NCBI GenBank assembly: GCA_028751875.1
Contig: CM054167.1
Span: forward strand, 24,799,105-24,863,104
Source: Rapana venosa
Taxonomy: Eukaryota; Mollusca; Gastropoda; Neogastropoda; Muricidae
Reading direction: 5' to 3'
DNA length: 64,000 nt
Part shown: one piece after another, positions 1-64,000 of the stretch
Numbering within the stretch: position 1 is the first letter of the stretch
Layout: every line of letters begins with the position of its first letter
Program-made: the position numbers and the translations under genes
The notes under the pieces: model-generated
What the model was told of the DNA's origin: nothing
The model's database searches: none
Seen by the model: only the letters and a program-made list of their open reading frames with translations

Positions 1-640
1 CCATCTTCATCACACCCCATCCCCCCCCCCCCCCCCCATCCCCCGTACTCTTTGGAATGAATCTTTGCTATTTTAATCTCTGGTTAGAGGCACATGCACT
101 TCAAATTAAAAACAGTGACCTTAAAAAATTAAAAAATAAAAAACCACGCACGCACACACCTCACAGAACTATGAACTTTGAGAACCAAGAAGATACAATG
201 AAAGAGCAAGCAAAACTTAATTCGTGATCACTTAGTTTTTAGTTTGCTGTGTTCAATGCTTATTGCATACTTTGAGTTAGAAACCCAGTTTGAGATTTAT
301 TGTTTCCATTAACTGTCGCAAAATAGTTGTACATGTTGTTTTATATGCAACTTAAACTTTTTGAACTTGGGAGTTAAATCATGTTTTGAAGAACGTTCTT
401 TAAAATTATTATATTCCTCTTGCATTTAATCGTGCCTTTGGTCATCGTCCGTTTAGTTTAAGTCTATCCACACATAAGTATGTGTATGTTGTTGATGCGC
501 CTTCCCCAGCTTTACACCCATGTATTTTATATTTTAAATGGTACAAACTTTGTAGACAGAAGTATTCACAAATATAAAAGAGGCATTACTATGTAAAGAG
601 CTATACAGAAAAAGAAAAGCACATTCACTTACATTCTTTC
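1..640. other. AT-rich intergenic DNA, no gene seen
   Basis: This stretch opens with a C homopolymer (about 23-37) and is then AT-rich unique-looking sequence. I see no convincing reading frame, splice pair or known repeat in it. Confidence 0.5.
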
Positions 641-644
641 GTAA

Positions 645-984
645 CATGTTAAAATTTCGAGGATAACCCATGTGCTTTCTTTACATCCAGTCCCCGCTCT
701 TAGGGATACATCATGATAATAAGATAAGCCCAATATCCATACACTCACTCAGTAAAACAAAAGATGAAAACAAAAAACCTTTAAAGAACCCCCCCCCCAA
801 AAAAAACCTAACCCACCCCAAAAACTAACAACCCCAGATAGAAAGAGATCAAATCAAATAAAATCACATTAAACTATTTTACTTCGAGGATAATGAATAA
901 ACATTCGTGTGCTTTTTTACATCCAGTCTCTGTTCTTATCGGGGATAAAATCAGAAAAAAATCCTTAACATCAGAGGGGGTGGG

Positions 985-1020
<36 letters not shown>

Positions 1021-1024
1021 GGGA

Positions 1025-1055
<31 letters not shown>

Positions 1056-1460
1056 AGAGAGAACTCAACTCGAACTGGAAAGATTTATTCACAAAAAGGC
1101 CATTGGCCCATACATGAAGGAGGTTGCCAACTGCTTAGTATTTTAGTGAGAAATAAGGAAAAGGCACAAAAACAAAATGTTATTGTATAAGGACAATCAC
1201 AGAGAGAGACAATGACAATGACAAATTCTTTTATTTCGAGGATAATGAATAATAATAATAATAATATATGGAATTTATATAGCGCTGAATCTTGTAAAAA
1301 AACAAACTCATGTGCTTTTTTTACATCCAGAGAGAGAGAGAGAGGGAGAGAGAGAGTGACAAATTCTTTTATTTCGAGGATAATGAATAAGCCACTCATG
1401 TGCTTTTTTACATCCAGACAGACAGACAGAGAGAGACAGAGACAGAGAGAGCAAACCAAT
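645..1460 (-). repeat. Cluster of SINE 3' ends alternating with (GA)n tracts
   Basis: Four short copies of the same antisense SINE 3' end (an ACATCCAG box preceded by a cgaggataa box) lie at about 655-700, 880-930, 1235-1330 and 1370-1420. They are separated by purine tracts of GA/GAGG type (976-1062, 1330-1355, 1420-1450). The copy near 1245-1300 carries an AAT microsatellite followed by a box ending in tatagcgctgaatcttgtaa, which recurs at 27.7 kb and, inverted, near 22.1 kb. Open frames here are low-complexity by-products. Confidence 0.7.
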
Positions 1461-2069
1461 AAATAAACGACAAACGTATCGCCCAATATTCAAGGCAGCC
1501 CCATTTAGCGAGCGGCCGACACTATGTATCACAAGTTCTACACAAGGCGTTATCATTGACCTGGCAACCAGGGCAATTTCTGTTCCCTTTAAAAACATAA
1601 AATAAATATCAGACAGGTCCAGACTGAAAAAAATTGTCATCTGGCCGGGTAACGCTGTCGGCCCAAGTAAAACTAGGTCAGGCCAAGTAAAACTAGGTCA
1701 GACCACGTGGAGCATGCAAGGTACGCTCCGTGTAGGTTTCTACCCTGTGTCCCTGGTTGTGTCAGTGTCACTGATATGGCTAGAGCTATCTTCCTTCCCT
1801 TCGCCGGGGTACTGGTAGCATGTTCTTTTGCTTTTATCGGCATTCACCGTGCATTGTCGTCTGCTACTGAAACCAGAACCAAAGGAATGACACCGTCATG
1901 TTACCTGATTCATTCATAGTAATGATAATTATTAACATATTATATGTTATGTGGCTGAGAAAAGCTTTTTGAAAAATGTGTTCAATGACTACACATACAT
2001 ACATACATACATACATACATGTATACCTACGTAAGCACGAACATATACATGTATCCATACATACATTCA

Positions 2070-2108
<39 letters not shown>

Positions 2109-2980
2109 CCAAACAAATTGGTATCTACCCTGCTCTCAAATTAAATGAAAACTAATCATTTGCCATGATTTGGGGGGGAAAATCACACCAAGCAGACAGA
2201 TTGAGAAGACAAATGAAAGAATGAATAGATTTTAGAAAGAAAAAACAACCATAAAAGGAAAGCTGTGGACAGACAGACAAAGAGACAAGCAGTAGACTGA
2301 TAGGCTGAGACAACACACACACCACACACGCATGCGCACATGGGTCGAGGGGGGCCATGGCGGAGATGGCAGGGTTGCAACGCGGAAAAAGGGGGGACTG
2401 AAGTTATATTTGGGGTACTCCCTTTGCGGCTGCAGAATATGTTCAGTCTCTCTGAAGTCAGGGTAGTGTTGACGACACTGGGGATACCCGTTTAGAGAGG
2501 GGGGGGGGGGGGGGGGGGGGGGGGGGATACATTTTCAAACCCCACAGAAAAAGCTGAACACTGTTTGGGTAATAATGTAGAGTTGATGTGTGTATGGTTT
2601 TTCTGTGAAGGGAGTAAAAAAAAAAAAGTAGAGTTGATGTGTGTGTGCGCTCGCGTTTTGCATGGAGGGTAAAAGTGTACAGCTGATTTCTGTGGATGGT
2701 TATTGAATAAGTAAATGGTGTGCTGCATATGTCAGCTCAGAACAGGCACCACTGAGCACCACCAAAGTGACCCAGCAGCAGTGCAGGGCTCTCTGGCTGG
2801 TGGCCTTACAGTGCATGATATTGGATTTCTGACACTCGGGGTGTGATATGACGAAGGGGGGCAAGGGGGGGGGGGGGGGGGGGGGTGGGGGGGGGGGGGG
2901 GGGGGGTATTGAAATTTGGGTGGAGTAGGAAGGTGGGACAGGAAGGTAACAGCAGCAAAAAACCAAAACGAAACATTGCA
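1461..2980. repeat. Gene-free stretch with simple repeats and G homopolymers
   Basis: It holds an ACAT/CATA tetranucleotide run (about 1992-2023), an (AT)n run (about 2073-2104), a run of 28 G (2499-2526) and a 42-base block of G with one T (2865-2906). The Pro-rich minus-strand frames are translations of the poly-G blocks, not genes. Confidence 0.75.
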
Positions 2981-3312
2981 AAAACTGGACATTGCCGGTG
3001 ACGTCAGACTTCTGCAGGATTGAACATTCACCAAAAGAAAGAAAAAAGTTTCAGAAACCAGCAGGACATCCAGGGGAATGCTCAGTATTGATACTAGGGG
3101 TGTTCAGGTTATCCACGTGCGTGTACTCGCCAGTTTCTATAGTTTTATGAGGCTCACATTCCGGAGGTGTCACCCCTTTGGACAAGTCCAAATTCAGCGA
3201 ATTTTTTTTTACCCACAAACCTGTGAATGTGACAGATTGGCTCAGTCCTTTCTTCCTTCAGCTTTCTTACTGAGAGGACGTGCACAGAAGTATTCGTGAC
3301 TTTGACTTAACC

Positions 3313-3334
3313 ATGGCAGACTCGTTTCGAGACA
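3313..3334 (+). CDS. Candidate first coding exon of an unknown host gene
   Basis: An ATG in strong initiation context (aaccATGG) opens a frame reading MADSFRD. After 22 coding bases it meets a good splice donor (gaca/GTAAGTG at 3335), leaving phase 1. This is only a pattern match: no upstream promoter element is clear, and seven codons carry little information. The best partner exon I can see is 7552-7675, whose first two bases complete an ATG codon. I do not recognise the protein. It could equally be a chance ATG next to a cryptic donor. Confidence 0.3.
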
Positions 3335-3562
3335 GTAAGTGCACAAAAATAATCTTTATAAGCACTGTTAGCCAGCCCTAACTATGATTATTGTATCTTT
3401 TCATTAATGTTATTATTTATTGCCTGTTTAATATTTACCTGCGACTTTTTAGGCTTAAAGTTAATTACAGGGATCCATATTTGGGAGTCAGTCAAATAAT
3501 GACACTGGTTCAGGGTCTGCCAATTTAACGCCGTTCTTCTTTTTCTTTTTGGAGAAAAAAAA

Positions 3563-3587
3563 GGGGGGGGGGGGGGGGGGGGGGGGG
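3563..3587. repeat. Poly-G tract (25 G)
   Basis: Uninterrupted G run just after an A-rich stretch. Such tracts recur throughout the window and could form G-quadruplexes or reflect polymerase slippage. Confidence 0.9.
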
Positions 3588-3679
3588 AGTACAGAGGGAT
3601 TTAGGGAGAGGAGGTTATGGTGAGTGGAAGTTGACTTAGTTCTACACAGATTTTATTAGTTGCAGCAGTAGCACCCTGA

Positions 3680-4470
3680 TTGGTCGGTAGTCTAGAGGGG
3701 GAGCGGGCCCGATATCCGTTGTGCGCGACCGCTATGCCGCCTTTACGACCCGCTATGCCGCCGACCTTGTACCCCGTATGCCGCCGACCCGTTGTTACTA
3801 GGTACTGGTGAAACACACATTTTATAATCTAGACTATCATGCACATATATAGCTGTTTTGATTTTCGCACTGTCGTCTACGTTTTCAGTCACAGGTGGAT
3901 AGAAAAAATTCGACAGTTTGGACAAATTGCATCTGGTCACATTCAGTGATTGAAGTATAAGCATCTGATAGCTGTTTGAGAAACTTTCCTTTAAAATTCG
4001 TTTCTAGCACACTGTTTTTTCTTTTTGTTATTGTTTTTGTTTCTCATTAAAAATATAGAAAATTAAACGTATCCCATTTGTCTTCAGTGTCGTTCAGTGT
4101 TTTCATCATAAACGTCATTTAAAACTTTTCACGGGCATGAAAAATAACCCCCAGAAACGGAATAGCGGCATATCGGGTCGGCGGCACAGCGGGTCGGCGG
4201 CACAGCGGGTACCTCCCGTCTAGAGGTAACAACACCTGCTTAGAAAACAATTGTGGGTTCGCTCCCTTTTGTGTCCAACTTGTCCCCCATCCTGTAGACC
4301 TTGAGTGGTGGTCTGGGTGCTAGTCTTCCAGACATGCTTCAGCAGAGCTCCGGTGTACAGCGTGCATTCAGCACATGTAAAATGAGTCCAAGGCAACAAG
4401 AGTTGTCTCTGGCAAAATTTTGTAGAAAAAAGACAGGGGCTGTCATTGGGGGAAATAAATGCTCTTAAAA
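3680..4470 (+). repeat. tRNA-derived SINE split by a DNA transposon
   Basis: Reading from the left flank (ggtcggtagtctagagg) directly into the right flank (taacaacacctgcttag, then gtgggttcgctccc) gives a tRNA-like head with A-box-like and B-box-like segments. The body near 4260-4430 is related to a sequence at 21.77-21.95 kb, with shared gcacatgtaaaa-like and acaagagttgtc boxes. The head is interrupted at 3699-4217 by the element listed next. The SINE class is inferred from the promoter-like boxes and from the dispersed copies. Confidence 0.6.
3699..4217. mobile_element. Non-autonomous DNA transposon with GC-rich inverted ends and 8-9 bp target duplication
   Basis: A direct repeat gtctagagg flanks the insert at 3690-3698 and 4218-4226. 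Inside it, the left end carries GC-rich repeats of the type ccgctatgccgccgac (about 3728-3790). The right end carries the same motif on the opposite strand (about 4160-4210), so the termini are inverted repeats built from short subterminal repeats. The interior (about 3800-4130) is AT-rich and non-coding. An 8-bp duplication with TCTAGA core fits hAT or P-like families. The terminal bases (GGGGAG/GGGAGG) are not the classical hAT CAG end, so I leave the superfamily open. Confidence 0.65.
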
Positions 4471-4474
4471 ACGG

Positions 4475-5230
4475 GAAAATATCTTAAAACACACACACAA
4501 TTTTTTTTTTTTTTTTAAAGATGCGTTGCTCCTGTGACCTTACGATGTACTCTCCCTGGGAAGAGCAGCCCATATGTCACCAGAAATCTGCTGTGACCAA
4601 ATGTTAAAGTGGTATTCAGTAGAATTGAATTCAGTTGTAACACTTAAGTGTAGTACATTATAGGGTTTTTTAAAAAATATTTATTGGTTTTGCTGTTGGA
4701 AGCTGAGCTGAGCAAACAAAAAAAAAGTAACATTTGCAAAATTTTTCGGTTCAGATTTCATGCTTTCATAGTTATCATTGCATCATATTTTCCACCATCC
4801 ATTTTTGCAGCATCTACAAAGACCAGTACTGCACAAGTTCAATACACATTGCACGCAAAAACTGACAACTGCGTGGTAGGTGTGTGTGTGTGTGTGTTCA
4901 GTAAGCAAGCAGGGGATCTTGCAACCTTAAGAAAACCCCCAACAGCTGTGTCCGTGTATCACGTGATTGTAGTGATATTGAAAGAATAATGAAATGTTCT
5001 AGTTTTGTCTATTAAAGTAGCTTACACCAAACGATTGGGGGATAAAAACCCCAAAACAAAACAAACCAAGGAGGAAAAACACCTGGGCCTATTCCGATGC
5101 CTTCATAAGTTCATCCCTTGATTGTAATGATGACCTCTCATTTGTAAAATAAAAATGTATCATTTGCAACAAGGCATTTGGTCTACTCCCCCCACCCCTC
5201 CCCTAACCTCCTCACACACGTACACACTAT

Positions 5231-5281
<51 letters not shown>

Positions 5282-5940
5282 ATCATTATTTCGTTTTTTT
5301 GCCATTTCGATTTCTTTGGGTATTTAGCCTAGTCTTCCTTGTCGCTGCACAACTGGCGTCATAAGATGGAGAAACCATTAACGGTAACCAGGCAGGATAT
5401 TAGCATTCGCTGTTCTGTTGGTTGTATCGGTACTTGATGTTTATTGTAAACAAAACACTGGGTTACCGATTTTTAAAAAAATCATTTTTTGATGAATGAA
5501 GATGGCTGAACCTCTTCGTGTGTGCCAGGGTTAGATTCAATCCAGCTGAGTGTCATCGGTCATTTCGGAGAGATTGTCAATAAGCCTTGGTCTTCCGTTT
5601 ACAGGCATGCTAGGCTAGATTCTAGCGATCATACTTTGAGAATGATGAGGCCCTTTTATCTATTCCAAAATGTGGTATGCAGCAGTACCCTAGCCTTGCA
5701 TTATTATTGGAGGACCTCCCCCCCCCCCCAAGGTCAGGCAGTTTGTAGGTGACCTATATTTAGATTAAGCCTAAGAGGTGAAGGGTACACTTGAGTTAGA
5801 TCTGGATCTGAATTTTTATTTTTAAAAAGGGAAAAGCTTTTACATCACAAAGATGTGGTTATTTTGCAAGGGAATGTAGGGTAAGAAGGGGGGGGGGGGG
5901 GGAGGTATTTGTGCTTGTCTCTTTTCAGCCACAGCTCATC
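4475..5940. repeat. Gene-free stretch containing a 47-base poly-C tract
   Basis: AT-rich DNA with a T run (about 4501-4516), a short (GT)n (about 4882-4896) and an exceptional run of 47 C at 5233-5279. No coding region is supported. The Pro-run frame over the C tract is an artefact. Confidence 0.7.
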
Positions 5941-5958
5941 AGTAGGTCAAACCTCCCC

Positions 5959-6135
5959 ACTGTGATTATACCACAATATTATTTAAAAAACAAACCTTTT
6001 CAAAATTTTGTTTGGATAGTATAATCACTTAACAGATTACTGTGATTATACCACAATATTATTTAAAGACATTATTTAAAAAACAAACCTTATCAAAATT
6101 TTGTTTGGATAGTATAATCATTTAACAGATTTTTG
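5959..6135 (+). repeat. Tandem duplication of about 80 bp
   Basis: The box tgtgattataccacaatatt followed by an A-rich segment and ttttgtttggatagtataat occurs twice, starting near 5959 and 6040. The second copy has an extra internal attattta-type duplication. Confidence 0.8.
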
Positions 6136-6204
6136 GCATGGGCCCCCACAGGCAATTGTGAGCAAGACATCACTTTGATGGAGTAGGATTTAGAGGGCTT
6201 GCTT

Positions 6205-6421
6205 GGATGGCCAGGTGGATAAGACTATAAACTGAGGTGCCATGTGCAAATGCATTCAGAGTATCCTGTGCACATATAACAACCTGTTTGACTTTTCAAA
6301 AGAGTAGGCCATTGAGTGCCAGTGGAAACAGACGACAAAGTTTACAGAACTGCATACACACAGGGACTGGATGTATAAAGGCACATGAGTGTTTATACTA
6401 TTATCCTTGAAATAAATAAAA
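6205..6421 (+). repeat. SINE fragment (family 1, type-1 tail)
   Basis: The body boxes gactataaactgagg, tgtgcacatataac, agagtaggccattg and the tail box gggactggatgta are all present, followed by the terminal tattatccttgaaataaa. The promoter head is missing or degenerate. The same series of boxes recurs in full copies at 7829, 15914 and 51488. Confidence 0.75.
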
Positions 6422-6493
6422 GGTGGATAGCACTTTTGATGTTTAATCCATACAGTGAAATCGGTGGTCAGATAAAAGTGATTACAATAACTT

Positions 6494-6612
6494 GAGATTT
6501 TAGTAAACAACAATAGAGCTTTTTAATTACCACAAGATTTTAGTAAACAACATTAGAGCTTTTTATTACCACAAGATTTTAGTAAACAACATTAGAGCTT
6601 TTAATTACCACA
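6494..6612 (+). repeat. Short tandem repeat of about 43 bp, three copies
   Basis: The unit, beginning agattttagtaaacaaca and ending ttattaccac, is repeated about three times with small indels. Confidence 0.8.
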
Positions 6613-6619
6613 TGTCTAG

Positions 6620-7550
6620 TATAATGTACAGCTATTCACTAAAACGGTGCTATCCAAAAGTACAGGATTGTCAATATACACTCGCTTCAGTTCATGAAAG
6701 TTAACTCTCATTGCTTTCTTTTTTCATTGCAGCTTGCGATTGACATTTCACTTTGGGCGTTTTTCATCTCTTCGTTTGTCACATAAGGTGGAAGTTTCAT
6801 TTTGGTTCTTTCCACTTGCCGTACTCAAATTAAATAACATTTTGGTAATTTTGTCTTCGTTTTGCTTGTACTTGAGCAGAATTTTCATTATTTTGCTTCC
6901 TTGCGTTGCTGACGGCTAGATCTACACCAAAATGTAAGTAAAACAGTTTGTTAGAACTACAATATACTATCATTATGTGCATAGTTGGTGTGTGAAACTA
7001 AGTGGTCTATCATAGTAACCCCAGTGACTTGGTCAGAGAAAGAGAGAGTGTGTGTGTGTGAGAAAAAGAGAAAATTATGGTAAGGTATTAATATAATTTT
7101 ATACTTGGAAGTATTTGTTGTGATTGCAAAGGATTTATTCTTATTAATCTAAAGGATGGTCTTGCACTTATTTCAAGTTATTTGTGTCAAACTGTTAATG
7201 ATGTGAGTTCAGGATTCGCTTCTTTTTGTTTCATTGTTTGCTGTGTTTGCTTCTTTGTAGTTCGATATTTTTTGGGTTGCATTTTATTTTCCAAGACTTC
7301 CTATTGTTGTGGTAGATGCTGCCTATTGGCGTATTGGCGACAGAAGTAACATCTGATCAACTGAAAGTGGTTTTTGTGTGTGTCTGCTTCCATTGGTGGC
7401 ATAACTGATCAAGTTCTATAAATTGCTCTGAATTTGTGGTGTTCCCTACGTTAATTTTTTAATCATTTTTATACTGTAGGTGATACCATTCTAACACATG
7501 TGTGGACTGATGAACAAGACATCTGATATTGATTTCCCTTTCCTATTCCA
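6620..7550. other. AT-rich non-coding stretch
   Basis: I see no reliable gene. A short open frame at 6734-6919 begins near a ttcattgcag-like acceptor, but its product is hydrophobic and of unbiased composition. A (GT)n run lies near 7050. If the exons at 3313 and 7552 belong together, this is intron. Confidence 0.4.
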
Positions 7551-7551
7551 G

Positions 7552-7675
7552 TGACTGTCCTTTCTCTGCTAGCAGGGGAATCCACATCCCAAAATGGCAG
7601 CCATTCTGAAATGGTGTACGGTGTACTAACTCATCTACATCCTGGCACGGCACCTAATTCTGTCGGTGTTTAAAG
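7552..7675 (+). CDS. Candidate second exon of an unknown host gene
   Basis: A good acceptor (tttcctattccag ending at 7551) and a good donor (AAAG/GTAAGA at 7676) bound 124 bases. In the frame left by the 3313-3334 exon, 40 codons are open with ordinary, non-repetitive composition, including HSEMVYGVLTHLHPGTAP. A TAA then appears at 7671-7673, only two bases before the exon end. A single-base loss in the adjacent T run would produce this stop, so an assembly error, a pseudogene or an untranslated leader exon are all possible. I do not recognise the family. Confidence 0.35.
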
Positions 7676-7828
7676 GTAAGAATAAAATAATTTTTATTGA
7701 TTGTTAATGATCACTATGTTCGGCTTCTCATAGGACTGGACTCCAATCCTGTCTTAAGTGTCCAGTTAACCATGCTGTATTTCATTGTTCTGTATGCTTC
7801 AATTGGGAGGGGGGGTGGGGGGGGTGGG

Positions 7829-8165
7829 GGGGATAGCCTTGTGGTTAGAGCTTTGCACATCGTGATCTGCTAACGTGGGTTCAAATCTCGTTCAAGGGAT
7901 TTTTTCCCCTTGAGTTAACATCGGTGCCAAATCTTCTTCCCCCAAAAGTCCTTCGGATGAGACTTTAAACCGAGGTCCTGTGTGCGAAGGCACACAGAAC
8001 ATCTTGTGCACACATTAAAACCTGTTCTGCTTTTCGGAAGAGTAGGCCATTATGTGCTGGTGGGAACAGGTGACAAAATTGACAAAACTGCATACACATG
8101 GGGACTGGATGCAAAAAAGCACATTAGTGCTTATTCCATTATCCTTGAAGTAAAAGTGAATCAAG
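7829..8165 (+). repeat. tRNA-derived SINE, near full length (family 1, type-1 tail)
   Basis: The head gatagccttgtggttagagc matches a pol III A box and the segment gggttcaaatctc a B box. The body follows in order: ttttttccccttgagttaac, gatgagactttaaaccgagg, catcttgtgcacac, agagtaggccattatg, ggggactggatgca, and the 3' end ccattatccttgaagtaaa. The element is preceded by a G-rich tract (7807-7830). Confidence 0.85.
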
Positions 8166-8169
8166 GAAT

Positions 8170-8738
8170 TCATTAAATGTATACAAGCTGAGATACGTAG
8201 CTTGCGTTGAACATACCTATCATTATATGTAAGTTGTAACATACTATAGTGTGTGTGTTTGTGTAAATAGCATACTGTACACTTTGTTTTAACTGAAGTA
8301 AAACATTTAAATTTTTGAAATGGTACTGTATTTTGTTGTTGTTGCTTTGATTTTATGTCTATTCACTAATAAGCCATATTAGACAATGGGTAGGGGAGGG
8401 GGCACCTATGTTGGTGGTTGTATGCAGTAAAATGTTTATCTATTGTTACGTAAGATAGACATTGCGCAGAAAATGGCTAAACAATGATAACAACAAATAA
8501 GTACATAAGAAATACTTACATGACTTATAACTATAATATATGTCTTATAGGACTGTTCATTAAAGATTTTGTTACACGAAAGGCCAAATTATAATGTTTA
8601 ATATCTTATCCAAGGATTTCTCAGGAAAAGATGGTAAGAATGGTTTTAGACTCTTACATTGAAAAATTATATGAATGCTGGTAATATTCTCACCACAGAA
8701 ACATGTTATATTTTTGCTATAATTATTTAGTGATAAAA
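8170..8738. other. AT-rich stretch, nothing recognised
   Basis: No supported gene or repeat beyond short A/T runs. Confidence 0.4.
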
Positions 8739-8739
8739 G

Positions 8740-10145
8740 CATTCAGTTTTATCTGAAAAAAAATAGAACGCTAGCCTTTCTTGCCATGGCAAAACTTGGA
8801 TGGTTGTTTGAATAGGTGTCGGAGTAATCAATATCCCTTAAAAGAGGGGCAGTGAATAAAACCTGTCTGAAAAGTACTCCTTTGGATAATAAGCTTTTTT
8901 TAGCCCTGCTCCACGATGCCTTTTCTAGTAAATGATAGCCCTCTTGTAAAGATAATGGAACATGTAGTTCTACAGAATCCTCTCCATGCTTTGCACCTCT
9001 CCTTGCAGCTCTGTCAGGCCCATTCATTTAGTGTGAACTCTGCATGTGAAGGTACCCAACACTGAAACAGAGACGCAACACCCTTTAAAGCTAAAGCATG
9101 TAAGATATGATTGATCTCTTTAATACAACTTTATACATTTTCTTAGAACCTGTAGATTTCAATGCATAGAGTACCGATTTCAGAATCAACGCAAAGTAAA
9201 ATTTGAAAATATTCAGCAGAAGATCAAGAATATACTTAAGAGCCATTAAAATTGCTATTAGCTCAGCAGTGAATATCAAATGATGTTTACCAGCATATTT
9301 TTCTATTTTAAGCGATGGTATTATGAAAGCTGAACCTTTTTCTTGATCATCTAGATGTGAACCATCTGTAAAGACTTTAAAATGAAATTTATGATGAATG
9401 GGAGATCGGACTTTAGAAGTCATATTTTGATTTTCACTGCCATATTAGTAAATTCTATATAAAAATTTTCTGTGTTCATTTCCCATGAAGGATAAGGTAG
9501 AACTTTTGTTTGTGTGTCCATGGTATGTTGATTGATTCCAGATGTTAAAAAAGGTCTGAAACATACGTACACATTGGCCTTTAAGAAGATATTTATTTTG
9601 CCCTTTTAGGAAAATTGATTTCTGATTTAATTTTTACTTGGGGTGAATTAAAAATTTTCAAGGTTGTGCTTCTGAGTACATATTTTGTATGCCAACTGTC
9701 GGTATTCATCTAGGGGCAATTCTCCAGTTTTATTTTAAGTTCCAAGAGCCGGTGCATAAAAAGGTACTCTGAGGGCAAGCCTGTATGCCTTAGTCAATAC
9801 TTTGTAACTTTTTAAGAAAGTACTTGGGTGCATTGAAAAAGACCTTGTCCATAAGACAGTTTGGAATGAATAAGGGATGTTGCTATTTACATTTCAGATT
9901 TAAAGTGCTTTGTCGCCAAAATTGCTTACTTACCATTTAAAGTAAATTCACACATTCTATTTAAAGTAAATTCACACACTTTCTTGCTTTAGTTAAGGTA
10001 TACTCGATATGTGCATTTCAAGCTAGTTTAGACGTAAGAATGACTCCCAAGAATTTTATTATTGTTTTTATATTGGATAATTTCACTGCCAATCCTGAAC
10101 ATCGGTAGCTCATCTGGATTTACTACCATTGTTAAAAAGTACTAG
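8740..10145 (-). mobile_element. Decayed LINE 3' half with RNase H domain
   Basis: On the minus strand, conceptual fragments read from about 10140 down. First comes a segment around 9840-9690 of the kind found between RT and RNase H in I-group LINEs (a PFYAPALGT-type motif). An RNase H start follows at 9423-9091, with FTDGS carrying the first catalytic Asp and AELIAILMAL the conserved Glu. A C-terminal piece lies at 9027-8749 with a VPLSLQEGYHLLEKASW segment. Frames are interrupted by stops and shifts, so it is inactive. The 9027-8749 piece closely matches the plus-strand fragment at 14.8-15.6 kb (IPLSLKEEYCLLKKTCW), so both belong to one family. Confidence 0.7.
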
Positions 10146-10384
10146 ATGTGTTTATCATGTTTAAAAAATACCAACAAACCCTAGTGTTTGTGTTTTTGTA
10201 AATGTACACTGAATTCTTTGAATTGAAAATCTAATACACTTTAGTTTCCTTAGTTAACTAACAAGAGATGTTCAGATAATAGAACACGGCCATGAAGTAC
10301 CCCTAATCCTGAGGTCACAGGTTTGAATCTGGGTGTGGGCAGGAAAAAGTCGCTGCTGACAGCGTCTGTAGTTCATGATATGAA

Positions 10385-10830
10385 TGGGTGGTGGGATAGC
10401 CTAGTGGTCAGAATAATGTGCTTAATTTGATAGGCAAGGGATCAAGCCACCATCAAGATGCCCTTTCAGGAGGATTTACCCCTGGAGGTCATCAGTACTG
10501 ACTCCACTCCCCCAAAAATCCTTTGTAATAGACTATAAGCTGAGGCCCACTGTGTGAACTCATGCAGATCATCTTGCACACATCGTAAAATCCATTCTGC
10601 CTTTATGAAGAGTAGGCCATTCATGCTGGTAAGAATGGGATGACAAAATATATATGCATAGTAATGTTGTGTTTAGACATCATCCCCGAGGTCAGAATGT
10701 GGCTGCCTTTATTGTGGGATAAAAATGGTCGCACATACAAAAATCTTACCATTGGTGAACCTCGGAGCTGTAGCTGAGGAATGAGGTGGGAGGGGGGGGG
10801 ATTATAGTAGGAATGAGGCTCAGCTCCACC
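10385..10830 (+). repeat. SINE, family 1 head with type-2 tail
   Basis: The head gggatagcctagtggtcag is A-box-like. The body boxes tgactccactcccccaaaaa, gactataagctgaggccc and agagtaggccatt follow. Instead of the ggggactggatg tail, this copy ends in the alternative tail running gacatcatccccgaggtcag, then ggtcgcacatacaaaaatct and ccattggtgaacctcgga (to about 10790). Confidence 0.75.
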
Positions 10831-10867
10831 CACTACCCCCACCCCTTAAGTGAAAGAATGTTAGAAG

Positions 10868-11262
10868 GAAGGCGGCAGGATGGTTAAACCAGCCTAACAA
10901 GTAAGCCATGAGATTCTGGGTTCAATTCCAGCCTTGCCCTTTCTTCCCAATTTGATGAGAAAATAGAACTGAATGTTGAAGTCCTTCATATCAGTCTCTA
11001 AACCAAGGTCCCATGTGCAAAGACATGCAGAATATCTTTTGCACACGTTAAAACACATTCCACCTTTCAGAAGAGTAGGCCATTTCGTGCCCGTATGAAC
11101 GGATAACATTTCAAATATGCATGCACACAAGCATCCTGATTAGACACCATCCCTGAAGTCAGAATGTGGCTATTTCAGTGGTGAGGGGGGAAAAATGGAC
11201 GCATATGCAAAAATCTGACCATTGGTAAAACTTAGAGCTCTAGCAGAGGAAAAAACCAACCA
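10868..11262 (+). repeat. SINE, second head subtype with type-2 tail
   Basis: The head ggcaggatggttaaacc with B-box-like gggttcaattccag and the box agccttgccctttcttccca is shared with the copy at 33497. The body includes accaaggtcccatgtgcaaa and agagtaggccatttcgtg. The tail is type 2 (accatccctgaagtcagaat, then accattggtaaaacttagag). Confidence 0.75.
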
Positions 11263-11294
11263 AACAAACAAAAAAGGCAGGGCTGAAACCTTCC

Positions 11295-11400
11295 CTAGAA
11301 GTGGGAACAGATGACAATTTACAAAACCGCATACACATGGGGACTGGATGTAAAAAAGCACATAAGTGCTTAGTCCATTATCCTCGATATAAAAGAATCT
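11295..11400 (+). repeat. SINE type-1 tail fragment
   Basis: Only the last ~100 bases remain: gtgggaacagatgacaattt, ggggactggatgtaaaaaag and ccattatcctcgatataaaa. It lies directly behind the type-2 tail of the preceding SINE. Confidence 0.8.
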
Positions 11401-12035
11401 TTAAAATATAAAAAAAGACCCATCTGTTGTCTAGCTGTCCCTAGGATTAAGTTCATTCCTTAGAACTACAGTCTGTGTGTACAATGCATATATGCATGCG
11501 TGCATGAAAAGAGGGGGGAGGTGTCATGCGTTAGTGCATGCATACTCACCATTATTTGATTTACCAATAAGAATTATCTCCATCACATGCCCCGGCATAT
11601 AAACTTATTTCCCTGACTTTCAACATTGGTAATTATAGTTTGTCTTTCATCTCTGTCCCTATTTGCTGATGATGTGAATGAAGGTATGACATAATTATGT
11701 TGAGTTGATAAAAATGTCCTGGGGTAAAGGTATGATTGCAACCTTTGGAGAAAAGGGAAGTGAAGTGTACAGGATAAAACAGCAGCAAACTCTTTAAATT
11801 CTGCCCTGAGTAAACTGTATTTGATGTCAAAAGGAAGTGGAGTATACAGGAGAACACAGCAGCAAAGTCCAATGGCTGCCCCAAGTAAATAGTGTTTGAT
11901 GTGAAAAGGAACACAGTTATGTTACAGTATAGTAGTTGAATTGAGACCAAAGTGTTGTCAAAAGTGGAGTGGAAAGTTCTTTTCTGTGAAATTTAAGTGA
12001 GATTCCTGCTGCTTAATAATGCATAAAATGAAAGA
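11401..12035. other. AT-rich stretch with a diverged local duplication
   Basis: A segment of about 100 bp containing gaagtgtacaggataaaaca (about 11757) is repeated near 11834 (gtggagtatacaggagaac). No gene is supported. Confidence 0.5.
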
Positions 12036-12039
12036 TGTT

Positions 12040-12893
12040 AATATTAAATGATTTCAGAAAATATAAGATTAAATGGTTTCAGAAAAGATGTTAAGATTAA
12101 ATGATTTCAGAAAAGATGTTAAGATTAAATTATTTCAGAAAAGATAAGATTAAATCATTTCAGGAAAGATGTTAAGATTAAACGATTTAAGAAAAGATAA
12201 GATTAAATTATTTCAGAAAAGATAAGATTAAATGGTTTCAGAAAAGATCAGATTAAATGATTTCAGAAAAGATGTTAAGATTAAATGATTTCAGAAAAGA
12301 TAAGATTAAATGATTTCAGGAAAGATGTTAAGTAAGATTAAATGATTTCAGAAAAGATGTTAAGATTGATTTCAGAAAAGATAAGATTAAATGATTTCAG
12401 AAAAGATAAGATTAAATGATTTCAGGAAAGATGTTAAGATTAAATGATTTCAGAAAAGATGTTAAGATAAATGATTTCAGAAAAGATGTTAATGATTCAG
12501 AAAGATGAATTGATTCAGAAAAGATGTTAAGATAAATGATTTCAGAAAAGATGTTAAGATTAAATGATTTCAGAAAAGATGTTAAGATTAAATGATTTCA
12601 GAAAAGATGTTAAGATAAATGATTTCAGAAAAGATGTTAAGATAAATGATTTCAGAAAAGATGTTAAGATAAATGATTTCAGAAAAGATGTTAAGATAAA
12701 TGATTTCAGAAAAGATGTTAAGATAAATGATTTCAGAAAAGATAAGATTAAATGATTTCAGAAAAGATGATTAAATGATTTCAGAAAAGATGTTAAGATA
12801 AATGATTTCAGAAAAGATGTTAAGATAAATGATTTCAGAAAAGATGTTAAGATAAATGATTTCAGAAAAGATGTTAAGATTAAATGATTTCAG
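12040..12893 (+). repeat. Minisatellite, 18-29 bp units with core gatttcagaaaagatgttaa
   Basis: About 35 units of varying length, built from gattaaatgatttcagaaaa with or without gatgttaa, run almost without interruption. From about 12600 the unit homogenises to a regular form of roughly 24 bp. Because that unit is a multiple of three, a spurious frame stays open there on either strand. Confidence 0.9.
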
Positions 12894-13010
12894 ACTAGGA
12901 TGTCCCTGAAGTTGGAATGCAGCTACCTTCATAGTGAACAAAAATGGCCGCATGTGCAAAATATTACCATTGGTGAACCTTGCAGATCTAGCCAAGGAGC
13001 ATAAAAAAAG
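12894..13010 (+). repeat. SINE type-2 tail fragment
   Basis: The boxes gatgtccctgaagttggaat, ggccgcatgtgcaaaatatt and accattggtgaaccttgcag match the type-2 tails at 10.7, 11.2 and 33.8 kb. It abuts the minisatellite. Confidence 0.75.
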
Positions 13011-13015
13011 GAATA

Positions 13016-13465
13016 GTGCATAGAATTATTACCACAAATGTATTGCTAAAAGGAATGGGACTGGTAGCAAACCATAATTCGTTCTGCATTTCACAAAAGG
13101 ACAGCATTGAACATGTGTTTTGGCACTGTGAATATGTGACGAATATTTGGAAAATTATTGAAGATCAGTTAAAAGGTGACAGCAAACATATCCCTTACTG
13201 AAAATGTCATACTGTTTGGAACTAATAAAGATTTCTACAGTGATAACACATTTGACCATATCATTTTGCAAGATACAATGCAAACTTGAGAAAATGTATG
13301 CCAAATTTTCATGTACTTGAGAAAATGCTAGAAATGAAGTACTCAGTGGAAGAACAGATAGCAAGAATCAATATGGATGTAGGCAAATGTGAAAAATTAT
13401 GCTTTAGGTATCAATCCTTATTTGAAGATAGTGAATGTATATTTTAGATTTGTTATTGGAGCATC
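13016..13465 (+). mobile_element. LINE C-terminal fragment (zf-RVT-like)
   Basis: The frame at 13016-13201 contains a C-x-many-IEHVFWHCEYV arrangement typical of the zinc-binding region found C-terminal to RT in many LINEs. Downstream, broken frames continue to about 13440. It resembles in layout the region at 37.97-38.08 kb, where C-N-F-C precedes YLWDCPY. Truncated and decayed; the clade is not resolved. Confidence 0.55.
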
Positions 13466-13481
13466 AATTTGAACATAAGTA

Positions 13482-13783
13482 AAAGGTAAAAAAGGTAAAG
13501 GAGTCCCATAACCTATAAGGTTGTAGGGGAGCGAGGCGTCAGAGACCTCACTTCTCTAGGGCCAGCATATTGAGGGCGGCGCCCATCTCCTCTCCCTCAC
13601 TGCTTTACCTTCCCTGACCCTAGAGAGGACAGGTACCCATTTACAGCTAGGTGAACTGGGGGAACTGTACTGAAGCCAAGGCGCGCAAACGGTCACCCAT
13701 CCAACTGGTAACCACGCTCGACGCTGCTTAACTTGGGCTGGGGGAAAGCGAGTGCTCCGACCACTGAGCTATCCCGTCCCCTG
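13482..13783 (-). repeat. SINE with composite tRNA-like and 5S-rRNA-like head
   Basis: On the minus strand the element starts gggacgggatagctcagtgg, a tRNA-like A box. It runs into a segment with aagttaagcagcgtcgagcg and gttggatgggtgaccg, which closely matches the conserved 3' half of metazoan 5S rRNA (internal promoter region). A body with gtaaatgggtacctgtcc follows, then a 3' tail of CTTTACC repeats. A 7-bp direct repeat ataagta flanks it (13475-13481 and 13784-13790), consistent with a target-site duplication. Chimeric tRNA/5S SINE heads are known in animals. Assignment to a named family would need a library search. Confidence 0.8.
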
Positions 13784-13854
13784 ATAAGTAGGTTTTGAAA
13801 ATAGTAAGCTATCATATTGCTTATTTCATCTGATACATTTATTACAAAAATGTA

Positions 13855-13925
13855 AACTGCACTCCCCCCAAAAAAACCAAACCAACAACAACAAAACAAT
13901 ACACACACGCACACACACACTCACA

Positions 13926-13962
<37 letters not shown>

Positions 13963-14310
13963 GGATTGGTGGGTGGGTGGGTTGGGTGGGGGGAGATTGT
14001 GTGCCTGTTTAATTCTGTGACTGAAATAATGGACCTGTTGTTTTTAATGTGTGTGTGTGTGTGTTTTATATTTGTTTTTATCTTTGATGTATATGAGCTA
14101 GGATGGAACGTTAATAGAACAGTCAGTTGACTCGCTGATTCATGTTCTCTTTTGCAGATTCCTTGTCTGAATATGGTGACCAGTAGGAGGTGCACTTCAT
14201 CTGCCTCCTTCAGATTGTTCAGGTACTGTGTGTGTTTGTGTGTGTTGTGTGTGTGTGACACTCTGTGTGTGCATACATGTGACACTGTGTGCGTGTGTGC
14301 ATGGGTGTAA
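13855..14310. repeat. (CA)n/(GT)n microsatellite cluster
   Basis: Dinucleotide tracts lie at about 13900-13962 (CA), 14046-14064 (GT) and 14225-14300 (GT with interruptions). The 160-codon minus-strand frame over them is a low-complexity artefact. Confidence 0.8.
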
Positions 14311-14794
14311 TAATTGCTCCCCATTATTTAAAATTGTTCAGTTGTTTTAGCCTTTGAGTTGACTGTTCTCACAGAAAAGTACAACCGCACAGTGTTCAAA
14401 GATCAGCATAACTGCTTTCTTCCAATTGCCCACACATCTTGAAAAAAGAATTGAACACCCAAACATCAGTGATACTCAGGCCAGTCATAGATTCATCCCT
14501 GCAAAAGTGTGCAACAGTATGCATGCACAACATTCCCATACGGCTGCACATACTCAAAGTCGAAGTCAAATTTTTATTTCTGGATGATACATTGAATTAG
14601 CAATGCATTTGCTTTTTTCCATCAAGCCATCTATCTAAGAACAAGAAACAACTTTATCGGTAATATTTAACTACCATAATATTACAGCAACAAATAAGAA
14701 TAAAACAGACTCAGTAGAAATAACAATTCTTTAAAGCGATACAATGCCAAACGTGCGCGCGCGTACACACACACACACACACAGCTCTGTACAT

Positions 14795-15600
14795 AATAAT
14801 AATGTTGCAGGTGCTGGATTTGTAATTCCAGCTCTGAAAATTGAACGGTCTTGTTACATTAGAAAAATCTTTTATATTTTCTCAGCTGAGCTGGTTGCTA
14901 TTGTAATGGCTTTAATTTACCTGCTAAAATTTTCCGTTTACACATTTACAAGTATTACTCTGTGATGATTCCAAGGCTGTTCTACAGTCTTTAGATTCTT
15001 TTAATACTAGATTGGAACTGGAATTGTTCACTTCTAGAGTTTATTTTTTAAAAAAACTATTCATAGGCGGTACCCGTGTACAGTTTTTCTGGATACCATC
15101 TCATTGTGGTCTATGGGGAAATGAATGGGCAGATTGTACAGCCAAAAAAAGGGGGGCTATGAAGAATCAAATTTCAGTCAAAATACAGATTCCGCTGTCC
15201 TTAAAAGAGGAATATTGTCTTCTAAAGAAAACTTGCTGGAACCAGTTTGACATTCTATATCATGATACATACCATTCAAGAGGATGTTCCAGTTGTGAAT
15301 GAATCGAGTCTAAGCGTAAAGGTGTCTCTGTTATAAAAAATGCAAGTCATAGACTGTTAAGTCTGATATACAGATTTAGACTGAATACCCAGAAAAGTAA
15401 ATTCATTCAAAATGTGTCATGTATTTGTGGTAATCAGATTATGCCGAGACGTGTTGTTTTCTACTGTGATATGTTAAAACAGTTTTTGCTGGCTTGGTTG
15501 TCTAACATTGATTCTGTTTGTTTATCTCTCAGACATTTTATCTTATAATCTTAAAATGTTATCTAGAAATAGTGAAAGGCTTGAGTAAAAGCCCAGTTGG
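14795..15600 (+). mobile_element. LINE RNase H fragment (same family as 8.7-10.1 kb)
   Basis: The frame at 14744-14965 includes AGAGFVIPALKIE and AELVAIVMAL (RNase H Glu region). The next frame, 15012-15302, carries WIPSHCGLWGNEWAD, the conserved His/Asp segment of RNase H, then the IPLSLKEEYCLLKKTCW segment shared with the 8.7-9.0 kb copy. Decayed coding similarity continues to about 15545, including a CICGNQIMPRRVVFYC zinc-like segment. Several stops and shifts make it a dead 5'-truncated copy. Confidence 0.7.
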
Positions 15601-15913
15601 TCGAGTTTTCTTTAAAAAAAAAAAAAATGTTTCTGTTAAAGTTATATTTGATTTTGTTGAATTTTTGACATGTTAGGACCCCCTCTCCTCCCTATTTAAA
15701 AAAACAACTACTATGTACAGATTCATAATTGCTCTAGTGTATACTTTTGCACACACACAGACACACACACTTGCGCATGCTCATACAGTATAACACATAC
15801 ACAAACATGTATAGGCATGCTCTTCTCTCTCACATACACATAGACACACAGAGTATATTGTCTAATATCACTTGATGTGAAAAGACGTTAAATTAAAGAA
15901 CACACACACACAA

Positions 15914-16245
15914 GGGGGGACGTGATGGCCTAGTGGTTAGAATTTTGTGATCATAATCTGACGACCCAGGTCCAAAACCTGTTCAAGGGGATATTTTCCC
16001 CCTGGAGTTTATATCAGTGCAGACTCCACTGTCCTTTGAATGAGACTATAAACCAAGGCCCCATGTGGGAACGCACGCAGAACATCTTGCGCACATGTTA
16101 AATCTTGTTCCACTTTTCGGAAGAGTAGGCCATTGTGCGCCGGTGGAACAGGTGACAAAATTTACAAAATCGCATACACACGGGGACTGGATGTAAAAAA
16201 AGTACATGGTAGCTTATTCCATTATCCTCTATATAAAATAAACAT
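15914..16245 (+). repeat. tRNA-derived SINE, near full length (family 1, type-1 tail)
   Basis: Head cgtgatggcctagtggttag, body ggatattttccccctggagt, gagactataaaccaaggccc, catcttgcgcacatg, agagtaggccattgtgcg, tail cggggactggatgtaaaaaa, 3' end ccattatcctctatataaaa. It is preceded by a (CA)n run at 15900-15911. Confidence 0.85.
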
Positions 16246-16249
16246 AACA

Positions 16250-17430
16250 CATTAGATTTAAAAAACAAATATAAAAACCAACAAAAACAAAACATGAAAC
16301 AACAGATTTTTATTTAAACAAGTAATATCAGGTTACAATAACTCTTTATTTCATATTCATAACTGTCGTATCCACGGTGTTTCATAAACAATAATGCAAG
16401 GGAAGTAACTGCTATAGAGTAGAAGGTCACAGGAAGTGGGCCGGAGAGTTCTGTATCAATATGGTGGATTAAACCAGTGTCAATGTAATAAGTTGTTTAC
16501 CTGTGCAATTTGAATGATAGCACATTAATACAAGGACAAGCTTTTAAAGAATGTGATAGAATGTATAAGAAAAACAAACGACATTGAAAGTGTTCAAGAT
16601 TGAAAACAAGAGACAATTATTTCATTTTTCAACTGTTGTATTTAGTTTGTGAGAAAAACTAAATGAATGTGGATGGACATAAATTTGTTTTATTAAAAAA
16701 AAAAATTCTTTAATTTTCATTTCCTGAAAAACGAAAACACAGACATCACAGTTAGTTATTGATGTAACCTACTGTAAGTAAGTGGGCAATGATGAGAGTG
16801 AATTACTGAAAGCAAATGATTATGATAATTACCCACCACCACTAAGAGCAACAACAAAGCAACAATAATAAGCGATGGAAAAGGACAGGCAGGGAGTATT
16901 GAGAGGAAAGGGGGAAATAACAAACACGCCCCCCAATTTTTAAAAAAAATCATGTAAACAAAACAAGGAACCCCACATATAATCACGAAAAGCCCTCCAC
17001 CAACCAGACTATCATACCAAACATTGAAGCGATATCTAGAACAATTATTATAGTACTAGTGATCCCACCCATAACATCAAAAAAAAATCCATAAAAGGAC
17101 CAGTTGAATAGGACAGGTGAAAAAGACGAAAAGTATAATAATAGTATAATATATATAATAGTATAATATCATATATCCATGGCATCAACCATTTGCTTAT
17201 TGGAAATAATTCACTGTTCCAAGCATGTAGTGTTACTTCCATTAACATTGACATTAGCTAAACAAAAATGCCTCTTTCTCCCCCCCCCCTCCCATTCTCT
17301 CTCTCACCTCCCCCCCCCCCCCTTCCCCCCCACACACACATACACTACATGCTTGGAACAGTGTTTTATTTCCAGTCACAGTAAATCACACCTGAAACAT
17401 GTTCAGGGTATGCAGAAAGTGGTGATGCTT
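16250..17430. other. AT-rich stretch with C-rich microsatellite, no gene
   Basis: Mostly AT-rich unique-looking sequence. A ta-rich repeat lies near 17140-17170, and an interrupted C tract with CT/CA repeats at about 17278-17343. No supported coding region. Confidence 0.5.
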
Positions 17431-17436
17431 TTAAAC

Positions 17437-17905
17437 TACCAAGGGAATAATGACATCTCTGGTGTCTTCTGCTTGAGTACCAAGGGAATGATGACATCTC
17501 TGGTGTCTTCTGCTTGAGTACCAAGGGAATGATGACATCTCTGGTGTCTTCTGCTTGAGTACCAAGGGAATGATATCTCTGGTGTCTTCTGCTTGAGTAC
17601 CAGGGCTGATGACATCTCTGGTGTCTTCTGCTTGAGTACCAAGGGAATGATGACATCTCTGGTGTCTTCTGCTTGAGTACCAAGGGAATGATGACATCTC
17701 TGGTGTCTTCTGCTTGAGTACCAAGGGAATGATGACATCTCTGGTGTCTTCTGCTTGAGTACCAAGGGGCCGATGACATCTCTGGTGTCTTCTGCTTGAG
17801 TACCAAGGGAATGATGACATCTCTGGTGTTTTCTGCTTGAGTACCAAGGGGCTGATGACATCTCTGGTGTTTTCTGCTTGAGTACCAAGGGGCTGACATC
17901 TTGGG
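17437..17905 (+). repeat. 41-bp minisatellite, locus 1
   Basis: About eleven copies of a 41-bp unit run in tandem, with core gatgacatctctggtgtctt and cttgagtaccaaggg. Since 41 is not a multiple of three, the unit cycles through all frames. Three overlapping minus-strand frames stay open (17366-18142, 17431-17928, 17436-17957) and encode the same decoded repeat in rotation, so none is evidence of a protein. The same array recurs at 20.4 and 33.1 kb. Confidence 0.9.
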
Positions 17906-18073
17906 CGTCTTCTGTGGAGGTTGTACATTGCTGGCCAGTAGCTGAGAACAAGGACATGCTTTGTACGTTTGTGTGTTACAGATAGAAAGAAAGAGGGAGA
18001 GAGACACAGAGAGAGACAGACACAGAGAGACAGAGAAAAAGACAGACAGGACTGACACGAGAGAGAGAGCGAG

Positions 18074-18125
<52 letters not shown>

Positions 18126-18172
18126 CAGTCGGTGAGAGACAAGAGAGGGGGAGGCAGGACAGAGAGAGCGAG

Positions 18173-18203
<31 letters not shown>

Positions 18204-18240
18204 GGGGGGCAGTCGCAGAGAGAGAATCATTTAAGGAGAA
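17881..18240. repeat. Array edge and (GA)n purine tract shared between duplications
   Basis: The segment from the end of the array (gctgacatcttgggcgtctt) through tacattgctggccagta and tgtgtgttacagatagaaag is repeated at 20620-20790. The long GA tract with G run (about 18060-18210) plus gcagtcgcagagagagaatc is repeated at 27535-27676. Confidence 0.85.
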
Positions 18241-20397
18241 GGAAGGTAGGTGGATGGTGGAGAGGGGTGGGGTGAGGGAGGGCAGCCAGCATGGCCAGTC
18301 AAGTGCCGACTACACTAGAGCCTACATCAAAGCAACCCCTTAAGTGATGAGAGATCGGCAAAGCACCAGCACAGAGAGCCTACAGTTAGAGGCAGAGGTA
18401 GAGGAAGAGGGATGTGGGTGGGGATGGTAAGGAGCAAGAGGTTACAGGTCACCATTTTTAAAAAAAATCACCAGCCATTACAATGAAAGATTCGCCCTCC
18501 CCTGTCTGCTCTTGCGCTGCTGCTCTTTTTCTTTTTTCAGTCATAAAACATGACAACCACCGCTGTTACCATGTACATTTACTACAGTTTACACACACAA
18601 GGTTGCCGATACTATTTTTTGCACACTCATTTCTTTCACCAACGCAATTCGAGAATGCGAGGGTCCCTCTCCACCTCACTTGACCGTAATTACTGTGGAA
18701 GTAATGCTTTCAAGAAAGCCAGCTATGGCGGGTGGTATGATGACATGAGTATACCCAACATGCAAAATTACCTGTAGGAGATGCTTTACCAATCAACATT
18801 TTTTTCCAATTCAACAATGCTCAAGACGTCCCTTCAAAAGTGTTGGTGCAAATGTCTAAAGTAGGACTCCACAAGGTAGCCTAAGGTGGAAGTCAACTTC
18901 ACAGAATCACTCTTTGCACAGCACCAGGCAAAAAATATATGTCTTCATGAATTTTTTAAAAAACTAAATATGTTAAATAAACATACATCATAAGATTTCA
19001 TCTACCCCCACAGCTTCAACCTTGTTATAATTATTGGTTGGAGATTTAAAAAAAATTGTTTGGGTGGGGGTGCAAGTGGTTACCTTTACCACTGTGACCA
19101 GCATCAGTTCATTGTGGAACAATGTAAGCTGACAGGAAAGAGTTATTTCCAAAAAATAAAGCAAAGTTCTTAACAAACGCCTGACCCCGCGCTCTTTGGT
19201 CAGTTCCCGCCATTTTTATGTTCACGATCTTTGGTGGTGGTGTTGGGTTTTTTCATGGCGTGTCCACTTTCTGACAGGGCTGGAAAAAAATAGATCTATC
19301 TTCCCCTCTTTTTTTTAAAAATGTAGAAACGACCTCAGGAGCTCACAGTTAACACAGATGTTATGGGAGACGCATATAGCTAGCGAAATGAATGAACGTC
19401 GCTTCAACACTGTCTCCCTATAGTTCTTAGAACTGCTGGGCCCCATTCAATGCGACTACGCGCCATTGTGGTACGACCGGTTTGTTAACTGTGGTTTGCT
19501 CGAAAATGGAACTTAAAAACTCGGAAACAGGAAAATTATAAAATATTCGTTAAACGATACAAATTCTTAAAATTATAAAATATTCGTTAAACGATACAAA
19601 TTCTTACCTGTGTGTAAAGGTGTGCGCGAAGGCAGCCAGCTCGCTCGTGTTGTTCATTGTTAATGAAACGAACAAAAGATTTGGGATTCAAATTTTACTC
19701 AGTTGCTGGTACAGCAGTTGTATTCGTACTCATCTCAGTGTTCGTCTGGGCGCTGTCCCAACATCAGTCACGTGCTAAGGTGTAGTAACTCTTAATATAC
19801 AAGAATTGGACCAATTATAAACGCGTTCTGATAGACTTGCTGGATCAAGACACGGGTCATCATCATCATCAGACCCGTGACCTTGGCAGTCGTGGGGGAG
19901 ACATGAAAGACGATGCCGTGGTAAGCCTCCTCCATCCATCTCGGTCCTCGGCTCTGCGCAGTAGTGCCGAGTCATTCATCCTGGTCCATTCTGTGATGTT
20001 GTCCATCCATGACTTGTTCTGTTTTCCCCTCCTTCTGCCCCTTCGAGTGTTCCCTGCATACTTTTTTGGGCAGAGTGTTGTGGGGGGTGACGTGCCGAAC
20101 CATGCAGCTTTTTCTTCTTGACGATGGTGAGAAGGGGTTCCTGTGGACCTGCCAGCCGTGTTATTTGACTCTTAACAAATTCATTGGTCTTTCGTTCTCT
20201 CCAGGATATGCCCAGTAGTTTTCTATGGCATTTTGTTTCGAATGACTGGATTCGCTTTGCTGTTTCAGCCGTCAATGTCCAGGTTTCACTTCCGTACAGC
20301 AGGATCGTCTGAATTAGGGCTTTGTAGAGCTTTAGTTTGATTGGGAAACTGATCTCTTTACTTTTCCATATGGTGGTGAGTTTTGTCATGGAAGATG
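18060..20397. repeat. Segmental duplication, copy A
   Basis: Sequence from about 18060 to 20397 is nearly identical to 27535-30026 (copy B). Examples are ggaaggtaggtggatggtgg at 18240 and 27894, and the closing ttttgtcatggaagatgttg at 20380 and 30008. Copy A has a private 37-bp tandem duplication of aaaattataaaatattcg (about 19531-19605), which is single in copy B. Its right end is replaced by the 41-bp minisatellite exactly where copy B continues into a LINE. No host coding region is supported inside; the short frames are also interrupted in copy B. Confidence 0.85.
19845..20397 (-). mobile_element. LINE 3' end fragment (family of 29.5-32.7 kb)
   Basis: The minus-strand translation carries LLYGSETWTLT and LGISWRERKTNEFV, the region C-terminal to RT in endonuclease-type LINEs. 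It ends with a short tail of ATG/TGA trinucleotides (19856-19870). The coding sequence is cut at the left by the 41-bp minisatellite and shifted once near 20100. It is the same insertion as the 3' end of the LINE in copy B, so the LINE was present before the duplication. Confidence 0.8.
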
Positions 20398-20399
20398 TT

Positions 20400-20640
20400 G
20401 CTTGAGTACCAAGGGAATTATGACATCTCTGGCGTCTTCTGCTTGAGTACCAAGGGGCTGATGACATCTCTGGTGTCTTCTGCTTGAGTACCAAGGGAAT
20501 GATGACATTTCTGGTGTCTTCTGCTTGAGTACCAAGGGAATGATGACATCTCTGGTGTCTTCTGCTTGAGTACCAAGGGAATGATGACATCTCTGGTGTC
20601 TTCTGCTTGAGTACCAAGGGGCTGACATCTTTGGCGTCTT
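20400..20640 (+). repeat. 41-bp minisatellite, locus 2
   Basis: About six copies of the same 41-bp unit as at 17.4 kb begin immediately at the truncation point of the LINE fragment. They are followed by the same array-edge sequence as locus 1 (to about 20790). Confidence 0.9.
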
Positions 20641-20789
20641 CTGTAGTACATTGCTGGCCAGTATCTGAGAACAAGGACATGCTTTGTATGTTTGTGTGTT
20701 ACAGATAGAAAGAAAGAGGGAGAGAGACACAGAGAAAGAGAGACAGACACCGAGAGACAAACAGAAAAAGACACAGGACTGCACGAGAT

Positions 20790-21770
20790 TGGAGAACTCG
20801 GAACTTGCACTATTTTAATGTTTCCAGGCTATTTGGCCGTGACATGAGGTTCAGACATCTTGAGAGAAACCAACCAAAGCTAATACACTTCACTTAAATT
20901 AATTGTCACATTTCAGGTTGCCATCACAAAGATCAGTCATATGTGCACTCTTCATCTCTCTCGTCTGTCTCGCCCTCTGCTTCTCTCTCAGCACCACCCA
21001 CGCACACACACACACGACCTACACATACTTACACCTATATATTAACACAACACATTGTGAGTGCATGCACACACCATAAAATGTCCTTTACAATGCAATT
21101 AGCTCATTTCTCATTAAAGTTGAGAATGGCATACCAAAATTGAAATATTCAAGATTTTCCTTGTTTTCAAGAAAATATACACCTGTTTGCTTGATTTAAG
21201 AAGTCATGTCATTGGTTTTTCTGTTTCATTTCGCCTCTTTTGATAAGCTTCGATCATATACATGCAAAGCATGCTTTACGATGTTTTTTCATGCCATCAG
21301 AAGTGTCGCGCAAAACCCAGAGGTCGATGAGAAAAAATTAGGAAGGTAAGTATTTTCCCTAATTTCACACATATATGGACACACCAACAAAAAGTGAACT
21401 TCCGATTCAGACATCTTTAACAAAATGGACAAAAAAACATCTACTGATTGAGCACTGTCGAACTATGAGTTTTTAATGGTGAACACCAAATCTCAAAACG
21501 TGACAACTGTTTTCTTACAGCTAATTCTTCTCTTCAACACGGCTTTGGTAGACTCAGGAACAGATTTACAGAGTATAAAATAAAATCGTTCTCCAGAGCA
21601 CTATTATTCCACGTCCTTGATGAAAACAATCTATAAGTCCATGTCTGAATTCACGCAAAAAGAATTAAATCATGTGACCCCTTGGTTTTCCAACACATGA
21701 TACCAAACCATATGGAAGGTGGTTCTAGAGGTAACGCCATGTCTAGAAAGCAGAAAGTGCGTTGTTGAAG
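20790..21770. other. Non-coding stretch
   Basis: A (CA)n run lies at about 20999-21016. The rest is AT-rich, with no supported gene or recognised repeat. Confidence 0.4.
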
Positions 21771-21955
21771 TGTGCGGCGGTTCGTACCCCGTTTGGACCG
21801 GAATTTTTCCCCCATCCACTTAGACATGAGTTGGTGGTTCTGGGCCTCAAAGTCGTTCGGATGGACGATAACCGAGGTCCCGTGGTTTACACGTAATTAT
21901 TTAGCGCACGTAAAAAAAACCCACGCAACAAGAGAGTTGTCCCTTCAAACATCTT
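21770..21955 (+). repeat. Partial SINE-like repeat
   Basis: The boxes tcgttcggatggacgataac, cgaggtcccgtgg, gcgcacgtaaaaaaaaccca and caacaagagagttgtccctt form the body of a dispersed repeat related to the 4.26-4.43 kb segment. No clear promoter head remains. Confidence 0.55.
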
Positions 21956-22180
21956 AGAAAAAATGGCCATCTCTGATAGGAATAATACAGCTGCAGCCAA
22001 AAAAATAAAAAAATAAAAAAAACAAAAAGGTTTGATTAAAGGGTGGCGCAGCGCTAAGTGCGACGCTTCTCCAGATCTCCCGGGGACTGATCAGCCGAAT
22101 CAACAATCTGAAGCTCTTGATTGTTGCTTTACAAGATTCAAGCGCTATATAAATGTCCACATTGTTTTCATGTATTATTA
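21955..22180 (-). repeat. Dispersed 'tatagcgctg' repeat, inverted
   Basis: Read on the minus strand, it contains tttatatagcgcttgaatct and tgtaaagcaac, then a GC-rich part with gagaagcgtcgc and an A/T-rich end. The same order (AAT microsatellite, tatagcgctgaatcttgtaa, GC-rich part, poly-T) is seen at 27678-27888. It sits immediately downstream of the LINE that ends at 22181. Confidence 0.65.
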
Positions 22181-23089
22181 CTAACGATACAATGTGAAAC
22201 ATATTTTGGAGACCCAATTATTCTTATTGTTGCAATGAAGGTTGTACAACATTTTGTAAGCTTTTAGCGGAAATCTGTGTTCAGGCATTGTCATCATCTT
22301 CAGCCAATATTTTATACATCTAGTGTGAGTAATTACATAGAGTGGATATCTTCCAGTCTCTGCATAAATTAGAGCATTAGGTGTTCTGATACTGACATTG
22401 AGTAACCTTTTCAACGCAAATGTATGAACAAGTTCAATAGTCTTGTGGTCTGCCATTAACGCCCAAACTTTAGAGCCATATGTTAACATTGGCTGAATTT
22501 GGCAGTCAAACAATTTGAAAAATAATGGTGGGGACTGGTCACCAACTGTCCATAACAGTTTCAAAATACAAACAGTTGCTTTTCTTGCTCTAAGAGCCAT
22601 ATCATCTAATGCGTATGAAAAAGTTAAGCCAGTGGAAAAGATAACTCCTAGATATTTGTAACAATTGACTATCTCCAATTTTGTGTTACCGTATAGCCAT
22701 TTTTCTTTCGATGAAATGTATCCACCTTTCCTGAATACTATGACCTTCGACTTGTCAAAATTCACACTGAGGCCAAGTCTGTTAGCAGTACCTTTTAAAA
22801 TGTTCAGTTGTTGCTGAAGACCTATTACTGAATAAGATAGTAGAAGAACGTCATCAGCAAATAACAAGATAAAAATTTCAGAAACATCCTCTGGGGACAG
22901 CTGAATGCCATGTTTGCCTGAAGCTTGAATGTCGATGGCCAACTCATTTATTAGAAAAGAAAACAAAATTGGGCTGCATACTTCTCCTTGTTTTACACCA
23001 AGAGGGCAGAAAAACATATCTGTTAAATCTCTACCAACCCTTACTCTTGCTTTAACGACCTTATACATACTTTTAATGGCTCTATACAT
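22181..23089 (-). CDS. LINE reverse transcriptase, core and C-terminal part
   Basis: 302 codons are open. The catalytic box FADDVLLLS is at residues 77-85, preceded by GVKQGEVCSPILFSFLINEL (RT motif with the conserved QG..SP). It is followed by LGLSVNFDKSK and YLGVIF, standard for LINE RT palm and thumb. Residues 190-302 (LTYGSKVWAL onward) are the LINE-type C-terminal region. It synthesises the element's cDNA by target-primed reverse transcription in the nucleus in intact relatives. The N-terminal RT motifs lie upstream in other frames (about 23500-23090), so this is a broken copy. Confidence 0.8.
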   Translation of the reverse strand: MYRAIKSMYKVVKARVRVGRDLTDMFFCPLGVKQGEVCSPILFSFLINELAIDIQASGKHGIQLSPEDVSEIFILLFADDVLLLSYSVIGLQQQLNILKGTANRLGLSVNFDKSKVIVFRKGGYISSKEKWLYGNTKLEIVNCYKYLGVIFSTGLTFSYALDDMALRARKATVCILKLLWTVGDQSPPLFFKLFDCQIQPMLTYGSKVWALMADHKTIELVHTFALKRLLNVSIRTPNALIYAETGRYPLYVITHTRCIKYWLKMMTMPEHRFPLKAYKMLYNLHCNNKNNWVSKICFTLYR

Positions 23090-23514
23090 CCTACCTTTGA
23101 TACCGTTTTTTCTAAGAACAGCCCAGAGATGGTGTCTATCTGCTAAATCGAAAGCTTTTCTAAAATCGATAAATGCTACATACAGTTTACAGTGAATGAG
23201 AAGCTGCTTCTGTACTAAAGCAAAAAGAGTAAATATGTGATCAACAGTACTGTAGTTCCGACGAAACCTGCTTGAGATTCGTTTATAATCTTATTTTCCT
23301 CTGCCCATGTGGTAAGACGTTTGTTCAAGATATAGCTATATATTTTACTACACACATTCAACAAAGATATTCCTCTGTAATTATCAGGACAATTAATATC
23401 TCCTTTCTTATGTAGAGTATGTATTACTGACTCAGACCATTCATGTGGATATGTTCCTAGTTCAAAGAGCTGATTGAAATATTTTACAAGGAATGAAGCA
23501 ATATATGAATTGGA

Positions 23515-23778
23515 TTACTTATAAAACTCATTAATTAAGCCATCTGGTCCAGGTGCCTTGTTATCTTTTAATACTTTTAGAGCATCATATACCTCATTTT
23601 CTGTTATGCTGCAATCAAGATCACTACATATATCAGTGTTGCTGTCATAAGATACCAGTTCTATTTCATTTTCACCAATACAGGTGTACTCATATGAGCT
23701 TGGAGAAAAGAGATCTTTGAAATGGTTAAACCATACATTCAAGGTAATATCACTTTGTACAGTTTGCTTTCTAGTCAA
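23515..23778 (-). CDS. LINE ORF2 fragment leading into RT
   Basis: The frame ends with the box LKDNKAPGPDGLINEFYK, the conserved 'K.PGPDGI' start of LINE RT domains, and then a stop at about 23517. The remaining RT motifs (QAGFR and a FIDFRKAFD-type box) can be read further along the minus strand, between about 23300 and 23100, in shifted frames. Confidence 0.7.
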   Translation of the reverse strand: MTRKQTVQSDITLNVWFNHFKDLFSPSSYEYTCIGENEIELVSYDSNTDICSDLDCSITENEVYDALKVLKDNKAPGPDGLINEFYK

Positions 23779-24930
23779 TGTTTTAACAGTTCTCCAAAAC
23801 TTCTTGGGATCTTTGAAACTTGAATGTAGTGTATTAAGAACTTGTTCTTTTTCTCTAGAAGCAAATTTTTATATTCTTTACTTTTTTCTGTGTAATATTT
23901 TCTGCTGTCATCTGCTTTGTCAAGCTGGTGTTTTAACACTTTGTATTTCCTTAAAGCTTGCCTCAAGAGGCGTCGCTTTTCTCTGCATTCACCATCAAAC
24001 CAGACATGTTTAGATTTATCGCCAATTGTGATTCGTTTTTTCATACATAAACCTGCTATATGCATTGCTTCATTAAATCTAGCCAAGGCATTATTTATAT
24101 CACTTTCTATTAACTCATGTGCATTCGTCAACAATAGAGACACTTTTTCTGTGAGAAACATTGAACTAAATTCAGCAGCCTTATCCTCATCCCAAACGTA
24201 TTTAATTATAGTTACTTTTTTGGTTTCTCCATCAGTCTCTATGTATTCAGACAGCTTAACCTTTAACTCGATAGGCATATGTTTAAATTCAATTCTGGTG
24301 GACACATGAAAGCTGAGGCCAAAGTCAATGATGCTTCTAGACAAAATGAAATAGTCAATAATACTGGCCCCATTGTGAGCAATATAAGTAAAGTCTCCTG
24401 AATCATCACCAGGTAAAAAGCCATTAGTTATGACCAGATTAAATTGATCACATATGTTCAGCAAATAACGTCCAAAATCATTACTGACATCATCCTTAGA
24501 AACACGTGCACAAAACTCTCTCTCCTCAGACGTATCTTCACTATCAAAAATATGAATATCCCTACCATTTCCCCCACCAGTCCTTGCATTCAAATCCCCA
24601 CATATTATAACGGGAAGATCACCAAAACTTAAAAAAATGTCAACAAACATTGCTCAAGCAAGGAAACGCCATTATAAATATCAGTCTCATTATAATACAT
24701 ACTTTGATATGGGGGCAAATACATCCCAAGCAAAACACAGTCTGTTGTCCAACCTGTAAGCTTTTTAGATATCTTAACTACAATACAGTTGTCATATTCT
24801 GTTTCCATCATAAGTGTTTGGTTTTTAAATCGATTTCTTATGAGAAAAGCTGCACCACCAGATAACCTCGCAGTGGCTGCATTAGTTAATTTGACAGGAG
24901 GTGAAATAGTAACATAATATCTGGAAAAGA
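23775..24930 (-). CDS. LINE apurinic-type endonuclease domain (two frames)
   Basis: Two overlapping pieces, 24811-24629 and 24650-23775, encode an exonuclease-endonuclease-phosphatase fold. TDCVLLGMYLPP is followed after a frame change by VIICGDLNARTG (the catalytic GD.N segment) and IIDYFILSR, with FKHMPIELK in place of the usual SDH.P motif, so the active-site His region looks altered. The N-terminal catalytic segment of the domain is not visible upstream of about 24930. After the endonuclease the piece is Lys/Arg-rich with a coiled-coil-like linker (residues 200-275). Confidence 0.75.
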
Positions 24931-25647
24931 AAACTAGGGAATTTGTGGAAATAAATGCTCACAAGAGAAATATGAAATTCAAAATTATAAAGAATGATGA
25001 CTACACACAGGATCAAAATAAGCAAGTAGTCACTTCAAGGTTGTATAGCAACAAAAGGAAAAGTAGTTTTGACCAGAGAGTATCAGTGAATATCACTGGC
25101 ATGGCCGAGTCCGTGATGGTGACATTACATCTGGTGTCTGTGTTTTTAGGTTTCTGTAACTGTGTGTCTGCATTTAGTCTACTGAATGTATTTGTGGAAG
25201 CACAACTAGGGTGTTGAAATCAGTTCATTTTCAACAGAAAAATGACCGAGATAGAAGTTTGTTTGCTTCCTACACTTCATTAAGGCCCATCCGACAGCCT
25301 CTTGTCGCCTGTTGGAACAAATGGAAACGTCACCTGATTTTCTTCTGACACAAGTCTCTGCTTGACAAAGGTCGACTGTCCAGGTCGAACATTGCATCAG
25401 CTGAGTCTCCGGTAGCAGCCTTGTTGTTTTGAGGCTGTTAACAGGATCCTGATTTGCCCACAGGGGGGGACAACAGAGTGGCGCTGCCCCGTCACTGTCT
25501 CCTGTGGTGAAACAGGGGGGTGCTTGTGTGCTCCGACCTGGTGCAGTCACTGTCTCTTGTGCTGTTGCACATGTGTACCTCTTCATGGGGCCAGGATTTT
25601 CACAGGCTAGAGTCCGGACGTTGTTGGTTTGGAGTGACACGCTGACC

Positions 25648-27387
25648 TCAGGTGTGCGAGCAGCTGCCACTGTTGCTGTGACTCAGTTTTCTGCCCGTTT
25701 CGTCATGCGTTTGCTTCCTGACTGGGTTTGGTAGGCTCCTGTGGTTCCTTGTTGGCATCTCCCGTCTGTGGTCATTTGTTGAGGCGATTGTCCCGTTTCC
25801 GTTCATGCTGGATGGGGAATGTACTGGAGAGGGTGGGCACTGTGAAGGCTGTTTTGCATTCTCTTCACGTGCTGTCTGTTCTGCACCGTGCTCTCTTCTG
25901 GGTGGATGTCTGACAGAGGATCTGGAGTTTGTGTTTTTGCGGAACCCCCGACCCTGGGAGTCATTGTTTCTGTACAGGAGACGCCCATTACGAAAATAGG
26001 CATCTCTGCCCTGGTTCTTCAGCTCCTGTAGGACCTTTTGCTGTCGAGTGGTCAGCTCAGCCGCAACATGCACGCCCAGCTCCTCAGCCATCTTCTTTCT
26101 CATGTCTCTGTTCTCCAAGAGAAACAGCTTGTCTGGCCAGGTGTGGAAGCACACAATGAGAACACGAGGTCGACTGTGGTTTTGTTGTCTTCTTCCGAGA
26201 CGGTAGGCATATTCTATGTCAGCAGTTGTCCATACCTTGCTGTCATAGAATTTGTTCAGAAGTTTGACAACTTTCTCTCTGCACATTTTGCTGTCCTCTT
26301 TGGGACCTTCATACACATTGAAGAAACGCAGGTTGTTGTTTTTGGAATGCGCCTCAAGTTTGTCCACCTCTTCACCAAGATTGTTTGCTGTGTCAAAACA
26401 AAATCGTTGTTGATCACCAAGTTGCTTGCATTCCTGTTCCAAATAGTTACATTTGTTTTTCAGGCATTCTACGTCAGCCTTCAACCGGTTGTTCTCTGCC
26501 ATGAGGGTTTCATTGCAGTCTCTGACATGACTCAAGTCTCTGGTCAGAGCAGCTTGGTTCTGGCTCATCTCCTGCAGGTGTCTTGACATGTTGTCTGCCA
26601 AGTAGTTCAAGGAGCCCCCTAGGTGGTCCACCATGTTCTGCATCCATCGCAGATCCGCAGCTTGAAGGGAAGCAAAGGTAGTAGATGGAACATGGGTGGA
26701 TGAAAGGGGAGGGGGGACAGGGAAAGGTGCAGCATATGGTGTAGACGTTGAAACAAAATTATGCACAAAGTAAGACGAAGGTGGAAATTGTTCTGTTACA
26801 CTGTGGTGGACATCATTTCTTACTTCTCTTCCAGGTCCAGGGTTTGATTCAATGTCTCCACATTGCAGCAAAAATGCCGAAATGAAAACAATAGCAAAGA
26901 CAGAAAGATTTTCAATCACACCCCAATTGTCTTCTTCACGTAAAGAAACACTGATTGTACACAAGAAAGGGATATGCTTCCCTTCCATGAATTGAGCCGT
27001 TGCCAACATCTGTATCCAGTGGAGTTGAGGAAACGACTCATTCAAAGATGGATGACATGCACTGGCACTGTAGTCACAAAGGCTGTTATAATTTGCACAC
27101 ACTATCCCATTCAAGTCACTGGACCCATAATACAGTATCAGCAGGGAGAGAAACACTGAAGCAGTGCGAACAAAGCTCAGTGGCCAGCACAGTTTCACCT
27201 TCCTTTGCTGTGTTTGCTGAATGGCCACTACTCTTCTTTGCATGAACAACTGTGCTCTGGGCTGTCTGTTGTATGAAGGTGGATGAAGGTACAGAGCTCT
27301 GCAGTACCTGCACCTGCCCTGACCCTCCCTGGGCAGACACAGGTCTACAGGACTGGAAGAGCTGCATAGCATACCGTGGGTCTTCAT
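25648..27387 (-). CDS. LINE ORF1 protein with internal 2A-type skipping motif
   Basis: 579 codons. Residues 1-157 have no recognised domain. Residues 70-87 and 158-175 are hydrophobic. Residues 177-185 read GDIESNPGP, an exact D-[VI]-E-x-N-P-G-P 2A signature (nucleotides 26833-26859), which in known cases makes the ribosome skip the Gly-Pro bond. After it come a Pro/Ser-rich stretch (203-240), a predicted coiled coil (about 262-347), then NNLRFFNVYE (351-360) and YAYRLGRR (394-401). These last two resemble the RRM and C-terminal domains of L1-type ORF1 proteins, which bind RNA. The tail is basic. An overlapping frame (27514-27116) is open upstream and could hold the true start after a frameshift. 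Confidence 0.8.
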   Translation of the reverse strand: MKTHGMLCSSSSPVDLCLPREGQGRCRYCRALYLHPPSYNRQPRAQLFMQRRVVAIQQTQQRKVKLCWPLSFVRTASVFLSLLILYYGSSDLNGIVCANYNSLCDYSASACHPSLNESFPQLHWIQMLATAQFMEGKHIPFLCTISVSLREEDNWGVIENLSVFAIVFISAFLLQCGDIESNPGPGREVRNDVHHSVTEQFPPSSYFVHNFVSTSTPYAAPFPVPPPLSSTHVPSTTFASLQAADLRWMQNMVDHLGGSLNYLADNMSRHLQEMSQNQAALTRDLSHVRDCNETLMAENNRLKADVECLKNKCNYLEQECKQLGDQQRFCFDTANNLGEEVDKLEAHSKNNNLRFFNVYEGPKEDSKMCREKVVKLLNKFYDSKVWTTADIEYAYRLGRRQQNHSRPRVLIVCFHTWPDKLFLLENRDMRKKMAEELGVHVAAELTTRQQKVLQELKNQGRDAYFRNGRLLYRNNDSQGRGFRKNTNSRSSVRHPPRREHGAEQTAREENAKQPSQCPPSPVHSPSSMNGNGTIASTNDHRREMPTRNHRSLPNPVRKQTHDETGRKLSHSNSGSCSHT

Positions 27388-27527
27388 ACGCCCGTTTCAA
27401 ACTGGACCGAGAGAGTGGCACAGTGACAACCACTCCGTTCAGTGCAATGTCGAGCGGTGTCAACGTCTCTTGGTATGACAGTACAGGGGCTGACTGGAAT
27501 GTGTCGTTCGACATTTCGGTTGTTCCA

Positions 27528-27534
<7 letters not shown>

Positions 27535-27578
<44 letters not shown>

Positions 27579-27853
27579 AGTCGGTGAAGACAAAGAGGGA
27601 GCGGAAGAGAGAGCGAGAGAGAGAGAGAAGAGAGAGAGAGAGGGGGGCTGTCGCAGAGAGAGAATCATTTAAGGAGAATAATAATAATAATAATAATAAT
27701 GTATGGAAATTATATAGCGCTGAATCTTGTAAAGCAACAAATCAAAGCGCTCAGATTTTATTGCATACCACTTTAAGTCATGGCAGATTTCTCTCCGTGA
27801 AATTCGGGCTGCTCTCCCCGGGGAGAGCGGGAGAACGCGTCGCCACCCTTTCA

Positions 27854-27884
<31 letters not shown>

Positions 27885-30026
27885 GGTTGAGAAGGAAGGT
27901 AGGTGGATGGTGGAGAGGGGTGGGGTGAGGGAGGGCAGCCAGCATGGCCAGTCAAGTGCCGACTACACTAGAGCCTACATCAAAGCAACCCCTTAAGTGA
28001 TGAGAGATCGGCAAAGCACCAGCACAGAGAGCCTACAGTTAGAGGCAAAGGTAGAGGAAGAGGGATGTGGGTGGGGATGGTAAGGAGCAAGAGGTTACAG
28101 GTCACCATTTTAAAAAAAATCGCCAGCCATTACAATGAAAGATTCGCCCTCCCCTGTCTGCTCTTGCGCTGCTGATATTTTTCTTTTTTCAGTCATAAAA
28201 CATGACAACCACCGCTGTTACCATGTACATTTACTACAGTTTACACACACAAGGTTGCCGATACTATTTTTGCACACTCATTTCTTTCACCAACGCAATT
28301 CGAGAATGTGAGGGTCCCTCTCCACCTCACTTAACCGTAATTACTGTGGAAGTAATGCTTTCAAGAAAGGCAGCTATGGCGGGTGGTATGGATGACATGA
28401 GTATACCCAACATGCAAAATTACCTGTAGGAGATGCTTTACCAATCAAAATTTTAATTTTTTTCAATTCAACAATGCTCAAGATGTCCCTTCAAAAGTGT
28501 TGGTGCAAATGTCTAAAGTAGGACTCCGCAAGGTAACCTAAGGTGGAAGTCAACTTCACAGAATCACTCTTTGCACAGCACCAGGCAAAAAATATATGTC
28601 TTCATGAATTTTTCAAAAACTAAATATGTTAAATAAACATACATCATTATAAGATTTCATCTACCCCCACAGCTTCAACCTTGTTATAATTATTGCTTGG
28701 AGATTAAGAAAAAATGTGTTTGGGTGGGGGTGCAAGTGGTTACCTTTACCACTGTGACCAGCATCAGTTCATTGTGGCAAACAATGTAAGCTGACAGGAA
28801 AGAGTTATTTCCAAAAAATAAAGCAAAGTTCTTAACAAACGCCTGACCCCGCGCTCTTTGGTCAGTTCCCTCCATTTTTATGTTCACGATCTTTGGTGGT
28901 GGTGTTGGGTTTTTTCATGGCGTGTCCACTTTCTGACAGGGCTGGAAAAAAATATATCTATCTTCCCCTCCTTTTTTTAAAAATGTAGAAACGACCTCAG
29001 GAGCTCACAGTTAACACAGATGTTATGGGAGACGCATATAGCTAGCGAAATGAATGAACGTCGCTTCAACACTGTCTCCGTATAGTTCTTAGAACTGCTG
29101 GGCCCCATTCAATGCGACTACGCGCCATTGTGGTACGACCGGTTTGTTAACTGTGGTTTGCTCGAAAATGGAACTTAAAAACTCGGAAACAGGAAAATTA
29201 TAAAATATTCGTTAAACGATACAAATTCTTACCTGTGTGTAAAGGTGTGCGCGAAGGCAGCCAGCTCGCTCGTGTTGTTCATTGTTAATGAAACGAACAA
29301 AAGATTTGGGATTCAAATTTTACTCAGTTGCTGGTACAGCAGTTGTATTCGTACTCATCTCAGTGTTCGTCTGGGCGCTGTCCCAACATCAGTCACGTGC
29401 TAAGGTGTAGTAACTCTTAATATACAAGAATTGGACCAATTATAAACACGTTCTGATAGACTTGCTGGATCAATACACGGGTCATCATCATCATCAGACC
29501 CATGACCTTGGCGGTCGTGGGGGAGACATGAAAGACGATGCTGTGGTAAGCCTCCTCCATCCATCTCGGTCCTCGGCTCTGCGCGGTAGTGCCGAGTCAT
29601 TCATCCTGGTCCATTCTGTGATGTTGTCCATCCATGACTTGTTCTGTCTTCCCCTCCTTCTGCCACCTTCGAGTGTTCCCTGCAGTACTGTTTTGGGCAG
29701 AGTGTTGTGGCGGGTGACGTGGCCGAACCATGTCAGCTTTTTCTTCTTGACGATGGTGAGAAGGGGTTCCTGTGGACCTGCCAGCCGTGTTATTTGACTC
29801 TTGACAAATTCATTGGTCTTTCGTTCTCTCCAGGATATGCCCAGTAGTTTTCAATGGCATTTTGTTTCGAATGACTGGATTCGCTTTGCCGTTTCAGCAG
29901 TCAATGTCCAGGTTTCACTTCCTACAGCAGGATCGTCTGAATTAGGGCTTTGTAGAGCTTTAGTTTGATTGGGAAACTGATCTCTTTACTTTTCCATATG
30001 GTGGTGAGTTTTGTCATGGAAGATGT
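27535..30026. repeat. Segmental duplication, copy B
   Basis: Homologous to 18060-20397. It differs by an inserted AAT-type repeat (27678-27888) and many small substitutions. It continues at the right into an intact-length LINE, where copy A is cut by the minisatellite. No host gene is supported inside. Confidence 0.85.
27678..27888 (+). mobile_element. Short dispersed repeat: AAT microsatellite, 'tatagcgctg' box, poly-T
   Basis: This segment is absent from copy A, where gagaa is directly followed by ggaaggtagg. In copy B it lies between two gagaa boxes, a possible 5-bp target duplication. It contains (AAT)n, tatatagcgctgaatcttgt, a GC-rich middle (ctccccggggagagcgggag) and a T run. The order recurs at 21.96-22.18 kb and in part at 1245-1300 and 57940-57980, so it is a mobile, non-coding repeat. 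Confidence 0.75.
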
Positions 30027-32690
30027 TGCCATGGCTATTCTGACTTTGATTTCTGTCGCGATCGCCCGTCCTTTGCGAGTGTAGCGCCGAGGTATTTAAA
30101 AGCGTCTACCTCCTCCAGTTGTTGGCCGTTCATGTAAATTTTAGCAGTGGCATTGCTCGTGCTGTTCACAAGTACTTTACTTTTCTCCGAGCTCACCTCC
30201 ATCCCATATGCTCCAGCTCTGTTCTCGTCTGGTCGTAAGATCTTGCAGCTCTGTGTTACTTCCGCCCATGAGGTCAATGTCATCGGCAAATCGTAAGTTG
30301 TTGAGGGGTCTGCCGCCAATGGAGATGGTAGAGTGGAAGTCATGGAGGGTCTCTCTCATAATGTTCTCCAAGAACAGATTGAACAGGACTGGAGATAACG
30401 GGCATCCTTGTCGGACCCCAACTGTGGTTTTGAAGTAGTCTCCGACCTGATTGTTCAGGACTGCACTGCTTGCGGTGTTGTATAGTGCTTGAATGGTTTG
30501 CACTAGTCCTTCTTCAATGCCAAACATTCTGAGGACCTGCCACAGGCCTTCGTGCCATACTCTGTCAAAAGCCTTCTAGAAGTCGATGAAGTTGTGGAAC
30601 AGGTCTCTCTGATGTTGAAGATGCTTTTCCATCATGATGTGGCAGTTAAAAATCTGTTCGATTGTGCTCCTGCCTGCCCTGAACCCAGCTTGTTCCTCTG
30701 CAAGGTGTTTTTCTGCCTCCTTCTTGAGTCGATTCAAAATAACTTTGAGCATGATCTTGCTGGCGTGGCTGATGAGGCTGATTGTTCTATAGTTTTGGCA
30801 TTGGCGTAAATTCCCCTTCTTGGGCGGGGGTATAATGAGTGATTGTGTCCATTCTGTGGCCACTGTTTTGTCTCCCAAAATTCTGACAGATAGCTGTAAC
30901 ATATGTGATGACTGTTTCGCCACCATCCCTTGAGCAGCTCTGCGGTATGTTTTTCTGCTCCTGGGGACTTTCCTACTGGTAAGCTGTGGATGGCTTTTTC
31001 CACTTCTTCCCTCAGTATAGGTAATGGCGAGGGTGCTCTTGATGTTCTGCTTTCTCTTCTATTATGCTCTTGTCAGGTGTATTGGGTAGTTTGTACAGTT
31101 CTTGACAATATTCAGCCCAAACCTGTTCAATGCAGCTGAGCTTTCTGTAAAGGAGGTTTCCGGAGCTGTCTTCAATGACTGATGATTTGGTTTGAAGTGG
31201 TTTGGTGAGTTTCTTCAGGTGTCGTATGCCTTTTACTGTTGCCCACTTTCATGCTTTTTTCGATCTCATCACATTGATCACTGATCCACTTCTCTCTGGC
31301 CTTTAACATTGACTTCTTCACGAGATTGTTGGCCTCCCGGTATTCTTTAGGGTTGGAAGACCTGGTTGGTTTCAGTGCTCTTCTTGTATTGCAGAGGTCC
31401 AAGATGTCATTGGTAGTCCATGGCTGGTGTTTTTCCTCTGACGACCGAGTACCTCCTCTGCTGTTTCTCGGACTGCCTCATTGAAGTTGTTAGTGAGTCA
31501 TTGATGTCATTGTCCAGGAGGGTTAATGCCGCAAAACGTCCGCCAAGCTTAGCTTGGAAGATCTCCTCGACATCTGGACTTTTCAGTTTGTCCACGTCAA
31601 ATTTTATACGTGGGTTTGCAGCGTTTGTTTTCTTCAGCTTCATTTTGAATACCAGCAGCACAAGGTCGTGGTCGCTGCCCCATTTTCAGCTCCAGGGTAG
31701 GTTCTTGTTCTGGCTCTGTTGATGCTGGATTTGAGCGCCGTGGGGTTAAGATAAAATTTTATTTGGTTATGGTCTGCCATTTGGCGCATGCCAGGTTGTC
31801 CTCCTTGACTGCTTGTGGGGGTAGAGGGTATTTTGGGAATGGTAAGTCTGTGGGGGCAGGGAAACTCCACAGACGTAGTCCCCTGTCGTTGGTCTCCCCA
31901 GTTCCAAACTGACCAACTGTTCCGGCCCCCTTGGTTGTAAGATCAGGGCCTACTTTGGCGTTTTAAAAACCCCTTGGGGCGATGATGATGTCCTTCTTGG
32001 GTATTTCTAATGGTCCTTCAAGATCTTCAAAAATTCTTCTACTTCTTCATCTGCATTTATCAGATGATGGTGCATAGTTTGTATGATGGTGATGTTCTTG
32101 GGCTTGGCCGACACCCGGGTGCTGATTTAAACCTGCTGGAAGCCGGTGTACAGCGATAATGCACCCCACTACTTCCTTTCTGACAATAAATGCCACCCAT
32201 GTTGGTTTATGTTTCTCTTGGCCACTGTACCAGATCTTGTTGCCTTTTCAGTCAATGTTCTCACCAAATCCTGTCCCTCCCACTTCTAGTCCAATAATGT
32301 TCCATTCATATCGGCTAAGCTCATACTCTAGTTTTTTTGATTTTTCGCACTGGTAAGTGTACGGACATTCCATGTACCAATGGTGATTTGTTCTCTAGGG
32401 AGCTTAAGTAATGTTTTAACTCCAGTAGCTGACTTGTCACTTCCACCCTGGTGTTGATCAATGGAAAGCGCGGTCGTTGGTAACCCGGGCCTCGACCGAT
32501 CCGGTATCATTTTGGCTTTGCATTTGTCTTTCATGTTTTTTCTGTGGGCTTAGGATATTCCTTGGTGGCGCCAATCTCCTCTCCAAGTCTCCATATGTTT
32601 TGGGTTTTTTCTATTGGGGTTTCCTCCCCCACATGCGACAGGTTGTACTGGGTTACATGGATACCAGTAGCAGTAGCAGAGAACTCCTCT
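29470..32690 (-). mobile_element. LINE with endonuclease and RT, decayed
   Basis: Minus-strand order: an endonuclease N-terminus at 32534-32328 (ITIGTWNVRTL, the usual start of AP endonuclease domains); middle pieces at 31870-31172, including an RSSNPKEYREANNLVKKSMLKAR-like linker; RT at 31003-30035 with KSPGAE, NYRTISLI, EEQAGFRAGRST, GVRQGCPLSPVLFNLFLE and FADDIDL; a C-terminal region at about 30000-29480 with SETWTLT; and a short TGA/ATG tail at 29481-29493. At least six frame changes make it inactive. It is the kind of element often misannotated as 'craniofacial development protein 2-like'. The RT layout suggests RTE or a related clade (inference). Confidence 0.85.
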
Positions 32691-32701
32691 GACTGACCTG
32701 A

Positions 32702-33108
32702 CTTTGCACAGCACCAGGCAAAAAAATATACCAGTCTTCGTTAATTTTTTTAACTAAATAAATATCTTAAATAAACGTACATCATTATAAGATTTCATCT
32801 ACCCCACAGCTTCAACCTTGTTATAATTATAGCTCGGAGATTTTAAAAAATATTCTTTTGGGTGGGGGTGCAAGTGGTTACCCTTACCACCCTTACCAGC
32901 ATCAGTTCATTGTGGCAAACGGTCTAAACTGACAGCAAAGAGTTATTTCAAATAAAGCAAAGTTCTTAACAAACGCCTGACCCTGCGCTCTTTGGTCAGT
33001 TCCCTCCATTTTTATGTTCACGATCTTTGGTGGTGGTGTTGGGTTTTTTCATGGCGTGTCCACTTTCTGACAGGGCTTGAAAAAAATAGATCTATCTTCC
33101 CCTCCTTT
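32702..33108. repeat. Segmental duplication, copy C (partial)
   Basis: Starting at ctttgcacagcaccaggc, it matches 18912-19310 (copy A) and 28570-28970 (copy B). It ends at ctatcttcccctccttt, where the 41-bp minisatellite begins. It is more diverged than A and B are from each other (several indels). Confidence 0.85.
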
Positions 33109-33312
33109 GATGATGACATCTCTGGTGCCTTGTGCTTGAGTACCAAGGGAATGATGACATCTCTGGTGTCTTGTGCTTGAGTACCAAGGGAATGATGACA
33201 TCTCTGGTGTCTTCTGCTTGAGTACCAAGGGAATGATGACATCTCTGGTGTCTTCTGCTTGAGTACCAAGGGAATGATGACATCTCTGGTGTCTTCTGCT
33301 TGAGTACCATTA
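33109..33312 (+). repeat. 41-bp minisatellite, locus 3
   Basis: Five copies of the same 41-bp unit directly abut duplication copy C. The minus-strand frames are rotations of the same decoded repeat. Confidence 0.9.
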
Positions 33313-33496
33313 TTTAATCTAAGCATGGCGAATTGACTTATAAATAGTCAGTTCCTAAACATTTATGCATTAAATGATTGAGATGTGTTTTGAACTGAAT
33401 TTTGTTTTTCTTACGTTTTAAACTTCTTGTGAGCTTGTTCCTTAAATCGCAACCTGAATACAAGAAGTTTGTTTTGTAAAGATTATTTAATAAAGA

Positions 33497-33900
33497 GGGT
33501 AGCAGGATGGTTAAGATGTATGTCCCCTGCCAACAGATAAACCATGAGGTTCTGGGTTTGATTCCCAGCCTTGCCCTTTCTTCCCAGTTTGACAAAAAAA
33601 TTTATCTGAATGTCATGAGTCCTATGGATGAGACTATAAACTGAGGCTCCATTTGTGAATGCATGCAGAACATTTTGTGCACATGTTAGAAATCTGTTCC
33701 ACCTTTCAAAAGAGTAAACCATTGTGTGCCGTCAGGAATGGATGACAGATGGAAAAAACCCAGCATGCACACAGGTGTCATGTTTAGACACAATTCCTGA
33801 AGTCGGAACATGGCTACCAAAATGGGGGTGGGGGTGGGAACAGTCGCATACGCATAAATCTAACCATTCGTAAAACTCGGAGCTCACCGAGGAATGAAAA
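33497..33900 (+). repeat. SINE, second head subtype with type-2 tail
   Basis: Head gtagcaggatggttaagatg with B-box-like gggtttgattcccag, box agccttgccctttcttccca, body gagactataaactgaggctc and agagtaaaccattgtgtg. The type-2 tail reads cacaattcctgaagtcggaa, then accattcgtaaaactcggag. Confidence 0.8.
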
Positions 33901-34280
33901 AAACAGTTATTTCTGGGTCTCAGAAATGTTAGTACACAGTAGGGGCATGTACTCACACGAACACATTTTCATAGCCTAAACCAAATTGTTATAACAGGTA
34001 GTATGATAAGATAAATATCAATCATTTCAATACTCTTCCATTAAAAATATTGAACTTGGTTCAAAAATCTTTTTAGAAAATTGTGTGTGTGGGGAGAGAG
34101 GGCGGCATTGCAGCTCGGAAGTCTTGAAAATACCGAGTGCTTTAGGATTCTGTTTTTCCAAGAGGGGATATTGTTTTCTTGGTTTTTATATTTTTTTCTG
34201 TTCATTTTACTGAAGGAGATGCTTTTTGATGGGGGATGAGAGGGAGAATGGTTAGGGGAGGATTGGTAGTTTTTTTTACA
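33901..34280. other. AT-rich stretch leading into a minisatellite
   Basis: Nothing recognised; the repeat units begin near 34285. Confidence 0.4.
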
Positions 34281-34284
34281 GACA

Positions 34285-35284
34285 GATAGATGTTGATGAA
34301 GGGGTAGATTTTTACAGGGAGATCGATTTGATGAAGGGGGTAGATTTTTACAGGGATATGGATTTGATGAAGGGGTAGATTTTTACATGAGATAGATGTT
34401 GATGAAGGTGGTAGAATTTTACAGGGGGATAGATGTTGATGAAGGTGGTACAATTTTACACAGAGATAGATGTTGATAAAGGTGTGGATTTTTACACAGA
34501 GATAGATGTTGATGAAGGTGTGTATTTTTACACAGAGATAGATGTTGATGAAGGTGTGTATTTTTACACAGAGATAGATGTTGATGAAGGGGTAGATTTT
34601 TACACAGAGATAGATGTTGATGAAGGGGTAGATTTGTACACAGAGTTGATGAAGGGGTAGATTTTTACAGGGAGATAGATTTTGATGAAGGGGGTAGATT
34701 TGTACAGAGATAGATGTTGATGAAGGTGTGTATTATTACACAGAGATAGATGTTGATGAAGGTGTGGATTTTTACACAGAGATAGATGTTGATGAAGGTG
34801 TGGATTTTTACACAGAGATAGATGTTGATGAAGGTGTGGATTTTTACACAGAGATAGATGTTGATGAAGGTGTGGATTTTTACACAGAGATAGATGTTGA
34901 TGAAGGTGTGGATTTTTACACAGAGATAGATGTTGATGAAGGTGTGGATTTTTACACGGAGATAGATGTTGATGAAGGGGTAGATTTTTACACAGAGTTG
35001 GATGAAGGGGTAGATTTTTACAGGGAGATAGATGTTGATGAAGGGGGTAGATTTGTACAGAGATAGATGTTGATGAAGGGGTAGATTTTTACACAGAGAT
35101 GGATGTTGATGAAAGGGTAGATTTGTACACAGAGATAGATGTTGATGAAGGGGTAGATTTTTACAGAGTTGATGAAGGGGTAGATTTTTACAGGGAGATA
35201 GATTTTGATGCAGGGGGTAGATTTTTACACAAAGATAGATGTTGAGGGAGTAGATTTTTACAGGGAGATAGATTTGATGAAGGG
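34285..35284 (+). repeat. 36-bp minisatellite, left block
   Basis: About 28 units built on gatagatgttgatgaaggtg plus tggatttttacacaga, with length variants at the edges and homogeneous 36-bp units at 34735-34985. A multiple-of-three unit gives spurious open frames, for example 34728-35066 on the plus strand with the 12-residue repeat EIDVDEGVDFYT. Codon positions show no sign of selection that I can judge by eye, so I do not call a protein. Confidence 0.9.
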
Positions 35285-35691
35285 CGAATCCAGTCATTCG
35301 AAACAAAATGCCATAGAAAACTACTGGGCATATCTTGGAGAGAACGAAAGACCAATGAATTTGTCAAGAGTCAAATAACACGGCTGGCAGGTCCACAGGA
35401 ACCCCTTCTCACCATCGTCAAGAAGAAAAAGCTGACATGGTTCGGCCACGTCACCCGCCACAACACTCTGCCCAAAACAGTACTGCAGGGAACACTCGAA
35501 GGTGGCAGAAGGAGGGGAAGACAGAACAAGTCATGGATGGACAACATCAGAGAATGGACCAGGATGAATGACTCGGCACTACTGCACAGAGCCGAGGACC
35601 GAGATGGATGGAGGAGGCTTACCACGGCATCGTCTTTCATGTCTCCCCCACGACCGCCAAGGTCACGGGTCTGATGATGATGATGATGATG
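35285..35691 (+). mobile_element. 5'-truncated LINE end inserted in the minisatellite
   Basis: Plus-strand sequence encodes LGISWRERKTNEFVKSQITR and the rest of the C-terminal region of the 29.5-32.7 kb family. It ends in cacgggtctgatgatgatga and continues into gatgaaggggtagattttta of the array. The segment matches 19863-20256 and 29485-29880 in opposite orientation. Unlike the 20 kb copy, its frame is intact to the stop near the TGA tail, indicating a younger insertion. Confidence 0.85.
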
Positions 35692-36110
35692 AAGGGGTAG
35701 ATTTTAACAGGTGGATAAGATGTTGATGAAGGGGTAGATGTTTACACTGAGGTAGATGTTAATGAAGGGGTATATTTTTACTGGGAGATTATGGATAAAG
35801 GGGAGTAGATTTTTACAGGTAGACAGATGTTGGGGAGGTGGGGGGGTGGGGGTGGGGGTAGATTTTTACAGGTAGATAGATGATTGTGGGTTGGGGTGTG
35901 ATTTTTACTGGTAGTCTATAGATTGGGAGGGGGGGGGAATTAGATTTTTACAGGTATAGATGTTGATGTGGACGTTTATGAGAGATTTACATGGACATAC
36001 ATGTTGAGGGGGAGGGGGGGGGGGGGGGGGGGGTGGCAGTAGATTTTTACATGGAGATAGGTGTTGATATGGAGGGTAGATTTTCACATGGAGATAGACG
36101 TTGGTGTGTC
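35692..36110 (+). repeat. 36-bp minisatellite, right block, degenerate
   Basis: Diverged units (gatgaaggggtagatttttа-like cores) continue, mixed with G-rich insertions, including a 20-G run at 36014-36033. Confidence 0.75.
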
Positions 36111-36164
36111 TACATACAACTTCGTTTTTGCTTTTTAAAGATATTTTTTATTATCCGTCCCTTC

Positions 36165-36389
36165 TGGCATGAAATGGCATACTCTTCCAAAAGGCGTCAA
36201 ATGTTTCTTAACATGCGTGTGCAAGACGTTCTGCATGCATTGGCACACAGGTCCGCCGTAGTCTCATCTGATGGACTTATTGGGGGAGTGGAGTCAGTTC
36301 TGATGTTAATTCCAGGGGAAATTCCCCTAGTAAGGACATCTCAGTGTGTCCTGATCCTGGATCATGAGATCACGAGGTTATCCCCCCTC
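36165..36389 (-). repeat. SINE fragment, antisense (family 1 body)
   Basis: Reading on the plus strand as a reverse copy: atggcatactcttccaaaag, gtgcaagacgttctgcatgc, tagtctcatctgatggactt and gggggagtggagtcagttct, then the ccaggggaaattcccc region. Head remnants end near 36389, where a LINE begins. Confidence 0.75.
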
Positions 36390-36390
36390 C

Positions 36391-38350
36391 CCAATAAGGT
36401 ACTACATGAATTTGGTTTTGGAAAAGGGATACAAAGATGGGTCTCATCCTTCTACAAAAGAATACAATCATATGTTACAGCCAATGGCAAGGTATCGTCA
36501 AGTTTTTGGTAAAGAAAGAGGATGTCACCAAGGAGACCAAATATCAACGTACCTTTTTATGTGCCGAAGAACTAGCCTGTAAAATGAAAGAAGATACAGA
36601 AATCAAAGGTATAAAAAGTAACAGACACTGAATTCAAGGTGTGTCAGTTTGCAGATGATACTTCATTTTACTCATGAAAGTGACAGCAGATCATATACAA
36701 AGTTATTCCAAACGCTTGAAGCATTTGAACATCTATCAGGCTTAAAATTAAATTACGAAAAAACCATTGTTTGGCTTGGAAATTAAAAAAGAAACTCCCC
36801 TATAGTGTACTTGCAATCTAAAAAATGGAATGGAACCCAAACTGGTTCAAAATCCTAGGTTCACAAATAATCTGGCTGACATGACAGAAATCAATACAAA
36901 TGAGAAATTTGCAGAAAATATAAAAATACTGTTCACTATCTGGTGTAAAAGAATGGTAACACCGTTAGGAAGAGTGGCAGTACTTAAATCCCTGATATTT
37001 TCAAAACTGGTGTATCTGTGGATTTTGCCGCCAAACCCCCCAGACATAATAATAAACCAGTTACAACAAAAATAATAAACCAGTTACAACAAATGATGTG
37101 CTATCATTTTGTATGGGATAATAAAACAGATAAAATCCATAGAAAATACTTGGTACAAAATGCTCTAAATGGTGGTCTGGGGATCCCATATGTAAAAACA
37201 TATCTTCAGTCCCTAAAGTTAGCACGGATCAGAAAACTGTACTCCCAGAAATGCAAATGGGGGGGGGGGGGGGGGGGGGGGGAATAATACATTATTTTTG
37301 TCCCGATATTGACTCATTTGATACTTATGGTCCAAGACACTTTTTAGGAAAGAGGGTAAATTTCTTTTGGAGGGATGTGTTCAGCTCATACAAACTTTTT
37401 TGTAAATAAATCGATCTAAAGGAAAGCCAAGAACTAGCAGTTGAACCAATATTTTACAACGAAAAATTTAAAGTGGACAATAGATCATTCTATTACAAGA
37501 AATGGGTACGAAGTAAAGTGTTCTTAGTTAAACATTTATTAAACGAGCGCGGGGATTTTTTTTAAGTCAAGAAGCGCTGTCTCAAAAATTACGATTTCCA
37601 GTTAATTTTTTAGAACATACGAGTTGTATAAAATCAATAAAAAGCTAGGCTAGATAAAGTAATATAACAATAGACACCAACACAAGCAAAGATGGGACAA
37701 AAGCACTACACAAAATAGCATCTGTAAATAAGGGGTCAAAGTCTTTTTACAATGTCATGATAGAAAAAATAGAAGTTTCGAACATCAAAGCGTTTGTAAA
37801 ATGGGACAATTTTCTTAATGATCAAATCTTTTCTTAACAATCAAATCGTATGGGGAGATATTTTGAAAAATATCAACAGAATTAAGGAAATAAAGCTAAA
37901 ATGGTTCCAGATCAAAATATACCAGAGAATCTTGGTGATAAACGGCATTCTAAAAAAAAAAAAGCAAGTTGTTAACAGTGACATGTGCAATTTTTGCAAA
38001 ACTGAAAAATATACAATATATCTTTGGGACTGTCCATATTCTCAGGTTTTTGGAAAGAATTTACGCATTTATTGAAAAGTAACTGCCATCATTGCACACG
38101 ATTATCACTTAACCATGAGCTAGTTCTATTTAGAGAAGATAAGACAAAAACTGATGAGATACTAGATTTATTATTGATACTGGGGAAATATTTCTAAACA
38201 AAATTAAACCTGCCATCAAAAGTTTCATGCAGGAACTAAAATACAGATACAAGGTAGAAAAATATATGCACTGTCTAGAAATGAAACGAGCTGCATTTGA
38301 AGTGAAATGGTTTCCATACACAACTCTTATTGAAAATGGGAACACTGCCA
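36391..38350 (+). mobile_element. 5'-truncated LINE (L1/Tx1-like RT), decayed
   Basis: Starting at NKVLHEFGFG (RT middle), conceptual pieces give RGCHQGDQISTYLF and CQFADDTSFY (about 36645-36670, catalytic FADD), GLKLNYEKT and TPLGRVAVLKSLIFSKL (about 36960-37005). A FVWDNKTDKI segment and a NGGLGIPYVKTYLQSLKLARI segment follow, then a zinc-like CNFC...LWDC region (37985-38035) and a C-terminal VKWFPYTTLIENG (about 38300-38340). Stops and shifts are frequent, and a run of 24 G (37259-37282) interrupts the coding part. The LGG(L/I)..V...LK.. C-terminal style points to the L1/Tx1 group (inference). Confidence 0.75.
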
Positions 38351-38359
38351 CTCAATGAG

Positions 38360-39133
38360 AAAATGGACAGTCTAGAAGTGTGTCTCGTGGAGAGAGGGGG
38401 TCTTAACTATAGCATAATGCTTTATTGTTATATCTGTGTCTTTGGTTGTTTTTTTCCACTCGCATCTTGTGATGAATCGGCTTATAAATACATGTATACA
38501 GCACATATGATTGAATATGCAAATGTGTGTGCTTATCACAGAGAAAGGGAGAGACAGGGGGGAGGAAAGGGAGGAAGGGTGGCAGGCAATTTTATTAAAA
38601 GAAGCGGTAGAGAAACAAAATTGGATTGTGATTTAAAAAATTTTTTTTTTATACATCACAGCTACGCTGGCTTCCTGCCCCCCTCTCTCTTGGGTTATGT
38701 AGGCTTTGCTGTTATTTATTGTAAGTTAGCAGCTCACCCCCACCCCACCCCCCTCCCTGTAAAACACCTGTAGCTGTACACATTCACTGTATACTTTGAT
38801 GAATACATTTGGTTCAAAACTTTTTTTTTGCAATGCAACTTTTTTTTTTTAACTGGACTTTTGTTTTTGGTGGTTGTTATTCTGTTGCTTTTGTTCTAGT
38901 AGTAATGAAGAAACTTAAGATAACTATATTTCTACATCCCTTTTTTGCACTTAAAAAAAAAAATTCCCTGCAACATAATTGATACTTTGAGATGCGTACA
39001 AAAAGCACAATGTCAACAACCTACATTCTGCACATGAATTGAACATTTTGTATTGATGGAGATTTACATGTGTTATGAGAGAATGTAACCAGAAATGCAA
39101 GGGACAAATAAAAGAAATAAAAAAGGTTACCCC

Positions 39134-39164
<31 letters not shown>

Positions 39165-39840
39165 ACACCCTGCATTCCAGCTTTAGGGGTGTTACAGTGT
39201 ATAAAAATGGAAAAAATGTTTTTCTGCTTTCAGGTTCAACAAGCGAGGCAAAGAAGTGGGGGAGAACTGAGGCAAGGCAAGGCATGGCACTGTTGTCTCC
39301 CCTGAGGGCTGTCACATTGCTGATGATGATGATGATCACACAGTGAACACAGTAACTGACAACTGCACAAAGAGAGGGGGAGAGAGAGAGAGGAGGCAGC
39401 TGTTCTCGGTGAACTCGCCCACTACGCTTACAGTCTACCTACAATTTTACACTCTGCATTGACCAGAGCACAGCTAGCCTCAGTCTCTGTGTGTGTGTAT
39501 GCGCGTGCATGTACATGCCTGAAACTCAGCTGCTGTGGTGTCATCCAGTCAACTCTGCCTTTGGAGTTGTAAAAATTCCTGAACTAAAACTGGATGTTCC
39601 CTTCAGTACACTTTTGAAGCTGCATTTTTTGTTGCACCGAGTTATTTAGAGGAGATTTAAAGGCTATCTCCTCCTCCTCCCCCCCCCCTTCCCATTAGAA
39701 TATTGTTGAATTTAGTCAATGGGAGAGAGTGCTAGTGACATCAAAAACATTGCTGCTGATTTTGATGGCAGCAACTGGTGAATGGGATACCATTAGCAGA
39801 AAATGTTGAAAGATTTTTTGGGTTTGTTTTTGTAAATAAA
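38360..39840. repeat. Gene-free stretch with simple repeats
   Basis: GA-rich DNA at about 38540-38575, T runs, a run of 21 C followed by (CA)n at 39130-39168, a GA-rich tract near 39373-39395 and a (GT)n run at about 39488-39500. No supported gene. A ctttcag acceptor-like site at about 39236 has no clear partner. Confidence 0.55.
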
Positions 39841-39841
39841 C

Positions 39842-40655
39842 AGCTTCGCAGATGACATTGATGGAATAGCAGGATCAGAAAAAGAGCTTGCCAGCCTAAC
39901 AGAACACTTGGATAAGGCCTCCAAAACATACGGCATGGAAATCAGTGCAGAGAAGACCAAACTGATGACTAATAACACCAACGGCATTAGCACTGATATC
40001 AGGGTTAATGACCAGAAGCTGGAAACAGTTCAAAGCTTCAAGTACCTGGGAGCCATTGTATCCGACCAGGGATCCAAGCAGAAGTAGTATGCAGACTGCA
40101 CAGACAATAACAGCTTTGTCAAAACTAAAACACCATCTGGAGAGACAAGAATATCTCACTTATCTCCAAGATCAGACTAATGCGCTTCCTTGTTCATATC
40201 CATATTTCTGTATGCCTGTGAATCATGGACCCTGACTGCAGATTTGGTGAGAAGAGTACAGGCAGTGGAGATGAGATGCTTTCGGAGACTCCTTGGCATC
40301 TCCTAGAAAGACCACTAAGCAACGAAAGCGTGCTATAACAGAATCCAGCAAACTCATTGGACCTATGAGAACCTTCTAACGATCGTGAAAAAGCGTAAAC
40401 TTAAGTGGTATGGCATGTCACAAGATCCCAAGGAATTACAAAGACAGTTTTGCAAGGCACTGTCCAAGGAGGAAGAAGAAGAGGCAGACCAAGGAAGAGC
40501 TGGGAGGATAACATCAGTGAATGGACAGGCCTAGAACTCAACAAAACCCTGAGAAAGGCAGAACAGAGAGAGGAATGGAGGGAACTGGTTGCTGAGTCTT
40601 TGAGGGTGCCCCCACGGTCGTCAGACTACGGGACAGATAGATAGATAGATGAATT
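39842..40655 (+). mobile_element. 5'-truncated LINE with RT palm and C-terminal region
   Basis: Begins at the RT catalytic box (SFADDIDGIAGS), continues with YGMEISAEKTKLM and FKYLGAIVSDQGSKQ, then YACESWTLT and RLLGIS-like segments. The C-terminal GRRRGRPRKSWEDNISEWTG lies in the open frame 40405-40644. It ends with a GATA microsatellite tail (40636-40652). Stops (for example after GSKQK near 40086) show it is dead. Related to, but distinct from, the 29.5-32.7 kb LINE. Confidence 0.75.
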
Positions 40656-41340
40656 AAAAAAAACCCCACCTGGCCTAATATTTACTTTATTCAGTGCAGC
40701 TTGCAGAAAATCTTTTTATATTGACGATTCTCACAGGACAAATCTTATCCAGTGTCTTACTTTTCCCCTGGACCATACTGGGGGCCTAGGCAGTCCCCTA
40801 GCCCCCTGCCACATTTTTCTCTCTGAATTTTTGTTTATTTTTTCCGCTTATACTGTTGTTTACATGAAACGTTGATTAGCTGACTCCTGTTTTGCTTTTT
40901 GGATTGTTCTATTTTTGGCTTTGAATAATAGGGACTTGACTTGCTGCCAATATTGATTTGTGTGTAAATTTATAATAAAAAGTGTTGTGAATGTTACCCG
41001 AGTTATGTGTTGAAAGTAGTGACTGAAAGAAAATGCATTCATAACTAACTTTTCTGCTGTATCTCTTTTGAGTTTCTAATAAACGTATCTTTTGCTAGCA
41101 TCGCTGTTTTTTCTTTTTCTTTTAAAAAAAACAAAAAACAAAGATGTGCTGACTTTTATGCTGTATCTCTCTGAGTTTCTCATAAATGTATCTTTTTGCT
41201 AGCGTTGCTATTTTTTTCTTCTTTTTTCTCTCTTTAAAGACCTTTGAAAAAATGGCTCTTTGGGTTGGATGTTACTCGTGTCCAGAATCTCCGAGTTCAG
41301 GGTTTTGGGAATGAGGTGTATTTATTTATTTATTTTTATT
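40656..41340. repeat. AT-rich stretch with a roughly 110-bp tandem duplication
   Basis: A segment with ctgctgtatctcttttgagt and atcttttgctagcatcgctg (about 41053-41120) is repeated with changes at about 41159-41240 (gctgtatctctctgagtttc, ctttttgctagcgttgct). No gene. Confidence 0.6.
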
Positions 41341-41349
41341 TTTTATTTT

Positions 41350-41755
41350 ATTCTTGTATATCGATAATGGAATAAGCACTTATGTGCTTTTTTACATCCA
41401 GTCCCCATGTGTATGCGGTTTTGTGAAATTATCTGTTCCCACCAGCACACAATGGCCTACTCTTACGAAAAGTGGAACAGGATTTTAACGCGTGCGCAAG
41501 ATGTTCTGCGTGCGTTCGTACGCGGGGCCTCGGTTTATAGTCTCATCCAAAGGACTACTACTTGTCATGTATTTGGTGGTCAGAGTCCCCGAGTGCAGTG
41601 TTTTGGGATGCATAGTTAGGGGCTGAGCCCCTAAGTTGAGGGATTTGGGGATGAGATTAAATTGGTTTCCAATCCCGAAGCTGAAATTAACATTAATGGT
41701 GTGCAAAAACGGCATACGCAAAATCTCGCCATGGGGTGAACATAGGAGCCTCTAG
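41350..41755 (-). repeat. SINE, antisense, joined to a type-2 tail
   Basis: Antisense 3' end at 41360-41410 (gataatggaataagcactta, ttttttacatccagtcccca), then ttcccaccagcacacaatgg, cctactcttacgaaaagtgg, gtgcgcaagatgttctgcgt and agtctcatccaaaggact. From about 41680 sense-strand type-2 tail boxes follow (cggcatacgcaaaatctcgc). So two copies in opposite orientation abut. Confidence 0.75.
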
Positions 41756-42559
41756 ACAAGGAACCGTGGGGAGGGGAGGGGGGGAGGGTTGGTGTCCAGA
41801 ATCCATGTATGAACTGTAAAATTGAATGAACGTGACAGGCTGTGAAACAGTGTCACTTCTTGCACAGAGACTTGACTTAACATGATAGGCCGTGAGACAA
41901 TGTCAGTTCTTGCACAGAGACTTGGTGTGTCTCACTGTGTGTGTGCATGTACATGTGAAAAGAAACTGGAATATATGTGTTTGAACAGAAACATGTGCAA
42001 GTACCTGTACTTAAATGTTTGGAAAAATAAGACTCGGGGGAGGGAGGGAGGGAGTGGGGGCTTGTAAAAATAACTTGCAGGTAATTTGTGTGTGTAGTGT
42101 GTGTGTGTGTGTTTTAGGCTTACAATTCTTGGGGGGAGAAAGTTTCCATGACAGGACAGTGGGGCACCAAATTATAAGCGATAAAAATTCAGATAACATA
42201 GCACATGGATTGAAAAGGCAGACATTTAGAAGAAGAAAAGGATAGGCAGATACTGTAATGGATTGAATTTATGTTGGTTTGATTTCTTATACTTCCGCAC
42301 ACACGCGCACGTGCGTGCACATATACGCGCATACACACGCCCATGCACGCACACACTCGTACATACACTTGCATGCAATGGTGTTTTTCCTTAGTTTTTG
42401 TTTTATAACATTGTATTCCCAAATGGGTGTGTGTGTGTGTGTTCATGACATTTTTATTATCAATGTGCCTGTCAGTATTGTAATTGCCCTTCATGGGATG
42501 ATTGAAGTGTTTTTGACTACACACACACACACAGAGTCAAACATGCACTTTCTCTCTCT

Positions 42560-42598
<39 letters not shown>

Positions 42599-42815
42599 CG
42601 GAGTCCACACACACACACACACACACACAAATGTGCACTCTCTCTCTCTTTCACACACACACACACACATACACACACATACACACACACTGCCACCACC
42701 ACCACCACCTTTAAAATAAAGATCTCCCCCCCCCCCCTCTCCCTCCACCTCTCCCCTCCCTCTCCCTCTCTCCCTCCCTCTCTCCCTCTTTTGTTCTTGG
42801 GATAAAGGAGGTTGC
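41756..42815. repeat. Microsatellite-rich stretch upstream of the cassette gene
   Basis: Contains (GT)n at about 42090-42112 and 42426-42441. The dispersed box cctgtcagtattgtaattgc with cttcatgggatgattgaagt is at 42466-42505, in the same orientation as near 44455. Mixed (CA)n/(CT)n tracts occupy 42517-42690 and a C/CT-rich tract 42725-42790. If the gene at 43.4 kb has upstream exons, this is its intron. I see no convincing exon here. Confidence 0.6.
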
Positions 42816-42829
42816 TCTGTTTTGCAGGA

Positions 42830-43439
42830 GGAGGCACCCTGGTCGAGTGGTTTAGGCGGTCGACTCGTGATCCAGAGGTCGCGGGTTCGATCCCGCTCGG
42901 CTCGGTGTTGTGTCCTTGGGAAAGACACTTTACTCCTATTTTCCTCACTCCACCCAGGTGTACAAGTGGGTACCAGCTCTGCTGGGGAAGTATCTGGCGA
43001 CAGACTAGCGTCCTGTCACAGGGGTGGTGGAAAAACCATCAGTTCGCTTAACGCTACAGAAACCGGGATAAGCTCCGGCTGTATGGGCCTTCTGGCTGGA
43101 AAGAACATACTTTACCCAGGTGTACAAGTGGGTACCAGCTCTGCTGGGGAAGTATCTGGCGACAGACTAGCGTCCTGTCACAGGGGTGGTGAAAAACCAT
43201 CAGTTCGCTTAACGCTACAGAAACCGGGATAAGCTCCGGCTCTATGGGCCTTCTGGCTGGAAAGAACATACTTTACCCAGGTGTACAAGTGGGTACCAGC
43301 TCTGCTGGGGAAGTATCTGGCGACAGACTAGCGTCCTGTCACAGGGGTGGTGAAAAACCATCAGTTCGCTTAACGCTACAGAAACCGGGATAAGCTCCGG
43401 CTCTATGGGCCTTCTGGACCGAAAGAACATACTACTTTT
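42830..43439 (+). repeat. tRNA-derived SINE with threefold tandem body, in an intron end
   Basis: A tRNA-like head (tggtcgagtggtttaggcgg with A box, gcgggttcgatcccgc with B box) is followed by gttgtgtccttgggaaagac. A body unit of 161-162 bp comes next, beginning cccaggtgtacaagtgggta at 42953, 43115 and 43276. Exact 14-bp direct repeats tctgttttgcagga flank the insert (42816-42829 and 43440-43453), a target-site duplication that contains a splice acceptor. The three body copies are almost identical, so the amplification is recent relative to the SINE. Confidence 0.85.
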
Positions 43440-43451
43440 TCTGTTTTGCAG

Positions 43452-44212
43452 GATCTCCGCTTGGACGCCTAAGGCGCCGTCGGTCTATGTCCGACTTTGA
43501 CATCGTGATGATGGAGCAGGACCTGGCCGCAGAGATGACCAGGTTATGGGGCCGGCCGGCCAACCACACGGTGGGGGAGGTTGTATTGTGTGACCGTTGC
43601 TTAATCCCAGCTGAACGGGTGTTTGTAGTCAGGCCCAGGGTCTCCCTTGATAGTCATACTCGCCCGTCTCTGGTGACAGGCCTTAGTAGTTCCGTGGCTG
43701 CCCGCACACAGGAAGACAGCACCGCATTCCACACTGCAGACAGCACACATTACGCTACAGGTGTGGAACCGGCTGGGGAGGTGGAGGGGGCTCAGGAGGG
43801 CGCTGGCCCTCCTGAAGTCTTTCCTCCACCCCTCCAGCTTGATCCGCACGACAGATCTCCACGCCCGCAGTCAAGCCCAGACCCGACACAGTTACAACAG
43901 CACGCACAGCCGTCGCCTAGTGGTAGGTGGGTGCATTTGTTGCCTCACTCTTCTCCAGTGGCAGGTCCGTCTAGGCCAGACACGTCTGTGCCTTTACCTT
44001 CAGTTCAGCTTTTTGTGGGGGGCCTGGCCCAGTCTCCCCAGCCTGTTGGGACGTCGACGCCGAAAGAGAAACGCTCACCACAGCCAGGGCAGCCCATGCA
44101 ACGCCTCTGGACCAGTACCACTGTGCCATCGACGATCCACGTGACATCGCCCTCGGCAATCAACTTGGTGGAGGAAACGGAGGAGCTACCAGAAAGCCAT
44201 GCTCAGGCGCAG
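43452..44212 (+). CDS. Cassette gene, first visible exon (unknown function)
   Basis: Bounded by the acceptor ttttctgttttgcag (to 43451) and a donor CAG/GTCAGT at 44213. The frame is open across the whole exon. It enters in phase 1 (two bases, then TCT CCG), has a Met at 43487, and leaves in phase 0. From that Met, residues 1-50 are mixed in composition with a CDRC pair (35-38), and residues 55-188 are Ser/Pro/Gln-rich and probably disordered. Residues 190-242 carry STPKEKRSP...RLWT and LVEETEELPE, which resemble the third exon (STPKVKGTPP...RLWT, MVVDEP). A first Met inside the exon is possible if the gene starts here. No family is recognised. Antisense frames are shadows. Confidence 0.6.
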
Positions 44213-44631
44213 GTCAGTGTGCGTGTGTGTGTGTGAATAGTATGTGTGTGTGTGAATGTGTGTGTGAATAATACATGTGTGTGTGTGTGTGTGAATGTGT
44301 GTGTGAATAATACATGTGTGTGTGTGTGTGAAGTCAAAAACACCCTGTGTGTGTGTGTGTGTGATACTTTTATTAGTAGTTACCTTGGAATGTTCATGCC
44401 AATATGAAATTTAGCTTGCTTGTGTCTTTCGAGATAATGATACGTATCATTGTGCCTGTCAGTATTGTAATTGCCCTTCAAGGGATGATATATAAAAAGT
44501 GTTTTTGACTTGATAAATGTGTGCATGCATTTATATATTTTTTTATCTTATTTTTTAAATTTTGACGACATATGGAATAAGCGCTCGTTTGCTTGTTTAC
44601 ATCCAGTCCCTGTGTGTATGCGGTTTTGCAG
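44213..44631 (+). other. Intron 1 with (GT)n and a dispersed box
   Basis: Starts GTCAGT and runs into several (GT)n blocks (44219-44363). The box cctgtcagtattgtaattgc plus gtgtttttgact is at 44455-44512. From about 44565 an antisense SINE follows (aataagcgctcgtttgcttg, acatccagtccc). Confidence 0.6.
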
Positions 44632-44751
44632 ATTTTGTCACCCACGCCCACCAGCACACAAGGGCCTCCTCCTCCAAAGAGCCCTGTGCAGATGGTTGTG
44701 GAGGAGACGGTGCAGGAGACGGTGCAAGAGAGTGACCTTGGACCATTCCAG
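44632..44751 (+). CDS. Cassette gene, exon 2, partly derived from an antisense SINE
   Basis: Acceptor gcggttttgcag (to 44631) and donor CAG/GTCAGT (44752) enclose 120 bases, 40 codons, phase 0 at both ends. The product has PTPTSTQGPPPPKSPVQ followed by MVVEETVQETVQ and ends DLGPFQ. The first half, to about 44690, aligns with antisense SINE sequence (compare ttcccaccagcacacaatgg at 41437 with cgcccaccagcacacaaggg here). The splice acceptor itself lies in the SINE. A second in-frame acceptor (ccctgtgcag, to 44691) would give a 20-codon exon without the SINE part. Resembles exon 3 at the MVV(E/D)E segment. Confidence 0.55.
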
Positions 44752-44865
44752 GTCAGTTGATGGGTCAAGCTGCGTGTGCATGCGTGTGTGTATATGTGTC
44801 AATGTATACATTTGTACGTGCATTTCTTTTTTTTGAAGTTTTATTTTATTCTTTTACTTCTAGGA

Positions 44866-45226
44866 TAATGGAATAAGCACTCATTTGCTTTTTTTTATGC
44901 AAACATCCAGGTTCCTGTGTGTATGTTGGTTTCATAGATTTTGTGATCCATTCCCACTGGCTCACAGTGGCCTACTTTTCCAAAAGGCGGAACATGTTAT
45001 AATGTTTGTGCAAGATGTTCTGCGTGTGTTTGCACTTGAGACCTTGGTTTATAGTCTCATCCGAAGGACTTTGAAGATTGGGGGGGGGGGGGGGTGTCGG
45101 GTTCAGTCAATGCTGATGGTAACTTGGGGGGGGGGGGGCAGGCAGGCAATCCCTTTAACTGGATTTGAACCCATGTCAGCAGAGCACAATGCACAAAGCT
45201 CTAACCACCAGGCTATCCCATCATGC
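44866..45226 (-). repeat. SINE, antisense, full length (family 1, type-1 tail)
   Basis: Plus-strand order: 3' end ggataatggaataagcactc, acatccaggttcctgtgtgt, cccactggctcacagtggcc, gtgcaagatgttctgcgtgt, agtctcatccgaaggac, two G runs (45080-45094, 45126-45138), then the B-box complement and the A-box complement ctctaaccaccaggctatcc. It lies in intron 2. Confidence 0.85.
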
Positions 45227-45332
45227 ATACATGTGTGTGTATGACAGTATACAGTGTGTGTGTGTGCGCATGTGCATGCGCGCGTGCATGTGCCTCTTTT
45301 AATAATTATGGATTTGACTTTGTTTCAGGAAA

Positions 45333-45500
45333 TTAAGACAGGTTTGAATCTGTGGCTTATGGATGTGTGTACAGATCCAGTCCATGGTCTTTAGCATAGC
45401 ATACTGTGTGATTATTAAGACAGGTTTGAATCTTTGGTTTATGGATGTGAGTACAAATCCAGTCCATGGTCTTTAGCGTAGCATACTGTGTGATTATTAA
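45333..45500 (+). repeat. 82-bp tandem repeat
   Basis: Units start with ttaagacaggtttgaatct at 45333 and 45415. A third starts with TTAA at 45497 and resumes after an inserted element at 46923-47006 (gacaggtgtgaatctgtggc ... gcatactgtgtg). A possible acceptor (tttgactttgtttcag, to 45329) precedes the array, similar to the acceptor before exon 4, so a lost exon is conceivable. Confidence 0.85.
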
Positions 45501-46922
45501 CCCTCTTGTTGTTGGATTCTACAGAGCTAAACTGCCTGTAGATTTTGAATTCTTTGCAGGTTTTCTACCTCCATCTGACTTACTTTACTCCTAAGGCAAT
45601 TGTGTGTGTGCATGACAAGTTATCAAGCTGAAATTTTGTCACAAGCTAGGCATGTCTTTGTACTTGCATTTAGGCGCAAGTTCATGTGTCTGGTCACCAG
45701 ATGTCTTGTCATTGTCACCTTATTTGTCACCAATCACAGGTAAAAATATGGTATATATGATATAACAGCAAATCCTGCATGGATTTGACAATAGTTAAAG
45801 CATATTAGCGTCGAATAAGGAAGTGATACCCAGCTGATGTGTTTACCAATAGTTATGTGCAATAGTACTTCAAGGATGTGTCACACAATGTCCCCATAGC
45901 ACCTGTTGTTTTATGGTATGTCTCGAGGAGACAGAAGTTTTGTTTAACTATTTTTTCTTTTGAAAACAAGTCATATTCAATCAACATGTGACCTTTATAC
46001 TGCAGTTCATATCTGCGTGTGCTACCACGTTTGTTAAGTGTACAGAAGTGTATTATTGTACATGACTGTCACACTGTCACCATTGTCACAGCACAGGTGT
46101 GACAAATTCGAAACAACACAGAACTTCTGTAACTCTACAAAATTTTAATGTTGGTAGTCTCTAAAGTAGTCGTAGTGGTGGCACAGGGTCACATCACATC
46201 ACAAAAAGCACAAATTATGGATGTGTGTTGGGGGGGGGGGGGGGGGGTTACCCATTGCTCTCACCTGTCGAACCTTGGCAAACGGAGACCTATTTTATTT
46301 TCCTTCTTGCTATTTTCATTATCAGCATATCTGTTTGTTTCTGCCATTGCAGTTTCAAAGCAAAAGTGTGGTAATAATGAGAAAACAGTCAAAAGGCATC
46401 AAGCTTTCAGGCGTCTATGTAGCACAGGTCAGGAATGTGCCATGTAGCACGTTATTTTCTGGCTCACTCTTCTCCCTAACTGCAGCATTTCCTTCCTCCT
46501 CTTCCTTGTAATCGTTTAATATCGGACTAACTTAACAATTCTCATTCAAATGTTTCTACTTCCAAGACAATAACATTCAATTTATCGTCTCGCTAATCAG
46601 ATGAATCATCTGCTACGAAAGAAAACGCCATTTTTTTCCGCCACGCTGCACCATTGAAAAGCATTCTGGTCGCTGGCTGTTATTTCTTCCTTCCCTCCCC
46701 ACTACACGCATGTTAGTGGTCTAAATTTATCACTGGCATCCTCTGACACCCTCCCTGCATCGCCCCACCAATTTTCAGACACATAGTGTGAAAACCACGA
46801 GATCTGTGTGTGATGGAAAAGTACTGCCCACGTGGGCAGCACCAACTGTCGGCTACGGTCGTATTGGAATCTAGCAGCAGCTGCCGTTACTGTCGGCTGT
46901 GGCTGGATTGGGGACAAGAGGG
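45501..46922. mobile_element. Non-autonomous piggyBac-like element
   Basis: Flanked by TTAA at 45497-45500 and 46923-46926. Ends are CCCTCTTGT... on the left and its inverse ...ACAAGAGGG on the right, the TTAA target and CCC-starting terminal repeats typical of the piggyBac superfamily. The empty site is present in the neighbouring 82-bp repeat unit (tgattaTTAAgacagg at 45410-45424). The 1422-bp interior has no transposase frame. It contains a run of 18 G (46230-46247) and only short open frames without recognisable domains. It is therefore a non-autonomous copy moved by a transposase encoded elsewhere. Confidence 0.8.
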
Positions 46923-47105
46923 TTAAGACAGGTGTGAATCTGTGGCTTATGGATATGTTGTGTACAGATCCAGTCCATGGTCTTTAGCAATAGCATACTG
47001 TGTGCTGGCAGACCTCTCTCTGTGTTGTACCGTGTCTTTGCCTTTCATAGGATGACAGCGCTACGCTGTGCAGTAGTACCTTTGTGACTGACCCACTGTG
47101 TGCAG

Positions 47106-47325
47106 GTGCAATCCACCCAGCAGTAGTACCTTTGTGACTGACTGACCGACTGTGTGCAGGTGCAATCCACCCAGCAGTAGTACCTTTGTGACTGACTGAC
47201 CGACTGTGTGCAGGTGCAATCCACCCAGCAGTAGTACCTTTGTGACTGACTGACCGACTGTGTGCAGGTGCAATCCACCCAGCAGTAGTACCTTTGTGAC
47301 TGACTGACTGACCGACTGTGTGCAG
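47106..47325 (+). repeat. 54-bp tandem repeat carrying a splice acceptor in each unit
   Basis: Four units of 54-58 bp, each starting gtgcaatccacccag and ending gactgtgtgcag, begin at 47106, 47160, 47214 and 47268. The exon itself begins with the same words at 47326. Each junction is a possible AG acceptor (47105, 47159, 47213, 47267, 47325). Reading on from any but the last gives GTG CAA TCC ACC CAG CAG TAG, an immediate stop. Confidence 0.85.
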
Positions 47326-47508
47326 GTGCAATCCACCCAGTCATCATCTTCGGCTGTCCCAGGCCCTGCTGCCTCACCTGTGCCGGTGGCCGTGTCCACA
47401 CCCAAAGTCAAAGGCACACCACCAACGGGCAAGGCCAAGCGTCTCTGGACCGCTCAAGAAGTGTCGTCCATTGCCATGGTGGTGGATGAGCCTGTGGGAC
47501 AACAGCAG
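47326..47508 (+). CDS. Cassette gene, exon 3
   Basis: 61 codons, phase 0 at both ends, between gtgtgcag (to 47325) and the donor CAG/GTCGGT (47509). The product starts VQSTQSSSSAVPGPAASPVP, has STPKVKGTPP and RLWTAQE at residues 24-45, and ends MVVDEPVGQQQ. The STPK...RLWT block is shared with the end of the first exon and the MVV.E block with exon 2. This is what tandem exon duplication would leave. The intron start (gtgaactggtcaagtgtgtg) resembles that of intron 2 (gttgatgggtcaagctgcgt). Confidence 0.6.
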
Positions 47509-47524
47509 GTCGGTGAACTGGTCA

Positions 47525-47572
47525 AGTGTGTGCATGCGTGTGTGTGTATGTGTGTGTGTGTGTGTGTGTTTT
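47525..47572 (+). repeat. (GT)n tract at the start of intron 3
   Basis: Mixed tgtgtgcatgcgtgtgtgta followed by (GT)n. Comparable tracts follow the donors of exons 1, 2 and 4. Confidence 0.85.
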
Positions 47573-47596
47573 AATAATGAATACAAAATTGTTTTA

Positions 47597-47908
47597 GAAT
47601 TGTGGACAAGATCAAGAATGAGGTGATCAGAGACATGGTCGGACTAACACCAATTCTCCACCATATCGAACAACAAAGGATCAGGTGGTTTGGTCACCTC
47701 ACTAGAATGCCGCCCAACCAACCAGCCCTACGGGCATACACCACCAAATACAATGGCTGGAAAGCCAGAGGTAGACCAAGGAGACGATGGAGTGACTCCG
47801 TGGCTGACACCCTGCAAGCCCATGACCTGTCACTACATCAAGCCTCCCGCCTTGCTGCAGACAGACGTCTGTGTCTCCCCGCGACGTCGAAGGGCACCAG
47901 CGGCAGAT
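47597..47908 (+). mobile_element. LINE C-terminal fragment in intron 3
   Basis: An open frame of about 100 codons contains IRWFGHLTRMP and GRPRRRWSDSVADTL, the standard C-terminal end of many LINE ORF2 proteins, followed by a stop and an A-rich/GAAA tail (47907-47931). It is 5'-truncated but its frame is intact, so it is a fairly recent insertion. Confidence 0.75.
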
Positions 47909-47999
47909 GAAAGAAAGAAGAAGAAAGAAATTGGGGAAAGTAGCCTGTTGGTGTGTTTGGCCTGGGGCAGGTTTGGAGGAAGGCGTGGTTGCCCCACTG

Positions 48000-48685
48000 T
48001 AGGTGACTGACCATGGAGTTGAGGGAGTGATAACCCGCCACACAACTCAGTCTTTTTGCAATGGAAGTGCGAGATATGTGCATTGTCATCAGCAAACTGC
48101 TTGCTTCTCTGAAGTGCAGTTATTATGTCCATTGTAGGTCACTTCTGTTGATCTCTTTTTTCAAGGTAAACATGCTTTTGCTGCGTCAGGGTATTGAGAA
48201 GTCGGTTTCGCTGAAATTCTTCCCGATTGTGAATGGTTTGCATTTTGAAGTGAATCATCGGCATTGGACTGTTGATATAAATGCTAATGGAGTTCGTTTA
48301 TGCTAAATTATTATTTATTGTTATTTTGGGTCATGTTGTTGTCAATCAAGAACGCATTATGGGGGAAGGGCCACACTGCTATCGCATATCCATGGAGCAG
48401 ATGGACTGCAGTGAGATAATTTCTTATAACACTGTTTCATTGGATAGCAGGAATCCACTCCGACAGTAGTAGTTATTTGGCAGGTAGCTATGTGATGAAT
48501 TCTTTTGAACACATCTCCTTGTTGGTGGTCTTTACACATAGCTGCCAATCATTCCATTTTTTTACCCTAAAGTTTTCTGTGTTATAGCTGTGATTCCAGT
48601 CTTCCGGTCTTTGAGAAAATTTAAACGTTTACAAAATATAATAATAAATAAATAAAAAATCTGCATAAAGTGAGTAGAATGTCAA
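48000..48685. other. Intron sequence, nothing recognised
   Basis: AT-rich, no repeat or coding evidence. Confidence 0.4.
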
Positions 48686-48689
48686 TGTG

Positions 48690-49010
48690 CATGCCAGTTT
48701 ACAATGCCAGTCACCAAGATGTTGAAGAAAGGTTAAACACAAATTCTGGTAGTTATGCCTGTCAGAAGTTCTCCAATGCAAGAAGGATTTTCCGTATATG
48801 GATCAGTTTTGACAAGTTCTGCCTTCTGAAGTGCTATGTTCTCGTATGATTTTAAACTTTGGCATGGTGGACGAAATGACATTACTGCACATGAGAAGAC
48901 CAGTTGTTTATCTCTATGATTTTGGCAGAGCAGATATGATTTCTGCTATCCTGCTATGTTGCTGTGCCAGTTGCTTAAGAAATATGATCTTTTTGCAAGT
49001 TTATTCAGCT
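48690..49010 (+). repeat. Intron 3 segment paralogous to intron 4
   Basis: It aligns with 50735-51075. Shared boxes are caatgccagtcaccaagatg / aaatgccagtctctaagatg, acattactgcacatgagaag / gattactgcacatgagaaga, tctctatgattttggcagag / tctctacgattttggtgtag and tgctgtgccagttgctt / tgctatgccagttgctc. Divergence is substantial, so the duplication is not recent. Confidence 0.75.
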
Positions 49011-49022
49011 TATTCTTAAATG

Positions 49023-49180
49023 CAGACAAAAATTTGAAGGACTTTTGGGGCAATGGAGTCAGCAATGATGTTAGCTCCAGGGAAAAAAATGCCCTTTATT
49101 GGGAGTCACAGGGGTGGCTCAAACCCAGGTTGTCAGAATGCGAGTACAATGCTCCACCAGGCTGTCCTCTGTGTGTGAAT
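49023..49180 (-). repeat. SINE head fragment, antisense
   Basis: Plus-strand boxes ggggcaatggagtcagcaat, gatgttagctccagggaaaa, then caaacccaggttgtcag (B-box complement) and atgctccaccaggctgtcct (A-box complement). The 3' part is missing. Confidence 0.7.
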
Positions 49181-49194
49181 GTGTGTGTGTGTGT

Positions 49195-49790
49195 GTGATG
49201 CATATTGTAAATTTATGTAAAGTGATAATGAGTAAGCAGTTATGTGCTTTATTACATTCATTGGCAATTATATAATTATAATTATGGTAGTAAAGATGAG
49301 AGGGATGTTTGCTTATTCTTAGGGCGTGTGCATGTGTGCGTGCGAGTTTGCAGGTGTGGTTGGGTTTTGTGTTTGTTTTTTTATTCAGACTCTATTTTGG
49401 AGGATTTTAAGTGTTATTTAGTTATTGATTGGTCATGTAGGTGTTGGTGTTTTGTATGGCTGAGATATTTTACTGATACTTATTTATAACTGGGTGTTTG
49501 TCCACATAGTTCATCAGTTGTTTTTTCCTAAGGCATTTTGTCATCCTGTGTCCAAAAGAGAGAAAAGAAGGCTGCCTCTAAGTGTTTGGTGTTCGAAGAG
49601 ACCAAGAACAACAATAAAACCCAAGAGAGAGACAGAGAGCTTATTAATTGACTAAGTGTGTGAAAAACATGATAAATGGATAGAAAAATTGTAGCATCAT
49701 ATTTTGTCAGATATTTGACTACTAGTGGTGTAGTGCATGTCGAATGGAGGCTGTCAAAAATGATCATTTCTTTCTCCTTGTTGAGCAAAA
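49195..49790. other. Intron 3 remainder
   Basis: Short (GT)n tracts (49175-49197) and AT-rich DNA; no other feature. The dispersed box tgcctttcatgggatgatta precedes exon 4 at 49814-49833. Confidence 0.45.
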
Positions 49791-49855
49791 TCCCATGTGT
49801 TGTACAGTGTCAATGCCTTTCATGGGATGATTACAGTACCTTTGACTTTGTGCAG

Positions 49856-49906
49856 GAGGCACCTATGCCTGTGGATCAACCAGCCCTGATAGAAGTACCT
49901 GTTGAG
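49856..49906 (+). CDS. Cassette gene, exon 4 (17 codons)
   Basis: Between acceptor tttgactttgtgcag (to 49855) and donor GAG/GTGAGA (49907). Phase 0 at both ends; reads EAPMPVDQPALIEVPVE. A microexon of this size is weak evidence alone. Support comes from the acceptor context: tttcatgggatgattacagt and acctttgactttgtgcag match the contexts before exons 3 and 5. Confidence 0.5.
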
Positions 49907-50167
49907 GTGAGAATAAGTGTGTGTACTAGTGCATGCATGCATGTGTATGTGCGTGCATACATGCACAATATTTGTGTGCATGCATGTGTGTATTGTGTAG
50001 TCTTTGAATTAACGTCCATGCACATTATTTGATTTGGACAAAGATTTGTGTGTGTGCGTGTGTGCATACGTGAGCATATGCTGGTGTGTTCGTATTGATC
50101 TTGTAACGAAATTGTTTTAGAATGTTAGATTGTAATCAATAGCTTAAATTTATGAGTGTAGGGGGAG

Positions 50168-50530
50168 AGGTGGCCTGGTGGTTAGTGCAGAGCTCATGGC
50201 TTAACAGCTGGAGTTTGACAGCCTGTTAGAGGGGATTCCCGGGGGTTGATTCAGTACCGACTCCACTGCCCCCAAAGTCCTTCAAATGGGACTGTAGACT
50301 TGAAACATCTTGCGCACACGCTTAAAACTGTTTTGCCATTTGGAAGAGTAGGCCATTTATTGCCAGTAGAAACAGAAGACAGAATTTAGAACTAGTGCAT
50401 GCACACTGGTGTCTTGTTTGTACAACGTCCCCAAACGTTGAAATGCGGCCATCTTTTGATGGTGGGCAGAAACAGTTGTATATGCAAAATCTTGCCCTTG
50501 GTGAAGTTCATGATTCTAGCTGAACAGCAA
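50168..50530 (+). repeat. SINE, family 1 head with type-2 tail
   Basis: Head gtggcctggtggttagtgca, body gattcagtaccgactccact, catcttgcgcacacg, agagtaggccatttattg, tail gtccccaaacgttgaaatgc and cttggtgaagttcatgattc. Confidence 0.75.
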
Positions 50531-50734
50531 AAAATACAGTCCCTGGTCATTACCATTCACATTCATTCACATGGCTGCCAGCCTGTATTTTTTTCTTTCC
50601 ACATAATGTTTCCAGTAGTTGCAATTCCGATTTTCTACTGGAAATATAAAAAAAAAAAGTTCTGGTGTCTGAAATTTCATTTAAAAAAAAAGACCGTAAA
50701 AGAGAAACAAAGAGCACAGAAATCGAGTGTGTCA

Positions 50735-51075
50735 GCTCGTGTGCTGGTTTCAAATGCCAGTCTCTAAGATGTGGAAGAAAGGACCAAAAATGAGACAGTT
50801 GTGCCTGAGAGGAGTTTGTTCTCGAATACAAGGTAGCTCAAATAGCAGGAGTAGTTTTCATACATTGACCAGTCTCCACAGGGCAAAGGTCGTGCCTTCT
50901 ACTGCACTCTGTTTGTGCCCTTGTGATTTTTAAATTTTGTATGGCGGATTACTGCACATGAGAAGACTAGAGCTGTTCATCTCTACGATTTTGGTGTAGC
51001 AGTACTGACTTATCACCTGTCTTGCTCAGTTGCTATGCCAGTTGCTCAGATCTCTGACATTTTGTGAGTTTGTTG
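50735..51075 (+). repeat. Intron 4 segment paralogous to intron 3
   Basis: Counterpart of 48690-49010. It supports tandem duplication of an exon-plus-intron unit: offset between the two segments about 2.05 kb, offset between exons 4 and 5 2.24 kb. Confidence 0.75.
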
Positions 51076-51102
51076 CGCTGGTTCAAATGCATGCGATGAA
51101 GA

Positions 51103-51275
51103 CAGGATCGCCTAGTGGTTAGAGCATTGCACTTGCAATCCGATAACCTGGGATCGAGTGACTTCTAAGGCTTGTGTTCAAGGGAATTTTTCCCATGGAG
51201 TTAACATCATTACCAACTCCACTCCTTGGAAAGTCTGGATGAGGCTATAATCCGAAGATCCCATGTGCAAAGGGC
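51103..51275 (+). repeat. SINE head fragment (3'-truncated)
   Basis: Head ggatcgcctagtggttagag, gcactt..., then ttttcccatggagttaacat, cccatgtgcaaagggcaaga at the end. The tail is missing. Confidence 0.75.
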
Positions 51276-51487
51276 AAGACTTCAGTTGCTATGAAACAAA
51301 ATATGACAAAAATCATTCAGTTGGTGCACAACACTTACCTCTAAATAATTTTACATACTGATTTTGTACTGCATGAATGAGACACGATTAGTGATCTTTT
51401 GATTTCCACTGATGTGGCCACTTTGTTTCAGGTCGTATGACTCGTGCAGCCTCGTACAAGAAGCTGGGGAGGTCATGTATTGAATAT

Positions 51488-51806
51488 GAGATGGTATAGC
51501 CTAGCGGTTAGAACATTGCGCTCACAATTCCCGTTCAAGGGGATATTTCCCCTGGAGTTAACATCAGTGCAGACTCCACTCTCCCCAAAAAGTCCTTCAG
51601 ATAAGACTATAAACCGAGGCCCCATGTGCGAACGCATGCAGAACATCTTGTGCACACTTAAATCCTGTTCCGCTTTCGTAAGAGTAGGCCACCATGTGCG
51701 GGAGGGAACGAATGACAGAATTTACAAAACCGCATACACACGGGGACTGGATGTAAAAAAGCACATGATTGCTTATTCCATTATCCTCGATATAAAAGAA
51801 GAAAAA
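51488..51806 (+). repeat. tRNA-derived SINE, full length (family 1, type-1 tail)
   Basis: The cleanest copy in the window: gatggtatagcctagcggtt, ggggatatttcccctggagt, gactataaaccgaggcccca, catcttgtgcacac, taagagtaggccaccatg, acggggactggatgtaaaaa, ccattatcctcgatataaaa. The B-box region is shortened. Confidence 0.85.
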
Positions 51807-51937
51807 AAATCATGGTAAATGATTCTTTCCTAACTGCATAATCTTGTTCGGGAGATGCTCCTTTGACTTAAAAAAAAAAACTTTAAAAATGCTTGGGCTG
51901 TGCCCCTTGACCTCCACTTTTTCAGGAGAGGGGCACA

Positions 51938-51944
51938 CCCCCCC

Positions 51945-51975
<31 letters not shown>
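51938..51975. repeat. Poly-C tract (28 C) followed by poly-A
   Basis: 28 C at 51938-51965 followed by about ten A. It lies about 130 bp before the acceptor of exon 5. Confidence 0.9.
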
Positions 51976-52096
51976 ATTGTTTGGGAATTGTCAAGGGTTG
52001 CCATCTATGCTTACTGAGGGCCTGTCAGTGTTTGCTCAGTGTAATAATTGCCTTTCATGGAATGATAACTGTACCTTTGTCTCTGTGTGTTTGCAG

Positions 52097-52284
52097 GTGC
52101 ATGCGCCATTTGTACCACCACCTGCACCTCTACCTTTACCACCACCTGCACCTCTACCTGCGCCTCTGCCTGTGCCTGCACCAGCGCCTCTTGTTGCACT
52201 TGCGCCTATGCCTGCACCTCTACCTGCGCCTATGCCTGCACCTCTACCTGCACCTGCGCCTCTACCTGTGCCTCTACCTGTGCC
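52097..52284 (+). CDS. Cassette gene, terminal exon, part before the retrotransposon
   Basis: Acceptor ctctgtgtgtttgcag (to 52096), then phase 0 GTG CAT GCG CCA. It encodes Pro/Ala/Leu repeats of the type [15 protein letters not shown]. The exon is broken after 188 bases by a Ty3/gypsy element. As the sequence stands, the frame continues into the LTR and stops at 52469-52471, adding 62 LTR-derived codons. Without the element and one target duplication, the next coding base is 56401 and the frame is preserved. Confidence 0.6.
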
Positions 52285-52530
52285 TGTAGAGTTGTCATTC
52301 ACCCGAACACAACCACTACTAACACAGCTCGTGTGTTTCAATCGGTTATTATTGTGGCTCTTGAGTCTGGAACTAAAAAATCGTCCGTTGTCTTGTTATT
52401 GTCTACTGCGCATGCCCTGTGTATCAATTGCTAGGCAACGTCACGAAATTATTAACAACGAGGCTTTATAAATCTAAAACGTCTTTTCATGGAAATGAAC
52501 TAGAATGGATAATTGATGTACGACATTACA
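52285..52530 (-). repeat. 3' LTR of the Ty3/gypsy element
   Basis: 246 bp with TG...CA ends. Compared with the other LTR it holds an extra 43 bases (52331-52373), and its terminal 46 bases (52285-52330) are present at the other end only in inverted orientation. Confidence 0.9.
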
Positions 52531-52691
52531 ACCCTCCCCACCTTGAAAGAAAACTTCATGACTAGAATTGTTAAGAACCTGTGGCACATGGAATTAATAT
52601 AGAAATACTTTAACATAAAACCAATAACAGAATTGTGCAACTTTTCCTAACAATCTGTTCAACATTCTTTCTTTGAAAACAGAAATCTAGA

Positions 52692-53744
52692 CTATTTTGT
52701 AATATAGTCTTTCAGGTATTGTGGGCTGATGCAAGTTCTTCTGGACCGTCGCACTGGCTCTGGGCTGGTACTGGGCAGAAGAGCTTCTTCGTTGACTTCA
52801 GGGTTTGGAGTGGATCTGGCTGAAGAATCTTCTTCTCTCCTTTCATCAGATGGTGAAGGTCGTGCAATCTTCTTGAAGAATGAGGAGTTGCGGGTGATCT
52901 GCACTGTTCCCTGTCCGGCGGTCAGCATGGATCCTTTCTTTGCTGTGACTTGCAGAGGTACTGGATTATAGTATGGTGTCAGTTTGTTTTCTTTCTTCTG
53001 ACGGACAAGCACAGTGTCACCAATTTGGATGTTGGATTCAGAAGCATGACGTCTGTTGTCTGCATAGATTTTCATTTTCTCTTTCATTGCAGCATCATGT
53101 TGACGGATTTCCCTATCAAGCTTCTGTGATGATTTTCCAGCTTGGTCGTTAATTCCAGGGAGTTGGATCCTTATCTTTCTTCCATAGAGAGCTTCGGCTG
53201 GGCTTACACCAGTACTGCTGTGTGGAGTAGCACGGTAGTTGCGAAGGAACTTGTAGAGTTCTTGGCGCCATACCTTTCCTTCTACCTGGGCAGCTTGGAT
53301 GGTTTTCTTCAGCATGGGCATACATCTTTCTGCACCACCATTGGCTTGTGGCCAGAGAGGCGTGACTTTGCGGTGGTGAAAACCTAAATACTGAGCAAAT
53401 TGTCCAAATTCACGGCCATTGAATGGGGGTCCATTGTCTGTTTTCACAATGTCTGGTATGCCATGTCGAGCAAATATAGAGTCAAGTTTGGGAATGGTAG
53501 CGTTTGCACTGGTAGAACTGACAATTTCAACTTCAGGAAACCGTGAGTATGTGTCAGTCACGACAAGAAGGTATTCTCCTGATGGAAATGGTCCGGCAAA
53601 ATCAAGACTGACTTCAGACCATGGGTGATGGGGTAGTGGGGACATGTGAAGAGGTTCACATGAGTGATCTGGAGTCGTAGATAAGCAGGCAAGGCAGGAC
53701 TTGACATTTGACCCCACTAATCTGTCCATGTGTGGAAACCACAC
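52692..53744 (-). CDS. Ty3/gypsy integrase
   Basis: 350 codons, the longest intact domain of the element. The catalytic triad is visible: Asp in SLDFAGPF (about residue 49), Asp in KTDNGPPF (about 102) and Glu in QANGGAERCM (about 138). The C-terminal domain reads IGDTVLVRQKK (about 245-255), and the end is RRSRRTCISPQYLKDY. In intact relatives it inserts element cDNA and makes short target duplications such as the 5-bp one seen here. The zinc-binding HHCC segment lies in the preceding frame. Confidence 0.85.
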   Translation of the reverse strand: MWFPHMDRLVGSNVKSCLACLSTTPDHSCEPLHMSPLPHHPWSEVSLDFAGPFPSGEYLLVVTDTYSRFPEVEIVSSTSANATIPKLDSIFARHGIPDIVKTDNGPPFNGREFGQFAQYLGFHHRKVTPLWPQANGGAERCMPMLKKTIQAAQVEGKVWRQELYKFLRNYRATPHSSTGVSPAEALYGRKIRIQLPGINDQAGKSSQKLDREIRQHDAAMKEKMKIYADNRRHASESNIQIGDTVLVRQKKENKLTPYYNPVPLQVTAKKGSMLTAGQGTVQITRNSSFFKKIARPSPSDERREEDSSARSTPNPEVNEEALLPSTSPEPVRRSRRTCISPQYLKDYITK

Positions 53745-54340
53745 TTTCTCGGCAGCAGGTTCTTTGTCTTGACAATTCCTTGATGTCCTTCATGAGCAAT
53801 ATCGACTGTACGTTGCTGAAGAGCTTGAGGAATAACCACACGACTGTTGCGGAGAATGATTCCAGTATCTTCGCTGATGGACAGTTCATCCTTGATTGTC
53901 TTGAGTATTTGGAAAAAAGAAAACTCAACTGGACAATCCTTGGGGTTTACATGCCACTGGTTGAATTTGATTGCAGTTTTCACAGCTTGCAATGTCGGAT
54001 CATTTCTAGTTGCTTCGATGATGTCTTCTAGTGTCATGGCTTTAGGAACGGTGTGATCAATGATGAATTTGATGTATTCGTCAGCAACTTTCGACTCATG
54101 AATTGACTGTGTGTCAGCAGTTTGAACAGGATGTCGACTAAGAAAGTCAGCTGGATTGTTCTCTCCAGGCTTGTATCGAAGAACGAAATCGTAGGACTGG
54201 AGACGCAGATTCCATCTTTCGATTCGTGCAGACGTCTTCGATGCAGGATTGTTGTATATCCCTTCTAACGGCTTGTGGTCAGAGATAACGGTGAATCGAC
54301 GACCATACAGGTAAAGGTGAAAATGTTCACAAGACCACAC
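53717..54340 (-). CDS. Ty3/gypsy RNase H end and integrase zinc region
   Basis: 207 codons starting within RNase H (TVISDHKPLEGIY, LRLQSYDFVLRYKPGENNPADFLSRHP). It continues through a linker to IAHEGHQGIVKTKNLL, the His-containing start of the integrase N-terminal domain. A frame change near 53730 separates it from the integrase core. Confidence 0.8.
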   Translation of the reverse strand: MWSCEHFHLYLYGRRFTVISDHKPLEGIYNNPASKTSARIERWNLRLQSYDFVLRYKPGENNPADFLSRHPVQTADTQSIHESKVADEYIKFIIDHTVPKAMTLEDIIEATRNDPTLQAVKTAIKFNQWHVNPKDCPVEFSFFQILKTIKDELSISEDTGIILRNSRVVIPQALQQRTVDIAHEGHQGIVKTKNLLPRKCGFHTWTD

Positions 54341-54410
54341 AATGCTAGAGCTTCACGTTCTGTTTGTGAGTAGCGAGATTCCACATCCGTTAGCGCACGG
54401 CTAGCATATG

Positions 54411-54704
54411 CTACAATGTGAGAGGTGTTGTCCTTGTCACGCTGAGTGAGAATTGACCTAGACCATATGGACTAGCATCAACGATGACTTCCATCTCTCG
54501 ATCAGGGTCATAGTACTTCATGGTGGTCTGGCTTGTGAGTCGTGACTTGAGTTCACAAAACGCGTTCTCTTCAGTTTCTGTCCATGTCCACTCTGCATCT
54601 TTCCGAGTCAGATCTCGAAGTGGTTTTGTGATGGAGGCATACTGTGGAATGAACTTGGAGACATAGTTTGGGCAGACCAAGCAAACTGCGGATTTCTTTG
54701 CCAT
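54411..54704 (-). CDS. Ty3/gypsy RT-RNase H connection
   Basis: 97 codons: FIPQYASITKPLRDLTRK (RT connection), WTWTETEENAFCELKSRL and VIVDASPYGLG, the RNase H start with its catalytic Asp. Frame changes border it on both sides. Confidence 0.8.
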   Translation of the reverse strand: MAKKSAVCLVCPNYVSKFIPQYASITKPLRDLTRKDAEWTWTETEENAFCELKSRLTSQTTMKYYDPDREMEVIVDASPYGLGQFSLSVTRTTPLTL

Positions 54705-54748
54705 TGGTAGGGGTAGCTGCTTTCTGTATAGCCTCTACTTTCTTTGGA

Positions 54749-55432
54749 TCAGGGGATACTCCATCTTTGCCAAAATGAAGCCATAGAATTCAATGTGATC
54801 CTTGTTGAATTCACACTTGCTTTGTTGAGAGTAAGTCCCTTTTCACTGAAGCGAGAAAACACTTTCCTGAGAGCAGTATCATGTTCTTCTTGAGACTTTC
54901 CGTAGATGAGAATATCATCACTTGTATTGAGTGTACTTGGAATGTCCACAAGTAATTCAGCAATGTGATTTTGGAAAATTTCTGCTGCTGAAGTAACTCC
55001 AAAATTCAACCGTTTGTACCGCCTGAGACCAACATGAGTTGAAAATGTTGTGATATTTCGTGAGTCTTCTTCCAATTCTAATTGGTGATATCCTGAATTC
55101 AAATCCAGTTTGCTGAATACTTTCGCTTGATTCAGTCTCATGAGGATATCATCAATCGTTGGCATGATATGACGAGTACGTTCAATAGCTCTATTTGGAT
55201 GTCTCATGTCAACACAAAGACGTATTTCATCCGGTTTCTTTGGTTTGGGTGCAGCGACAATAGGTGATACCCAGGGTGTAGGACCATCAACTTTCTCGAT
55301 GATGTCCAGGCTTTCAAGGCGTTGAATCTCAGCTTCCACTTTTTTCCTCTTTTGAAATGGAATCCTTCGATGGGGTTGAGCGACTGGTTGTACTTCTTTA
55401 TCAATGTACAACTTCACTTTTACATCCTTCAA
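54749..55432 (-). CDS. Ty3/gypsy reverse transcriptase
   Basis: 227 codons with LESLDIIEKVDGPTPWVSPI, LCVDMRHPNRAI, FSKLDLNSGYHQLELE (first catalytic Asp), FGVTSAAEIFQ and SDDILIYGKS (the double-Asp box). Typical positions for a Ty3/gypsy RT. The reading frame is lost shortly after the thumb. Confidence 0.85.
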   Translation of the reverse strand: MKDVKVKLYIDKEVQPVAQPHRRIPFQKRKKVEAEIQRLESLDIIEKVDGPTPWVSPIVAAPKPKKPDEIRLCVDMRHPNRAIERTRHIMPTIDDILMRLNQAKVFSKLDLNSGYHQLELEEDSRNITTFSTHVGLRRYKRLNFGVTSAAEIFQNHIAELLVDIPSTLNTSDDILIYGKSQEEHDTALRKVFSRFSEKGLTLNKASVNSTRITLNSMASFWQRWSIP

Positions 55433-55914
55433 CTTCCCATGCCTTGAAACAATTCTGGATATTCGCTACAAAGAACATCAGCTGTGGTGCGTTGCGATGC
55501 TGCAAATGCAAAACTGATAAGCTGAAGGCATTGAGCAGTTTTGGCACTCAAAAGATTTCCACTGCGAGCATCAGGGCTTGATTTGACAACAAAGAATGAT
55601 GCCTGTGTTTCTGCATTCTTGTACTTGACAACAGCATCAAACATACCCAGTACAACAAGAGGGGTGCATGTTCCATAAGCATAAATTGAAGTGGATGCAG
55701 GTTTCATCATGCATTGAGGTGTCAATGTTTGGAAAGTTTGTTCATCAATGATGTTGACAGAAGCACCAGTATCAATGAGAAATGGAACGGACTCACCAGA
55801 GAGATCCACGTTGACTTTGGGTGCTGCACCAGACTTCCCAGAAACACCAAACACGTATTCTTCATCAGATGAAAATTGAGTGTCTCTGCTTTGCTGAACA
55901 CTGTTGACTTTCAC
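55429..55914 (-). CDS. Ty3/gypsy aspartic protease
   Basis: 161 codons; the active-site triad is in PFLIDTGASVNIID (about residues 45-58). The frame overlaps the RT frame by four bases, as in programmed or accidental shifts. Confidence 0.8.
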   Translation of the reverse strand: MKVNSVQQSRDTQFSSDEEYVFGVSGKSGAAPKVNVDLSGESVPFLIDTGASVNIIDEQTFQTLTPQCMMKPASTSIYAYGTCTPLVVLGMFDAVVKYKNAETQASFFVVKSSPDARSGNLLSAKTAQCLQLISFAFAASQRTTADVLCSEYPELFQGMGS

Positions 55915-56161
55915 AGTGAAGAGCTGATTCCTTTGCTGAGGCTTTTAAAGATTTACCAGAACGACACACTTTTGCAAAATGTCCAATCTTGGAGCATAGA
56001 CGACAGGTTCTGTCTTTGGCAGGGCACTGCTCACGTGAATGTTGCTTGGCACCACACCATCCACACAGTCGTTGATGTTGATGTTGATGTGTCTGACTCT
56101 GGTTAGGACCATGATTCCAGCTTGTTAATGCATTCTTCGGGCTGAAGGATGATTTCTTCAT
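55865..56161 (-). CDS. Ty3/gypsy gag remnant with zinc knuckles
   Basis: 98 codons containing CGWCGAKQHSREQC and CRLCSKIGHFAKVC, two CCHC-type knuckles, the second with GHFAKVC. The capsid part that should precede them is absent. Only about 12 bases separate this start from the rearranged LTR segment, so the gag 5' end was deleted. Confidence 0.8.
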   Translation of the reverse strand: MKKSSFSPKNALTSWNHGPNQSQTHQHQHQRLCGWCGAKQHSREQCPAKDRTCRLCSKIGHFAKVCRSGKSLKASAKESALHCESQQCSAKQRHSIFI

Positions 56162-56172
56162 TCTATCGTATT

Positions 56173-56238
56173 GAGCTGTGTTAGTAGTGGTTGTGTTCGG
56201 GTGAATGACAACTCTACATCTGGCGACGAGGATGGGAT
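56173..56238. other. Inverted LTR end plus primer-binding-site segment
   Basis: Bases 56173-56218 are the exact reverse complement of 52330-52285 (terminal 46 bases of the other LTR). They are followed by tctggcgacgaggatgggat, which has the position and look of the sequence next to an LTR that binds the tRNA primer. The whole 66-bp block therefore points the wrong way relative to the coding region of the element. Confidence 0.85.
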
Positions 56239-56400
56239 TAAAAAATCGTCCGTTGTCTTGTTATTGTCTACTGCGCATGCCCTGTGTATCAATTGCTAGG
56301 CAACGTCACGAAATTATTAACAACGAGGCTTTATAAATCTAAAACGTCTTTTCATGGAAATGAACTAGAATGGATAATTGATGTACGACATTACAGTGCC

Positions 56401-57064
56401 TATGCCTGCACCTCTACCTGCACCTGCGCCTCTACCTGCACCTGTGCCTCTACCTGCACCTATGCCAGCGCCTCTACCTGCGCCTCTACCTGCACCTATG
56501 CCTGTGCCTCTACCTGCACCTGTGCCTCTACCTGCACCTGCGCCTCTACCTGCACCAGCGCCTCTACCTGCACCTATGCCTGCACCTGCGCCTATGCCTG
56601 CACCTCTACCTGCACCTGCGCCTCTACCTGCGCCTATGCCTGCACCTGCGCCTATGCCTGCACCTCTACCTGCACCTGCGCCTATGCCTGCACCTCTACC
56701 TGCACCTGCGCCTCTACCTGCGCCTATGCCTGCACCTCCGCCTATGCCTGCACCTCTACCTGCACCTGTGCCTCTACCTGCACATGCACCTGCACCTCTA
56801 CCTGCACCTCTACCTGCACCTGCACCTCTACCTGCGCCTGCGCCTGGACAACCTGGGGTGGCTGCCGGCCCTCAAAGAGCAGCACGGCGCCGTGGTCGGG
56901 CAGCTGCCCCAGGTGTGCCTACGCGCCGGTCAGAGAGGACGAGGCGCGTGCCCGAGAGGTACGAGGCAGTCGACTTCCGTACCCCGGAATATTTCCGGGC
57001 ACTGGAGCGGCAACGGCAAGCCCGTTCCCGACAGAGGAGGCGGGACAGACAGGCGGCAGTCTGA
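56401..57064 (+). CDS. Cassette gene, terminal exon, part after the retrotransposon
   Basis: Continues the Pro/Ala/Leu repeat ([19 protein letters not shown] and variants) to about 56850. A short C-terminal domain rich in Arg follows: [20 protein letters not shown], then [14 protein letters not shown] and [19 protein letters not shown], stop TGA at 57062-57064. Together with 52097-52284 it makes 852 bases, exactly 284 codons. At DNA level the repeat is made of cctgcacctctacctgcacc-type blocks, open in a second plus frame as well, so the repeat part alone is weak evidence. The Arg-rich end is not repetitive and argues for a real C-terminus. The [13 protein letters not shown] motif resembles the C-terminal tails of some retroelement polyproteins. 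Confidence 0.6.
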
Positions 57065-57116
57065 AGACGGTCGGTGGTGATGGGAGAACTGGTGGGGCTG
57101 CTGTGTGACAAGCGAG

Positions 57117-57936
57117 AGTTGTGTTCTTCTGCTTGCTTGATTGTCGTGTTTCTCCCAGGGGACGTTTGACATTGATGAGCCTTCTCCTCCCATCTCTCTC
57201 TGTTTTGAACTTCCTCCTTGTTTATGCCCCTTTCTCTAAGGTCGTCTGCAATACAGGCAGCCCAGGTTTTGCTAGGTCTTCCCTTCGGTCTCTTTCCATT
57301 CACTACGAAGTTCGTTGCTCTTTTTATGATGTGGTGGTCTGCTTTCCGTTGAACATGCCCAAACCAGCGCAGTCTATTGGTACTAGCTACAGACTTCACA
57401 TCATCAACTTTGCACATTCTCCATAGTTTATTCATGATCCTGTCTTCCCATTTGATCTTTGTCATGTAGCGTAGCATTCAGTTTTCACAGCTCAACAAAC
57501 GTTCGACGATTTTTGTGAAAACCCACGTCACAGAACCATACACGAGAACAGGTCTGATTCAGGCCTTGTATATCAGACAGCGTCTCTCTAGTGGGATTTT
57601 CTGATTTCCAAGCAGACTTGGCCAATTCTTTCTATTTCTTCCATGCACTCGCAATCCTGGTTCCGACAGCTAACTCGATTTTGCTTCGCAGCTCATCTCT
57701 CCTAGGTAGCAGAATTCGTCTACCACTTATATCTTTGCTTGTTCGAATTCTAGCTCCTTTCCTGCATCAGTATTGTCTTCATCCTTATTCATACAACTGG
57801 GGCAGACAAATACTCTGTCCTCCTTCTTCAGACTTTTGAGCTTTGAGCATCTTTTGTGACACCAATATTGACGGTCGGAGCATTCATTTTGATCAAATTG
57901 TTCCCTACACCTTTGTGGCAGACACCACATGAGTAT

Positions 57937-57969
<33 letters not shown>

Positions 57970-58680
57970 CATGGAATTTATAGTGGTTGCTCTCTGTGTT
58001 CTGCGATCTTTTCCAACTGTCATTGCTTTGGTCTTGTCAGCATTCACCTTCATTCCTCTGCATTCTAATCTCTGTTTCCAATTGCAAATCTTTGAGTAAC
58101 ATCATCACTGTTCTCAGCTACCAGTACTAAGTCATCAGCATACAGCAATTCCCAGATCTCTTCTGGCCTCTCCACTTCCCTGGATATTTCATTCATCACG
58201 AGGATAAAGAGCAGAGGGCTCAATGCGATCCTTGAAGCACTCCTACTTTTATCTCAAAGCTTTCTGATGTCCCAATTACAGTTTTCACTTTTGATCTGGA
58301 GTTCTTGTACAAAGTCAACCATTGAGATAGTGTGCTCCGGAACACCTTGTTTCCTCAAGGCCCATTGGATTGCCTTTCTGGGTACTCCATCAAAAGCTTT
58401 TTCCAGGTCAACAAAGATGAACGTCAAGCTCTTTTTCTTCTCCATATACTTTTCCTGTAGTTGTTTCACGATAGATAGTGCATCTATGGTTGATTTGCTA
58501 GCCTGGAATCCAAACTGTTTTTCATCAGTATTGCACAGGCTCTTCAGTCTTCTTTCCAATACTTTTTCCCAGATCGTCATGCCATGTTCCAGAAGCCTGA
58601 TTCCTCTGTATTTTCCACATACTTACTGTAGCCATCTTATGCCACAGTCAGCAGATGGAATGGTTGGGACGACCATGTAG
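57117..58680 (-). mobile_element. LINE fragment with RT and an RT-associated zinc finger
   Basis: Minus strand: RT at 58580-58254 (EKVLERRLKSL, FGFQASKSTIDALSIVKQL, FIFVDLEKAFDGVPRKAI). The catalytic segment lies at about 58140-58050 in broken frames. A Cys/His-rich segment at 57930-57727 (CSDRQYWCHKRCSKLKSL and FVCPSCM) matches the small zinc finger found after RT in some LINEs. The C-terminal region at 57477-57150 has RLRWFGHVQRKADHHI and GRPSKTWAACIADDL. An AAT microsatellite with the 'tatagtgg' box interrupts it at about 57938-57980. It begins 50 bp after the stop of the cassette gene. Confidence 0.75.
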
Positions 58681-58689
58681 ATGATGGAT

Positions 58690-59112
58690 GTGATACTTGT
58701 GTGAACTGCTCCGTTGAGGTTGTGAAATGCTCTACACTTGCCTGAACTTGACATTGAGAAATCAGTGTGAACCCTGAACATCCATGTCAGAGATGGCCAG
58801 GACTGTCCTGACTGCTGACTGGTTTGGACCTCAGATTCCCGTCAGCTAGGATGTCAACTATAATCCCTGCCCCCTGCCCTACTGTCAGTCACTGCCCTGG
58901 GGGAGCAGGGAAGAGAGGAGAGGAGGTCCTGGTGACCCAGCAGGTCAGTGGGGTTGGAGGGTCAAGTCAAAGTCAAAGTCAAAAAACACTTTAATCATCC
59001 CATGAAGGGCAATTACAATACTGACAGGCAGATTGATACACATCAAAAATATCAAAGACACAAAAGCTATATTTCGTATTGGTTTTCAAATGACTTCAAA
59101 TAAAATGTCACG

Positions 59113-59144
<32 letters not shown>

Positions 59145-60470
59145 AACACAACACACGTGCGCATGCGCACACACACACAAACACACGCACGCACACACAT
59201 CAATTGTGAACACAATTTTAAACCCATTGACTAGAAGACATAAAAACTTATTTTTACGCACGCATATACGCAGCACGTACACACGCACGTACGTGTGTGT
59301 GCGAACACGCCCACGCACACCCACACCATACACCAATATATAAATTCAATGTTTTAAGACCGTTGACTAGAAGACGGACTTATTTTACACACCCACGCAC
59401 CCACCCACACACACATAATTATGTATTGACTACACTCATAACAATGACAATCAGGCAAGTGATTCAGAGAAATGTAAAAACTAGGTAGTCAACATCATTG
59501 TGAATTCAGAATTCGAATGCTTACTGGCACAAAAGAATTTCTTTTGCTGTTAGTTTTGCTGATGGGACACTGAAAACGGCGTTCCGAAGGCAACATTTGA
59601 AATTCTGGAAACAAAGCATGGGAAGGATCAGCCAAAATGGAAGGCCCCATGTGGGGACAGTGAAGACAGCAGGCTGACTTCAGGCTGTTGGGGTGGGTCA
59701 GGGCCTGGTCAGGGGCGGTCTCTTTGTCCTGGACTGGTTGACGCTTCTGGGATGAGCACGAGGGTTTGGTGGTGCAGTGATTTTAGATGTTAAATACATG
59801 GTGTGTGTGTGTGTGTGTGTGTGCGCGCTTGTGTGTTCAAGTGTGTATGCAGGTGTGTGTGTGTGCATTTGTGTGTGTGCGCAAGTCATGTGTATGCAGG
59901 TGTGTTGCCAGTGTGCGTGTATATATGCGAGTGTGTGCGGTATGCGTTTGTGAGTGAATGAGTGATGCTGTGTGGGTTCAAGTATGTAGACGACGACAAA
60001 TGGGGATGTATTTTTGCATTTTCTTCATGTTTGATTTTCCCCATCTTCGACAACCACATCATCAAGAGCATCAGAAATACGAAGACCTTGCAGTGTGTGA
60101 AGACCAATGACATCTTCATCTCCAGCACAGAGAGAAGACATAGCTGGAAGACAGATCATCAACTGACAGCTGAAGCAGAGGAGACCTGTGGGAGTTGACG
60201 TCCTGACCCAGTCAGCAACATGAGCACCAGCAGTTGTACAATGAAGAGCAGTCAGCTATGGACAGCATTTAGATTCAGGAACGTTTTTACCATGCAAATG
60301 AAATGACCCTGTCTGGAGAGATTTTGAACATTGGAATGGAAAAGTGGAGAAGCTGTGGCCTGAAGATACCAACCAGTCGGAGGATGGAAAACTAGCCACA
60401 CTGAGGACAACACAGAAACTGACAGGGAAAAACACTGAAAGACCAAGGGAAAAGATGAACTTGGGATTCC
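58690..60470. repeat. Gene-free stretch with microsatellites
   Basis: The dispersed box near 58965-59045 (aagtcaaagtcaaaaaacac, cttcatggg on the opposite strand) is the reverse of the copies at 42.47 and 44.46 kb. (CA)n tracts lie at 59115-59145 and 59170-59200 and a (GT)n tract at 59800-59880. A frame at 59962-60198 of ordinary composition has no splice or homology support. Confidence 0.55.
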
Positions 60471-60658
60471 AGGAGACACTTTGTACCAGGAGACAGTTTG
60501 AACCAGGATCGCAGTTTGTACCAGGAGACAGTTTGAACCAGGAAACAGTTTGAACCAGGATCAACAGTTTGTACCAGGAGACACTTTGTACCAGAAGACA
60601 CTTTGAACCAGGATCAACAGTTTGTACCAGGAGACACTTTTTACCAGGAGACAGAATT
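60470..60658 (+). repeat. 18-21 bp minisatellite
   Basis: About nine units such as ggagacagtttgaaccagga and agacactttgtaccagga run in tandem. Confidence 0.85.
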
Positions 60659-60659
60659 A

Positions 60660-61615
60660 GAATGAAGGAAAAGGGAATTACCAGGAAAACTAAGGAAAAG
60701 CCACTGTGTAGACAGCTGTGGAGCGCCAAGAGAATTGTTGCAGGGGGACAAAATAATCAACAGATAGGGTTCTACAGTAAGTTGTGTACAGTAAGTTGTT
60801 GAGAAAGAAAACCATTTAGTACTTGACAGACTTTGTGTTTCTGTTGAATGGATGAGGATGAGTGTAGAATGCCTTGGTGTAGGTTGCCGTGTGGTGCGGT
60901 AAGCATGTGGTGTGTGGGAAAGGAGTGAGAATGAAGCCATGTAGTTTAACATCTGAAAATCACTGCTTGGGTGGAAAGTGCCATCACCAGAGCTGTCATC
61001 CAGGCAGGCAAAGAGCTGTCTCTGCCAGCCTCTGGCACCACACCTGATGGTCTGGAGTCTGGCCTGTTGTTTTCACTGTCTCTCATGGGGTGGGGGCTTC
61101 AGCCTGGGTAATGTGCTGGGTCGGTAGGACCATCATCAGTGGGCAGTGGCTGGACTGCAGCAGAGAGGGGGACATTGTGTGGGGGTCAGGTCAGAGCAAG
61201 ACTAAGAAAGACAGTGCTGCCAATAGTGATTCTCTTTCCAATCTTTGTGATGAGTAGCAGGACAGAACACGGCCCTGAGGTAGTCTGCTTTTCATTGCAA
61301 TCTGTAGGACAGACAGACAGTGTGCTTAGGGCTCAGGGATTCCCTCTGCTCTGTGACTAAGTGGTCTTTACCTGTTGTTGTTGTTAAGGGGTGTCTGCTT
61401 CACATTGTACTAGTCATCACTGCCCACAGTGTCTCTCTGGCTCTACAAAGAACAGATGAAGTTGCTTACAAGGGGGTCAGAGGGTGAGGACAACATGCAT
61501 AGTCTTCATTTGTAAAACCACACAGGGTTGTACTGTACTGCACTGTGAATCCTCTGACAGTGTTGTCAGCTGGTGTAGGATCTGTGCAGAGATCGTGCCA
61601 GTGTGAGTCAGGAGG
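60660..61615. other. Non-coding stretch
   Basis: Ordinary composition, no supported gene, splice pair or dispersed repeat recognised. Confidence 0.4.
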
Positions 61616-61624
61616 CAGCTGCCT

Positions 61625-63890
61625 GTGTAGGTACAGCCTGTGTAGTAGGTACTGAAGGTACTGCCTGTGTAGTAGGTACTGAAGGTACTGCCTGTGTAGT
61701 AGGTACTGAAGGTACTGCCTGTGAAGGTACTGCCTGTGTAGGTACTGAAGGTACTGCCTGTGTAGGTACTGCCTGTTTAGGTACTGAAGGTACTGCCTGT
61801 GAAGGTACTGCCTATAGGTACTGAAGGTACTGCCTGTGAAGGTACTGCCTATAGGTACTGAAGGTACTGCCTGTGAAGGTACTGCCTGTGTAGGTACTGA
61901 AGGTACTGCCTGTGTAGGTACTGCCTGTGTAGGCACTGAAGGTACTGCCTGTGAAGGTACTGAAGGTACTGCCTGTGAAGGTACTGCCTGTGTAGGTACT
62001 GAAGGTACTGCCTGTGTAGGTACTGCCTGTGTAGGCACTGAAGGTACTGCTTGTGAAGGTACTGCCTGTGAAGGTACTGAAGGTACTGCCTGTGAAGGTA
62101 CTGCTTGTGTAGGTACTGAAGGTACTGCCTGTGAAGATACTGAAGGTACTGCCTGTGTAGGTACTGAAGGTACTGCCTGTGAAGGTACTGAAGGTACTAC
62201 CTGTGAAGGTACTGCCTGTGAAGGTACTGAAGGTACTGCCTGTGTAGGCACTGTAGGTACTGCCTGTGTAGGTACTGAAGGTACTGCCTGTGTAGGTACT
62301 GCCTGTGTAGGTACTGTAGGTACTGTAGGTACTGCCTGTGTAGGTACTGCCTGTGTAGGTACTGAAGGTATTGCCTGTGAAGGTACTGAAAGTACTGCCT
62401 GTGAAGGTACTGAAGGTACTGCCTGTGTAGGTACTGAAGGTACTGCCTGTGAAGGTACTGCCTGTGTAGGTACTGAAGGTACTGCCTGTGTAGGTACTGA
62501 AGGTACTGCCTGTGGAGGTACTGAAGGTACTGCCTGTGAAGGTACTGAAGGTACTGCCTGTGAAGGTACTGCCTGTGAAGGTACTGAAGGTACTGCCTGT
62601 GAAGGTACTTTAGGTACTGCCTGTGAAGGTACTGAAGGTACTGCCTGTGAAGGTACTGAAGGTACTGCCTGTGAAGGTACTGAAGGTACTGCCTGTGAAG
62701 GTATCTGTGAAGGTTTACTGCCTGAAGTACTGAAGGTACTGCCTGTGAAGGTACTTTAGGTACTGCCTGTGAAGGTACTGGTACTGCCTGTGTAGGTACT
62801 GAAGGTACTGCCTGTGAAGGTACTTTAGGTACTGCCTGTGAAGGTACTGAAGGTACTGCCTATGAAGGTACTGAAGGTACTGCCTGTGAAGGTACTGAAG
62901 GTACTGCCTGTGAAGGTACTGAAGGTACTGTACTGCCTGTGAAGGTACTGAAGGTACTGCCTGTGAAGGTACTGAAGGTACTGCCTGTGAAGGTACTGCC
63001 TGTGTAGGTACTGAAGGTACTGCCTGTGAAGGTACTGCCTGTGAAGGTACTGCCTGTGTAGGTACTGAAGGTACTGCCTGTGGAGGTACTGAAGGTACTG
63101 CCTGTGGAGGTACTTTAGGTACTGCCTGTGTAGGTACTGAAGGTACTGCCTGTGTAGGTACTTTAGGTACTGCTTGTGTAGGTACTGAAGGTACTGCCTG
63201 TGTAGGTACTGAAGGTACTGCCTGTGGAGGTACTGCCTGTGTAGGTACTGAAGGTACTGCCTGTGAAGGTACTGAAGGTACTGCCTGTGAAGGTACTGAA
63301 GGTACTGCCTGTTTAGGTACTGCCTGTGAAGGTACTGAAGGTACTGCCTGTGTAGGTACTGCCTGTGAAGGTACTGAAGGTACTGCCTGTGAAGGTACTG
63401 CCTGTGTAGGTACTGCCTGTGAAGGTACTGTAGGTACTGCCTGTGTAGGTACTGAAGGTACTGCCTGTGAAGGTACTTTAGGTACTGCCTGTGAAGGTAC
63501 TGCCTGTGAAGGTACTGTAGGTACTGCCTCTGAAGGTACTGAAGGTACTGCCTGTGAAGGTACTGCCTGTGTAGGTACTGTAGGTACTGCCTGTGAAAGT
63601 ACTTTAGGTACTGCCTGTGAAGGTACTGCCTGTGTAGGTACTGAAGGTACTGCCTGTGTAGGTACTTTAGGTACTGCTTGTGTAGGTACTGAAGGTACTG
63701 CCTGTGTAGGTACTGCATCTGGTACTGCCTTGTGTAGGTACTGAAAGGTACTGCTGTGTAGGTACTGAATGGTCTGCCTGTTTCCGGTACTTTAGTACTG
63801 GCCTTGTAAAGGTACTGAATGGTACTGCTGTGAGGTACTGAGGTTATGCCTGTTTTAGGTATGCTGGTTCCTTTGCTGTACTTTATGTTT
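61625..63890 (+). repeat. 2.2 kb compound minisatellite (ggtactg units)
   Basis: Built from two modules, ggtactgcctgtgta/ggtactgcctgtgaa (15 bp) and ggtactgaa or ggtacttta (9 bp), mixed in irregular order. All modules are multiples of three and lack stops in one frame of each strand. That keeps frames of 261-307 codons open on both strands (61466-62251 minus, 61836-62759 plus, 62825-63718 minus). These are decoded repeats, not supported genes. Units decay after about 63720. Confidence 0.9.
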
Positions 63891-63904
63891 CCCAGGATTG
63901 GGGA

Positions 63905-64000
63905 ATGGAGGACATTACAAAATCATGCAATGGGGACTGGATGTTTAAAAACCTCTACCCCATGAGTACGTTTATCGATGATCTCAAATGAGGATAAAAT
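63905..64000 (+). repeat. Degenerate SINE type-1 tail at the window edge
   Basis: The box caatggggactggatgttta followed by a diverged 3' end (gatctcaaatgaggataaaa). Cut by the window end. Confidence 0.5.

Follow-up and report, generated by a model that had tools for sequence, protein, structure and literature searches.

In mammals there is ample documentation of single mobile elements becoming exonized, and Alu exons arise mostly from the antisense strand. The PEVK region of titin comprises over 100 short proline-rich spacer exons, and LINE-aided exon duplication is reported for it (PMC6469411). Nearly all Alu exons are described as alternatively spliced, mostly with low inclusion (PMC2562518, PMC8460874), and the leucine-rich-repeat genes of Tetrahymena as rapidly evolving arrays of 90-bp phase-2 exons that grow by exon duplication (PMC6564038). 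In the open-access literature we found no paper on transposable-element exonization in gastropods, and a search there on SINE exonization in molluscs returned no title with any of these terms. Here we describe an uncharacterized gene in a 64,000-nucleotide stretch of the Rapana venosa genome (the window). Its splice sites lie largely within sequence of apparent mobile-element origin, and its predicted product is proline-rich and mostly unstructured.

The window copy, on contig C34, is modeled with the following parts.

43452..44212, plus strand: exon 1, with a likely start ATG at 43487 and a CxxC motif, ending in an RLWT...LVEE block
44632..44751, plus strand: exon 2, 40 codons, phase 0-0
47326..47508, plus strand: exon 3, 61 codons, carrying an STPK..RLWT..MVVDE block
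49856..49906, plus strand: exon 4, 17 codons, with 51 of 51 bases identical to contig C14
52097..52284, plus strand: exon 5, first part, proline-alanine repeats
56401..57064, plus strand: exon 5, remainder, with PA repeats, a conserved basic C-terminal block and the stop TGA at 57062-57064

The AG/GT borders that the original prediction gave for exons 1-4 are present, as is the exon 5 acceptor at 52097. Because the coding lengths of exons 1-4 are 759, 120, 183 and 51 nt, every internal junction is in phase 0, again as proposed. The predicted splice sites appear sound on consensus and on conservation in the paralogue on contig C10. Like the Tetrahymena genes, this gene has exons of equal phase; whereas those are phase-2 and of one length, the exons here are phase-0, unequal in length and mostly without detectable mutual homology. 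A comparison of plus-strand frames of at least 25 aa from 36000-43451 with 30-kb stretches of C10, C14 and C5 yielded no upstream coding exon at E 1e-4.

A reading frame open to the stop at 57062 had also been claimed. Read from 52097, however, the frame meets a stop at 52471 inside an LTR element, and exon 5 coding resumes in register at 56401 only when two things are removed, the element itself (52285-56395) and one of the GTGCC duplicates.

52280..52284, plus strand: left copy of the 5-bp target-site duplication GTGCC (second copy 56396-56400)
52285..56395, minus strand: Ty3-like LTR retrotransposon with integrase, RNase H, RT and protease-like domains and TG..CA ends
52692-53789, minus strand: rve domain, Pfam match
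53717-54352, minus strand: RT_RNaseH domain, Pfam match
54749-55465, minus strand: RVT_1 domain, Pfam match
55429-55944, minus strand: protease-like domain, below Pfam cut-offs

Ty3/Gypsy elements have the order protease, RT, RNase H, integrase, a 4-6 bp target-site duplication and paired LTRs with TG..CA ends. The element in exon 5 shows this order (RT, RNase H, then integrase), a 5-bp duplication, paired LTRs and the same ends; it differs in a small inversion, which leaves the right LTR partly inverted, and in a coding region scattered across several separate open frames. The piece 55865-56260 gave no domain match.

With the element in exon 5, the window copy might be a dead or dying pseudogene, the protein being made by C10 alone, a reading to which we assign somewhat less than an even chance. 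Removal of the element as an intron was considered and rejected, as none of 35 GT-AG pairs (7 donors, 5 acceptors) provides an in-frame escape, even though the end of the element together with the target duplicate spells GTAGAG...TTACAG. Exon 5 of C10 lacks the element. Against the pseudogene reading stands the age of the insertion: the LTRs are identical over their first 157 bases, so the element arrived very recently and may be a polymorphic allele.

A family search of 2.28 Gb gave at least six matches among 22 candidates, at five places (these counts are lower bounds); the family comprises the window locus on C34, the loci on C10 and C14, and a pair of exon 1 copies carried by C5. In C10 all five exons are open and, without a transposon, encode one 588-residue protein, given an exon 4 end that we set at a GAA/gtacat donor of our choosing. 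Exon indels between C34 and C10, counted in exons 1, 2 and 3 and the exon 5 C-terminus, are all multiples of three (12 of 12), whereas outside the exons, in pieces of intron and in the 5' flank, 14 of 74 are; such a pattern argues against a pseudogene. Between the same two copies, dN/dS is 0.56 for exon 1 (95% interval 0.39-0.81), 0.29 for exon 3 (0.13-0.59) and 0.10 for the exon 5 C-terminus (0.05-0.18), the last value pointing to strong constraint on the C-terminal block. The value for exon 2 is 0.21 with an interval reaching 1.40, and is hence uninformative. Exon 1 compared with C5 gives 0.35 (C34) and 0.30 (C10); between the two C5 exon 1 copies dN/dS is 1.38 (0.55-6.01), and the best match to the C-terminal exon in 50 kb near them has an E of 0.055. 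CpG decay, tried as the cause of the high synonymous divergence of the exon 5 C-terminus, explains only part of it.

Paralogues, indel pattern and dN/dS thus uphold the proposal of a host gene, and by these comparisons its exons are coding and, where length allows a test, under selection. The C14 copy retains the sites of exons 2-4, with exon lengths of 77, 190 and 51 nt, so that exons 2 and 3 are out of frame there; exon 1 is also frame-broken, 18 of its 20 indels having lengths indivisible by three. Decay or poor assembly may account for these breaks. Copies on four contigs could instead mean that the locus is part of a transposable element that moved with its introns. Retroelements often end in an RRSxR..P-like motif, and by eye the short C-terminal RRSxR..P motif of the gene is similar to a motif close to where the integrase of the inserted element ends. 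However, six matches, though a lower bound, are few for 2.28 Gb, the gene has no Pfam match, and the C10 and C14 copies are embedded in collinearity that extends over long stretches, window 33.3-42.4 kb among them, which fits segmental duplication; we consider a transposable-element identity very improbable.

Mobile sequence lies at the 5' end of the host gene and in its second exon.

42816..42829, plus strand: left copy of a 14-bp target-site duplication, TCTGTTTTGCAGGA, matching 43440-43453 exactly and holding the older exon 1 acceptor
42830..43439, plus strand: SINE-like insertion at the exon 1 acceptor, containing a 161-bp unit three times over; the insertion is absent in C10
44539..44682, plus strand: antisense SINE-like repeat, source of the exon 2 acceptor and of roughly the first 50 nt of the exon

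C10 carries the empty site, and in the window copy the 14-bp duplication doubled the acceptor of exon 1; this insertion is a further point for the pseudogene reading. The exon 2 acceptor and part of the exon lie inside an interspersed antisense SINE-like repeat, which we aligned with 11 repeat copies and which has six further matches, in three of six sampled 10-kb stretches. As in primate exonized Alu, SINE-like sequence thus forms part of a predicted exon. Unlike Alu exons, which are mostly of low inclusion, the predicted exon 2 keeps its frame in C10; no relation to Alu is claimed. By eye, the insertion at 42830..43439 has a tRNA-like head and a SINE-like repeat at 51525-51809 a tRNA-like look; ARAGORN reports no tRNA in the window.

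Each acceptor of exons 3-5 falls at, or directly after, a copy of a dispersed repeat end, which we infer to be the 3' tail of a retroposon.

42479..42518, plus strand: copy of the putative retroposon tail that contains the acceptor word but does not serve as an acceptor, upstream of exon 1
44445..44510, plus strand: copy of the putative retroposon tail in intron 1, again containing the acceptor word
47039..47325, plus strand: putative retroposon-tail word, then a 54-bp unit repeated about five times, each unit ending in a cag/gtgcaatcc acceptor
49797..49855, plus strand: putative retroposon tail that is the exon 4 acceptor
52045..52096, plus strand: putative retroposon tail that is the exon 5 acceptor

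Six copies of the acceptor word are present in the window against 0.06 expected, five of them at 2.0-2.8 kb spacing along the gene (1987, 2567, 2775 and 2235 bp). It is also found on contigs C16, C26, C28 and C21, and several copies have a TTTGACTTGAC-like tail, so the word looks like a retroposon end. In the array before exon 3 the last acceptor alone yields an open frame and the earlier ones run into a stop after six codons, a surplus that would also suit a pseudogene; the 54-bp unit is single copy in C10 and C14. A shared context for the acceptors of exons 3-5, as first described, holds for exon 4 against exon 5 (0 of 500 shuffles over 85 nt) and when the first of the acceptors in the exon 3 array is set against each of these two (exon 4, 0 of 500; exon 5, 2 of 500), and is weaker for the exon 3 acceptor originally named (13 and 14 of 500). 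None of 111 control acceptor-like sites reaches the scores of the first exon 3, exon 4 and exon 5 acceptors. Similarity among donors is confined to exons 2 and 3 (0 of 500 shuffles), the five other pairs falling within (GT)n background (48-182 of 500).

These likenesses had been read as a sign that the gene grew as one exon-intron unit, roughly 2.2-2.5 kb long, was duplicated in tandem. Consistent with that reading, each unit has one acceptor word, spaced as given above, exons 2 and 3 have similar donors, introns 3 and 4 contain similar, collinear sequence, and the STPK..RLWT block makes the tail of exon 1 homologous to exon 3 (score 83, reached by 0 of 1000 shuffles). The exon 3-5 acceptors also have GTACCTTTG in common, which is absent from seven other aligned copies, and group together in a tree with support of only 0.83, so a small acceptor module may have been copied locally. 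The protein evidence, however, stops at exon 1 and exon 3: among exons 1-4 theirs is the only significant similarity, exons 2 and 4 showing none to either, so that no two successive exons among these four are significantly alike. The letters of the MVV(E/D)E block are present in exons 2 and 3, but the match between these exons is no better than chance (its score is reached by 254 of 1000 shuffles), and 227 of 2000 shuffles score as high as exon 2 against the C5 block. Unit-against-unit BLAST of the exon 1 and exon 3 units gave no DNA match.

The intron similarity does not separate the locus from the rest of the genome either. Introns 3 and 4 align over 458 columns at 63%, but the segment is a dispersed repeat.

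48602..49024, plus strand: dispersed repeat in intron 3, identified by BLAST, genome search and tree
50660..51091, plus strand: dispersed repeat in intron 4, of the same family

Among the matches listed, the segment occurs at 37 other places and 39 of 43 matches fall outside the gene loci. In a tree of 14 copies (eight of the 37 other places and two copies from each of three gene loci), the copy in intron 3 is not sister to the one in intron 4. Neither this repeat nor the acceptor word occurred in 60 kb of sampled sequence, a zero that means little because the intron repeat later proved dispersed. With the acceptor word on four other contigs as well, we consider tandem duplication of a whole unit unlikely.

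The encoded protein is rich in proline (25%) and alanine (14%). Exon 1 is predicted, with low model confidence, to be unstructured (mean pLDDT 36, four sequences). A C-terminal helix is predicted at residues 40-64 of A2, with pLDDT block means of 94, 95 and 87 from residue 41. Searches of a protein set of 5.8 billion, with residues 1-253 and 588-654 scored, and of PDB, Pfam and IMG/VR turned up no relative; the gene is therefore known from one genome only. Low-complexity composition and the lack of database relatives are what chance open frames in repeat-rich intergenic DNA would also produce, but the frame-preserving indels and dN/dS values make that origin scarcely credible.

The best reading of the product is a mostly disordered protein of a small lineage-specific family with a basic C-terminal helix. 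As our weakest surmise, guessed from composition, the protein may be a flexible tether, in which a proline-rich linker of variable length would space a conserved N-terminal CxxC segment from the basic helix; nucleic acid or an acidic partner would be the likely docking site of the modeled helix. Titin PEVK resembles the gene in having proline-rich exons that code for a repetitive spacer. Its exons number over 100 and are far more alike, and no sequence relation is claimed.

Retroposon insertions would supply ready-made 3' splice sites, and downstream sequence would thereby become new phase-0 exons that lengthen the disordered spacer with the frame intact. One tail-derived acceptor may also have spread by local copying; given the grouping of the exon 3-5 acceptors, a single exonization followed by such copying is as good a fit as repeated insertion. 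Taken whole, a lineage-specific gene of a small dispersed family, with largely retroposon-supplied acceptors and a mostly disordered protein, is in our judgment the probable explanation. A bolder proposal is that all four internal 3' splice sites are retroposon-born and that the tail (the word TGCCTTTCATGGGATGAT plus a TTTGAC tail) is a reusable acceptor cassette, making successive phase-0 exons of a selected protein and perhaps creating acceptors elsewhere in the genome; we offer it tentatively, as rather more likely wrong than right. For repeat-rich genomes, the locus illustrates that likeness between introns is no proof of cassette duplication. If the explanation is true, this selected gene with paralogues would show that, outside vertebrates, exons can be gained step by step under the drive of repeat tails.

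The five exons named in the original prediction are present, and their AG/GT borders and phase-0 internal junctions check out. They are listed here with the mobile element that lies within exon 5.

Features of the gene and of the element in its last exon
43452-44212, exon 1, AG/GT borders, phase-0 internal junction
44632-44751, exon 2, AG/GT borders, phase-0 internal junctions
47326-47508, exon 3, AG/GT borders, phase-0 internal junctions
49856-49906, exon 4, AG/GT borders, phase-0 internal junctions
52097, exon 5 acceptor, AG border, phase-0 junction
52285-56395, minus strand, LTR retrotransposon with integrase, RNase H, reverse transcriptase and protease-like domains
52285-52530, left LTR of this element

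The ATG at 43487 is the likely start codon; methionine occupies this position in the C10 paralogue and in one of two exon 1 copies on contig C5 (C5:12806828), and leucine in the other. The frame had been described as open to 57062. This holds when the element and one GTGCC are left out, which brings the frame into register to a stop at 57062-57064, but not for the sequence as it stands: reading straight through into the element gives a stop at 52471, and an open frame is recovered with none of the 35 GT-AG pairs tried (7 donors by 5 acceptors). The element has TGTA...TACA ends and a 5 bp target duplication, GTGCC. Its right LTR matches the left exactly over the first 157 bases, and a 168-base ungapped match between them holds 4 differences, all within the final 11 bases; where the two LTRs differ there is an inverted segment of ~46 bases. 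The close match of the LTR copies marks the insertion as recent. Exon 5 of C10 has no such element.

A search of the genome (2.28 Gb in 2004 contigs; the window occupies 24799105-24863104 of the 38 Mb contig C34) with the exon 1 protein gave six matches at five places: C34 itself, C10 at 72% identity, C5 twice (54 and 60%), and the paralogue on C14, with stops, whose two rows represent one place. The C10 copy is open across five exons, for 588 residues, given an exon 4 end at a GAA|gtacat donor that differs from the donor in C34 and C14. Between C34 and C10, the coding regions compared were exons 1, 2 and 3 and the exon 5 C-terminus, where all 12 indels are multiples of three; in intron pieces and the 5' flank, 60 of 74 are not. 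Values of dN/dS are 0.56 for exon 1, 0.29 for exon 3 and 0.10 for the exon 5 C-terminus (last 62 aligned codons); exon 2, at 0.21 with a 95% interval up to 1.40, is too short to be informative. Between the two C5 copies of exon 1 the ratio is 1.38 (0.55-6.01). In C14, indels break the frame in exon 1 (18 of 20), exon 2 (3 of 5) and exon 3 (2 of 4), and exon 4 and the C-terminal block have no indels and keep it. These breaks are possibly assembly errors, since long homopolymer runs occur in the DNA around C14 exon 1. In each of the pairs among C34, C10 and C14, the exon 5 C-terminus (56864-57061) has a dS of 0.8-1.1, several times the divergence of neighboring introns (K 0.10-0.19); CpG sites account for only part of this high value.

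Homology to both paralogues extends upstream over 33.3-42.4 kb, and to C14 additionally over 13.0-17.3 kb. These long collinear stretches (12983-17438 and 33313-42439) fit a segmental duplication, interrupted by unmatched sequence at ~17.4-33.3 kb. A 41-bp minisatellite unit is common to 17437-17891, 20399-20643 and 33110-33309. On the 3' side, homology stops at the stop codon, with the exception of a 139-base match to C14 at 58623-58760. LINE-like remains on the minus strand (57070-58700; RVT_1 at 58254-58622) follow directly where this homology ends, and the frame at 56872-57477 matched no Pfam family. Farther on, 61619-63861 is more than 2 kb of TGAAGGTACTGCCTG-like minisatellite with 24-, 39-, 48- and 63-bp periods and several open frames on both strands.

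The gene had been proposed to grow by tandem duplication of a 2.2-2.5 kb exon-intron unit. One part of this proposal stands: the block common to the exon 1 tail and exon 3 scores 83, matched by none of 1000 shuffles. The claimed similarity of exons 2 and 3 does not rise above chance, as 254 of 1000 shuffles score as high; nor do the other pairs, with corresponding numbers of 164 (exons 1 and 2), 814 (1 and 4), 274 (3 and 4) and 726 (2 and 4). Four occurrences of this same block (RLW..MVVEE) follow exon 1 in C5 within an intronless array of 15-bp units, and thus the block multiplies in the family, but by another way than exon-intron units. On C5, the second copy of exon 1 lies with its 15-bp array (C5:12807260-12811499) between inverted repeats of ~290 and 360 bp (90-93%), partly of low complexity.

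Units 3 and 4 do align at the DNA level (458 columns, 63%). The intron 3 segment, however, is a dispersed repeat. A genome search that scored 40 of 171 candidates gave at least 43 matches to it, of which 39 lie away from the gene loci, spread over 37 places; the top two by score show 75% identity. In a tree of eight of these 37 places and the three gene loci, the intron 3 copies group apart from the intron 4 copies (support 1.0 for each group). Each group lies closest to copies from elsewhere in the genome (0.89 in both cases), and the other nodes separating the two groups have support of 0.68-0.84. The intron 3/4 similarity is more plausibly a product of repeat insertion than of cassette duplication.

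With 3 or fewer mismatches allowed, the window contains six occurrences of the word TGCCTTTCATGGGATGAT versus 0.06 expected: five along the gene, spaced 2.0-2.8 kb, and one inverted at 58994. Seven of the aligned copies do not serve as exon acceptors; in four of them (58994, C16, C26, C21) a TTTGACTTGAC-like tail comes next, and the other three have TTGAC only. The word and tail resemble a non-LTR retroposon 3' end. The exon 4 and 5 acceptors lie at most ~50 bases past the word, and the C10 exon 3 acceptor likewise just past it (62 bases). In the window, the exon 3 acceptor is displaced further by an array of roughly five 54-bp copies, each with an acceptor; that of exon 3 is at the array end, and use of an upstream one would give VQSTQQ and then a stop. 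The acceptors of exons 3-5 have GTACCTTTG in common, which is absent from the seven other copies, and they group together (support 0.83, adjoining the C26 copy). The word itself is not confined to them: the exon 4 context has eight genomic matches, four in gene loci (C34, C10, C14 twice); the remaining four are short (41-52 bases at 85-90%) and fall on C16, C26, C28 and C21. Because the acceptors share GTACCTTTG and cluster, they are explained either by repeated insertion of one subfamily or by local copying of one tail.

The exon 2 acceptor and first half of that exon align with an antisense SINE-like repeat, which gave six matches in three of six sampled 10-kb stretches (two of the three being neighbors of the C5 locus). 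At the acceptor position, GTAAA is found in 7 of 11 repeat copies, TAG in one and CAG in none; all three gene copies have CAGA. In the window, a 610 bp insertion absent from C10 stands between two copies of a 14-bp duplicated sequence, TCTGTTTTGCAGGA, and the right-hand one is the exon 1 acceptor.

Proline makes up 25% and alanine 14% of residues. Exon 1 is predicted to be unstructured (pLDDT 36, four sequences). The C-terminal block is conserved, with 85-87% identity between the window and the C10 and C14 copies, and a basic helix is predicted at its end (pLDDT ~94, three sequences). Searches of Pfam, PDB and IMG/VR, and of a large protein set queried with exon 1 and the C-terminus, turned up no relative. 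From composition and conservation, we infer that the protein might act as a proline-rich flexible tether linking an N-terminal CxxC segment to the basic helix, which could bind nucleic acid or an acidic partner.

Genes are already known to gain exons from mobile elements and to duplicate exons within disordered spacers (PMC6469411, PMC6564038, PMC2562518 and PMC8460874). This gene is one more such case, and its apparently retroposon-derived acceptors are unusually concentrated.
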